From Coriaria nepalensis (lineage: Eukaryota > Streptophyta > Magnoliopsida > Cucurbitales > Coriariaceae), in the NCBI GenBank assembly GCA_027186245.1, contig CP114500.1, forward strand, positions 4,908,001-4,972,000: a stretch of 64,000 nt of DNA. The letters run 5' to 3'. The notes below the pieces were generated by a model. It saw only the letters and a program-made list of their open reading frames with translations, ran no database searches and was not told the origin of the DNA. Shown here piece after piece: positions 1 through 64,000 of the stretch. Each line of letters opens with the position of its first letter. Position 1 is the stretch's first letter. Both the position numbers and the translations under genes were made by a program.

Positions 1-1137
1 CAGATCCTAGGGATGATTTATCAGGAACAGATGTTGCCAGGAAGGTACAATTTTGTACCGAGTCTCCTCTTTTTTTGGCTGTTAGAATCCAGTCCAGAAG
101 GAGAAGGTTATACTAAGTTAAATCCTCAAAAGTAGTTTCACCTTTTCTTTTCTTGCTCTAGACGCTATATGACTGGTGGGAATATGCATAACCCGTCTTT
201 GAACTTTCCTTTTATCAAGGACCACAAATTAGTTTCAATTGCAAGTTTTTTTGCAGGTGATAATTCTTGCCAGAGAATGTGGGTTGAGGCTTGAACTTTC
301 TGATATCCTTGTTGAAAGCCTTGTACCAGAACCATTGCGAGTAAGAAATGATTTTATGAAATCTTATTTTAATCTATAGCTATACCTTTTTATATGAATA
401 GCTTGTTATTTCCATCTGCAGGCTAGTGCTTCTGTAGAGGAATTTATGCAACAGTTACCTCAATTTGATGAAGACATGAAAAAAAGACGAGAGGATGCGG
501 AGGATGCAGGCGAGGTGAGTATTTATTATAGGCAATGCTGGTAGTTCTGACATATTCCTAGTTATAGCGAGTTAATTTCTAGATCTTTAGCCATGCCGGA
601 TGTGGGATAAAGATGAAGATCCATGGGATAAAGATGCCGCGACGTCAAGATATTTAGAATTCAGACTTAAAGTCTGGGATATGCATGATCAACGTGTATA
701 CTGGAGAGAATAATTTCTAGAGGAGTGTTTATTCATTTTCATGGGTGGTTCCTGCCTAATTAGTTTCTTTTACATCTTTTTAACAGCCTAAAATATTTGT
801 ATATTCCTAATTGTATACAATAGTGTTCATCTTCGATATAATTTTTTGTTTTGTTTTGTTTCTTATGGAGTGATTAATTAATTGTGTGAAGGTCTTGAGG
901 TATGTTGGGGCTGTGGATGTGGTCGATAAGAAAGGGGAAGTCCAACTCAAAGTGTACAAGAAAGATCATCCGTTTGCACAACTCTCTGGGTCAGATAACA
1001 TAATTGCTTTTACAACAACTAGGTATAAGGATCAGCCTCTGATTGTCCGGGGAGCAGGTGCTGGTGCGCAAGTTACGGCCGGTGGAATATTCAGTGACAT
1101 ATTGCGTCTTGCATCCTACCTTGGTGCCCCATCGTAA
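1..1137 (+). CDS. AKHSDH: Bifunctional aspartokinase/homoserine dehydrogenase, last four exons (partial)
   Basis: Exons are 3-44 (continuing from outside the window), 257-340, 422-514 and 892-1137, with TAA at 1135-1137. All joins are GT/AG and in phase 0. Together they give the C-terminal 154 residues of the homoserine dehydrogenase half. The plastid enzyme phosphorylates aspartate and reduces aspartate semialdehyde to homoserine in threonine/methionine/isoleucine synthesis. Recognition rests on the near-invariant plant ending: DHPFAQLSGSDN, then FTTTRY, GAGAGAQVTAGGIFSDILR and a final YLGAPS. The kinase, ACT and NAD-binding parts lie upstream of the window (family length about 900 aa). An in-frame GTG at 886 sits in intron sequence just before the last exon and is not a start. 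There are no stops or frameshifts, so the gene looks functional. Confidence 0.95.
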
Positions 1138-1778
1138 AACCGTATTGCATGTCTCCAATAGTCATTGTTGATCTGTTTTTTAGCTTCGCAGATGTATAAT
1201 CGAATAAACTTGTATTAATTTGTGTTTGGTAGAATAAGATTTTATGCTTTTAGCCACGTATACATGTGTATGCTCTGTGAAGCCCTTTGTCTAAGCAGAG
1301 GGTTTATGAGGCATCTGTTTTAGGCTTAATCTAATATCTGTGTATGTTATCAACCCTTTCTTTTTGTCAATTCAGTTCTACTTGGAACTGTTTAAATTTG
1401 GTCCATATTTTTTCTCAAGTGTTAACAATCTCATGGTTTTTTCTAAACTTGAAACAAAACACAAGTGCCAGTAATTTTAATTTGGAATGACAAATGACAT
1501 GTCAATGTACCAATCCCATATAGGTTGAACTGCTCTGTTCATTTAATAATACTACTTAAATCTAAACCCCAGTTGACTGGCTAGTGAGTTTATTATTTAT
1601 GCGTTTCTGCACGCTTTTAAATAGGAATTCATTTCCAAAGGTTTTGACTTCCGTTGATTTAAAATAAACAATTAACCAGGAACCTGATTTTAACCTAAAA
1701 TCCTATTTTTTAGTATTATTGTGTCATTTTCCTCTTCGAAGAGGTTATGTACTCGATATTTAGTATGAATTCAAGAAT
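1138..1778 (+). terminator. AK-HSDH 3' UTR and flank with polyadenylation signal
   Basis: An AATAAA hexamer lies at 1203-1208, about 65 bases after the stop codon, followed by T/GT-rich sequence typical of a plant 3' end. I see no further gene before the 240-bp repeat begins. Transcript end inferred, not observed. Confidence 0.5.
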
Positions 1779-2677
1779 ATACTTTATACCAAAAATCTTA
1801 GGATTAGTGTGTCTAAACCCTAAATTAGATGATTCATAAATACTTTGTAATATTAAAACTTGAAATTTAAATTTTAAAACCTAAACAATAAACTCGAAAC
1901 TTGAAATTTCATTTGATAACCCAAGTTGGTCGAGAAATTGTAGTGTCTCATTTCGGAAAAATTAATATTCAGTCTGAATTCTGGAATATTTGTTTTAAAT
2001 TTGTATTTTAGTGGCCATAAACTTTATACCAAAAATCTTAGGATTAGTGTGTCTAAACCCTAAACGAGATGATCCATAAATATTTTGTAACACTAAAACT
2101 TGAAATTTAAATTTTAAAACTTAAACAATAATCTCGAAACTTGAAATTTCATTTGATATCCCAAGTTGGTTGAGAAATTCTAACGTCTCATTTTGGAAAA
2201 ATCAATATTTAGTCTGAATTCAAGAATATTTCTTTTAAATCTGAATTTTAGTGGCCATAAACTTTATACCAAAAATCTTAGGATTAGTGTGTCTAAACCC
2301 TAAACCAGATGATCCATAAATACTTTGTAACACTAAAACTTGAAATTTAAAACTTAAAACCTAAACAATAAACTCGTAACTTGAAATTTCATTTGATATA
2401 CCAAGTTGGTCGAGAAATTCTAGCGTCTCATTTCGCAAAAATCAATATTCAGTCTGAATTTAGAAACATTTGTTTTAAATCTGAATTTTAGTGGCCATAA
2501 ACTTTATACCGAAAAGCTTAGGACTAGTGTGTCTAAACCCTAAACTAGATGATCCATAAATACTTTGTAACACTAGAACTTGAAATTTAAATTTTAAAAC
2601 CTAAACTATAAACTCGGGACTTGAAATTTTATTTGACATCCCAAGTTAGTCGAGAAATTCTAGTGTCTCATTTCGAA
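1779..2677. repeat. 240-bp tandem repeat, about 3.75 copies
   Basis: The same block recurs at exactly 240-base spacing: the phrase around GTGTGTCTAAACCCTAAA is at about 1807, 2047, 2287 and 2527. Each unit also carries CATTTGATA and GTCTCATTTCG segments. Copies differ by scattered substitutions and keep a constant length. Each contains one CCCTAAA, the plant telomere heptamer in reverse, but not as a telomeric run. No coding potential seen. Confidence 0.9.
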
Positions 2678-2839
2678 AAAAAATATCTTGTAAGACATGC
2701 TCATCCCCTTTATGAGAGAGGATGAAGTGGGGCTCACACACCAAACTCACTATCCTTTCTCACATAGGGGCATAAGTCGGTTGATCCCTTCTATTCAAAC
2801 CACTAAAACAATTTTGTTTGGTTTTTTTCTTTTTTGTGA

Positions 2840-2908
2840 TTTATTATTATTATTATTATTATTATTCCTCAATTTAGGATTTTATTATTATTATTATTAT
2901 TATTATTT
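2840..2908. repeat. (TTA)n microsatellite, two tracts
   Basis: Two runs of TTA/TAT triplets, about 2840-2866 and 2881-2908, are split by a short non-repeat spacer. The open frame across them is a by-product of the repeat. Confidence 0.9.
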
Positions 2909-3284
2909 TATAATTTACGTATTGGTTAGAGTCGAATCTTACATACGTTAGAAACATACTGATTATAGAGTTACGCCCCATTTTTAGTGAGTGTATATCA
3001 TTCCCTTAGTTTTTAAATCTTTTGTGCGAACACTCATTTGTATTAGTTGGTGATACAGTCACACGGTCATATATATTAGTTAAGAATACACTTGAATTAA
3101 ACAATTAATTAGACAAAAATAAATAAATTAATTAAGTATTTTGTAATAATTCACTTTAGATTATACATACAAGTCATTGCCTTGCATTATAGTATGTTAG
3201 AATTTTTTTTAATTAGGCTTAATATTAATTTAGTATTTTGGGTTTTATAAAAATGAGCTGTGTAGTATGGTCGGGTTAGGGTAC
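2909..3284. other. AT-rich spacer
   Basis: AT-rich sequence with no coding similarity or repeat that I can identify. It ends where Copia reverse-transcriptase homology begins. Confidence 0.4.
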
Positions 3285-4020
3285 ATGCTTGACCCAATCG
3301 ACGTACATAGACAAAGTGCTAAAGAGGTTTATCATGGACGATTTTAAGAGATGACTCTTGCCAATTAGTTATAGGATTTACCTCTCCAAGAATATGTCTC
3401 CCAAGACACAATCAGAGAGGGATGAGATGAGTGGAATCCCTTATGCCCTAGTAATAGGATCCATCATGTGCTATGGTATGAGACCGAATGTTATCTATTC
3501 TCTAAGTGTTACGAGCCGGTTTCAAGGTAATTTAGGTCAGAAGTATTGGATTGCTATCAAGAACATTCTTAAATACTTGAGAAGGAATAAATACATGTTC
3601 TTGGTTTATTGAGAATCAGACTTTAAAATTGTGGGTTTCACAAACTTTAGTTTCTAGTCAGATGTTGACGATAGTAAACCAAGATCATGATTCGTCTTCA
3701 CACTAAATGGTGAAGCGGTTAGTTAAGAAGTTTCAAATAGGAAATGACTGCGGATTCCACTACTGAAGCCGAATACGTTGCATCTTCAGAAGTAGTAAAT
3801 GAGGCGGTTTGGATGAAAAAGTTCATAATTGAACTTGATGTGGTTCTAAGCATCGTTGATCCCGAAGTACTACGATAATAACAGTGCAATAACATAAGCA
3901 AAAGAACCTAGGTCTCATTAGAAATCCAAACATGTGTAACAACGTTATAACTCATCTAAGAGATAATTGGAAAAAGAGACATCAACATAGAAAGGGTAGA
4001 CATAGATGACCCGATAAGTT
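3285..4020 (+). pseudogene. Ty1/Copia pol remnant: C-terminal RT and RNase H
   Basis: Translation starts at a Copia segment reading LTQSTYIDKVLKRF, then passes a stop into 3358-3612 with IPYALVIGSIMC and the VSRFQ-N-G--YW--IKNILKYLRR block that ends Copia RT. Broken RNase H follows to about 4020 (a DDSKPRS-like motif and TTEAEYVA-like remnant in shifted frames). Stops and frameshifts are frequent. Gag, protease, integrase and the RT core are missing, so this is a 5'-truncated element. Its LTR follows at 4121. It belongs with the element at 9590-16050, with which it shares the LTR start and general LTR layout. Confidence 0.85.
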
Positions 4021-4120
4021 AAATACTTTATGTGATACTATCTCTTTTTGAATATTAACAAGACATTATATTTATTGTTATTAATGAAAGTTAGTTACTA
4101 TTTATCATGTTTATTGATTT

Positions 4121-5775
4121 TGTTGGAATTAATATTATATGTTCTCTATATATATCATGATAAAGTCTAATATCTTAACTTATGCATTCTAGAGACCGTG
4201 ATAGAGATCATTCTAGTAGAGACTTGAGTCGCTAAAAGCTCTTAATATACAAACGGTTCATTGTCAAAGGATCTCAAAAATGGATATCGATTGATGTGGA
4301 TAGATGATTGTAGTTCATCACCTAATTGTTTGTATGGTCTATCTCACAGCTAGTGGTATTAGTGGAACACCATGATGATTACGTAGGCGCTCAATAGAGA
4401 CTAAGAGTGTTGAATATGACACTTAGATAATTCTCAATGGTGATTAACACTAACTATTAATAAAATTATCTTGTGACTATTTTACATATGGTCCTCTGAT
4501 CTAAGACACCCTCGTTTCCTTAAATACCAGACTTCATACTTTGATATTATTCCTATTAGCCCCAGCCATGGGTGAACACAAGGTGAACCGTTGGGTATGA
4601 AGTGTTGTGCATGAAGGATTATGAGTGGTCAAAAGGGAATTGATAGCTTCTATGTTTGGAATAAAGCCCTATGATTTATATACTTCATTGAATAATGAAT
4701 CTTTGTAAAATATTATGGTTTAAAAGGAGCTTCTATAAATCCAATGTCGTGTTCAATAAAGATTTGACGATCTATATGATTTGTCTATTATGATTTAACA
4801 GTTAAACCATACTCTAGGACGAATCATGATATTGTCGAGATGGAAAGATTATTATTGTAAGTATATGTGGACACCAATAGGTTCTTTTGGAAGACGGAAC
4901 TTCTCATCTCCCGGCTAGTTTTGAAACTTTATTAGAAGTCTATCTTAACTTGAAAGTCTAAAGTTATTTAATCATGAGATAACTAAGTTAATTGTTTAAT
5001 TTAAAAGTTAAATTAATTAGAAGTTAATAAGTTACATAAGAATTTTTATTTAATTATAAAAGTATCCTAAATGTTTATAGTAATAATTGGACACTAAAGG
5101 ATTAATACTTTTTAAAAAAGATATTAAAGGATTAATGAGTTGAATTATTAATTAGATTTTTGTGGGCCAAATTAATGAGAGGGTTAATTAAGTATCCATG
5201 GAATATACCCATTATAGTGGTCAGATGAGTTTGACCTAATTTTTTCTCTTAAGAGTTTTAAGATAAAAGGCAACTTAAAGTGATAACAGTTTTATGGCAA
5301 CTAGAAAACCTAATGTGATTGAGAAACTATAACTTAGTTGTGCTTATAAATACACCCTAAGGCCTTAGCCGAAACCATGCTCTTCCATAAGCCTCTTGGC
5401 TGAAAATCAAAGAAAGAAAAGATTATTTTTCCGTCTTTTTCCTCAAGCTTATTATTTTATGAGTTGAGATCTTAAGTAAAAACTTAACTGTGCGAAACAA
5501 ATCGTATGGATAACGGTTAGAGGGCAAACACATGAGCGCCTCCACATCTTATTCAAGAAGAGTTCTGTAAATCAAAAATGTATTCCTCTTTCTTAATCTT
5601 GATTTAAATTTGATGAGATTTAATGTATTTTCTGTAAAATAGATTATATATGATATAATTATTATATGATTGATCTGTATAGAAACTATGCATGCTATGA
5701 TATAATCCGAATACAATTTTAAATATTTCTTCCGCTGCATTTATTATATTATATGCGTGCATTCATTTCTTAACA
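4121..5775 (+). repeat. Copia 3' LTR, about 1.65 kb
   Basis: Starts TGTTGGAATT at 4121 and ends TTAACA at 5775, giving TG...CA termini. It follows RNase H homology after about 100 bases, as a 3' LTR should. It holds a TATA-like TATAAATACACC near 5344 and a probable R/U5 region beyond it. The segment 4013-4155 is repeated at 22983-23135. No tRNA primer-binding site follows, which supports a 3' LTR. Ends were placed by eye because the mate is missing. Confidence 0.65.
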
Positions 5776-6669
5776 TTAGCCTTAATCATGGACATATTTG
5801 AAGCAACATCACTCTGCTTTTTAAAACTTGCAAAATAATCCTTACATTTCCTCTTCCAATGTCCAGATTCTCCATGGTGAAAACACTTTCCCTCTTTTAA
5901 CTTTTTTTGTCTTTCCATCACCCTTCTTTTCTTGGAGAACCCTTTTCTTACGTCACTTGCCAAGCTTAGCTTTCTCCTTCCTTCTAGAGGAGCTTCTCAT
6001 AAGCAACACATGTTTTTCTTTCTTGATGGAGTTTTTGGCCAGTTTTAGCATCTTATGCAAATCATGTAGCTCGGGCGGGTCCTAGCTTATTCACATGGAA
6101 GTTGAGCAAAAATGGAGTAAATGAATCAGGAAGTGATTGCAACACCAAGTTATTGATCAACTTAGAATCCATGACCAAACCTAGGTTCTAAAGTTATTCT
6201 ATATAAGCAATCATCTTCATCATATGGTCAATAACATATGTGCCCTTAGTCATCTTTATATAAAATAATGCCTTGGATATCTCATGACTTTCATTGTGAG
6301 TATCTTCACCATAAAAAAATTTAAGGTTATCAATAATCTCAACAACATGGATTTCTCATAGTAATTTTGTAGCTCGTTATTCATTAATGCAAGCACAATA
6401 CATTGCAGCTTATTATCTTACTCTTGCCACTTATTCCATGTAACCATTACTTCGACATCTGATCTCTCAGGTAGGACCTGCATGATCGGCTGATTCAAAA
6501 CATCAAACAAACATTCATATCTGAGAACAATTCTCAGATTTCTAAACCAATCTTTAAAGTTGGTTCCAACCAACCTATTTTGCTCAAGTATTAATTTCAT
6601 TTTTTTCAAACATTGCAAACTGTAAAACACAAGACCAATGCACATATTCTCCACAAAGATCATTTCCAA
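5763..6669 (-). pseudogene. Antisense Copia gag remnant with damaged CCHC knuckle
   Basis: On the minus strand, 6669-6418 reads a Copia gag N-terminal region (NRLVGTNFKDWFRNLRIVL, then YECLFDVL). After frameshifts, 5963-5763 reads KCFHHGESGHWKRKC, a zinc knuckle with the second Cys replaced by His. No protease or pol continues past 5776, where the opposite-strand LTR ends. The first dozen residues of the 6669 frame come from satellite sequence, so the original gag began nearer 6635. Non-functional. Confidence 0.8.
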
Positions 6670-9425
6670 GTTACGCAGAAAACTCGTGTTTGAAGTGCAA
6701 AAATATAATTCGTTCGAATTGTTATCAAATGATTTATTTATTTAAAAAGACTTATTAACATGATATTAAGGTTAAACAAATGCACAAGTGGATTCCATAG
6801 ATCACTAGAAACTTATAAATGAAATTCGTGTTTCGAGTGTGACAATAGAATCTATTCAAATTGCTTTCAAATGCTTTATTGACTTGAGGAGATTCATTGA
6901 CATGATTTTAATGTAGAACAAATGCATATATGCCTTCAAAAAACCATTAGAAAGATATGTTAAACTCATGTATGAGGTGAAAAAATAGTAATCGTTCGAA
7001 TTGATTTCAAATTATTTATTAACTTGAGGACACTCATTGAAAGGATTTAAGGTTAAACAAGTGCACATGTGCCTTCCAAAGATTTTTTACTAAGTTAGTC
7101 ATGAAACTTGTGTTTGAAGTGCAAAAATAGAATTTTTTTGAGTTGCTCTCAAATGATTTAATGAGTTAAGGAAACACATTACATGATTTAATGCTTAAAC
7201 AAATGGAGACGTTCCCCAAAAAGATCATTACCAAGTTATGCACAAAACTCGTCTTTGAAGTATGAAAATATAAATCATTCAAATTTCGTTCAAATTATTT
7301 ATTCACTTTAGGACACTCATTGATATGATTTTAAGGTTAAAAAAATGCACTTATGCCTACCAAAGATCATTACAAAGTTGTGAATGAAACTCATGTTTGA
7401 AGTGCAAAAATAGAATTCATTTGAATTGCTCTAAAATGATTTAATGACTTAAGGAGATACATTGACATGATTTCATGGTTAAATAAATGGAGGCATTCCC
7501 CACAAAGATCATTAGCAACTTATGCACGAAACTCGTGCTTGAAGTGTAAAAATAAAATTAGTTCGAATTGCTTTCAATTGATTTATTGAATTGAAGAGAT
7601 ACATTGACATAATTTTATCGTTAAGCAAATGAACACGTTCTTTACCAAGATCATTAGCAAGTTATGCATGAAACTCATGTATGAAGTGCGAAAATATAAT
7701 TGTTATCAAATGCTTTATTGACATAAAGATACTCATTGCATGAATTTAAAGTTAAACAAATGCACATGAGTTTGCTAGATATCATTAGCAAATTATGCAT
7801 GAATCTCGGGTTTGAAGTGTGAAAATTTAACTCGTGCAAATCGCTTCCAAATGATTTAATGATTTGAAGAGACATGTTAACATAATTTTATCGTTAAATA
7901 AATGCACACATTCTCCACAAAGATCATTAGCAAGTTATGCACAAAACTCGCGTTTGAAGTGTAAAAATAGAAATCATTTGAATTTCTATCAATAATTTAT
8001 TGACATGAAAACACACATTGATGTGAATTTAAGATTAAGCAAATGCACATGTGCCTTCCAAAGATCCTTAGCAAGTTATGCATGAAACTCGTGGTTCAAG
8101 TGCAAAAATATAATTATTTTAAATTGTTATCAAATGAGTTATTGACTTCAAGAGACTCATTGAAATTATTTTAACGTTAAACAAATGCACATGTTCTCCA
8201 CAAAGATCATTAACAAGTTTTGCACGAAACTCGTGTTTGAAGTACAAAAATCGAATTTGTTCGAATTACTATCAAATTAGTTTTTGATTTCAAGAGACTC
8301 GTTAACATGATTTAAAGATTAAACAAATGCACATGTGCCTTCCATTGATCACTAGCAAGTTATGGGGGAAACTAGTGTTTCAGGTGCAAATACATATTTC
8401 ATTCGGATGACTTTCAAATAATTTATTGAGTTTAGGACACTCATTTACGTGATTTTAAAGTCAACCAAATCCACACATTCCTTAGAAAGATCATTAGAAT
8501 TCTTTTAAAATGCTATAAACAGATTTATTAACTTAATGTGACTCATTGACATGATTTTAAGGTTAAGTAAATGCATACATACTTTTTAAAGATCTTTATC
8601 GATATATGCATGAAACTCATGTTTGAAATGCTAAATACAATTTATTTGAATTGATTTCGAATAGTTTATTAACTTGTGGAGACTCATTGAAATAATTTTA
8701 TGGTTAAACAAATGCATATGTGCCTTCAAAAAATTATTAGCAAGTTATGCATAAAACTTATGTTTGAAGTGTGAAAACATATTCGTTTGAATTAGTTTGA
8801 AATGATTTACTGACTTTAGGATACTCATTAACATGATTTTAAAATAAATAAAAAGCACACTGCCTACAAAAGATCAATCACAAGTTATGCACGAAACTCG
8901 TGTTTAAAGTGAGAAAATAGAATCTGTTCGAATTGTTTTCAAATGTTTTTTTGACTTTTGGATATGCATTAACATGATTTTAAAATTAAATAAATGCACA
9001 CGTGCCTATGTGTTAATTAGCAAGCTATGCACAAAAATCAGGTTTGAAGTGCGAAAATAGATTTTGATTGAAATGCTTTCAATTTATTTATTTACTTGAT
9101 GAGAGTCATTGACATGATTTTATGGTTAAACAAATGCACACGTGCCTTCCTAAGATCATTACCAGGTTATGCAAGAAACTTGTGTTTGAAGTGCAAAAAT
9201 AGGATTCATTGAAATTGATTTCAAATCATTTATTGACTTGAGGAGACTCATTGACATGCTTTTAAGATTAAACAATTATATGTGTGACTTCTAAAGATTA
9301 AACAAGCAAGTTATGCACGAGCATTATATTTGAATTGCAAAAATAGAAATCGTTTGAATTGTTCTTAAATTATTTAATGATTTGAGGAGACACATTGACA
9401 TGATTTTATGGTTCTTAGGCACACA
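6637..9425. repeat. Satellite-like tandem array, ~142-bp unit, about 19-20 copies
   Basis: A diverged unit recurs, anchored on the phrase AGTTATGCACGAAACTCGTGTTTGAAGTG split by variants. Anchor positions include 7233, 7375, 7517, 7659, 7790, 7932, 8073 and 8215, so spacing is 142 with occasional indels (131 and 141 also seen). Each unit also has an AAACAAATGCACA-GT-CCTTCC-AAGATCATTAGC part and a TTTATTGACTTGAGGAGACTCATTGAC-like part. Units differ by perhaps 15-25%, suggesting an old array. Short open frames inside it carry no meaning. Confidence 0.92.
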
Positions 9426-10288
9426 ATTAGCATGATTCAAGGTCGAATAAATTGATTGACAAAGTGCATGTATAGGTATGAAAATATTTTGAACATATGT
9501 ATGTGAAGTAGACATGATGCATGCTAGGATTGCAATATTGAATCCCATAATATTGAATAAGCATGTATGGAGTCTTGATGAGATCAAATAAAATAAAATA
9601 TTTGCTTGATTATATTAAGCCTTTAAGCCATATAAGAAAGTCTTAGATTGTGTCTTCCCAGGTGTTACAACTAATGTAATATGAATCATTCATTAATTGG
9701 CTATTAACTTGTTTAGTGAATGCATGAGATGTAAGTGATTCAATATTCAAACTAGATTCGGCTATGGATACATCGGAGATACTAGTTCGATTACTTGTTA
9801 TATCACCAAGAGCACTTTGGTTTAAGCTTAACTAGAAAAGATATGGTTGGCTACGAACACATGGAACCATATTTTTCTAGAGGTATGAACACATGGGACC
9901 ATATTTTTCTAGAGGCAAGAAAAGGAGTTATATGAGATATAACTACGAAAAATTGTTTTGTTACATTACTTAGGCATTAAGGTTGGCTACGGACACATGG
10001 AACTGAGATATTCATGTGGGGGTTCTTTTCCAACTAGGAGAAAAAGGTTTTTCCCATTCATATAAAAGGGTAGTGTGAATTGTAAAAAAGAAAAGAGGTA
10101 GTCAAACTAGAATTATAAAGTCTCTTAATTTTTTACAAAAGTTGATCATTTTCAAATTATTTATGTTGTGTGGTTTTTTTTTTTTAAATGAAAGCATGCT
10201 AGGAGGAATATTTCTTCAATATCAATGAAATGAATAATTTAGTGGGAACTTACTTTAAGGATTGAGTGTAAGAAATTGAGAAGAGATC
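9426..10288 (+). other. Copia 5' leader with short internal repeats
   Basis: Upstream of the gag at 10389. GGCTACGRACACATGGAAC-type motifs occur at about 9849 and 9974, with a related copy at 9762. A 32-base unit is duplicated at 9855-9886 and 9887-9918. The antisense element near 51060-51420 has the same motifs and order, so I read this as the untranslated leader of that Copia family. No 5' LTR or primer-binding site is visible before it; the satellite occupies that place. Confidence 0.55.
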
Positions 10289-10388
10289 TCAAGAATGAAC
10301 GCCTTTCTCATATACTGGATATATGTGTCTAGTGAAAGCTCCTTCTTGAGAACATACTAGTACCAAGTATAGAGAATCTTGGACTAAT

Positions 10389-10975
10389 TTGTTGGAACAA
10401 GATGAAATGGTATATAACATTATGTTTGCATCCATGTCAAATGAGCTACATATCATGTACGATGGGATGCATGTCGTTGAAATCATGAAACATCTAAGTG
10501 AGATTCGGGGTAATCATGTTCTTGGCAAGACGTATGAGGCCTCAAAAGTATTGGTTTATATAAGATTGGATGAGAACACATCTATTGAGAAACACGTGTT
10601 GAAGATGATCGGTTGCCTTGAAAGACTAAGTTATCTAGGCTATGGCATGGACCTAGAGTTATATAATGACATCATCATCAAGTCAGTCCTAGAATCATAC
10701 TTACTTTTTATCTTGCAATTCCAAATGAATAAGATGGATCCTTCCATGCATGGGTTATTAGATATGCTCAAGAATGTCAAAGCTTAAATTAAGGGAGCTA
10801 AGAATGAGGCTAAATGTGCATGGAAATGACACCTTGAGTTTGAGAAGCTTAATGTTCAAAATAAGATAAAGGTAAAGACGAGCAAGGATGGAAAGTGTTT
10901 CATTTGTGATGAAACAGGAAATTGGAAGTGGAATTGTAAGACCTACCTGGCATCACTTTCGCTGAAACATTAACG
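10389..10975 (+). pseudogene. Copia gag (UBN2-type) with broken zinc knuckle
   Basis: An open frame at 10389-10787 (132 aa) matches Copia gag in order: ASMSNELH, then EIMKHLSEI, YEASK, HVLKMIGCLERLSYLGY and FQMNKMD. Past a stop, about 10887-10940 encodes CFICDETGNWKWNC, a CCHC knuckle in which His has become Asn. Gag would form the particle and bind RNA. It is the best-preserved gag of this Copia family in the window, yet the frame is interrupted and the knuckle would not bind zinc normally. Confidence 0.88.
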
Positions 10976-12430
10976 TATTTTAGGTACATTCATGATTCAA
11001 GTTAGAATTTCTTCTAATTCATTTTCTACTTAGGTGTCAGATGTTAGATGTTGCTCTCATATATGTATTGATGTGGAGAACCTAAAGGGTAGAAAAAGCT
11101 TGAAGAGAGGATAAATCTTTCTAGGGTCGGGAAACAAAGTAATAGTTGCTTCATTAGCCATCGGAATTTATGTTTTGTCCATTCCAACTAGCTTAGAGCT
11201 AGTTTTAAAAGATTGTTACTATGCATCTACAATTATAAGTAATTTAATTTTGTATCAAAACTAGTGGAGGATGGTTTCACATTCTCTTTTGAGGACAAAT
11301 CTTGTAATATTACTATGACTAGTGTGTACTTTGGAAGTAGTTCCTTAGTAGATGATCTATATCTTTTAAAATTGAAAGAAAAAACATGCTTGAATATGAA
11401 TGTAGTCAAGAAACATAAGTCTAATATGAATCAAACATATCTCTAGCATTGTCAATTAGGAAAAGAAAATGAGACTAGGATAAACAAGTTACACAAAGAT
11501 GGATACCATGATCCATTTGATTATGAATCCTGTCTACTTGGAAAAATGATCAAATATCATTTTAGTGGAACTGGAGAAAGATCAATGGAGTTACTAAGAC
11601 TCTTATACATACCAATGTATGTGGTCTTATGTCAACATATGCCAAAGGTGGTTTTCTCTAGTTTATCACCTTTACTAATGATTCCTCGACATTGGATTTT
11701 ATATCTATCTTCTTAAGTATAAATTTGAATCTAATAAGAAATTTAAAGACTATAGGAATGAAGGGGAGAAGCAATTGAGAAAAATATTAAAATCCTTCGA
11801 TTTGATTAAGGAGGAGAATACTTGAGTCATGAGTTTTTTTATTACCTAAAAGAGAATGAGATTCTCTCTCATTGGACTCCTCTTAGAACACTAGAATTTA
11901 ATGGTGTTTTGGAAAAGAGGAATCAGACCGTGTTGGATAGTTTCAGGTTTATGATGACCCAAACTGAGCTTCTATTATGAAATTAGGGTTAAGCCCTAGA
12001 AAGCACCGCATGTCTTGATCAAGATTCCCTCTAAGTTTGTTGCAACAACTACATATGAGATAAGGAAAGGTAGAAGAGCATCCTACAACGATATCAAGAT
12101 ATAAGGATGCCCTGCTTAAGTAAAGAAGCAGGAAGCGGAGAAACTAGAGGCAAGATCTGATAAATGATATTTTATCGGATATCCCAATGAGGCTTTAGAA
12201 TACGAGTTTTACCATCTTGTTGAGCTAAAAGTGTTTATTGCCAAACATGTTGTTTTCTTGGAAAATGAATTCTATTCACAATGGAACAATAGGAGTAAAG
12301 TACATCTTGAACAGGTTCAAGATCCACAAATTAACAATCAGATTCAGAATCAAGGTTCGACAAATCCCACACTTGAGGGGCCTTCAAAAGAAAGACTTGT
12401 GACCTCTCAAGTATTCCTTGAAGTCTGAGA
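10976..12430 (+). pseudogene. Copia protease remnant, GAG-pre-integrase and integrase
   Basis: Fragments in shifting frames: 11264-11446 matches the segment before integrase (F-F-DKSCNITM... LVDDLYLL), followed by QLGKENETRINKL and a damaged zinc-binding stretch. Around 11820-11985 is the integrase end (LSHEFFYYLKENEI...SHWTPLRT...NGVLEKRNQTVLDSFRFMM). 12180-12430 matches the region after integrase (VFIAKHVVFLENEF). Many stops. The integrase centre is compressed and the catalytic residues cannot be assigned with confidence. Confidence 0.8.
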
Positions 12431-13480
12431 TGGACTTCATGTATGCCAACCAAGTTTGGACCTTAGAAGATGCAGTTGAAGGAATAGTTCTAAGAAAGTA
12501 AGTGGGATTCAAGTAATGTTCATTGTCTTACACATTGATGACATACTACTCATTGGAAATGATGTAAGAATGTTGCAAAACTTCTCTATGAAAGATATAG
12601 GTGAAGCATTTTCTGTATTAGGTATAAAGATCTATAGAGATAAATCTAAAAGATTTCTTGGCTTGATCCAATCCTCGTACATAAGCAAAGCACTAAAGAG
12701 GTTTAGTATGGAAGATTCCAAGAAATGACTATTGCCAATACGTCATGGAACCTCCCTCTCCAAGAAGATGTCTCCAAAGACACACAAGGAGATAGAAAAC
12801 ATAAATAGAGTATCTTATACTTCGGCCATAGGATCTATCATGTATGATACGTTATGTACGAGACTGAATGTAGCCTATGCTCTATAATGCTATGAGCAGG
12901 TTCCAAGACAATATGAGAGAACAACATTAGAAAGTTGTTAAGAGCATTCTTAAGTACTTGAGAATGACTAAAGATATGTTCTTAATTTATGGAGGGAACA
13001 ATTTGAAAATTAAGAATTTCACAGATCCTAGTTTTCAATCAGATCAAGATGACAATAAATCGACTTCAGGCTTTCTATTTGTGCTTAATGGTGGATCAGT
13101 AAGTTAGAAGAATTCCAAATAGAAGACTAGAGCAGATTCCACCACTGAAGCTAAATAAATAGTTGCTTCCAAAGTAGCCAAGGAAGTTGATTGGATGAAA
13201 AAGTACATTACTGAACTTAGTGTGGTTCCTAGCATCGTTGGCTTTGTAGTAGTATACTATGATAACAATGATGCAATGAAAAAAGTAAAGGAACTAAGAT
13301 CTCATAAAAAATCTAAACATGTGCTGCAACGGTATCCCCTAATCCGAGAGAGAGTCGAAAGTCAGGAGGTGGACATAGACGACAACATAGAGGATCCATT
13401 CACTAAGTTGCTTTCCCAACAAAAGTTTAACCACCATTTTATGAAAATGATGTTTCAATTGAGATACGATTGGCTTTAGT
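12431..13480 (+). pseudogene. Copia reverse transcriptase (internally deleted) and RNase H
   Basis: Sequence jumps from the region after integrase straight to the RT active-site block at 12516 (VLHIDDILLIGNDV; the usual YVDD Tyr is His), so the N-terminal half of RT is deleted. It continues with LGIKIYRDKSKRFLGL, SYISKALKRFSMEDSKK and decayed RNase H. At 13195-13479 is the RNase H tail (YDNNDAMKK, KHVLQRYPLIRERV, DNIEDPFTKLLSQQKF). Stops occur within the block. The LTR begins about 150 bases later. Confidence 0.85.
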
Positions 13481-13626
13481 ACAAATGAAAGATTAAAAGT
13501 GTATGTTCGTCAAGACACTTAGATATGTTTATTTAGGGCTATGCACTAATGAGATTCCATCTTATTTGTAATAATGATCAACACTTCAAATACTTACTGT
13601 ATTTCAATATGATATGTTGATTATAT

Positions 13627-15119
13627 TGTTGGAATAATAAAGTGCATGAATATATATTTATCTTAATGTATATGTTTGCATGATAAATTCTCGGATCTTA
13701 GATGATGCACTTTGGACCATGATAGTGATCATGCTCGATGAGATATAAGCCTAAGATCCAAATAGTTCATAGTCATAGAATTCTCATAGGTGATATTGAC
13801 AATCCGGGAAGATTATTGCATGGGGATATCTTTTTATTATAAGAATGATGTTTTCTCATAATCATCGATATTATCAAATATTGGGATAGATATGTGGGCA
13901 ATTTAATAGATGATTAAATCACTGAACATGATCACTTGATAACTCTCAATGGTAATGATAATTACTTTTAGTGAGACTTATCCAGTGACTATGGTACTTG
14001 TGATCCTTAAACTTGAGATCACCATAGTATTGACATGTGAGATAACATGCTTTGATATCGCTCCATGTGGTCTTAGCCAAAGACACTAAAAGGGCAAACC
14101 TTTGGGCATATGTTTAAGTATATACAGTCTATAGGGTGGTAAGATGTGATCCATCACCTCATTATCAAGAGGATACATTAAATGAAAGTTGTACCTTGTT
14201 TAACAAGAAATCTTTGCAAAGTAGTACGATCGGGAAAATATTTTTCCATAATTATATTGTCTTAGTGGCATAAGGAATCACATGATTCATATGATATGTC
14301 TATTGGGGTTTAATACTTAAACCATGCCCCATGAGAGATTAAGATTCAGTAAGAATAAAAGGATTAGTCGAGTATGATAATAGTCACTATAGGTTCTTTT
14401 TGATGTTACAAGATCTTCTTAAGATTATGGATACTTCTCATTATGTGGGTGTCTCATATGCTTTGCTAGAGGGCAATGTAGGTCTTGTGATTTAAGTTAA
14501 TCTAATCAAAGATGATGATCATATTAACTTATTGTTTTTAAAATGGTGTTTTCAAAGTCAAACGGTCCATTTGTAAAGAATGGATAAAACTCACAAAGTC
14601 ATTGTCAGGCCTACCTAGTGTGGGAATGTATAACCTATTGGGTCACATACATTAAGAACGATTGGATTATTGGTTATAGATCTAATCTTAGAGGAATTTG
14701 ACTCATTCTTAAAGAATTTGATTTAAGAGTTAAATCATTAATTTGTTTAATTTGTTAAGTCTAAATCAAACCTGCACTACTAGCACAACTAAAGTGTGAT
14801 TTAGATTTAATTAGAAATTACATAATTAATAAGTAAATTATTAAGTTGGCCAAAATACTTATTAAATGGGGATTTAATTATTACTAAGTCAAAGAATAAT
14901 TTATGGGTCAAAGGGAAGGTTCGATTGGACATTAAAGTGTTGATGGGTCTAATTGGACCCAAATGGTCAGCCCTAAATAAAAGTATGACTTTACCTGATA
15001 AAGTTGGAATTTATTTTGGAATAATATAACAAGAGGATTCATAATTACAGTTGTACCCCCCTAGGTATCATTGCTACGAAAATCCTTCTTCAAATCAAGA
15101 TAAGAGTTTAGAGCCTTCC
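13627..15119 (+). repeat. Copia 3' LTR, first part
   Basis: Begins TGTTGGAATAATAAAG at 13627, the same start and distance from RNase H as the LTR at 4121. The following order (initial block, GACCATGATAGTGATCAT-like block, long AT-rich U3) parallels that LTR with heavy divergence. Homology appears to be cut by the LINE-like block from about 15120 and to resume after 15828. The outer end is uncertain. Confidence 0.6.
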
Positions 15120-15828
15120 TCCTCCTCCTTCGAATGCAGACCTTGACATTTGGAATTCTTGGAATGGTATATCTCTTTAATCCCCCTCTTGTTTGCCTCT
15201 AGATTGCCTATTTTTCCTGATTGCCTGTTTGTTGGGTTTGATAGGTGGGGTCCCCTTTATGGCCTCCTTGGAGTTTTTTCCCCGTATTTCTTGTATTTTG
15301 TGTCAGCTGCCTTGGGTTTTGCTCTTCTTGTGGATAATAGGTGGGGTCCCCTGGGTGGCCTCCTTGGGGTATGCCCCTCGTATTATTTTTTCTTTTGTAG
15401 CCTTGATTTTGCAGGCTTATATTCTTTGTATGTGGATAGTGGCCCCCGTTGTGGTCACACTGGGGTATACCCCTTTGATTTGCATTTCGGGCCCCCTCGG
15501 GTTTTTCCCCCACTGGGGGTTTTTTCACCCAAGTGTAATTTTGTTCTTTACGCTATTTTTATGGGGTATGCCCCTTTTTGCTATAATGGGGATTTCCCCG
15601 GTTTTGCCCTTTGGGCTATTTTCTGTTTCTTAGGTTGGATTTGGTCTAGGTGTTGGTCGCCTTTTTTTTAGGATGTTGTATTCTCTTGTTTCCTTAACGT
15701 GAGCTTGTTCACCGTGCACTTGTAATCTACTTTTTTTGAAATATATACTCCTTAACGTGAGCTTGTTCACCGTGCACTTGTAATCTACTTTTTTTGAAAT
15801 ATATACTTACCTTTCAAAAAAAATTGTT
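15120..15828 (+). mobile_element. Possible LINE (L1-like) 3' end inserted in the LTR
   Basis: This block is GC- and T-rich, unlike its AT-rich surroundings, with repeated GGTGGGGTCCCC and GGCCTCCTTGG phrases. It ends in an A-rich tail (ACCTTTCAAAAAAAA, to about 15823) just after a duplicated segment. That resembles the 3' UTR and tail of plant L1 retrotransposons. An open frame of 173 aa at 15150-15671 is rich in F, L, G and P, but I recognise no domain and doubt that it codes. Target-site duplications were not found by eye. Confidence 0.35.
15692..15807. repeat. Exact 58-bp tandem duplication
   Basis: Two apparently identical 58-base copies (15692-15749, 15750-15807) start CCTTAACGTGAGCTTG and end GAAATATATACT. 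The identity implies a recent duplication close to the A-tail. Confidence 0.95.
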
Positions 15829-16599
15829 TTATTAGTTGTTTCCGAAAGTCGGAATATTAAATTAGAAAATAAAGCCTGAGCACCTAATTAAAGGGATTTG
15901 GGCTTTGGGCCCAAGTTACTTGTCTATATAATAGAACAACCTGAAACCCTAGGCTCCTACCCTAGCTTGTGCAGCCATTAGAGAGAGAAAAAGGAAAGAG
16001 CCTCCATCTTTTCTCTCAAGCCATTTCCCTCCTCTTTTATGATTGATTATCAATAAAGAAATGACCAATGAATTTTCATCCTAATGGAATCAATAGCGGT
16101 TGGGTAACGACATCGAAATCCAGTGAAGAGGTGATGGCTAGCAGTGGAGACGCAACAACGGTGGTGGTGGGCGAAACTCCCGTGGATGGAAATCTAATCG
16201 GATTTCAAAGGAGAAAGGAAGGTTATTCTTTTCAGTTTCATAAACATGATAGATGATCTAGGTTTTCAAAACATTTTCTTTCCAGATGCTTAAAAAATGG
16301 CCTAGTATCTTGGTAGTAGTCTTTCATCTAGATGTCATGGGTCAATTTTTTTGAAAACGGGTTTGCCCCATGATGTGTGAAGGATCCTTTGACTTGCAAC
16401 TTCTTCATAATGTTAAGCTTAGAAACTATGTAACAATGTCTTACATAGTGCCTTCTAAACGTTATAATGAATTTGAGATTAATAATTCATTTAATCGGCT
16501 TTGGATATATATGGGTTAGTGATTTATTAATCAATGAGTTTATTTGTTTTTAATGCATTAGATGCATGTGATCATAATATTCTAACTATATCCGACTCT
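15829..16599 (+). other. LTR continuation and small unassigned open frame
   Basis: Contains TATA-like CTATATAATAGAAC near 15923 followed by CCCTAGGCTCC, as in an LTR promoter and start region, which suggests the Copia LTR resumes here. An open frame at 16068-16256 (62 aa, with a VMASSGDATTVVVGETP stretch) has no family I recognise and most likely lies in LTR or adjacent sequence. The rest is AT-rich with nothing further to report. Confidence 0.35.
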
Positions 16600-16740
16600 A
16601 AACGCATAGCGGGTAAGTTATCTCAAACCGAGAACTCGGTCTAAGTTCCAAGTCTAGGATCACCAAAATTGGTGAAGCCAAACCAAGAATTCAGACTGAG
16701 TTCTCAGTCTGGGATCTTAGATCTCGTTCTAAACCAAATT
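16600..16740. repeat. Degenerate GAACTCGGTCTGAGTTC-type repeats, upstream copy
   Basis: Several related short phrases (GAGAACTCGGTCTAAGTTCC, GAATTCAGACTGAGTTCTC, GTCTGGGATCTTAGATCTCG) lie just before the Ulp1-like gene. A larger block of the same kind is at 21695-22075, between the two facing genes of the Mutator-like element. Confidence 0.65.
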
Positions 16741-18439
16741 ATTTACTATAATTGTTTCATTTTTTGTGTAATTAATTACTACTTTATGCTTGCTTTTAGG
16801 GCAGGAGTTACCTCAACTAAAACCGATCGTATGTCGTGATCATTATTTTTGCTGCACGATTACTTTACAAACAAGGCTACACAAGGTGATTAAGAAGATT
16901 AAAGAGATTAAGGAGAAATTGAAAGCGAGAGAGTTGGAAATGTTCAGAGCGTCATGCTTTGGGCATTTCTTGAATTTAGATCCAGAATTATTTTTCTCCG
17001 ATCATTTAACCTTATCCATGATACTCCGTCTAGTTAGGGCCCTAAAGAAGTATGAGGCATGGTTGTCCATAAATGGTCATCCTCTCATGTACTCACAATA
17101 TGAGTTCACTCGTCATTGGATTGAAGTGTCACAATTCATCAGTTGTACCTTATAAAATACTAAATAATATAGAACTGGTGGACAAATACTTGGAGGGGAG
17201 GGGGGGATGAATTTTACATGTGGTGATTTATGGACATGATCAACAAATTCCCTAAAAGTAAAAGGAGTGCAGATCTTATTAAAAGGGAGAAGGTTAAAGA
17301 AGAGAAGGTAAAATTTGTCCTTTTCTTCTTGGTGTCTACTTAGGTAGTTAAGAAGAATAACTTTGAGGATAGTTACATATCTATTGTCTCGGACTTAGAA
17401 TTCTTCAATAGTTATCGTTGGGGTAAATCAACATACAAGAGAACCATCAAATGCATAAATAGGGATGACCTCGAGAAGAGGGCTAACACTCGTACTAGAA
17501 GAAGAGATGGTAAGGATTAGACCATAGATTTATGCAGTTTTTCATATAATTTTTAGGTAATTATTACTCTCAATTAGACTTTAATTAAATAGAATATTTC
17601 TATTATTTCAGTTTGGTTTTTGTTAATACTTTTTAAATTACTTTACATGTATAGGCTTTTGTAGCTATTTCCAACCTTAGAGAGAGATTTGAGATTCATT
17701 TAGAAAAGACTGGTAGGTCATGAATCCTTAGCTAGGGGACAAAGAAATCGGGGCATGCAAATATGTTTATGCCATTGTACAACAAGATCACAAAGACTTT
17801 ATATAAAGCAAAGGTTAGCTTCTATGGTATTTTTTTGACTATAATTACTAAATTAATAGACCTTCACCAACTCTTAACATTAAATATATATGTTAGAATG
17901 CATGAAATCTTATAGGCATTAACATAAGAGGAATTTGAGTCTTATATCATCATTGGCTCATTCAACAATAAGGAGAAGTATGTAAATGTAGATTATGTGA
18001 GGGCCGCACTAAATGAGATAGGGGAGAAAGAGGAAGATATTAAAGAAGATGATATATTTCGAGATAAAGTGGAAGAAGATGGTGGGGACGAGGATGTTTG
18101 AGAGGTAAAGGAGGAGTATGAGGAAGATGAAAAGCAATGATATTCTCCACCTTCATCGAGAAGTAGACGTAGTGGCAGACTCTTAAGTGGTGAGCTACTA
18201 GATTTCATGTCCAGGATAGAAGGGAAGGCAGATGATCTAAGCTAGAGAGTGGGGGAACTCAAGCATAGGTTCGGGGGCCTAGAGTACACCGTCAGCAAGA
18301 GATTGAGGGGGTTGGAGTATGTCATTGACGCGATCAATCATAAATTAGATATGGTCTCTCGGCCTTTTAGCTGATGATAAGGCTCCTTCACAGCAAGGCT
18401 GTGTTGGGCATGTTATGTTTGATGAGCATGAAGAATATA

Positions 18440-20110
18440 TATTTTTATTTTTGCCCAGTAGCTGCACTTGCCGATGTCCTAACAATTGGCCCCGATAAGT
18501 AATTGCTTATTATTTTTAAAGTTCTCTTTTTAATATTAATTAATTTTTTAATCATTTAATATTTTTAATTAATTATTCAAATTTTTTGGTATGTATGTGT
18601 CGATCCCCCCCTTCCTCCCCGCCACTAGACAGGAGGTCCCATAAAATGTTGCTATAGATGATGTCGTAATAATTGGACCTTGTAAATAATTAATTTTCTA
18701 TTTATTTCAAATTTTATTTTTCATATTAACAAATTTTTTAATCACTTAATATTTTTACATTAATTATTCACATTTTTTGGTATGTAGGTGTTGATCACCC
18801 CTCACTAGAATAAAGGTCCCAATAAATGCACCTATGAATGATGTTCTAGTACTTAGACTCGTAAGTAATTAATTTTGTATTTATTTTCATATTTTACTCT
18901 TCATATTAATTAACTTGTTAATCACTTAATATTTTTAAATTAGTTATTCATGATTTGTGGTACGTAGGTCTCAATCCCCCCCCCCCCCCCACTAGATTTG
19001 GAGGTCTCGGCAAATGCACCTATGGATGATGTCCTGATAACTGTACTCGGTAAGTAATTAATTTTGTATTTATTTTCCTCTTTTATTATTCATATTAATT
19101 TATTTTTTAATCACTTAATATTTTTTAATTAATTATTCATATTTTTTGGTATGTAGGTGTCTATCCCCCAACTAAACATGGAGGTCCTAACAAATGCCCT
19201 TATAGACGATGTCCAGGTAGCTAGACCGGTAAGTAATTAATGTTATATTTATCTTCGTATTTTATTTTTCATATTAATTAATTTATTCACTTAATATTTT
19301 AAATTAATTATTCATGTTTTTTGTTATGTAGGTGTTGAGCCCCCCTCCTCACTAGACATGGAGGTCTTAGAAAATGCACATACGGATGATGTCTCGGTAG
19401 TTAGACCTAGTAAGCAATTAAATTTGTATTTATTTTCATATTTTGTTCTTCATATTCATTAATTTTTTTAATCATTTAATATTTTTAAATTAATTATTCA
19501 TATTTTTTGAAATGTAGGTGTCGATCCTTTTCCCCCCACCACTAGATATGGAGGTCCTGACAAATGCACCTATGAATGATTTTCCCAGTAGTTGCACCCA
19601 ATAAGTAATTAATTTTGTATTTATTTTTGTGTTTTAAAATTAATTATTCATATTTTTGGTATGAAGGTGTTGATTCCAACCCCCCCCCCCTCTCTCACTT
19701 AGACCATGGAGGTCCTGACAAATGCACTTGCCGATGATGTCTTGATAGATGAACCCCACAAGTAATCAATTTTGTATTTATTTCCATACTTTATTCTTCA
19801 TATTAATCTTTTTAATCACTTAATATTCTTAAATTAATTATTCATGTTTTTTGGTATGTAGGTGTCGACCCCCCCCCCCCCCAAAACTAAACGTGAAGGT
19901 CCTGACAAATGCACATATAGATGATATCCTAGTAGCTAGACCTAATAAGTAATTATTTTTGTATTTTATTCTTCATATTAATTAACTTTTAAATCACAAT
20001 ATTTTTAAACTAATTATTTATGTATTTTAGTATGGAGGTCCCGAGAAATGCACTTATGGATGATGTCTCGATAGTTGTACCCCTATAAGTAATTAAATTT
20101 ATATTTATTC
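18440..20110 (+). repeat. 180-bp tandem exon-intron units, about nine copies
   Basis: Units recur at about 180 bases (AATGCAC-type anchor near 18643, 18824, 19012, 19192, 19372). Each has about 70 bases between an acceptor-like TATGTAG/GTG and a donor-like GGTAAGTAATT, then about 110 bases of AT-rich intron-like sequence. The exon-like part can be read as a peptide with PPLDMEV, then TNAPMDDV, preceded by a C-tract coding prolines. C-tract length varies (15 in the 18961 unit), shifting the frame in some copies. I infer repeated duplication of one exon plus its intron. Confidence 0.85.
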
Positions 20111-20811
20111 TCATATTTTATTCTTCATATTATTTATTTTTCTAGGGGAGCTGGAGATTGTAATGGTAATGGTCATGATGTAGAGAGCAATCGTAGCTAT
20201 GCGACGCCATATAGCAAGTTTGGATAGTTGAGGAAGAGGAAGAGGAGTTACTATCTCAAGTCTCCTTATTTGAAACCAAAGCAGATTCAACAATACATGA
20301 AGCATAAAGTGTTGATGTTAGATCCATTTTGTGAACCCAATGATGCCACTGGCAAAGCTATTAGGAAATGGGTCATTCAGAAAAAAGCCCTTAATGTCAA
20401 ATTGTTAACTAGGGAGAAGGCCGCTAAAAATATTTTCAAGACATTAAAGCCCCTTGGAGATTCGTTGTGGAGCAAAGTAAGTATTTTTATTTTTATAATT
20501 CTATTAAATTTTTTAAATTAAACTTCTTTGTTTACATAGCTTATGAAAGTATTGAAAACAAATTAATGAAGCACTGTTATTAATCTGGAGGTGATACAGA
20601 AAGTTCCCTCAAATGTTCCCTCATCTTGAAAAAAACTCGGTGGCAATTTTAGATGACCTCTTTAGCTTTATGCTCTATGGAATGAGAAAGGAGGCATGGG
20701 GTCTAGATAACGAATTATTCTTCAGGTATACATTGAAATTGAATCTTATGGTTTTGTTAGCAAAATCGTTTTGATTTAATGCAATATGTTATATGTTTTC
20801 TTAGGTACATC

Positions 20812-20862
20812 ACGGGATAGGGGACGAGGGGACGAGGGGAGAGGGGGGGGGGGGGCAGGAAT
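20812..20862 (+). repeat. G-rich tract, G-quadruplex-prone
   Basis: Several runs of three or more G, including GGGGACGA repeats and one run of about 12-13 G, interrupt the protease part of the Ulp1-like pseudogene. Four or more G-runs with short loops fit the G-quadruplex pattern. Confidence 0.8.
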
Positions 20863-21339
20863 CGCACGGGAGGATGTGCATACCGTATACTTTCCTCTCA
20901 ATATTAGAGAGGTACACTAGATTGCTTTAGTTATGAACCTCACTTCTTGGACTATATATCTCATGGATTCAAAGGAAGATTTGCCAGAAACTAGATGATC
21001 TTACTACTCGAGTCATGGAGTATAATCATAAGTTGAGGAGGAAGTACCACCATAAATTGAAGCATCCATTTGAACCAAAGAAACTCGAGATACCTCAAAG
21101 TCACAAAACTGAGGATTGCGGGGTATAGACTATCAAGTGCATAAATTTTCATATGATGGGATTTCCATTATGTAATGTAAACGTTGATCGCATAAAGTTC
21201 TATAGGCGTAAGGTGATGATAAACATTTATAGACACATATGGGACATGTAGCTAAAAATGTTTTACACGTTCTATGTAATTAAATAATATAATATGATGT
21301 CTTTTCTATTTTCTACATGTTCTATATAATTAAATAATA

Positions 21340-21690
21340 TAATTCATAATCTAAAATACTATAAGGTCTAAGGCTTAGATTTTAATTCATAATCTAAGGT
21401 TAGTGTGTTTATTGTTTAAGATCTTATGTCTAGTGCTTATGGTTTAATAATTAACGTGTAAAGTTAAGAGTTTAGGGTATAGGTTCTATGGTTGAGGGTC
21501 TAGGATTTGGGTTTATGCTTTAGGATTTAATGTTTAAGGTTTGAGATTTAGGATTTATGGTTTAGGGTCTTAGGTTATTGTTTACAGTTTATGGTCAAAG
21601 GTTAGTGTTTATATTATAGGTTTTAGGGTTGAGAGTCTAGGGTGTAAGGTTTAGGGTTTAGAGTTTATGATTTAGGATATTATTAGGGTT
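21340..21690. repeat. Degenerate telomere-heptamer-like repeat
   Basis: Many near-copies of TTTAGGG/TTTAGGA/TTTATGG (for example TTTAGGGT, ATTTAGGATTTATGG, TTTAGGGTTTAG) are spaced by a few bases, without a regular seven-base run. This looks like a low-complexity patch derived from, or convergent on, the plant telomere motif, not an internal telomere. Confidence 0.65.
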
Positions 21691-21694
21691 TGAG

Positions 21695-22075
21695 TATTAA
21701 TCGGGAACTCGGTCTGAGTTCCCAGTTTACAGATTGAATACCAATCTCTCGACCGTAAAATCAGACTGAGAAATTGGTACGATTTCCTGGTCCAGATTGA
21801 GAGCTCGGTCCCGATTCATGATCAAGAGACTAAGTTCTTGGTCTAGAAAGTCATAAGCATATTTATAAAAATCCGGATCGAGTACTCAATCCCAGTTCTG
21901 GATATAGAGATCAAGTTCTCAGCCTAGCTTGACTACTTAGTCTGAATTCTTGATCTAAACCGATTTCTCGATCGAGAAGGTTAGAAACCCATGTTTTTTA
22001 CCTTCTTGACTGAGAAGTCGATCCTTATTCCTGATCTAGAGATCGAGGTCTCGATCTAGAGTGTTAGAAACATGA
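21695..22075. repeat. Degenerate GAACTCGGTCTGAGTTC-type repeats, central copy
   Basis: About 12 loose copies of phrases mixing CTCGGTC, CTGAGTTC, GATCTAG and TTCTCGATC. Related to 16600-16740. It sits between the 3' ends of the Ulp1-like and mudrA-like genes. No coding signal. Confidence 0.65.
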
Positions 22076-22269
22076 TTTCTTAAAAGTTATGTTGAGACAA
22101 AAGTGCTTACAGTGTATTACAACCAATAAAATAGTAAGTCATTCACTATACAAAAATAATACAACCAAGTCTATAAATATTAAAAAGTTCATTAAACATT
22201 TTCAATAAATGGTGGTGGAGTCGGGTTCTGATATGTCTTCTTATTGTGTCCAAATTTACTATAGTTGCC

Positions 22270-22982
22270 ACATTTTCTTCTCCTTCATGTTTATTCTCTT
22301 GTTGAGGGAATACATATTTTTTTGGTCTTCCACTCTATTGGCGCATGATAGGTGATAGAACCTTCATCATCCAGATCCCTTCTAGAAAATCCCACTTGTC
22401 GTTCAATGGTACAAGCAAAAATTAAGTCTGCATACGCGGCCCTCCAATTCTCAATCAAGTAAAATTGTGAACATAACGTATAAACATCCATATTATTTGA
22501 CCTCATTATTGCTATGACATGAGAGCACAATATCTTATCTATGTCAAAACCCTTACTTGTGCAAGTCATTGCACCTAAGTTTACAAAGGCATTAGTAGCA
22601 CCACCGGTAACCTCATATGTAAACCGGACCACAATATCAATGTTCATTGTTGATGATTTTTCATGTCTTGTCCTTAGCAATTTCTCTACTGTGGGAGTGT
22701 ATCGGTGGGTATGTTGATTGACTGCATTTCTTCTAGAGTTAACCTAAGTCATCATCATTTTCGTGATACTGTCAAGTAAGGTTACAATTAGATATTCATG
22801 TGGATCCTTGAATGTAGCGTTATGTAACTTAAAATTATTATTTTTCATAATATCATATCTAAAACCAATGAAATGAACTCCGAATAATTATTCAAATCTA
22901 ATTTCCTCTTGGTACATAGCTATACCAAGATATAATGCTCTAATTGAAAGTGTATTCCCGTCAAGCCAATCATATTTTGACC
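22270..22982 (-). pseudogene. Mutator-like (mudrA) transposase, C-terminal part
   Basis: The minus-strand frame 22680-22291 (129 aa) carries a SWIM-type region: KGFDIDKILCSHVIAI, then a YTLCSQFYLIENWRAAYADLIF block typical of plant MuDR transposases. Upstream, to about 22982, it reads ATFKDPHEYLIVTLLDSI and NSRRNAVN with one stop. The first Cys pair is C-T-S instead of CxC, so zinc binding is doubtful. The catalytic core is missing because a Copia fragment begins at 22983. It faces the Ulp1-like gene, a known arrangement in Mutator-like elements carrying Ulp1 genes. Confidence 0.85.
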
Positions 22983-23135
22983 TGATAGGGCAAATACTTT
23001 ATGTGATACTATCTTTATGTGGATATTAGCAAGATATTATTTATTGTCATTAATGAAAGTCAGTTACTATTTATCATGTTTATTGATTTTGTTGAAAATA
23101 ATATTTATGTTATATATATGCATATCATGATACAT
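22983..23135 (+). repeat. Copia fragment: end of internal region plus LTR start
   Basis: Closely matches 4013-4155, including AAATACTTTATGTGATACTA and the LTR start (TGTTGAAAATAAT here). It breaks off within the LTR. Its left edge marks the truncation of the mudrA-like gene. Confidence 0.8.
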
Positions 23136-24639
23136 AACAAATGTCAGGTCTTATGTAATCCCCGCCCTACTAGTTGTTTAGCTTATCGAATACTTTTAAA
23201 GGAAACATGTAGAGCTAGTAGGAGTATTACTTTAAAATTCAACTTTTAAAAAAAAACTGACAGAAATAACATAATTATTTAAGTTTCTTATAAAATATAA
23301 TTGAAATCCTTATCATAGAGAAACAAATTCCCAAAACATTTAAAAGAAACCCCTTTCTTTATTAAAAGGTATATATGTATATGTATGTAAGTTTGTCTAA
23401 AGAAGTGTGGACTTTCAAGCCCAATGTTTACACAGGTCATGTCTTGTATGGACAACTTCACGGGATAGATTGTCTTCATTCATCCGCTCCTTAGCTTATA
23501 GCCTTACCTTCATAATTCCCTACAACACAGGGTGACCACCTATGAGCTACAAGCTCAGTAAGGATATGGTCCTACTCACATTAATAATCTTTTAATGATT
23601 ATTTTAAATTAATACTTTCATGACTTATATCTAGCATGCATGAATTCTTATTCTTCTACATGCTTAGGCCATGAGGATGCTGCCGCTAGCATATCAACAA
23701 TATCTCATTAGCAGTCCGTTTATGACCATTGCAATGATTTGCTTATAACCTTTTCTTTAACATTATTTAGGGTCTTTTATGATCGATAATCAATCCTTCT
23801 TTTTAACTCAGCAACACCTCACTTTAATATTATGCATATGCATACTTATGATTCTTATTCATTTTGGAAAAAATGCTTATGATTCTTATTCATTTTAGCG
23901 TAACATTAACTTCTAAAAATATGAACATATGCATTTAATCGTAGCATGTTTAAAGCTTATATTATTCTTAAACCATCATGCTATACTATGTTCATACTAG
24001 TCATAAATCTTATTTCTATCATAGTAATAACATCATTTCATTTATACCTAAGATGCTATATGACGATTAAAATCTTAACATTTATCATAACAACAAGCAA
24101 ACAAGTAATATCTCTGCATTGTAGTGAGACTACACTTACAGATCTTTATGGAAGGTTGAAGCTCCTAATCTCATTTTCCTTCTTACTCCCTTTCTTCGTC
24201 CTTCTCTATATTTTTCTTTCTCTTTTCCTTTCCCTCTTTCTTTCCCTCTCTTCTCTTTCTTTCCTCCCCGTTTGCCTTCTCTCTTTCTTTCTCTCCTCTC
24301 ACTCTCTCTTCTCTTCACTTTGTCATAAATGCATTAGGGGGGGGGGGGTTATGTAGTAAAATGTGAGATTTGAAGTTGTTGACACATGCCTATGCTTATG
24401 TTGTTGTTACCAAATGGTAATAATGTGGCACACTTTTATTTATTTTTCATTAGTATTATTATTGTTGTTGTTGTTTTTAATTAAACTTAAGGCCCGATTA
24501 AGTCTTAAAAATTATTGAAAGATCTCCAACTATTTCTATCATTAAAATTAGGTATAGGTAGGAAGTAAAATTTAGTAGAAACCCCCCTTTAAATCTCTTT
24601 TCCCATTATTATGCCTAGTTTAGAAATATTGGGGTTTTT
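23136..24639. other. Possible LTR fragment and CT-rich microsatellite
   Basis: A phrase near 23525-23565 (CACCTATGAGCTACAAGCTCAGTAAGGA) read on the minus strand resembles phrases I associate with plant Ty3/Gypsy LTRs, and 24350-24640 is similar in style; this is a weak call. Positions 24175-24325 form a CT-rich low-complexity tract (CTTTCTCTC type), and a run of about ten G lies near 24339. No credible gene; the open frames here are low-complexity by-products. Confidence 0.35.
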
Positions 24640-26275
24640 ACATCATGTACACAACATGGCATACATAAGACTACCTACAACTGTGGCATAGGGAATCTGT
24701 CTCATTCCTTCTTCTTCATGAGGTGTCTTTGGATACTGCTCTTTAGAAAAAACTATTCCATGTCTGGTCGATAATTAACCCTTCTTGGAGTTTTGCATTG
24801 AGAATTAAGCCATCACTTTATCTGCATAAGAAGCTTGAGACAGTGGCAAAAACTTGTTCTTCCTATCCCTTAGGACTTTGATTCCTAGAACATAGCTTGC
24901 TTCTCCCAAATATTTCATTTGGAATTGTTGGCTAGCTATTTCTTCACGTTTGACAAGGTCTTTACATCATTTTCATTAATTAAAATATCGTCTACATAAA
25001 GAACTAAGAAGACCACTTTCTTATCTTTGATGTGTTTATTATAGACACATGATTCTTCAACATTTTGTTCGAAACCATATGTCTTGATAGTCTCATCAAA
25101 CCTTAGGTTCCAAGACCTAGAAGCTTGCTTCAACTCATAAATAGATCTAAGTTACTTGAAAATCTTTAGCTCTTGGCCTTTTTGCAAAAAACCTTCTTGT
25201 TGCATCACGTAAATGCTCTCTTCAAGATAGCCATTCACAAAAGTTGTCTTGACATCCATTTGCCATATCTCGTAGTCTAAACTAGCAGTTATGGATAAAA
25301 GAATGCATATAGACTTTAGCATAGCAACGAGAGAGAAGGTCTCTTCATAATCGACTCATTCCCTTTGGGTATAGCCCTTTGCTACAAATCGTATCTTGAA
25401 AGTCTCTACTTTCCCATCTATGCCTCTTTTCTTTTTGAAGATCTATTTACATCCAATAGGCGTGGCATCTTCAGGTGGAAATACATGGATTCCATTTCTT
25501 AGTTCATCGCATTTTGCTATTTATCCTTGTCAGAATCATCCATTACCTTCTCAAAAGTTAATAGATCATCATGGTTTATGTCTGACACTAAAATATGTGC
25601 CTTGTGTTCATAACGAATGGGTTATCTCACGATCCTCCTACTATGATGAGATACTAGAGTGTTCTGACTAGGATCAATGGTCTTCTGATATTTTCGTTCA
25701 TCAAATGGTGGTTGAGATAGTCTGATCTAATAATAATTCAATTCCTCTAGTATTATCTTACTACGAGGTCTGCAGTTTATCATATAGTCATGTTCGAGAA
25801 AGGTTGTATTTGTCAATACAAACACCTTTTTCTCACTAGAACTATAAAAGTAACATCTCCTCGTGCTAGGAGCATGGCCAATGAATATGCAAACTTCAGA
25901 TCGTGTGACACCCCTATATGCGAAAATGACGTAAAGTAGGTTTAGTGTTATTCCACAACTCTAAAGGTGTCTTTTGTACAGACTTAGATGGAACTAAATT
26001 TGAAATGTATATCGTGGTTCGAAGTGCATATCCTTAGAATGTGAATGGTAGAGATGAGTAGCTCAACATTAACCTAACCATCGTCAATAAGGTTTTGTTT
26101 CTCCTTTCCGTAACAACATTATGCTTTGGTGTTCCAAGTGTTGTAAGTTAGGACAAAATAGCATACTCTAGCAAATGATCCTTGAACTCAAAATCAAGGT
26201 ATTCACCTTTTTGATCTAATCGAAGTGTTTTTAAGTGATTTTTCTAATTGCTTTACAGTTTCTGCTCGAAATTCC
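24640..26275 (-). pseudogene. Antisense Copia pol fragment: integrase end and RT
   Basis: Minus strand, from high to low coordinates: integrase end near 26200-26090 with shifts, LELWNNTKPTLRHFRI near 25960, the region after integrase, an RT start (VAKGYTQRE near 25360, then DVKTTFVNGYLEE), and 25133-24936 with LKQASRSWNLRFDE and an intact YVDD (LVLYVDDIL). It stops at 24645 inside IPYATVVGSLMYAMLCT, so RNase H and the 3' LTR are lost. Several stops. It belongs with the LTR at 26876-28636; gag and protease are deleted between leader and integrase. Confidence 0.85.
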
Positions 26276-26279
26276 TAAA

Positions 26280-26858
26280 CTCTTTTTGGGCCGACCGGAC
26301 TTATTTGGGTCAAACCCAACAAGTTCTTTAGTTTTTCAAAAAATTCAAAATTAAGTTCACGGGCCTAAAATACATTATTTTTGGGTCTCAAAATAAATGG
26401 GTCAAACTCCTAGGGTTAGTCATAGGCTGCAGCGGCGCGCGCTGGCCGGAGCCAGTGGTTAGGACAATCGCTGATTTGACCAATGGCCTTGTGCCGTAGA
26501 ACTATCCCGCAGCTGGGCTTCCGCGGGACCATCCCGCTGCTGGGCTTTCGCGGGACTATCCCACGGCTGCTGTAGTGGGACTAACCCGTTGCATGCTACT
26601 TGCAGCGGCGCTACCCCCGGTTGTGTCAAATTTTATAAAAAAACAATTGTACGAAAAATGATTTGCCACAAATCGACTTACACAAATCCTAAAGAAAGAA
26701 AATTAAAGAAATTCCTAACTCAAAATTACCATACAATTAACGATCCACTATATTATCAATACATTCAAAAAACATAACATCTATTCAACTTACATATCAT
26801 ATATATATGATAATGCAAGAATCCCACAGATTGATTAATTTATATATATATAAAGACC
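26280..26858 (-). other. Copia leader with GC-rich 27-bp minisatellite
   Basis: Lies between the primer-binding site and pol of the antisense element. A 27-base GC-rich unit (ACTATCCCGC-GCTGGGCTT-CGCGGG type) starts at 26501, 26528, 26555 and, degenerate, about 26580. The GC content is unlike the surrounding DNA. No gag is recognisable. Confidence 0.6.
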
Positions 26859-26873
26859 GCTCTAATACCAATT
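26859..26873 (-). other. Primer-binding site for initiator tRNA-Met
   Basis: The minus strand reads TTGGTATTAGAGC just inside the LTR, one mismatch from the usual plant TGGTATCAGAGC. This fixes the adjacent LTR as the 5' LTR of an antisense Copia element. Confidence 0.75.
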
Positions 26874-26875
26874 AT

Positions 26876-28636
26876 TGGTAAAAAGGTTTAAAATTTTGCC
26901 TCAGAAATAATTAATTTGGTCCCAGTGTATAACAAAAACTTTTAAAAATTTTTTTAGTGATCCTTTAGATATATATAAATTAATCACATAGTTATGAGAA
27001 GAGATCATATCTTAGCCTATGCGAATTGTTCGAGGAGACTCACACCATGATCTTACAGATCGATCCTCAATATATTAGGACGTGTGCGCACGTAGAGATG
27101 ACAATTTTTTTTCTCTTTTTATTTTAGTGAAAAAGGCTCTATATTTTTCGCATCATGAAATAATTAGAACATGATGTATTTATAGAGTTCTATTAGGTTT
27201 TTAAATTTAATTTAATCACTTTAAATTAATTAAATTTAATCATAATATTTAAATGACAATATAATCATTAAATGATATCTTTGATATGATCAAATCTTTT
27301 CAAATCTGATCTAAAATAAAATCTTATCTATTTCAAATCATATCATATCTTTAATGATATATTTGATTCAATCGAACCTTTTCAAATCTTATTTAAAATT
27401 GAATCTCATTTATTTTAAATCAAATCATATCTTATTTGAATTTTAAATTAGTTTCTTAAATCAATTTAATATTATATATAACATATTTAATTCAAAATCA
27501 AATATATTATTATTTAATATATGAATTTCGAAATTCATCATTTAAAATACATCTTTTAATTAATTAGTTAGCAACAATTATCATCTCATAATTACAAATT
27601 TGCCTTAAAAAAACTATTTTCTTGCAAATAAATCTATTTTTCAACCTTTGTCATTCTTGCAAATAAATATTTTATAGAAGTGATCTGGGCACCATGGACT
27701 TATAATTTCAAGCTCCAATAAATTAGATTATTAATTAAACTTTTTAATGCAATACATCTTATTTTTTAATTACAATATTATTCCATTAAAAATATTAGAT
27801 TGCACTATTGCAATTATAAAACATATTACTGAGTAATCTCTAGTAGTCCATTGATATTGTCATTACATGCAATCTAATCCTCAAATAATTGATTCATAAT
27901 TAGAGCTAGTCAAAATTATTATTTTACTCCTCTAATTATCTCTTTATCCTTAAGTACCATTAATCCACCAGTGAACGGTCAATTTATGACTTAATTATAA
28001 ATTTGAGCTAAAAAATATTAAGTTCCAAAATTAATACTCAAAGGAACCAATGTACAATTTTCTATGAAGAATGTTTGGATTTCATATCTGTAAATCACAT
28101 TCTCAACCATTTATCTCAATGAATCTCCAAAATAAAAGTCTTTAGCCTGTTTTACAAATAAATCGTGACGAGTGAATCAAAAGATCCATTTGACATAAAC
28201 ATGAATTTATGACTACTCATGATTCAGATTGATTTGCATATGATGATCATCTATTGATATGAGTAGAATTCTTTATGGAAAATAATATTTTAATAAGAAT
28301 TATTCATATCGGGTCCTGCCATATATGATTATTATATAAAACACATCCACTAAGATGTCTCTCTACATTAGTGATTAGAATCTAGATTACTTACATTCAT
28401 AATACTAGCGGATTGTACTAGTAACCATCAATTAAAGATTTCATACTTTAATATGTTGCAGATAATTTAATTTATTATCTATAATCTGAATCATCTTGTA
28501 TCAATACAAAATTATAGTCACATAAATAAATTTGGATTTTTTTGATATTTATACATTCACAATAATTATATAGAAAAATATCACTTTTATTAATTTATAA
28601 AACTCATCAAATATTTTCAGGGCATCATGTCCAACA
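26876..28636 (-). repeat. Copia 5' LTR, about 1.76 kb
   Basis: On the minus strand it starts TGTTGGACATGATGCCC (28636) and ends ..TTTTACCA (26876), giving TG...CA termini next to the primer-binding site. Very AT-rich. Its mate is missing. The outer end lies about 1 kb upstream of the HMCES start codon. Confidence 0.75.
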
Positions 28637-29460
28637 TTACCATGCATCGTACCTCTTTTTTTACTGAGTTTGACGGAGGATCAAAATACTGACTATCTAA
28701 GCAGAAAATGAAAACCCATTATCAATTTTCAAAAAATGGCCAAAACATGATTTACTAAATATTTTCAGTTTTATAATTAAGGTTTTTCTTAATTATATAA
28801 ATTACCTCATACAACTTTGAACGAACACTAATCATGCAAGAAAAATGATTCTCAGACTTCAATACTCGGACAAGTGTAGGTGATCTATCCTCGTGAAAAC
28901 AATTAAAAAAATATTCAATTTATTTAGATACTCCATTATCTTATGAAATAACAATATTTCGCATTGAGAAAATGTCCCAATTTGAGATACTAGAATCGAA
29001 ATTTGATTTCAATATGCATGCACAAGATTTCTGACCGAAAATCAAATTTTACAAAAGTCAAACTCATACCGAAGTTTCTCAAAATCAGATTTTAGCAATC
29101 AAATTCAAATTTAGATTTCACATAATTAAATCTTTAACTTTAATTATAAATATATATCGCGCAATTTTCATATTCTTTAAACTAATATTCTTGGTTATCC
29201 TCTATTAATGTTGTTGATGATTTCAAATTTGAAATTCATGAGTGATTTCAGACATGCATTGTGGTGGGTGGTTTCGCAAGGAGAAAGGGAGAGACCGTTG
29301 GAATTGAGTCCAAAGAAGACGAAGAATATACAGAGTGATATAAGTTTTATAATCTACCGTTTTAATGTTAAGAATATTAATGTCCTTTAACTTTTTTAAC
29401 GTCCGAAAAAAAAAAAAATCGGCAAAATAACTATTAAGAGGGTTAAATTATCATTCGCCG
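28637..29460. other. Intergenic DNA between Copia LTR and HMCES
   Basis: AT-rich with no recognisable gene. A 60-aa open frame at 29208-29390 has no family similarity that I can see and lies where the HMCES promoter should be. Confidence 0.4.
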
Positions 29461-29470
29461 ATGGACTCTT

Positions 29471-29477
29471 TATAAAT
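29471..29477 (+). promoter_or_regulatory. Putative TATA box of HMCES
   Basis: TATAAAT lies 197 bases before the ATG, followed by GC-richer sequence fitting a 5' UTR. The distance is reasonable for a plant gene; there is no transcript evidence. Confidence 0.45.
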
Positions 29478-29667
29478 TAGTCTGGAGTTTCCCGCTTGTA
29501 ATACAATAGCACGGGCGGCTACATGTACCGACAAAGGTTTCGGACAGCGAGAACCGGAATCTCGAAGAGGAAGTTGGAACGGGGATCTCTTCACCTTGTA
29601 CAAGAAACCAGTAGATAAACATCAGTCTTCCTTCCGCCTCTGTTACTTGAAGAGATGATCTAGAAAG

Positions 29668-32600
29668 ATGTGTGGGAGGGCCCGATGCACTCTAAGGGCT
29701 GAAGACGTTCCTACGGCTTGCCACCGCAATAATGGTCCCTTTCGTTCTGTTCATATGGACCGGTACGGACCCTATCAATCCCCTCTTAGATTCTTTGTTT
29801 CTTCGACTGCTTGCTTTTTATTTTACTATTTCGTATTTTCTCACTAATCAAACAGGTATAGTTTTTTGAAACGCTGATTCTCATTTTTCGAGTGTTTCTC
29901 GAAACAGGTATCGGCCTTTATATAATGTCTCGCCAGGATCGAATTTGCTTGTTATTCGTAGGGAGGAAGGTTCAGGTGGTGACGATTTCATCCTTCATAG
30001 CATGAAATGGGGGCTGGTTCCCAGCTTCACCAAGAAAACTGAGAAACCTGATCACTTCAAGATGGTACTTCAGTAATTTGATGCTTATTGTTCTTCTTGA
30101 TCTAAATGAATGCTTACTCTTTCAAATAAGAAATCCAAAGATTATTAACATGATGGACGTATAGACTGCAACTTTAATTCATCCCTTACATGTGCCAGCC
30201 TATGTGAACAGGGTTGAATGATTAGTTAGAACTTAATAGTTGATGTAATCTAACATGAAATCGGACAAATGTGAATGCATTGGGCCTTGGCCTTCTGCTG
30301 CAGGAGAAGCTTATTTGATGAGGACATAGCTATTATTTTTAGGTCTAAGAAATGGCATTTGTTTGACAGTTCATAGTAATATATAGACGATACAGTTTGG
30401 CATTTGTTTGACAGCATATTCATACCATACTACTTTTAATATAGTTTGAAATCATTCTAGGATTAATGGATGTGAGTTGATGCATTTCTCTATCCTTGAA
30501 GAGTCTGGATGAGTTATCTCAGAGGTTTCATAGGTTTCCAAAGGTGGTATTCAAAGTCGATGGGAATTAGAAAATGGAAATTATTAGTGGTATGTGGGAA
30601 GAAGGCATCCAAGTTTTTAGGTTCCACCAGTTAGGACGGAAAATTCCTTTTGAACTTTTGAAAGAAGGTTAGATTAGAGGTTTTTTGGTCACTGAATCCT
30701 GCTTAAAAAATTTAATAAGTTTATCCCTGTTGATTTTGCAGTATATTTTAATCATCGTTCGTGAAAATTTTACATATGTGCTTGGCCACTAAGATTGTAC
30801 CAAGTCGGAAGATGAAAGACACTGAACCAAACAACTTGTATGATTCTTTTTGCACATAAGAATGAAAAATAAGAAAGTTAGTCTTAGAGGATTATGCTTT
30901 GGACTTTACCTGCATTTGATATTCATTATTTTTCTTTGTTCATTTTTGTTGACAATAATTTAAATATGTAATAAACTACTATGCTTGTATGGTATCAAGT
31001 TTGAAAATGAAATTGATGGCATCAAGGAGTTTGCTTTTTCTTTAACTATTTAAACTCTTATGGTTATTCCTTTTATTGAGTAATTGTATTTTGACGGAAA
31101 AAATATATGCGGCAACAGGGTAAATATAGATTTTATGAAACATTATTTTAGAAATTTTGGGTTAAAGCTATATAATTTCCCTGTATAAACGTGTCTATTA
31201 TTAGGTGCTAGTCAGTTTTCTTGACTAGCAAACTGAGAATAATTATATGGATGTTCTCTTATTCTTTATTTATCTATCTATTCTTCATTTGATCCATGTC
31301 ATGCATCACTATGTGCCGGACCTGCCGGTAAATAATCTTTATTTTGCATTATAATAATCTGTATTTGGTCATCTTTTCTGATTGCGAGTTGTGTGATTAT
31401 AAGATAAAGACTCTTGGTTTTGGCCAACCAATGAGATAAAAGTGTTCAATTCCCAATATTTTTTTTTTCTTTACCTTAAAAATCTTCTTTGATGCGATTG
31501 TAGTTCAATGCTCGGTCTGAATCTATTCATGAGAAGGCTTCTTTTCGTCGTCTAATCCCTAAAAATCGGTGCCTTGTATCAGTGGAGGGGTAAGTTCAAT
31601 AGCATTAATTCACTACCGTTTTTAAGTTCAATATCACTGATAGCAATTGACAGGTTTGTGTCTTAGCTTTCAATCGGCCATAAAATTTTCATAAAATATT
31701 GTGGGTGTAAATATCATTTAGTCCAAACATCATGCAAAAGTATTATCCTCTATTTTCCATTAACTCTTCAAGAATGGTTATGTAAAGTTGTAGTCTTACT
31801 ATAATCTTAGAAATTATGGAGGTCCGCCTATAATTTATAGAACATAGTGTCTAGTATATCCTATCATATTCAAAGAATTAAAATAAATTCTAGGAAGTCC
31901 AAGATAAATAAATAAATTAATTAAAAAAAAAGACATACACAGGATAACATTACTAAATCTCTATAAGCAGTTGTTTTAGAATCAAATATAGAAATCAAAA
32001 ACTCAAATTGAAAAACTCACTTCTAACTTTTTATTCATAAAACTTGATAGATCAAGCAAACAAACAAGGAGAATCTTTTACACATTTCTAGTATAGGAAC
32101 CAGTAAATCTAAATAAAACACATGAAACCCACACAATTAGTGGCAAATATGAAAAAACCAAACACAGTTCTAAAAGCGACCCCATGTTCTAACAAACATC
32201 TTGGCACATGATCATCAGAAATCAATGCAGATAAAAGCAAAGAATGGAATAAAGAAAATAAATCGAGTTGATGGCTTTAAAGGCTTCGATTGGAGCAACT
32301 TGAGTTGGTCCAAGAATGACCCGAGCAAGAGTGTGAGCCATGAGCTGAGCTCGACAAGAACAAAGAGGCATGACAGAGAGAAGCAAAAGGCATAAAGAGG
32401 AAGGCAAGCAGGAAGAATGATGGAGGCTCGTCAATTTCAAGGATGAAGAAGATGAAGTAGCAGAAATGGAAGAAGCCAAAACAAGAACGATGGAGACCAT
32501 CTCCCTCTTATTGTGATTTTTTTTGACGAAACTCCATCCATTTAGATCACATACGAAAGCTTTGAACTCACAAGGGCGGTCCTCACAATGAAAGAGATCA

Positions 32601-35600
32601 AAGTCTTCCTCTTGAACTCACATATGAAAGCTTTGAACTTGTAGAGACAAAGGCGAAAGGAAGGAAGTGTCTTTCTTGGGTTGGTTATTAAATGAGCTGG
32701 ATCGGTTTTACACATATGATGGATAGGTTATTACACGTAGGATTTTTAACCGACATGGCTTATAAAAATTTGTCATGTCAGCCAACCGTTAAATGATAAT
32801 GGAATACATGACAAGGGGTTATTTAACCCCAAAATAAAAAAATAAAAATAAAGAGGTTCTTTTTACTACGACTTTAAAAATATAAGGGCTTTTTATCCCA
32901 AAGATATAAATATAGGAGTTTTAAGTCTTTAACCCAATAATATTTAATCTTTTATTCTCTTATATAAAATATGAGCCTCGAATGTTGAGCTGCTTGAACT
33001 CGACTTTTAGCTTGATATTTAATTTAGCTTTCATACTCAAATTTGTGAAATAGCTTGTTCAATGAACTTGAAGTACTTGGATTACTCACATAGAGATGAT
33101 ATTTTCGAGTTTGACTCGATTTACAAGTCGATATTTGTTCTCTAGGTCAACTTGATTTGAAATTAAATTGCTCCTGAGTGGCTCGGCTTAATCACAACTT
33201 AACTGTGATAGAAAATTTCCTTTCTGTCTGGATTATATGGAAAACGCATGAATTGATAATTTGGTAGCATCATCTGATGGGCTCGTCTGCTGGGTAGTTA
33301 TGCAGAATAACTGAAGTATGTGTTGTGTGACTTGTGGCAATCTAATTATATCTAGACCTTAAGAGTGGTTTTTTCCGTCTAGGTTGTAAAAAAAGGATGT
33401 GTAGCGTATTGAAAACTTTGGTAATTTTCTATGTTAATCTTTCATGTTACAACACTAGACTATTTATACATAGGGAACCTTAGATTAGTTATGGTAAATC
33501 TTAACCATCTATTTGCAGTCCCATACATAACATCTTTTCATATTTTCAACACTCCTCAAGCTGGTTCAAAGATGTTTAGTAAACCCAACTTCTATACAAT
33601 CTTGTCAAATTGAATCTTTTGTAGTCCTTTGGTAAAGATATCTACCACTTGTTGCTTTGTGTGAATGTAGGGCATACGCACAATGCCTTCTTCCAATTTC
33701 TTTTTAATGAAATATCTGTCAATCTCCACATGTTTAGTTCTATCGTGTTGAATAATATTATGAGCAATGTTGATAGCTGCTTTGTTGTCAAAGTATAGTG
33801 TCATAGGAGTAGTACTTGAGACTTTTAGGTTCTCAAGTAGTCTCTTTAGCCATAATATTTCACAAATCCCATGACCAACCGCTCTAAACTCAGCTTCTGC
33901 ACTACTTCTAGCTACTACATTCTACTTTTTACTTCTTTAAGTCACTAAATTCTCGCCAACATAAGTACAATAGCCGGAAGTAGATATTCTATTAGTCACA
34001 CTACCAGCCAGTCATCATCTGTAAATGCTTCAATTCTGATGTGACCACGATTTTGGAATAGTAACCCCCTTCCCGATTTTCCTTTTAGATATTTTAGGAT
34101 TCTATAAATAGCATCAAAATGTTCTTGTTCTGGTGAGTGCATGAATTGACTCACAACACTATCTGCAAATGCTATATCTGGTCTAGTATGAGCTAGATAG
34201 ATCAGTCTTCCCAATAATCTTTGAAACTGTTCTCTATTTACCACCATGTTTGATCTGGCTACCTCCAATTTTAAATTTGCTTCCATAGGAGTTTCAACTG
34301 GTTTGCATCCTAGGTACCTTATTTCCTTACGCAAGTTAAGAACATACTTCCTTTGAGAAACAAAAATTCCCTTCTTAGATCTTGCAAATTCTATTCCCAA
34401 AAAATACTTCATAGATCCAAGATCTTTTATCTCAAATTCCATGGCCAGAAATTTCTTTAATTTTTTTATATCATCAACATTACTTCTAGTTAAGATCATG
34501 TCATCTACATACACAATGAGAATAGCAATCTTACCATCCATAGAATGTTTGACAAATAACGTATGATCTGCCTGAGTTTGGTGATATCCACGACCCTTCA
34601 AAGACTTAGTAAGTCGACCAAACCATACTCTAGGTGATTGCTTTAGACTGTATAGTGACTTTCTTAGTTTGCAAATCTTCTCTCTTCCATAATGTGCTTC
34701 AAAACTAAGAGGTAAATCCATAAACACTTCCTCTTCTAATTCCCTATTACGGAACGCATTCTTCACATCTAGCTGTTGTAAAGGCCACTCAAGGTTAGCG
34801 GCCAGGGAAAGTAGTACTTTAATAGAGTTTACCTTAGCAACCGGGGCAAATGTTTCTTGGTAATCTATTCCATAAGTTTGTGTGAAACCTTTAGCCACAG
34901 GCCTTGCCTTATACCTTTCAATCTTCCTATCAACATTGTATTTCATAGTAAACGCCCACTTGCAGCTTATTGTTCTTCGTCCATTAGGTAAACTGATAAT
35001 CTCTCAAGTGTCATTCTTCTCAAGTGCCCTTATCTCTTCTAACACTGCCATTTTCCATTCAGGTTGACTCATTGCTTCCTATATATCTTTCGGAATTGAA
35101 ACATTGGACAAATTAGCAGTAAAGGTTCTGTAGCTAGGAGATAACCTATGATACGACATATTTAGCAATAAGATGCATAGTACAAGTGCGGGTTTGTTTC
35201 CTAAGGGCAATAGCAATATCAAGATCAGAGTTTGTAGAAACAGTTTGATGATGATTCAAGACATTTGGAACTGTCATACCTGCTTCATTTACAAGACCAT
35301 CATCCAAAGAGGAGTCTTGGTAGGTAGAAGGTTGTGGTTCCTTATTCTAGATCTACTTCCTTCAAGAGTAAACTAGCAACTTAGGTTGATGCACAGTTTG
35401 TAATGTCTCCCCCCTGAAAAATAGTTTATAATAATTGATTCTATAGGTAAGGAAGGGTCAGGTGGAGTACTCGATGAAGGAACATTTAGAGTTGATGGCA
35501 GATCTAGAATTGGTAAAGGTTAGAAATTTGAAATTTCCCAAATCTTCCATCCTAGAATGACTCTCCCGCTGAAGAGAATTTTTGGTAAAGTAAGGTGTGT

Positions 35601-38600
35601 TTTCAAAGAAAGTGACATCCATACTTGCAAAGAATTTTTTTGAGGTAGGATTATAACATATATACCTTTTTTGATTTAGAGAATAGCCCACAAAGACACT
35701 TTTCAGCTTTAGGATCAAGTTTTGACTGGTTGTGTTTGTGTATATGAAAAAAAATAGTGCAGCCAAAAATTCTAGGAGACAAGGAGTTGAAGATTCGGAT
35801 GTGAGGAAAGGTTTCTAACAATCTGTTTAGAGGAGTTTGATATTCTAGCACTTTAGAGGGAACTCTATTTATAATATATGTGGCTGTAAGGACAAATTCT
35901 CCCCATAGATATTTAGGGACCCCTATAGTAAACATGATTGATCTAGTAACTTCCCGTAGGTGTCTTTCTTTTTTTCAACTATCCCATTTTGTTGAGGAGT
36001 CTCATAATAAGTAGATTGATGAAACATGCATTTTTCTGTCAAAAAATCATTTAGAATTGAATTGAAGTATTTTTTACCACTATCAGTTCTAAGAACTTGG
36101 ATTCACTTTTGGAACTGATTTTCAATCATATAATATAACTCTTTGAATTTTTTAGCAGTTTCACCTTTTTCTTTTAATAGAAACACCTAACATATCCTAG
36201 TATGGTCACCAATAAATGAGATAGGAAACAATGATGCTTTGATAATTGACAAGGTTCACATTGAAGACACATTGAGTTAACATTATTGTCAAGGATGGAA
36301 ACAAATGCTTAAGATAAGAAAAACTAGGATGGCCTAACCTATAGTGACATAATATTATTTTATCTCTAACAAGAATAGAAATACTATTATTGGCAGCTTG
36401 AGCTTGTCCACTCTCGGTAGTCGAGTCATCAAAATAATAGAGTCCATCAACCATCCTAGCACTGTCAATCATCTTCTTTGAATATTGGTCCTGAAATTTA
36501 AAGTAAGAATCATAGAATTTCACTAGGCAATTAGAATCTTTGGTGAGTTTGCTAACAGATAAGAGATTACATGGTAACTTAGGAACATGTAAGACATAGT
36601 TTAAGGTTAAATTCTTTGAGATAATGACTGAACCTTTTCCTATTATTGGAGATAAACTCCCATTTGCTATACGAATTTTAAGATTACCAGGACAAGTAGT
36701 ATATGAAGAGAAAACATGAGATAAATGTGTCATGTGATCATAAACACTAGAATAAATGATCCATGGTTCTAGATTAGAAAAGACAGTTGAAGTTATGGGA
36801 AAACTGCCTTTTTGAGCAAGAAAATGTGAACCTGAACTAGAAGTAGGAATCTGGCTGATTATTTTGTATATTTGATCAAGTTGTTCTTTGCTAAGGGACG
36901 GATATAGTGTCTCGGTTTCAACAGAAGCATGCATCCCATGACTGTATTTGTCTCCACTTCGGTTGCCCTTCTAGTTTCGAGACTTTCCATGAATTTTCCA
37001 GCAAGTAGCCCTAGTGTGTCTAGGCTTGTCACAGTAATCACACCAGACCTTCACCTTTTCATCAAACCTCGAGGGTTAGCCATAGTAGGAATTAGACCCT
37101 CTTGGCTTAAAAGCTATTGTTGCAGTTACCATGGTTTCTATTGATACCGTGGTGTTGGCCATAATTTTCAAGATTTTCCCCAGAGCCCTTTTTCCCCATC
37201 ATCATGATCTTACGGCTCTCTTCCCTTCTAATCTCTGAAAAAACTTCCCTTTTAGAGGGCAATGGTTCTTTTCTTGGAATTCGTTCTCTTGCTTAATCCA
37301 GGTCAGGATTGAGACCAACCAAGAACTCAAACACCCTATCTTTTTCTATTGTTTTCTTGAATTATGTAGTATCTGTTTCACATGCCTAGTTAAGATCATA
37401 AAACAGATCTAGTTCTTATCATAACCCTAATATCTTATTATAGTAATTGGTGACAGTTATCTCTCCTTATTTCATCTCTCGAATTTTTGTCTTGATCTCA
37501 TATACTTGAGCTGAGTTTCCCGAGTTTGAGAAACTGGAGGATATTGCATCCCAAACTTCCTTTGCAGTAGGAAGATATATGTAGTTTTGACCAATATCCT
37601 CAACTATGGAGTTCACGAGTCCAGAGATAATGGTATAGTTCTCTTCTTCCTAGGTAGCATAACTCGGATCCTTTATACTCGGTGTTGTTGTTCCTGTTAT
37701 ATATCCCATATTTCCTCTGCCTCGGAGAAACAGTCTCACCAACTGAGACCATCTTAGAAAGTTCTATCATTCAAAAGGTGGGTTGTAATCTAGATGGTAG
37801 ACTTCTCATTGAGGCCTGACGGTTTCTTCCCAATGATCGTTGAAGAATCATCGCCCATGTTGTTGGAAGTTTAAAGAATAAGTCTTCAAATAAGGTTTGG
37901 TTTTTCGAGCCAGAAACGGATAGATATCACTAGCAGATTAAGTCAGCCGTGAATGACCTTAGAAAAGCCCTAGCTCTGATACTATGAAAACTTTGGTAAT
38001 TTTCTATGTTACAGCACTAGACTATTTATACATAGGGAACCCTAGATTAGTTATGGTAAATCCTAACAATCTATTTACAATCCAATATTTTAGAGAAATA
38101 TCTTAAGATTTCTCCTAATAGAATCTACACAATATCTTTCCATATTTTCAACACGTACCCTATTTATTTGTCCTTTCTTTTAAAATATAAACTCAATTTT
38201 CTACGTTAATTAGATTCTATGAGTGGAAAAAAGATGGATCAAAAAAGCAGCCTTACTATGTTTATTTCAAGGATGGCAGACCACTTGTTTTTGCTGCTCT
38301 TTATGATTCCTGGGAAAACCTTGAAGGTACATCTTTCTTTCATGCTTTTGAGATAGAAATTGTTGGATATATCATCTGTGGTAACTGATTATAATTCTCA
38401 ATGGTTTTATACCGTAAAATGGATGATGCATTACCCCATATATCTATATCTATATGTACACATATACATATACATATATACACATATGCATGTACATATA
38501 TACACATATGCATGTACATATATACACATATGCATGTACATATATACACATATGCATGTACATATATACACATATGCATGTACATATATACACATATGCA

Positions 38601-41600
38601 TGTACATATATACACATATGCATGTACATATATACACATATACATGTACATATATACACATACATATACAAAATATGTCTATATATATGTATGTGTATAT
38701 ATGTACTTTTATGTATTATATAGTCAGGGCTACTACTTGACTCACTCTTTTGTAGATAATTATTAAGGTATGCCTTTATGCAGGAGAAAAGTTATACACC
38801 TTTACCATTCTCACCACTTCATCATCTTCAGCTTTAGAGTGGCTGCATGGTTAGTCCTGCTTTATTTTAGTAACTTAATATCTCCTGTTCTTGGTTGTTA
38901 GAGCTAGTAAATTTTTGCCATTGCTTTAGAAGTTGATAAGAAATTTCTCACTGTCTTTGGGCCTTTTCTTTTTAATTTAATATATATATTCCTCAGTTCG
39001 TTCAGTTATATGAACTAGACACGCTCATTAAAGTTGCACTTTGAAAGTACAAAGTTTCATTGTTAAAAAGCTCCATCTTATGTCAGGTATTCTGAAGGTT
39101 TAGATTGTATGTGGATCTTTCTTCTCATTAACTTCTTAGAATGAGTCTTAGGCTGTTGTATTTAAACGAATGGGAAATAAATTATAATTTGTGAGATTTT
39201 GAGAAAGGTTCATATTCTCCAACCTTTATAATGACCCGGAAGCTGGCACAAAGTCTGTTACTTCACTATCACAAAGGTTATACACGCAATTACTAGTCTA
39301 AGCGAATTGAAAGTCTAGGCCTCCAGGAATTTTATTTTATTCCTTCAAATAAATTTTCACGTGGAACACCGAAATGGATACCTCAGTCGAACATTTAGTA
39401 AGAGAGTAATAGTGAGGTGACGTTTATATTTACATCCTGGATAAGAAAATACTTCTATTTTCTATTTTCAACATTTGTACTCTACGACCTTAAAATGAAG
39501 ATTACAGTTTGAATAGTTTGAGTCGAACATTTAGTAAGAAAGTAATAGTGAGGTGACGTTTATATTTACATCCTAGATAAGAAAATACTTCTATTTTCTA
39601 TTTTCCACCTTTGTACTCTACGACCTTAAAATGAAGATTATAGTTTTCATAACCCTTCCAAGTTATGCACAAACATTCGGTTTTAAATGTTTATATTTTT
39701 TTAATTTATTTTTATTTTTATTTTTAGATGTACATCGTTGCACTTTCATGCTATATTTGTGGTATGTAGGCACTTCTGTTACATACTGTCTACTTGGAGG
39801 ATTTGGAGTTAATTATATTTTGTTGGGAATAGTGGTAATTAAATTGCAAATCATGGGGAAAAGGGGATAAAATGGGGAAAGGATATGCCATTACACAAAT
39901 TGTAGAAGTTCTTAATGGAAGGTCTCTCTTGAATTAGGAGGGTGCAATTTCGTAGATCTACGCTCTCACTCTTAGGTTTTCGAAATTTTTGTAACCCCGT
40001 ATCAAATATCATAATTTATTGTTAATTTTGGAGGTAATAGGATGCTTCACATTACCCTCAATTTACATCTTAGAGTCCCTTGTATGGGGAGGAAACCTTA
40101 GTCTACATAGAAGGAAAACTACATAATGTATATCTAAAAGGAAATAATCAGGACCCCTAAAGATACCCTAAAATATCGCATCTAATCTACAAACAAATCA
40201 ATTTGATTTGTTTGCTGGCCGAATACTGAATATATTCTACACTCCCCTCTCAAGCTTGGTTATAGATGGTAATCAAGCCAAGCTTGGACTTTAGATCTTC
40301 AAACTTGATTCCTGGTAGAGCCCTAGTAAGGATATCAGTTGTCTGGAGACATGTAGGCATATATTCAATGGTCACATTCAATAACGATGTTCGTGAGTGG
40401 TAAGGATGATTATCTTATTGGCGCAATAGTTCAACCAGCAAAAGAGGTCCAAATTTCAAAAGATGGAAAGTTGAAATTAACATGGTCATGTCATGGTTGA
40501 TCAATTCAATGACTAACAAAGTTGGGGAGGATTTCATACTCTATGAAATAGCACAAGAAATATAGGAGTCAACCAAAGAGATGTACATCGATAAAGAAGA
40601 TACTGCTGAGATATTTGAGATAGAAGGCATTCTTCATTATCTTCGTCAAGGAGATCATTCAGTCACTCAATACTTTATGCTTCTCAATAGGTATTGGCAC
40701 GTATTCGATTTCTTTGAGAATCATGATTGAAATGTGAAGAAGATACTGTCAAGTACAAATAAATTGTGGAGAGGAGACGTATCTACAAGTTTTTATTAGG
40801 ATAAAATAAAGATCTTGATGAAGTACGTGGCAGAATCTTAGCCACCAAACCTCTTCCTAATGTCCGTGAGGTAGCTTCGGAAGTCTGCCGAGAGGAAAGC
40901 CAAAAGAAGGCCAAGATGGGTTCAAAGAACACTCGGCCACAAAGGGGAGGAGGAAGACCTTGGTGTGATCATAGTAAGCGTTCAGGAAATACAAAGGAAA
41001 CTTGTTGGAAGATTCATGGCAAGCCTGCAGATTGGAAACCAAGAGAAAGTCGTGGACACCAAGCTTCTGTTGAAGAAAAATATGTTGTTCATGAACCAAT
41101 ATTATTCAGTAAAGAGCAACTTGAATTTCTTCAGAAATTGATCAGACGACCAACCCAAGGTTCATCATCCTCTAACTCCAAAATTGGATCAGGATCCTTG
41201 GCACAAAGAGGTAATTTTATATCTGCCTTAAAAACAAGGAGCGAAAAATTAAATCAATGATTGTTGACTCTGGATGCTACAGTTCTCATAAATTATAAAC
41301 CTTGTTTTGAGAACTTTACTGTTCAGTTGCAGATGGTTTTCTCTCAAAAGTGGTTGGCATAGGATCTATTCTAATTTCTAAGGATCTCATTCTTGATCCA
41401 GTTCTTTTGGTTCCTAATTTAGATTGTAATTTGCCATCTATCAGTAAACTCACTTAGGATAAGAACTGTGTTGCTAACTTCTTCCAAAATTGTTGTGTTT
41501 TTCAGTATTTGGATTCGGGGAGGATGATTGGCAATGCTGATATGTGTTCGGACCTCTATATCCTCAAGGTTGAAGATCTTGCTAAGAGACAACCTCTAGT

Positions 41601-44600
41601 GACACTCTATTTCAGTTTCAAATAATGATAGTGATGTTATGTTATGGCATTATCGCTTAGGATATCCAAATTTCATGTACTTTTGAAAGCTTTTTCCTTA
41701 TTCAATAAAAATTCCAAAGTTTTCTCATGTGAAATTAGCCAGTTATCCAAACATGCTCATAGTCCATATTGGCTTATAAATAATCTCATTCATTTTCAAT
41801 GATACATAGTGATGTTTGGGGAACATCAAAGATAAAAAATGTTATAGGCTCTAGATGGTTTATCTCTTTTATACATGATCATACAAGAGTGTCTTAGATA
41901 TTTTTTATGAAAGAAAAATCTGAAGCAAGTTAAGTTTTCATGAATTTCCATATTATGATCCAAACTTAGTTTCATGCCCTAATTCAAATTATGAAAACAT
42001 ACAATGCAAAAGATTACTTTAATTCAATTTTTGGAAGCTTCCTTTAAAAAATGGGTATTTTTCATCAAAGTTCTTATCTAGATACTCCACACCAAAATGG
42101 GGTGACTGAGAGAAAAAAATATGCATCTATTAGAGGTTACAAGATCAATTATGTTCATAGCTAATGTTCCAAAAACTTTTTGGGGAGAATCTATCTTTAC
42201 AGTTGCCTGTCTCATAAATAGAATGCCCTCTCGTGTCTTAAAATTCCAAACACCTTTCCAAGTCCTTCTTCAGTCATATCCTAACAGTCGTCTCATTTAT
42301 ATCAGGTTAATGGAAGTACTGAAAGGTTTAAAGCTCGATTAGTCGCAAGAGGGCTTACGCAATCTTATGGAATCGATTATCAAGAAACCCTTGCACCTAT
42401 GGCAAAGTTGAATACAATTAGAGTTCTATTATCTTTGGCTGTTAACCGCGATTGGTGCCTACACCAAATGAATATTAAAAATGTCTTTCTCAATGGTAAC
42501 TTAGAGGAAGAGGTATATATTGAAATTCCCTTGGAATTGGAGACTCAAGCCAACATTGACAAAGTGTGCAGACTTCGGAAATCCTTATATGGCCCCAAGG
42601 AGTCTCCCCGAGCTTGGTTTGATCGCTTCACCAAGGCTATGAAGAAGGTTGGTTATTCTCAATGTCAAACAGATCCTACATTGTTTATAAAGCATTATGC
42701 TAATGGCAAACTAGTTATTATTATTGTATATGTGGATGATATAGTTGTTACAAGAGATCATGAAATGGAAATAAGCCAACTTAAGAAGTTTCTTGCTTAA
42801 GAGTTTGAAGTCAAAGACCTAGGAAATCTCAAATATTTTCTAGAGATGGAAATTGCTTGATCTAATAAAGGAATTGTGGTTTCTCAACGGAAATGCATTC
42901 TTGATCTTCTAAAAGAAAGTGGTATGCTTGGCTGCAAACCGGCTAATACTCCTATGGATCATTCAACAAAGTTAGGAGCTGAACAAGGAATTGTTCCAGT
43001 TGACAAAGAACAATATCAACAACTTGTGGGAAAACTCATCTCTCTTTCTGACTTGGTTTTTCTAACAGTCTAGTTAGTCTGTTCATGAACAATCCAACTA
43101 AGATGCACTTGTAAGCTGTGTACCGAGTTTCTGAGGTATCTAAAGATGACTCTAGGAAGGGGATTGTACTTAAGAAAAAATCTAGATAGGGGTGTAGAGA
43201 TGTTCTCTGATGTTGACTGGGTAGGATCAGTAACAGACAGAAAGTCCACTTCTGAATATTGCACATATGTATGGGGAAACCTATTCACGTGGAGAAGCAA
43301 GAAGCAATCTGTTGTGGTTAGGAGTTGTGCTGAAGTGGAGTATAGGGCCCCCTAGCTCAAGGAATATGTGAGGTAATGTGGTTAAAGAGAACCTATGAAG
43401 ATGTTTTGTGACAATTTAGCCACCATAAGTATTGCAAAGAACCCTGTTCATATTATGAAACAGGTGGAAATAGGTCGACACTTAATTAAAGAGAATATAG
43501 AATGAATAATCTCCTTGGTGCATATTCCAACAACTTCTCATACTGCTGTCATTCTCACCAAGGCTCTTCCACGGATACATTTTGAAGGTTTGAGATCCAA
43601 GCTGGTTATGATTGATATCTACTACCTAGCTTGAGGGGGAGTGGGAATATTGTGTTATAGCTGTATATTATAGCTGTAACACCAATTGCAGTTTTAGATT
43701 ATTTTATTTTCCTTAGTTAGATATGTTAGTTATATGTTTTCCTTCTTTTTATTAGCTGTATTATTTTCTCTAGTATTTTTTAGGAATTTTCTTTTCTTTG
43801 CTGTTCTATATATGGAAACTTGCTTGCTGTAACGTTAGTCAAATAAGAGAAGAATTCGTTTTCCTATTACTATTCTCTCTATAATTCTTCATAAATCATT
43901 TCCCAGATTTCTGCTTATGTTGTCTCTCTCTATTTTCAAGTAATTGAAAGTAACAGACATACAAGACTTGCATAGTAGATAATGGGATCCCTAAACTGTT
44001 CCAGATCAGCTATCAATAATTTTTGGCTTTCATGTTAAATGGATTACAAAAAACTACAGGAACAGAAAAAATTCAAGATAACTAATATACTCTATTGAAT
44101 ATCAACTGTTTATTTATGAACAAAGTCTTGATAAAGTGATGACAGAAATTAAATAAAAATAATGCGAAGTTAAGCACTTATCAGTAAATGAAATCCATGA
44201 TGGGAATAGAATTCTGACGAGTAGTATGGCTTTACATTGACTTAGGAAACTAGGTCATAATTATTGTAGTATGGCTGTATGAATTGCAACATGAAAGCCC
44301 AAAATCTCCCAAGTCAACTGTGTAATTGAAGCCTAACTCATCATTCCTGTTCCCCTAACTATTCATGAATACGGAGGGGTCCTACAAATTTCTGAAGACC
44401 GTGAAGGGCTGAATAGGGGCCAGTCTGACTTTCTGCTTTTAGGCTGTCAAAGCTGCTACTAAAATGGTTTGAAGTGTAATGTTTCTGAAATCGTTGCTGT
44501 GTGCACATTGTAGATGAACTATCTTCTGTGAAATAGCATAAAGTTACCAATCATCATGTTGGTATCTGCTTCACTTATTGCATTTGTCCCGTGTTATTCA

Positions 44601-45978
44601 TGCTCCAACAGTCATAGAACGTTATAATATATATAGATGTGCTAAACATTTGCAATTGTGCATGATGGCTCCGACTCCGATGATTTTTCTTTCATCGTGG
44701 ATTTTTTAGGAAAGAAACATCTCATGCCACTTTTATATCCCAGGGTTTCACTCTAAGTTAATTCTCTTGCATCAACATTCATAGGATTCCTAAGTTGGTT
44801 ACAAGAGTTGCAAAATTTCTGTAGGCAGTGACTAATCTGTATATGAGTATGAATTCTTTCCAAAGCTAAGTTTCTATATGCTAATTTGAGAATAGAGCTT
44901 TCCTTTTAGACAGGATGCCTGTTATTTTGAGTAACAAGGTATCCACTGATATGTGGCTGAATGATTCTGCATCTTCCCAATTGGATTCGCTGCTAAAAGC
45001 ATATGAGGACCCAGGTTTGGTAAGAACTCTTCGAACATAAGAAATAAGGTTAAAATTTTGTATAAAATAATCTCAGTTTAAACTGCTATTTCCCCTAAGT
45101 TTCAAAATGTAAACCCATAGGTGTGGTATCCAGTGACTCCTGCCATGGGTAAGCCGTCATTTGATGGACCAGAGTGCATCAAGGAGGTACAGAGACTTGT
45201 CTCAACTTCTGATTATAATGATAATTATTGTTTCTCCCTCTTTTAATAATTGCTATTAACAAAGTGAAAAAATGGTCATCTTTCAAATAAGCCCTCTAAT
45301 CGAGTCAATCAGATGCACGTTTTAGCTTATTGCAATATCGTTATCTTGGCATACTATTATTGGGTAAGGTATATGGAGAAAAAGTTTATGCATGAAACTA
45401 GAAAATGAAAATGTTTTGCACTATTCTCTTGCTTGTTAAGACAATGAGATAGTAGTTCTGTGGATAGCATTTCACTTGGGACCTAATTAGTCCCAGGTTT
45501 TGAGTCATACAGGAACTAGGGGAACATATATGATCCTCTTAAAAAAAAAAAAAAAACAGTTTCATCCTTTTCTCTGCCATTGTGGTTTGTTATCTGTTGA
45601 TTGGTTTGTGAACTTCCTCAGATACCGTTGAAGATGGAAGCGAAAAATCTCATCTCAACATTTTTCTCTGCCAAGGGAACAAAAAAATACCAAGTAGTAG
45701 AACCAGATGTTAAGCCTGACCAATTACAACAAAACTGCTTGAAAGAAAAACCGGAACACAGTAATTTGGGACTTGAACTCTGCTCTGAAGAAGAAAAGCG
45801 AGACTTATTTAAGATGGATACAATTAAGTGCCTGACAAAGCGGGGCTATGAGGAGGTGTCATCTGATCTAAAGCCCGACATTGATATGACATCTCCCAGT
45901 CCAGTGACAAAGAAGAGGAACGTGAAAAATGTTGCTCACAAACAACCTACTCTTTTTTCTTACTTTGGAAAGAGCTAG
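29668..45978 (+). CDS. HMCES: SRAP/HMCES-type abasic-site-processing protein, eight exons
   Basis: Exons: 29668-29762, 29908-30064, 31504-31589, 38214-38326, 38784-38849, 44910-45019, 45121-45186 and 45622-45978. They sum to 1050 bases, 349 aa, with GT/AG at every join and no stop. The family crosslinks to abasic sites in single-stranded DNA through Cys2, shielding replication forks. Seen here: MCGRARCTL at the start (Cys2 free after Met removal), YNVSPG (Asn38), KWGLVPSF, FNARSES, VEGFYEW (Glu112), WLHDRMPV (His172) and VTPAMGK; all expected active-site residues are present. A charged tail ends QPTLFSYFGKS, a likely PCNA-binding box. Introns 3 (6.6 kb) and 5 (6.1 kb) carry Copia insertions. 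The start is chosen because Cys must be residue 2. The gene looks functional despite its size. Confidence 0.95.
31590..33409. other. HMCES intron 3, part before the Copia insertion
   Basis: AT-rich intron sequence. Overlapping open frames at 32201-32395 (+, 64 aa) and 32222-32500 (-, 92 aa; hydrophobic, serine-rich start, then a Cys-Ser-Cys stretch) lie in GC-richer DNA than the rest and could be a remnant of another transcript. I recognise no family and would not call a gene. Confidence 0.35.
33592..34946 (-). pseudogene. Copia reverse transcriptase and RNase H (HMCES intron 3)
   Basis: 34946-33996 is a 316-aa open frame covering most of RT: KGFTQTYGIDYQETFAPVAK, LDVKNAF, LYSLKQSPRVWF, an intact YVDD at residues 146-149, LGIEFARSKKGI, ETPMEAN, LVGRLIYL-like LLGRLIYLAHTRPDIAF and ILKYLKG. 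Beyond a stop, 33804-33592 holds the RNase H tail (YFDNKAAINIAHN, RTKHVEIDRYFIKKKLEEG, DIFTKGLQ). It is the longest uninterrupted pol frame in the window, which suggests a younger insertion than the other copies. Confidence 0.92.
35000..36205 (-). pseudogene. Copia integrase remnant (HMCES intron 3)
   Basis: Minus-strand frames 35935-35651 (YLWGEFVLTATYIINRVPSKVL, then RIFGCTIFFHIHKHNQSKLDPKAEK) and 35766-35458 cover the integrase end and the following spacer. The catalytic core at 35940-36205 is interrupted by stops. The two frames overlap through a frameshift near 35700. Confidence 0.85.
36206..37858 (-). pseudogene. Copia gag, protease and GAG-pre-integrase (HMCES intron 3)
   Basis: Gag starts MGDDSSTIIGKKPSGLNEK at 37858 but soon meets stops. 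The zinc knuckle near 37050 is intact (CDYCDKPRHTRATC). The frame 36934-36206 (242 aa) includes the protease position, where the usual DSG reads YSS (WIIYSSVYDHMTH), losing the catalytic Asp. It then reads KIRIANGSLSPIIGKGSV, LNYVLHVPKLPCNLLSVSKLT and HYRLGHPSF. Confidence 0.88.
38451..38670. repeat. 22-bp minisatellite, alternating pyrimidine-purine tract (HMCES intron 4)
   Basis: The unit CATATGCATGTACATATATA plus CA repeats about eight times, with variants at the edges. From 38451 to 38670 every odd base is a pyrimidine and every even base a purine, without a break. The unit includes palindromes CATATG, ATGCAT and TGTACA. Long Met/Cys/Tyr/His open frames on both strands across this tract are repeat by-products, not genes. 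Confidence 0.95.
39386..39646. repeat. 146-bp tandem duplication (HMCES intron 5)
   Basis: The segment starting GTCGAACATTTAGTAAG at 39386 repeats at 39532 with few changes; the second copy runs to about 39646. Both end near CGACCTTAAAATGAAGATTA. Confidence 0.92.
39821..40370 (-). repeat. Antisense Copia remnant: 3' LTR and RNase H tail (HMCES intron 5)
   Basis: An LTR of about 421 bases at 39821-40241 (plus strand TGTTGGGAAT ... ATTCTACA). Beside it is a polypurine tract (minus GAGAGGGGAGTG) and the end of a Copia RNase H frame (minus FEDLKSKLGLITIYNQA, stop). The rest is absent; at about 40375 the sequence switches to a different, sense-oriented Copia. Confidence 0.75.
40380..43640 (+). 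pseudogene. Sense Copia gag-pol in HMCES intron 5, internally deleted
   Basis: Gag from about 40420 (WLINSMTNKVGEDF, LRQGDHSVTQYF) with stops. 40916-41260 has a broken knuckle (CDHSKRSGNTKETC: Cys to Ser, His to Asn) and WKIHGKPADWKP. The protease DSG is kept near 41265. GAG-pre-integrase and integrase decay to 42290; 42121-42342 fuses the integrase end to the RT start through a deletion near 42290-42310. RT at 42399-42800 keeps YVDD (IIIVYVDDIVV), then VSQRKCILDLL and broken RNase H (VDWVGSVTDRKSTSEY, 43200-43270). The polypurine tract is at 43632-43641. The 5' LTR is missing. Confidence 0.9.
43642..43955 (+). repeat. Copia 3' LTR (HMCES intron 5)
   Basis: Starts TGGGAATATTGTG straight after the polypurine tract TTGAGGGGGAG. 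Contains TATA-like TCTATATATGG near 43806. The end at TAACA (43955) is a guess, as no second LTR is available for comparison. Confidence 0.6.
43956..44909. other. HMCES intron 5, remainder
   Basis: Ordinary AT-rich intron sequence up to the exon 6 acceptor (CTTTTAG at 44909). No repeat or coding similarity seen. Confidence 0.5.
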
Positions 45979-46461
45979 TCGTTGTCACCTATTTATGTTG
46001 TGCATATGCCGGTTTTGAATATAGCCCATGATAATTAATACTACTGTACTGACTGGTGACGTGTGGTTGTTTCTGAAGGTTCCTGACTTCCTGTTACATT
46101 CAGCTAATCAAATCCCTGTTTGTTTTGAGACTTCTTACTTACTGTGGTTGAGACGCTAATACGTTTCTTACGTCTCTACATTGTGCTATTTTCACAGACG
46201 AAAGGATGCACTGAAGTTAAAACTGAAGTTGGCCTTTTCTGAAATATAATGGAATATATACCCACTCAAACACACACAATATGCGTAGAAGCCAATTCGG
46301 CTAATTATTTGCTCTATCAAATCCCTTTAGCCTGTTCTGCTTTTATTTATGAAAAATCCCTGTACGGATTAAGGAGTTTTCTTACACCCTTGTTGCATTT
46401 ATGGGAGTAAAAAGATCTCTAGATAGGGAGGAAAAACCCAGAAAGAAAAAACCCAAATATA
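45979..46461. other. HMCES 3' flank
   Basis: Probable 3' UTR and downstream sequence. No canonical AATAAA noticed; plant signals are often degenerate. No gene seen. Confidence 0.35.
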
Positions 46462-46782
46462 TTACTTGTTTGAGCAATAATTAACATTAGGTAACAAAGG
46501 GAATATATTGGGACGTAAGACGGGTATAGATGAGCAATATGGCTCCACGAACAATCCGTTCGCTGCAAGCTTCGGCATAATCTTCTTCAGGATTAGAAAA
46601 GATCGACCGAGCATAACCCGCCATTGTACCATTGGTGGCAACCCAAGACAGAATCTTGGACGCTTATTTCCCAGCCTTATGGTGCTAGAAAGACGGCCGG
46701 AACGCCGCAATCGCCGATTCTGACGGTATGACGTAATAAACGCTGTATGGTTTGAGCACTGCATGGATATGGAGTGGAGCAA
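46462..46782 (-). other. Unassigned open frame in GC-richer DNA
   Basis: A minus-strand open frame of 106 aa (basic start with RQNRRLRRSGRLSS) overlaps a 71-aa plus-strand frame. I recognise neither. The DNA here is richer in GC and CpG than its flanks, so it could be a small gene, a 5' exon or a processed remnant. No splice sites or domains support a choice. Confidence 0.2.
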
Positions 46783-49760
46783 GGATTTTGTTAAATTAGG
46801 TGAAGCGAGGGCGAGTTATTTTTTTCATTTGTTTTTTAGTTTTTTTTTTATATTAGATTTGAATGATAAAAGGATTAGGGTATTTTTTATAATTGTACAA
46901 ACCTTACCCCTCTCTCTTATCTTCTCCGCTCCTATGTTGTTTTCTCCTTTTTCATATCTGCTTCGATTGTAAGCTGAGGAATCCGACTCGGGCATCGGTT
47001 ACTTACATGATCTTCATATGGATCGAGCACTTAGTTGTGCGTCGCAGTCTGGCATTCATATCAGCTTTGTCCGGTAATATCTGGAAAAACTTTTGGCTGT
47101 ATGAGATTTGATTTGTAATTTTGGATTCTTTCTGTTTAGAATACCTGTTTGGTTTCTGGGTAGAATAACATCGCGCTTAGTCTAACGTATAGCTTTTATC
47201 TCTTTGTTGTATCTCTCTCTTACACGGTGTGTTGGCGATGTTGGCTACATTTTTCAAATTATGATAGTAGATGACTTCACTTTTATAAGTAAATATAATT
47301 ATATATGTGAGCATCTTCAAATTTTATTAAGATATGATAAGTAATTTGAAAATGATGATGTTAGCTTTAGTTGAACGCCTTATTGATTTGTCTTGTTTAT
47401 ATAAATGGTTAAGGGTGGGATGTGGTTAGAAGTAGTTTCAAAAGATCTGTTGATTGCTTGATTGGACTGGAATATGTGAATGCAAATTGCACGGCTTAAT
47501 ATCAATAATTTAATATTTTAACTTCTATTTGGTTAAGTTTTTACTCAAGTTTTTCTCAGCAAAACTCATATCCTATCTGTTTCTTCATTCTACTGGTTAT
47601 AATGCTAACTTCCAACGCTTAAGAAACTAAGAAACCTAATAAAATTCCTATGTGTTAACCTGAGGGTCATAATGTTAAATAATCTGTGTATTGTTTTCCT
47701 AATAGCTTGAGAAATCCTGAGATTGTTTTGCATTTTGATAGGTCAAGACCATCTTTGAATCCAGTCTGATGCTTACACCACTTTTAAACAAGGGGCTATC
47801 CATTTCACTATCTTTACGCCAGCAGCTACAAAATTCCCCTCTTTCAAAAGCCCGTAATTACGCATTTCATTACTGACCATAGCGTGATAACTGACCCATA
47901 AGACGCCTCCAATTGTTGACTTATAACTTAAGTTTTGTCATGTTCTAACTTAAGCAGAGCCATTTCATTACTGGAATGTATGATAAGTCATGTTCTAACT
48001 TAACTTAAATTTCCTTGGTTGGACTAGATGTGATTTGAAACTTGAGTTTTTTACTCAATAAGTAGAGCCACTTCGAAGAAAGAGTACAAGTATCTAGATA
48101 TGATTTGTCAACCTCTAACATAAAGCCTGATGAAGAACTTAGGCAACTTAAGTACTGGTTCGAGGTATGGAAGAAAAAGTACGAGTTAAGATTGCGAGCT
48201 ACAAAAGCAAAGCTTCATAAACTTGGGCATTGAGATGAGAAAAGTGCCTGGAAATGATGGGGGAAGTTAAGCTCGAGAGCTTCATAGTACATCTAAGTTT
48301 TAGGAAGACAAAAGAGTGGTTTTGTAATATGGATACACTGGACTTTCCTATCAATGTTGTTATTGTACAATAATCTTTATTTGACTGTGGATAGCTAAGG
48401 GATTTTCTTAGAGATTTCTTACTATATCTTTTAGTGAGTATCAGATTAGTTTATTAGTGTAAAGTTTGTCAAAACTTATGTTGTTCCTCGTAATTCTCAC
48501 TCTTGGGAGCTTATAAATTTATGTAAGAGCTTATGAATTAGTCCCCACTAATTTCACACAAAATCATAAAATAAAAAATAAAAATAAAATAAAAAAGAAA
48601 AAGAAAAAAGAAATGAGAATAATAGAAATGACCTTGCCTCAACTGTTTCATTATCATTAAGTATATAGGGTAAGGTTACAAAAAACTTACAACAAAAAGT
48701 GAATTTTTATTTCTCTTGTCCACAAAAAATAATATGTACTCTTTAATAAATATGTTGATCTTCCAACTATTTTTAAGAGAATAATATACTCAAAATCATG
48801 TAAAAATCGGCCTCAAAGAAGAGTGTTTGATATTGTCCATATTGTTACTTAGAGACTGCAATGAGAAGAAAATTTAAAAAAAAAAAAAAAAAAGTACAAA
48901 CCATAAATAGAAACTTAGTATATCAACATTATTAAATTCTCTAACTTGAAGAAATAATAAGAAAGGTTGAGGGAGGGAGGGAGTGAGATTGATAATTTTT
49001 ATTATGTACTTCACAAAAATTAAAAATAATAATTAAATATTATTAATCTCAATCGAAAACAAAATTAAAGAGGAAAGATTTCGAAAAGAATATAGAAGCT
49101 TCCAATAAAGTCTAGCACACGTGATACCTGAAAGAACACAAGTAATCCCAAATTCTATATTAAACTTGATTGTGTCTACCTATCTCTATCCATTGGTTTT
49201 TTTTGACCTTTTTTGGCACGCCTCATGATCAGGTACCATTTTCTTTGTGCGTTTTTTTTTTTTTTTTTTTCCTTCCCTCTTTTTCAGAGTCCCACCATGC
49301 TTCACTTTCATCTACATTTTGTACACTATATATGTTCTCACACACATAGTTCTGAAAGGTACTTTTCGGTTTCCTTGCGCAAGGTTTTTGAACTCATACC
49401 ACGGTGTATTACTCTTTTGTATATCGAATTCATTCTTTAACTCCATTGCAACACCTTCATCATAAATCACCTTTTTTTTTCTTTTTTTTTTTGCTTCTCT
49501 TATCCACCTTTAAATACATTATACACTACAAAGACCTTCAATATATCACAACACAAAATACCTGCAACCTCAAACTTTCTATAAGAACATGTTAAGGCAA
49601 TATCAAAAGTAAAAGTTATACTTGTTTAAGAAAACTGTGAACTTTAAAAATAACTTTAAAGTAATAAAGGAATATCTAATTTGATAGTTGTACTAATTCG
49701 ATCAAAAGATTTGAATTTATATTTCATGATATAAATCTATTAGAATTTAGTAATATCTTC
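46783..49760. other. Intergenic, mostly featureless; one gene-fragment candidate
   Basis: AT-rich DNA with poly-A (48870-48893) and poly-T (49251-49270, 49472-49491) tracts. One stretch, about 48080-48260 on the plus strand, reads without introns as KPDEELRQLKYWFEVWKK, then LRLRATKAKLHKLGH and a stop. It looks like a fragment of a conserved coiled-coil protein, perhaps the tail of a kinesin-like protein (weak recollection). The other open frames here are T-rich and not credible. Confidence 0.4.
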
Positions 49761-49769
49761 AAAACAAAT

Positions 49770-50995
49770 AATGAAGTAAGAATAGCCGCCTCTAGTAGTT
49801 GAAGTTGTGGATCCACATACATCGGCATGTATTAGGCCATAACAACACGATTGATCTCTCTTAAGTTCCACTAAATATAGAATTGATTATTTCCAATTAG
49901 ATAAGATTTGCAAGTTGACATCGATTTGTAATTGAATCGATCTTGATATCCAAGTAGCTTACTTATTCTCGCCTTATTGGTATAACCTAATCGACATTGC
50001 CAAAAGTTAGTTTGATTCATATCAAACCTTTGTTTCTGAACTTTTTCATTTTTTTAGGCAAGTCTTATCATTCAAGTTCAAGATGTACTAAAACAATCCT
50101 TTAGACATGATGAAATATAAGCCCTTACGATTAACATTAAAACTCTTGTATTGTTTTCGTAGTTTTAGACATGATAAAAGTCTTGTATAGTTTTACTTTA
50201 TCCCTTTGCTAATTTCCTCTATCTTTTAGTTTCTTCATATTAAATAAGAAAAATAAACATGGTATCTAATACCAACATGGAGAAATCATTAGAAAAATGA
50301 TCACCCTTAATAACGAACATGAGTGAAGCATCATCATACTTCTTTGGAATAGACCCTAAGTCTAATGATTCCACTTTCAAATATCCAATTCAAACCACAA
50401 TGGAAACACTTTTCCATCCATGCTCGTTGTTGATCTTACTAACTACTTAGTTTTGGATTCATATCAAAACTTTTAGACTATCTAACCTTTTAATTTATCA
50501 AATCATTCTAGCACACGTTCTCTAACGAATGTGCCTTTGGTCATGCTCATACGACATTATGCACTTGATGTATTATACCTCTCATACTAATTATCATTAT
50601 CCAAAATCACATTTAGGTAATTGATAATGTCAATAGCTTATTTATGTTCGTGTTGCCTTTGAAATCCTTTGATATAAACACAAGAATAATGCATTGTGCC
50701 TAATTATCTTGGAACAACACTTTATCCCAAGTGAAGTCTATTTGGCATTCACTCTTTCAAAAAGCACGACCACAACCTCTTAATTCTAGATAAGTGCAAG
50801 GTATTTATGTGAGGACAATTTTTAACCATCTTTTTTAATTCTTGAAATTAGTCTCTTCTAACTTGTATGTTTAAAAATCGAGCTCAACGAACTCTTCATC
50901 ATAGCATGTTTTCATAAGAGAATAAAAATTAATAACATAGGTAATTTATTAAATTATATTAACTACTAAAATTAAGAGTCTTTCAATCTTAGTTA
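49770..50995 (-). pseudogene. Antisense Copia gag to integrase-start remnant
   Basis: Minus strand: 50060-49780 matches the GAG-pre-integrase and zinc region (NQTNF-QCRLG-TNKARISKL, then CKSYLIG and a weak NTCRCMWI stretch). 50430-50290 resembles the protease region (DASLMFVIKGDHFS, then VLDT). 50990-50440 is probably gag, in many frames. Pol is missing beyond 49770. Heavy decay; identified by short blocks only. Confidence 0.65.
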
Positions 50996-50999
50996 AGCT

Positions 51000-52628
51000 C
51001 CAACTATTTTATTACAATCCACAACACCATTTTATGTGAACTAGGAAAAAACTCTTGTCTCCTAGTGGGTAAGGGACCCCTATATCAAATATTACGATCC
51101 CATATATTCGTAGCTAACCAAATAAACTTGTAAGGTAGCGAAACAACTTTCATAATTACATAACATGTAACTCCTTTACTTGCCTCTAGAAGAACATGAT
51201 CCCATATGTCTGTAGCCAGTCATATCTTCTAGTTAAGCTTAACCCAAAATATTCATTGTGACATATAACAACTATTGAAACTTATATTCCCAATATGGCC
51301 AAAGCCTAATATAGTTGGAATATTATGATCACATATATCTTATACATTTATGACAAATGGATTCATAGATTAATAAATCACTAGCCCTTATATGTCCATA
51401 GCTAATTGAATATATTATTAATCTCAAATTCATTGTAGCGTTTGGAAGACATTATGTAAGATATTCTTAAATAGTTTATAAGCTTAATATAATCAAGAAG
51501 GGATTTTTAATTTATTTGTCTCATCACGATATCCTCATCCAAACATTGCCAGCATGCTTATAATATGATGTGAATTATATATGAAAACATACATGTATTC
51601 ATACAACAATTCCAATCAACATATATTATTTCCTTCAACTTATTTAAATGTGACATAATGTTTATAATGTGCCAGTCTAAACAAACTTTAGATTCAAGTA
51701 GCATGACTAACAATTAATCATACTAGTTGTATTCATGGTTAATTGATTTAAGCTAGTATGATAATTAATTATAATTTTCTAATAACACTTTAAAGAATAT
51801 TTTTAAGGCATATTAATTTTCCAGTTTGAACTCTTCCAAATAAGAAAATTTAAGTGTTAGAAAATTTCTCCTAATTTAGAACTCATTCTAATTCAAGAGA
51901 ACCAACTATGTAAGAAAATTTTCATTCCAAGAACACTCTCTCAAGATAAATATTCTTAATGCTTCTAAACCAGTAACCTTTGAACATATAAAAAATTATC
52001 ATTTTCATGAAAAATTAACACTTACAAGCACTTTGCAATATTTATTTTTTCAAGTTAAATGATTTTCAAATCCATGAAAAATTAATACTTTGCAAACACT
52101 TTGTAACATTTAATTTTCTGAGTGACATAATTTTAATTATAAATATTTTAATTTCGAAATGATTTCAAAATTAATCCATCAATTAAAATTATACAAAAAA
52201 CGAGCGAATTTAATTGTCCTGACAATCTAGGTTTTTGAAAACAAGCGGAGCCCACATATCAGTGTGATATGGTGGTAACATATGCATTATAACACATCGG
52301 GCCCCAGCATTACCGCACAGATAACAGCGGTTGCCTTGGCTATCTGGTGGCCGATATAGCAGCGCTAAAGTAGCACTAAATCAGCTCATACAACAACCTC
52401 AAAATAGCCATAAAATATCTCTAAATGGCTCATACAGCAGCCTATCACTACCATTTTTGGCAGCGGTTCGAAGATCAAATCTCCAGGCATCCCTTGGTTT
52501 GTTCCGGTTTATTTAGGTTCAATTTCCAGCAACATTAAGCATCCCAAAAGACCATGAAAAACACAAAATAAAGCATTTTTTTCAACATCAAAAAATCAAT
52601 AAGAAAACTGAAATTCTTGCATAACCCG
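51000..52628 (-). other. Antisense Copia leader with repeated motifs
   Basis: Copies of the GGCTACGGACACATGGG-type motif (plus-strand CCCATAT-T-CGTAGC-A-CC) occur at about 51098, 51200 and 51388, in the same setting as 9750-10010, including a GGAGTTA-ATG-TAT-TAA-TA-GAAA-like block and an AACTAGGA-AAAA block. This ties the element to the 9590-16050 family. No gene. Confidence 0.5.
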
Positions 52629-52645
52629 AAGCTCTGATGCTACTA
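52629..52645 (-). other. Copia primer-binding site, diverged
   Basis: The minus strand reads TAGTAGCATCAGAGCTTCGG, close to the plant TGGTATCAGAGC primer-binding site with a small insertion. Marks the 5' LTR as lying at higher coordinates. Confidence 0.6.
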
Positions 52646-53510
52646 TAAGTCAGTGAGTCTTTGCCTATCCAGAGCAGAACACCATTTTAAAAAAATGACT
52701 TCTAGATATCCGACTCAACCAAATAGCTCAAGATCATGGATTATGCATTTTGAAGAACATTTCTTCAAAATTTAAAAATTCCGATTACTTTCAAATTCAA
52801 GAAACAAAACTAGAAAGAGAGAAGAGGATGTAAGGGAGAGGAGAAATAATACCCAGCCTTCAACTCCTCAAAGGCCGGTTGAATGCCTCAACCATGCCAC
52901 TCCTTCACCAAACCGCCGCCATCATGAATCTTTTCTAGTTCAAAGAGCTATCACCCGACCTCTAATCTTAATCCACACAGATAAAATCGTCTTGGTTTAC
53001 TATCCTACTCTCATAAACTCTTGAGAGAATACTTGGAGAATGGGAAATATAGTAGAAAAAAATGAAAGTCATTGGTCCTTCACTTACCTAGAGCATAAAT
53101 CCACTTTTGAAAAATGAGATCCAAATATCCAAACTAATGAAAAACCATCAAGATACAAGGTTGATGCAATGTGACTTTCACATATGGATTCTCGGTTCAT
53201 TTTCAAATTTCTAAACTAGTAATAAACTTAGAAATCGTAAATAGAAGAATAAGATGGAATGAGTATAATGAGCATAACCACTACTCCAAGAATCAGCCGA
53301 CTCTTCACTCTTCTCCAAATGCCACTACCGACCACCAAGCACCGTTGTCGCCGTCGCCATCGCCCTCTTGCTGCCCGTTCCAAGCCGTCATCCAGCCTCT
53401 AAGCTTGATCAACACGGTTGACAACTCACACTTTTGGTTCAAGGAATTCATTCAACACTTGACTTGGAGAGGAAGTTATAAAGAGAAAAAAGATGATATG
53501 ATTTTTTAGC
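52646..53510 (-). repeat. Probable Copia 5' LTR part with diverged internal duplication
   Basis: Follows the primer-binding site. Two diverged blocks, about 52690-53070 and 53085-53510, share order: GATATCC-ACT-A-C-AAATA..TCAAGAT, ATTTTCAAATT, CTCTTCACC..CCGCCGCC-like, CCGACCTCTAATCTTAATC..ACACGG and CTTGGAGA..GGAA. The outer end is not identified. Open frames inside are not credible genes. Confidence 0.5.
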
Positions 53511-54166
53511 TCACTTTTTTTTCTCTCTTCTTATGGTGGGCGGCACAAGTGTTGTTAAGGAACCCTAGGGATGTGTGTCCCATATATTCGGGCCCATCCG
53601 AGCTTAAAATGGGCCGGGTTCGACCGGGCCTTACCGGGCCTAAAATGGATCCGACCCTTTTTAAATAAAATATTCATAATAATTTATTATTAAAGTAAGA
53701 GAGATTATTTGAGATTATGAGTCCTGAGAAAATACTCTTGTTAGTTTATTTTACGGGGTCAAATGGGTCAAATAAATTACACATATGTGTAACTAAGAGC
53801 ATCTCAAATAAAGAATAAATTTTTGGCTAAATAAAGACTTTATTGCGTATTATTAAATAATAGGTCCGTCAAAAAAACCTCCCGACCTTAAGGAGGAAAA
53901 AACGGACCTTACAATAAAGCCATAAACAAAAAAAATAAAAAAAAATAAAAGTTTGCTAATACATTATAATCTATTATTTATCATCTATTAATTAATGATG
54001 GTTGGTCATTGGTGGACCGCAAAACTGCTTCCCGCTGCAGAAGGATCTTCATCTAAGAACATATTCTGAAAATACTTAGCCAAGTCTTCATTATGAGTTG
54101 TATGTTGACCTTGATGAAATGCATGCTCCAATATCTTATGCATAATAATGCTTCAACCAATATCTT
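53511..54166. other. Spacer before the pararetrovirus remnant
   Basis: AT-rich DNA with a GGGCCGGG-type patch near 53600-53640. No gene or clear repeat recognised. Confidence 0.4.
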
Positions 54167-56455
54167 ATGAAAGTCTTCTCTCTGCAAGAGAACACTAACG
54201 CGTTCAGTGAATTCAAAGAAAAGTTTTTGCAATACTATGCAAAAAACCACTCATTGTTTAAACATTTCAAACCTTTATGGCATAATCCAGACTTTGTTGT
54301 CAAACTCCCCTTCAAACTCAATGAAGATACTAATCCCACCAAGGCCTCGCACCCGGGTATGTCCCCCTCAGATCTACGCCTCGCCTACCTAGAATGTGAG
54401 ATGCTCTTTGACCAAGGTTTGATAGAACCTACCTCTTCTCTATGAGCTTGCTAGGCCTTTTATGTAGAAAAGCGATCTGAAAAGCTATGCGGAAAGAAAA
54501 GGTTGGTCATTGATTATAAGCCCTTGAACGGGTTCCTTCAGGACGATAAGTTCCCACTTCTCAAAACTTCTACCCTCCTCGTCCACCTATTAAGGCCAAA
54601 ATATACTCTAAGTTTGACCTAAAAGGGGCTTTTTGGCAGATTGGGATCACCCTTCAGATCGACCCTAAATGGCATTTTGTATACCAAGTGCCCAGTATCA
54701 ATGGAAGGTCCTTCCATTTGGATTAAAAACTACCTCGTCCCTATTCCAAAAAGTCGTGACCCGAATATTCTTGTCTATATCCTACACACTTTGGTCTACA
54801 TAGATGATATCCTCTTCTTTAGCTCCACCAAGGAAGACCATCGTTCTCTCCTCTCCCAATTCTGCGACATCATAGAAAAATATGGGGTTATACTTTCAAA
54901 AAGAAGAGCTTTATAGCTCAGTAGAAAATCACTTTCTTGGGAATGGACATTACATAAAGATCATATTCCCCTAGTCCTCACTTGGCCCTTGAGCTTCTCT
55001 AATCCCCGGATGAACATTTAACTAGGGAACAAGTCATGCAGTTCCTTGGCACCATAAACTATATCAAGAAATTTATTCCCCAAGCGGCCAGATACACCAC
55101 TCCTCTCTCGCGGCCCTAAAGAGGTATCCTCCCCTTTGGAGAGAAGAACAGACTAAGGCAGTCAAACATCTAAAGTAGGTTACACAAGCTTCTCCACCGC
55201 TCCACATTCCACCAGATGGATTGAGGATCATTCAGACAGATGCTCAGGACCACTACTGGGGAGTTATCCTCGTTGAAGAAAAGGATAATAGAAGCGTCTA
55301 CTGTGCGCATGTCAGTGAAGAGTTTAAACCCTCCCAACAATATTACCACACTATTTCTAAGTAGATTTATACGATGAAATATGGAATTGAGAAGTTTGAC
55401 TCCTATCTGAGAGGATACTATTTCAAAGTTGCAATGGAAAAAACTATTATTTTCCTTGAATTTAAGAATAAAGTTCCTCCTAATCCTTTACTGTTGAGGC
55501 TTAAGTCGTGGTTTGAAAGGTACAATTTCCAAACCACTCATAAAGGGGAATCAAAACATAATTCCAAACATGATCTCTAGGCTAAAGCTAATCCAAATTA
55601 TTACAAAAATCAACAAGATTCCTCTCGTCTATGCTTTCTCAAGCCTAGGAGAGGAGAACCCTTCTCCACGGAAAGCATGTTGGCTCAGCATAGCCCCCTT
55701 CTCCCTCCTGGCCTATCAAATCTCTTCCAGATACACTCCCCTACTCAGGAAGAAATCAAAAATTATGTTATAGATAACCTACTCCACTATTATTATCAAC
55801 TTCATCATACGATCTATCTGAAAAGGACTCGGGCTCGTTTGAACAAGGTTTACCTTGAACTTTCTTACATTCACCATTACTTATCTGCTACCTTTCCCCC
55901 TCATTCAACTTTATTACCACCTCTACGAAGAAAGCAATAGCTCTTCTCCATGTGGAGAAAAGAGCTCACAAAGCTTATGGGATACCATAATATCTAGAAG
56001 ATGAATGAATTTAGTGAAAAGATCACCTATATATATATCTTTCACAGGCCATACATGTCCTCCCCCCTTTCCAAGCTTCTTTAGCCTATTAATACGGTGT
56101 ATGAATACCAGACGTTAGATTATCAATGGCTAGGGATGATAACACCCCACCAAAACTTCCTTTTAGACCTCAACAATGTCATTCCTGAATGGCCATATGA
56201 GATCTATCTTGTCAACCCAAAGGACACTATAGAAAACACCTTGCCAGGAAGGGGACTTGAAGAGAATATATTTCTCACAGAAAGCCAATTTCACCACTAT
56301 TCGCCAGAATACTTTCGATTCACTCGAGACCCACACTCGCTGGATCCAATGGACTATGAATAAAGCCAGCCTAATCTAGGTGATCTAGGCCCATCTAGCC
56401 CATGGTACAAAGGCTTTACTGGAAGATCCTACATAGACTCGGACAAAGATGATTA
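54167..56455 (+). pseudogene. Endogenous pararetrovirus (Caulimoviridae-like) pol remnant
   Basis: Successive plus-strand frames resemble caulimovirid polymerase: 54167-54445 the RT N-terminal region; about 54450-54920 the RT core, with YIDD at 54797-54808; about 55000-55360 the RT connection and RNase H in several frames; 55374-55580 the RNase H end; 55677-55940 and 56097-56363 a C-terminal extension I associate with florendovirus-type elements. Frames are broken by stops (for example near 54443, 54726, 54914 and 55581) and shifts. No movement or coat protein and no integrase was seen, which fits a non-LTR pararetrovirus and argues against Gypsy. It is not expressible as an intact protein. 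Assignment to the family is firm, to the genus tentative. Confidence 0.82.
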
Positions 56456-56959
56456 ATATAACTTTAATTTTCCTTGGTTTTTAGGCATACCCTTCTTTCC
56501 GGTTGCTAGAATTTTTATTTCCTATAACATCTACAGACTGTTAGTATACATATGTTCAAATTTCCTAAGAAATGTTAACAACAAAGTATATTTGAAGCAA
56601 CCTAAACAATTCAATAACTTTCATCTCCAAAAACAGTCTGGATTTTTAGAGTTTCAAATCTAGTTTGAAATCCTAAACCCAATTTAACTCAAAATCCAAT
56701 CCAATCCAAAATTCAGTTTCAGCTGAACTGGAACTTTTCATTCAAAAATTGGGTTCAAAATATGAGTATTTACCACAATAAAAGTTCCAATGAAACCTCT
56801 GATCACAATGAAAATATGATACGAACTTTAGAGCGCAGACTAAGATCAACAAAAACCCAGCTGAACCTTGTTCTAGTGTAACTTATAGAATGAAAAACAG
56901 GGATCTATTCAATAGTAGCTAAAAGAAAGAGACCTAGAAATCATCATAGTATAGGTTCT
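56456..56959. other. Spacer; carries one copy of a flanking direct repeat
   Basis: Positions 56657-56720 (AATCTAGTTTGAAATCC, then CCCAATTTAAC and AAAATCCAA) recur at about 58686-58740. Otherwise featureless AT-rich sequence. Confidence 0.6.
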
Positions 56960-58489
56960 TCCAGGTAAGTTAATCATGTTGATGGGCTCATTAATCCAAC
57001 TAAGACATTAACAACTCTGTACTTACTAAAAGTTCGTTTGTAACAATCTCTTTTAGAATAGATTATGAACACGAAACAAGAAAGAAAATCACAAATCTTT
57101 ATTCTGAGTTGAAGGTTTTCTTTGAGGGAAATCAACCTCCAATTACGAGCCAAGCTCATAAACTTTACAACAATTTAGAATTCCCTCTTGCTTTCATCTA
57201 TATTTATGATCATGACAAATGTTCCCTCTTTGAAGAACCTTGTCCTTAAGGTTTTGTGTTAAGAATCTTCTTTGAGACTTTTCATCGAATAGTTTGTGTG
57301 CATCAAAAGAACCTCTGGCAAGCCAATGATTTACCTTAATCCCTAAGAACTTTCTCAAATGGATCAAATCCTTGAAAGTTTTGAATTTAATAGTAATAAT
57401 TTTCCAAGGAATCAAGGAAATGAATACCTTTTCATACCATGGATATCCAAGAATGAGGACCCTTTCATCGTAGTCACTTGGATGTGGGTATATCCTTGCA
57501 TACATTTGATCCTGGGACAAGATCTTCATGCAATAGTCCAACTCATCGACAACAATTACAAAGGTTTCCACCATTTGATCCTTGTTGGATGCACTACCAA
57601 CTTGCATTTCGGCATTCTTGAGATCAATTGTCTTTAATGCATTTTTAATGGGTTTACTATATTTCTTTAGTTCAGTGTGCACCATTGCACGGTCAGACCA
57701 GTGTCGTACCACTTCCAACTCCTCATCTTTGTTTTCAGAATAGTAATTGCAACACAGATCAATTGCATGATCAAACCAGTGTCCAACCACCTCACCCTCC
57801 TCATCTTTATTTTCAGAATAGTGGTTTTCCTTAGACCTCTCATTTACTTCCAATTATATCCCTGCATCTTTTATCATGATCAGCCTTGAATCCATCTTCT
57901 TTATTCTCACCCTTCGGTTCAATTGCCTTGAAGAAACTATTTTCAGGATCTTGAGATTCGTAAAGCATCCAAGGCTCAAGATCACAAGTCGCTTGGTTAA
58001 TTAGGGGTCTTTCCGTTTCTTGATTCCAATCTTATTTGACAACCCCACCTTCTTTGACAAATTCAGTTACCATCGCTGCCATGGCAGCCATTGTAATCGC
58101 CATTTGTTCCTCCAACTCACGAGCCATAGATAGTAATTGAATTCTCCAATTACTAATGTGTGTATTTGTTCCAGCATACATGGCATCGCTTTCTTCTTGG
58201 ATTGCTGGTGGGCTTGTAATCTTCCATGGAGTTTGGAAACTCCTCACATAGAGCTTTCTCTGCCATGAAAACACCTCGGAACGTTGTGGCTCTAAGTTGA
58301 AGGATTTCTTCGAGGGAAATCAATCTCCAATTACATGCCAAGCTCGCAAACTTTACAACAATTAAGAATTCCCTCTTACTTTCATCTATATTCTTATTTA
58401 TAAACTCAGCTAAACTAACACAACTGTAATTAACTACTACTCAACTGTTAACTCACTGTAACTAACTACTAACAAATTGAGGGATAACA
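56960..58489 (-). mobile_element. Small non-autonomous LTR-type retroelement, damaged
   Basis: Minus strand: starts TGTTATCCCTCAATTTG (58489), with TATA-like TTTATAAATAAG near 58396. The segment 58298-58400 recurs at 57108-57190 (GAGGGAAATCAA-CTCCAATTAC, then ACTTTACAACAATT-AGAATTCCCTCTT), fitting two LTRs, the second lacking its U3. Between them are a gag-like start (58274-58032, LEEQMAITMAAMAAMV) and the 219-aa frame. No RT or integrase. The internal end (NLKDKVLQRG) loosely recalls the NLEDKV ending of plant Gypsy pol; weak. Confidence 0.5.
57194..57853 (-). CDS. Open frame of 219 aa inside the small LTR-type element
   Basis: An uninterrupted minus-strand frame with no family I recognise with confidence. 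The N-terminal part has a duplicated acidic segment: YSENKDEEGEVVGHW and, 25 residues later, YSENKDEELEVVRHW. The middle has DELDYCMKILSQDQMYARIY, the end KDKVLQRG then a stop. It may once have joined the 58274-58032 frame, as both lie between the two LTR-like segments. Probably element-encoded, not a host gene; whether it is expressed is unknown. Confidence 0.4.
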   Translation of the reverse strand: MEVNERSKENHYSENKDEEGEVVGHWFDHAIDLCCNYYSENKDEELEVVRHWSDRAMVHTELKKYSKPIKNALKTIDLKNAEMQVGSASNKDQMVETFVIVVDELDYCMKILSQDQMYARIYPHPSDYDERVLILGYPWYEKVFISLIPWKIITIKFKTFKDLIHLRKFLGIKVNHWLARGSFDAHKLFDEKSQRRFLTQNLKDKVLQRGNICHDHKYR

Positions 58490-59773
58490 AATTCCGTCTT
58501 TTTCTTTGATCCAATCACGTGCAACTCCCGTAATCAATCTAACCGAATCTAATGCTCATGATTTTATGCTGAGAGATCATCCTGGCCGTTCAATATATGA
58601 TCATGACATCGTTCATATCACTAGATGCCCCGATCCTTGCCCTCTCTTCCAGAGAACGTCCACGAGGCACGAAACCAAGAATCCGAAATCTAGTTTGAAA
58701 TTCTAAACCCAATTTAACAGAAAATCCAACCCAAAATTAAGAGCACACTGAATTTTCCTCACTACTGTGTTATTGCAGCAGCTCTGTCATTGCAGCAGCT
58801 CTGTCATTGCAGAGAAGAGTCCACCAAACTCGCCGGACCAACTCATTAACACCAACACTGGCGCGCAGCTATTCATCCCCTAGATTATTCGCGTAGCTCT
58901 CTTAGTAAAGGGTTTCTTAAGGATTTGATTATGAAGGCGTTGAAGAAGGGGAATAAGAAGATGATATCATTGCAGAGAAGGGAAAATTTTTTTTTTTTTG
59001 TCTAGAAGGTCGTCTTTTTATGAATTTTGCAATTTAATTCCTTCTCTTTAAAATGATAAAAGAGTCCCTCCATATGAGTTAGATTAATTAGAATCATTAG
59101 ATCTGTTATTTAAAAATCTAAACTATAGAGATTATACTGTATTGAAAATTTACTCTTCGTGTCGCCTCTCCCTTAAATAGAGATAGTAAAATAAGCCAGA
59201 CCGGTATAAATATGCATGGTATAATATAATAAAAACATAGCACGAGCATGAACACGATAGGAGCTAGTCATGCCATATTGGCTCAGAGCATGACACAATT
59301 TTTTTGGCCCCATCTAAGGTATGAGCGTAAAAGAGCCTCTTAATTTTAGAGGTTTTTTCTCTGAAAATCATTTTGTATGTTAATAATATTTTAATTAATG
59401 TAAGATCTTATTTGGCCAAATAATATTTATTACAGTAACTCTTCAAGCATATGGGTCAAAACGAGCCCGCATGCCATAAATATGCACATAGGCCGAAATG
59501 AGCCAACATGCCTATATAATCTCACGGACCAACATAACATATTTATGATTCATTACTATATCTATATCCTTATTTTTAGGTATGGACACATTACAAGCAT
59601 AGTATAGCACAACACGATATAATTTATATTGTGTCGGCCCGGGCTATGCCGGCACGAGTCGCTACCTCTACCCCAATAGTAACCTCCAGTGAAAAGTAAC
59701 GTTCTCAAGACCATTTTCCAAATACCCAAACACCACCTTATTCTTACTCTAGGGCTGAGTTCAAGCGATCGAA
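58490..59773. other. PPME1 upstream region
   Basis: Holds the second copy of the flanking repeat (58686-58740), a short GCAGCAGCTCTGTCATT tandem repeat (58776-58816), a T-tract near 58990, and GCACGAGC / GGCCCGGGC-type patches (59240-59660) of the kind seen in plant repeats. The last ~100 bases before 59774 are probably 5' UTR. No gene seen. Confidence 0.4.
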
Positions 59774-62700
59774 ATGGAAATGAAATCATCGTCTTCAAAC
59801 CTTTCCTCACTTCCTGAAGAATCCTCGGAAGATCAACGAAAACGATCAGCCTTTGCCTCTGTTCCTGATCGCCCTCCAATTCAGTGAGTTAACTACTCGC
59901 TCGCACGCTCTCTCTCTCTCTCACTCACTCACCATCATTCTTCAGTTTCGACCAGCGTTCACTTGTTTCACTTATTTGGCGTCATATTTTGATCGATCGT
60001 TTTCACAAAATTTTGAAATCGATCACATGATTATGCAAGTTGAATGCATGCTTGATTCTACCTTTTGCCTTGTGTGTAGGAGATCTTCAGAAAAATACTC
60101 GCCTCTAGATTGGTCGTGCTATTTTGATCGTGAGGATGATGTTTGCATTCCGGATTCAAATGATGTTAGTTTGGACACTTTTTACCCTCATACGAGCTTC
60201 TCGATCTTTTTGTGGTGCTTACTCTCTTATTTATTTTTTCATTATTTTGTCATCGCAGGTGTTTCATGTATATATGGCAGGAACAGAAGGACCAATTGTA
60301 TTTTGTCTACATGGAGGCGGGTCCTCTGGGTATATTTAGTTTTTGTTTGAGTTTTCAATAATTTTCTTTGCAACCTTTTTTTCATTCATGATACCGATTT
60401 TCTTAGATATACCAGTTGAGTTACTAAGCTAATTCTTCTGAAGTGCTTACAATATTATTGTAATTCTTTTCCATGCTAATTGATCATTCAGGGAATAAAT
60501 GTAATGATTCATTTAGGATACTGTGTACTTACTTAATCATAACAGAAGAGCCGTACTTGTTGAAAGAGCATACTCTCTAATCTTTGACATTTTTTCTAAA
60601 GTTGATGAGAATCTTCTTTGTGCGTCATAGTCACTATTATTGCTTGTTTTAGGCAATATGGAGTGAGATAACAAATAAATTAGGAGTTCCCGTTTGTGGA
60701 TGTGATAGAATTCCTTTTTTCTTGTTTGGGCTGTGAACTTCATTCTCTGTATCCTATTAGCAAGTACTTTGCACTTTTCCTTCATCTTCTTAACAACCGG
60801 GATTGTTCTCATGTTGGCATGATATGGAATGGGAAGTTATAAATTGTGTTAGAAGGCAAATGAATTTATATCATTACCAATAAGGGAGAAAGATTAAGCA
60901 CATTGCTGTGGACAGACTACTCTTACTTCACTTTGGGGAAGTGACTTGTTGAGAAGTATCTTTAGAGGCATTTTACGCATTGACCGGAGATTACTGGATG
61001 AGTTATCTTTTAAATGGTTGGGAACTGGAATGAATGAGATAGAACACATTCTCTTATTAGACTAATAGTTAACTTGTTTCCAATATTCAAACAAACTTTC
61101 TCATTTAGTGCATTCAAAATGGCATCAAAAAAGGAGCTCGGAGATGAATAAGACTGTCATCACTTTTGGAAATCCTTAACCCAGAAGAAAATAAAGGGAA
61201 CAAATATTAAACTGTGTGACAACTGTACTATACTTGGTACAAAAGAAAGTGACCCGAAAAAATCTTCATTCAAAGATCAGAAAATCTGATGAAGCTATCA
61301 AATTTGATTGCCTCGCTTTAGTCTGATGCTGACAACCTTATGAGAAGCAGAAGTATAATTCTTAGGTGCAACTTTCTTTATCTTCCAACCTTAGGTGTCT
61401 ACATCTAGCAAGACCAGAGGAGGATATCTGTTGAAAATGACGACCCCATGTGTTTTCACATGTTAATTCATCCTTAGCTTCTAGCAGCATTGAGATTTCG
61501 TATATACTGATCTTAGTTCCTAATATCACCTACTAATGTTGAACAACTCTTGTAGTCCAAGATGTTATCATGTGATGGTTTAACTTCGATAAAATGAGTT
61601 TGAATATTGGGCTAACTGGGACATACAGTATAAAATTCTTCATTCATATATAACCTGATCCAAAGGCCCAAGAATTATGAACTCCTTGGCTTATGTACTG
61701 GGATTCCTAGTTCAGTTTTCTCTTCCATTTATTCATTTTAAGATATTGGTTTTTTTCAACTTACAATGCATACTGGGGAAAGGCATTGAATGTCAATATT
61801 GTTATAAGTGATGATTTTCTATGGGTTGATAAGGTTATAAATTTCTTTTACTTCTAGAATATGGAGTCTTTATTTACTTCTAACCTTGCTGCCTGAATTT
61901 TTTTTTTTTTTTTTTCATGTATTATTTCAATTTTTTATCTGGTTTATATTTTGGTCAGTGGTACTATTTTTATTTGATCTTGGGTTATCTTGTAAGTTTA
62001 ATCATTTTATCAATCTGAGGGCTTGCTTGAGGAAATTGTTTTTTTTTTTTTTGGTGGAAAGTTGCTTGAGGAAACTGTTTTCTAAGCTATGAACTGATCT
62101 GACTTGTCTATGAAATAACGGTTAATTTTCTTGACCTCATCTCTTTTGTTCACGATCACCTCTCTCTCTTAATTTTCAATTCATGTTAATGTGGATGCAA
62201 ATATTCTGTTATGATTGTAAACTCTACTAAAACCGTTAAGTTATTCATATGGCCAGACTTTCATTTGCATTGTCTGCAAGCAAGATTAAGGAGAAAGCTC
62301 GGGTAGCTGCCATGGATATGCGAGGACATGGAAAGTCATTGACAGAAAATGATCTTGATCTACCAATTGAGGTGCTAAGAAAATCAAAGAAAACAGACTT
62401 ATGTTACCATGAAGTTTATTGACATGATTTTTGAAGATTCATTAAGGGTCCCTTATTATGTTATCTGCTCTTTCTTAGTGCAGACTATGTGCAATGATGT
62501 TTTGTCTGTCTTGAAAGCAATGTATGGTGATTCACCCCCTGCGATAGTGCTTGTTGGTCACAGGTCATGCTTTCTTCCGCTTCCCTCAAAATTGTGATAT
62601 TTCTCTTGTAATTTTGTAAAACCAAGCTATGATCGAATTATGGAAATTCGATAGAAGATACTCTTTGCATTGCTATTCTGGTCTTGCCCATATGCTAAAT

Positions 62701-62986
62701 GAATTTGACCTTTACTATTCTTGAACAGCATGGGAGGTTCAGTTGCTGTGCATGTTGCCTCAAAGAAAGCTTTATCTAGCTTAGCCGGGCTAGTTGTTGT
62801 GGATGTTGTAGAGGTTTAGTTTTACCAAGAAACTTGTTAGCTTATCCTGGACTAGTTGTTCATATGACATACTAAATCTGTATTTATAACTTCTTGTAAT
62901 GTTAGGGAACAGCGATGGCTTCATTGATTCATATGCAGAGGATCTTATCAACCAGGATGCATCATTTTTCTAACATTGAGAAAGCG
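59774..62986 (+). CDS. PPME1: Protein phosphatase methylesterase 1, first seven exons (partial)
   Basis: Exons: 59774-59883, 60080-60164, 60259-60329, about 62258-62371, 62484-62563, 62729-62813 and 62906-62986; the gene continues beyond the window. They encode residues 1-209 of a protein usually about 345 aa. The enzyme is an alpha/beta hydrolase removing the C-terminal methyl ester of the PP2A catalytic subunit. Seen: FASVPDRPPIQ, YSPLDWSCYFD, VYMAGTEGPIVFCLHGGG (oxyanion loop), AAMDMRGHGKS, CNDVLSVLKAMYGDSPPAIV and VLVGHSMGG, with the nucleophile Ser154 split over exons 5 and 6, and VVVDVVEGTAMASL with Asp179 probably the acid residue. The catalytic His lies outside. The start is the first ATG in frame; an alternative Met is residue 3. 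By my reading exon 4 is one base short of in-frame, so its left edge is approximate. No damage seen. Confidence 0.94.
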
Positions 62987-64000
62987 GTACATTTCATACA
63001 TTTGTTTCCCAGTAGTCTTTGCTGTATTCTGCAATGCATAGCTTAATGCATTTTTCTTTTGTATATATTCTTGTGCCCATCTAACTCTTTTAAAGATATT
63101 GTGTGCGAGTGTTTGTGGGTACTGGGTCTCTATTTGATTCAGCCTGAAACGAATCAATGCCTCATCTATGAATTATTCCCTGCTATTACATACTGCTTAT
63201 CCCTTTTTTGCATCGTGTCTCTTTGATTAGTTGGAGCAACCCCTCAATAACATAGAATTTATATGGAGCAACCTCTCATTCACCTAATAAGAAATTTATT
63301 ATTATACTCATGACTAGTTAGCATCCAGTTTATAGTTGTACGAAATTTACAAAGCCAACTATTCAGAAAAGTAATGATGATTGTAGTTTACGGACGCTGT
63401 TCCTTTTTTCAATTTTTTTTATAAACATAGAAAAGTGATGATATTATATTCAGGGGCGGAGCCTAGAATTTGGTTCAAGGGTGACATTGTTTGTTTTCTT
63501 TCTTGATTTTTTAAAATTTAAAAATGTATGAGGAAGGGGTAGAAGTAGGTTATATCTTACAAAAATTCAAAATATATGTGGTGATTATATAAAAGTGATA
63601 ACATATATCAATAAAAGGGCGAGCGATTTCAAGGCGGGCAATGTATGTCACGACCTCCCTTGCCCCAGATCGTACACTAGTTTTGATTTTTTGTATGTAT
63701 CACACATGAATATTCCTTACAAGACAGAAATAATTGTACTTTTTCATAAAACTGATGGAACAGAACAATCTCCAGGAAAATACACAGGTTCTAGTTACAT
63801 AGGGCCGATTGGAAACGTATTTTAAAATTCAATTTTTTTAAAAAATTTTATGTAATGATTACCAAAAATCGTTTTTGTAGTCGAGAAAAACGAAAATCAC
63901 TTCTTGTGTTTTTCTAATGTTGATTTTTTGCCATTTTGAAAAAAAAAATGAATTTTAAAAAAACAATTGCCAAATATGATTGGCGATTGAAAAAACTGAT
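62987..64000. other. PPME1 intron 7 (continues off window)
   Basis: No further PPME1 exon recognised. Near 63453-63510 is a phrase (GGGGCGGAGCCTAGAATTTGG) common in plant genomic repeats, so a small transposon fragment may lie here. The 76-aa frame at 63595-63825 has no recognised family. Confidence 0.5.

Follow-up and report, generated by a model that had tools for sequence, protein, structure and literature searches.

A decayed tandem array of exon-like and intron-like units that separates DUF1985 from Ulp1 in a transposon-type gene

Introduction

Can a gene carried by a transposon lengthen a protein linker by multiplying one short exon together with its intron? A first-pass annotation of a 64-kb window (the whole stretch of DNA analyzed here) raised this question. 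Between the DUF1985 and Ulp1 protease parts of one gene it placed an exon and its intron, amplified in tandem about nine times, and it proposed that the copies, if spliced, supply a linker of variable length. Working tandem exon duplications are expected to retain splice sites and frame.

Results

The array was found by Tandem Repeats Finder, self-comparison, autocorrelation and alignment. Tandem Repeats Finder reported a period of 180 with 5.5 copies (75% matches, score 1001) at positions 18617-19627, and self-comparison recovered the exon core nine times and the donor-side intron part ten times. The autocorrelation at lag 180 was 0.413, whereas 50 Markov sequences reached at most 0.350 anywhere between lags 100 and 259. 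In the alignment, from which the limits were taken (the start, 18461, was set by hand), eight full units of ~180 bp and one truncated unit at each end span ~18461-20145. The 180-bp repeat is real and above chance, and the about ninefold amplification held up in the self-alignment that had been proposed as its check.

When the window was scanned on both strands with consensus sequences (≤25% mismatch), the exon was found at 8 places, the acceptor at 7 and the donor at 7, all within the array and none outside it, at a sensitivity limited enough that some array members were missed too. A tRNA scan of the window yielded none, and a 27-letter pattern had zero exact matches in viral contigs.

All units lie on the plus strand. 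The array opens with a truncated unit, U0 (18461-18596, the hand-set start included), in which an exon-like 3' half (18461-18494) with AT at the donor is followed by intron-like sequence. U1 (18597-18787; exon-like 18597-18681, intron-like 18682-18787) has the donor GT, has lost the acceptor AG and contains one in-frame stop. Both AG and GT are kept in U2 (18788-18967; exon-like 18788-18860, intron-like 18861-18967), which has one in-frame stop, and in U3 (18968-19156; exon-like 18968-19049, intron-like 19050-19156), U4 (19157-19331; exon-like 19157-19228, intron-like 19229-19331) and U5 (19332-19517; exon-like 19332-19409, intron-like 19410-19517), whose core frames are free of stops. The acceptor AG is also kept in the next three units: U6 (19518-19666; exon-like 19518-19600 with a 1-nt insertion, intron-like 19601-19666 with an internal deletion; donor AT), U7 (19667-19861; exon-like 19667-19757, intron-like 19758-19861; donor AC, one in-frame stop) and U8 (19862-20029; exon-like 19862-19944, intron-like 19945-20029; donor AT, core frame without stop). 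The truncated U9 (20030-20145) closes the array: its exon-like part (20030-20084) has neither the unit acceptor nor the C-tract, its donor is AT, and its intron-like part (61 bp), the last in the array, has a 3' end unlike that of the other units. Full units, each beginning with its exon, measure 149-195 bp and share 64-86% pairwise identity over their whole length. Their exon-like parts are 72-91 bp long and their intron-like parts 66-108 bp, mostly ~105 bp, the shortest being the one with the internal deletion.

The two parts differ sharply in composition: from U1 to U9, GC content is 49% in the exon-like parts vs. 14% in the intron-like parts, which are 55% T. The switch coincides with splice-like borders, GTAAGTAATT-like on one side and TATGTAG-like on the other (GTAAGT/TATGTAG). 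Such borders are expected of a short plant exon next to a U-rich intron. The consensus of the exon core translates as EVLTNAPMDDV, and the length of the C-tract differs among units, as had been annotated. In the nine exon copies the core frame holds 3 stops in 229 codons, while the two remaining sense frames have 31 in 229 and 17 in 226, respectively; since the copies share ancestry, this open frame counts as one observation of ~25 codons rather than nine. The low stop count in the core frame, together with the splice-like GC switch, makes it plausible that the ancestral unit was an exon plus an intron, in agreement with the look first ascribed to the unit; the label "exon" is used here on the strength of these sequence signals.

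The array lies within a gene that is itself in pieces. The 5' part of the host gene (16883-18371, plus strand) is decayed and distributed over several frames; a three-frame reading locates DUF1985 at ~17024-17451, followed by an acidic, coiled-coil-like linker. The 3' part (20146-21248, plus strand), whose start takes the first AG as acceptor, consists of a linker and then Ulp1 (Peptidase_C48), with more introns, frame breaks and stops. With the pieces joined and X placed at stops, DUF1985 (PF09331) was detected at E 5.5e-10 (39.8 bits, Pfam cut-off 35.1) before the array, and Peptidase_C48 (PF02902) at E 6.6e-13 (49.4 bits, cut-off 20.7) after it. A single open frame of DUF1985 taken by itself reached 15.9 bits, which is below the cut-off. 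Both parts of the gene contain stops and breaks in the frame. Judged by these domain matches, the host is a decayed DUF1985-Ulp1 gene with the array between its two domains, where it had been located originally, and since DUF1985/Ulp1 element families are involved, the DNA is probably of plant origin. Protein relatives were absent at E 0.001 among the 7992 candidates sharing most words, in a collection that may hold few plant proteins, and at E 10 among 11 candidates, a result that says nothing on rarity in plants.

Downstream, on the minus strand, an open frame at 22294-22743 resembles a SWIM-like zinc finger (PF04434, E 0.004), its 17.1 bits falling below the cut-off of 19.6. The frame converges on the Ulp1 gene and probably encodes the C-terminal end of a Mutator-type transposase, although the match is suggestive only. 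The open frames tested contained no further transposase domain. Because the SWIM match is below cut-off and stands alone, it is chiefly the DUF1985-Ulp1 pair that points to the type of element. A search for inverted pairs of at least 40 bp (seed 11) found none in 12500-30000; the copy is decayed and the element ends were not found. The layout agrees with that of VANC/KIU genes of VANDAL-type Mutator elements, with thin evidence for the transposase. Beyond the putative transposase remnant, two Copia-type reverse transcriptase pieces (RVT_2) lie at 24939-25355 on the minus strand, and beside them is an SH3-like piece (25730-25960) just below cut-off.

If the array worked as a coding device, every copy would be spliced, each would add ~26 residues, and copy number and C-tract length would tune the linker. 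Seven of nine units have the acceptor AG, five of ten have the donor GT, U2-U5 retain both flanking sites, and in six of the nine exon copies (all except U1, U2 and U7) the core frame runs without a stop; these features speak for such an array. Successive exons mostly do not join in frame, however: by a hand count from exon phases, the core frame continues across 2 of 8 joins, about the chance level. The donor is also poorly kept. The annotation had treated the exon border GGTAAGTAATT as a donor common to the units, which is too uniform a description: at the first donor base, five units (U1-U5) carry G and five (U0 and U6-U9) carry A, and this column is the most variable on the intron side of the donor, while the bases that follow the donor GT, AAGTAATT, are nearly invariant. 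Lack of conservation of splice sites, which had been named in advance as a point against the exon reading, is what we observed for the donor, and less so for the acceptor.

Loss of the donor as one inherited block was considered and found no support, because the unit tree needs 4 changes vs. a mean of 3.7 after shuffling, on a tree that is nearly unresolved. In the maximum-likelihood tree of units, none of the seven inner branches was starred and six were open, and the median end branch was 0.13. The units are about equally diverged, and their tree is star-like.

The exon copies evolved as though their protein sequence did not matter. Variation is lowest at third codon positions, where protein constraint would have left it highest (P 0.95 for a third-position excess; 47 core columns, 9 units). 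Relative to the consensus, 17 changes are synonymous (22.8 expected) and 55 nonsynonymous (50.7 expected), the expectations being those of the same spectrum placed at random, with the changes in the last two columns counted in them too. Sets of 72 changes were also simulated (2000 runs), and a synonymous count of at most 17 came up in 11% at omega 1, in 0.25% at 0.7 and in none at 0.5; these frequencies indicate that neutrality fits the exon copies and that moderate constraint does not. The codon test covers 9 units and 47 columns, assumes a star tree, and required one base to be dropped from one unit to hold register. With frame lost at most joins, no purifying constraint on the exon copies and stops in the DUF1985 and Ulp1 parts, a working exon array is highly improbable. 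A continuous spliced linker cannot be produced from the array in this copy, and the proposal of a spliced, length-variable linker has to be abandoned for it.

The lack of constraint, the star-like divergence and the varying C-tract lengths would also suit a simple minisatellite that expanded after the element had died and never was the repeated exon of a living gene. The age of the decay argues against it. The exon copies (3/229) resemble the typed gene model, with its 12 X among 700 residues, in stop density, a rough comparison because the model was pieced from open stretches. This similarity suggests that array and gene death are of similar age, roughly estimated, and the array does not look clearly younger than the death of the gene. 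We regard a minisatellite of this kind as rather unlikely.

On average, the intron parts are 85% alike and the exon parts 71%, the exon value including the poorly alignable C-tract. This contrast could be taken to mean that the AT-rich intron part was what was multiplied, as a noncoding binding target for the element's own VANC-type protein, with the exon part carried along. In the Arabidopsis work, introns are reported to contain tandem repeats of VANC target motifs, and noncoding parts to be bound by VANC21 (PMC5735166). Much of the contrast is explained by composition, however. In the exon core, cells change at rates that depend on the consensus base (G 26%, C 22%, T 14%, A 6%), and the exon/intron odds ratios were 1.7 at A/T sites (P 0.06) and 1.8 at G/C sites (P 0.10), with 8 of the 9 introns used. 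Conservation of the intron by function was discarded on this ground. The known VANC21 and VANC6 motifs are not concentrated in the array: none of the window's five VANC21 motifs lies in the array, and one of its seven VANC6 motifs does, in U9. The excess of C-to-T and G-to-A changes fits the decay of methylated DNA, methylation being the presumed cause. T-to-C changes are likewise common in the exon core, and since T sites also change (14%), the decay is not purely driven by C and G.

Candidate protein-binding sites are found elsewhere in the element. Seven 16-bp near-palindromes, GAYYGAGWWCTCRRTC-like and without strand, lie at 21699-22056, in the interval separating the Ulp1 gene from the transposase remnant, and two further GAYYGAGWWCTCRRTC-like copies lie at 16626 and 16694 (stretch 16626-16709), in noncoding DNA that, with the former stretch, flanks the DUF1985-Ulp1 gene. 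At ≤3 mismatches the near-palindrome occurs at 12 places in the window, 9 of them in these two noncoding stretches, whereas 40 Markov sequences averaged 2.7 matches and never exceeded 8; a related, non-degenerate form matched nine times, at 7 places, where 0.07 matches were expected, for a pattern that was picked after being noticed. When 8-mers were compared without bias, the element minus its array showed no clear motif relative to the remainder of the window. The cluster is a candidate set of binding sites for an element protein, and its location in noncoding parts other than the array, together with the motif counts and the compositional origin of much of the contrast, makes multiplication of the array as a protein target improbable.

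Other repeats were observed in the window. Degenerate 7-bp GTTTAGG (telomere-like) repeats occupy 21470-21676 (30 copies, 64% matches), with the Ulp1 gene on one side and the transposase remnant on the other. A second diverged tandem array, with a unit of 141-142 bp, extends over 6654-9413 in rows of 13.1 and 6.3 copies (71-72% matches). At 1777-2681, a 240-bp tandem repeat (3.8 copies, 91% matches) is less diverged than the 180-bp array, and a 22-bp ATATATACACATATGCATGTAC repeat is found at 38452-38662 (9.6 copies, 97% matches).

Discussion

We demonstrate a 180-bp tandem repeat of exon-like and intron-like make-up, lodged in a DUF1985-Ulp1 gene and decayed along with it. The best explanation, which we hold to be probable, is the tandem multiplication of an exon with flanking intron sequence in a VANC/KIU-like gene, followed by decay. 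The fossil part of this explanation is also part of the target-array and minisatellite readings, so our degrees of confidence in the three overlap and need not sum to one.

Under the favored explanation, the starting segment would have been one short exon with parts of its flanking introns, in the DUF1985-Ulp1 linker of a VANC/KIU-like passenger gene. This segment would then have been multiplied in tandem inside a VANDAL-like Mutator element, presumably by slippage or unequal crossing-over, most likely at or close to the time when the element ceased to be active. The units would have decayed thereafter without protein constraint, mostly by C-to-T and G-to-A changes. From the sequence we infer the type of element, the mutation mechanism and an ancestral, living gene in which the unit was spliced as an exon.

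A bolder version extends to intact relatives. There, the unit might be a spliced, frame-keeping exon of fast-changing copy number, the ~26-residue linker repeats might shift the target specificity of the VANC/Ulp1 protein, and the AT-rich introns might co-multiply as matching DNA targets; we give this proposal little credence. If relatives with an intact array exist, they would allow a test of whether exon-intron multiplication drives fast change of VANC proteins. The present copy adds one DUF1985-Ulp1 case and, as a fossil, proves no function.

A literature search for DUF1985 with tandem repeats found one relevant report (PMC5735166) and a paper on MET1 over-expression; further reports may exist. 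Arabidopsis VANC genes are reported to contain tandem peptide motifs and to show changes of exon/intron structure associated with tandem repeats (Hosaka et al., 2017; PMC5735166). The introns of VANC21 and VANB21 are reported to carry repeats that a VANC-type protein binds (PMC5735166), and the link between exon/intron repeat changes and VANC specificity is offered as speculation (PMC5735166). This precedent weakens the annotation's view that the repeat is unusual. A narrow search for repeated exons in plants found no report, and searches for tandem exon duplication brought up general papers; other reports may exist.

Three known systems are close to the locus. (i) The VANC genes of Arabidopsis VANDAL elements are likewise DUF1985 genes in Mutator-like elements (PMC5735166); in contrast, the gene analyzed here also has an Ulp1 domain, is dead and has no known binding or hypomethylation activity. 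(ii) In non-TIR MULEs an Ulp1 gene lies opposite to the transposase (PMC13317346, PMC2528002), and the KAONASHI/KIU genes of these elements likewise encode an Ulp1 protease domain and run opposite to mudrA within the MULE (PMC2528002, PMC13317346), whereas here the transposase is a weak SWIM remnant and the element ends were not found. (iii) In tandem exon duplications with mutually exclusive splicing (PMC9013439) an exon is tandemly copied too, but splice sites and frame are not kept here. By analogy with the first of these systems, the array is best read as a fossil example of an already reported habit of VANC genes, real and largely ordinary.
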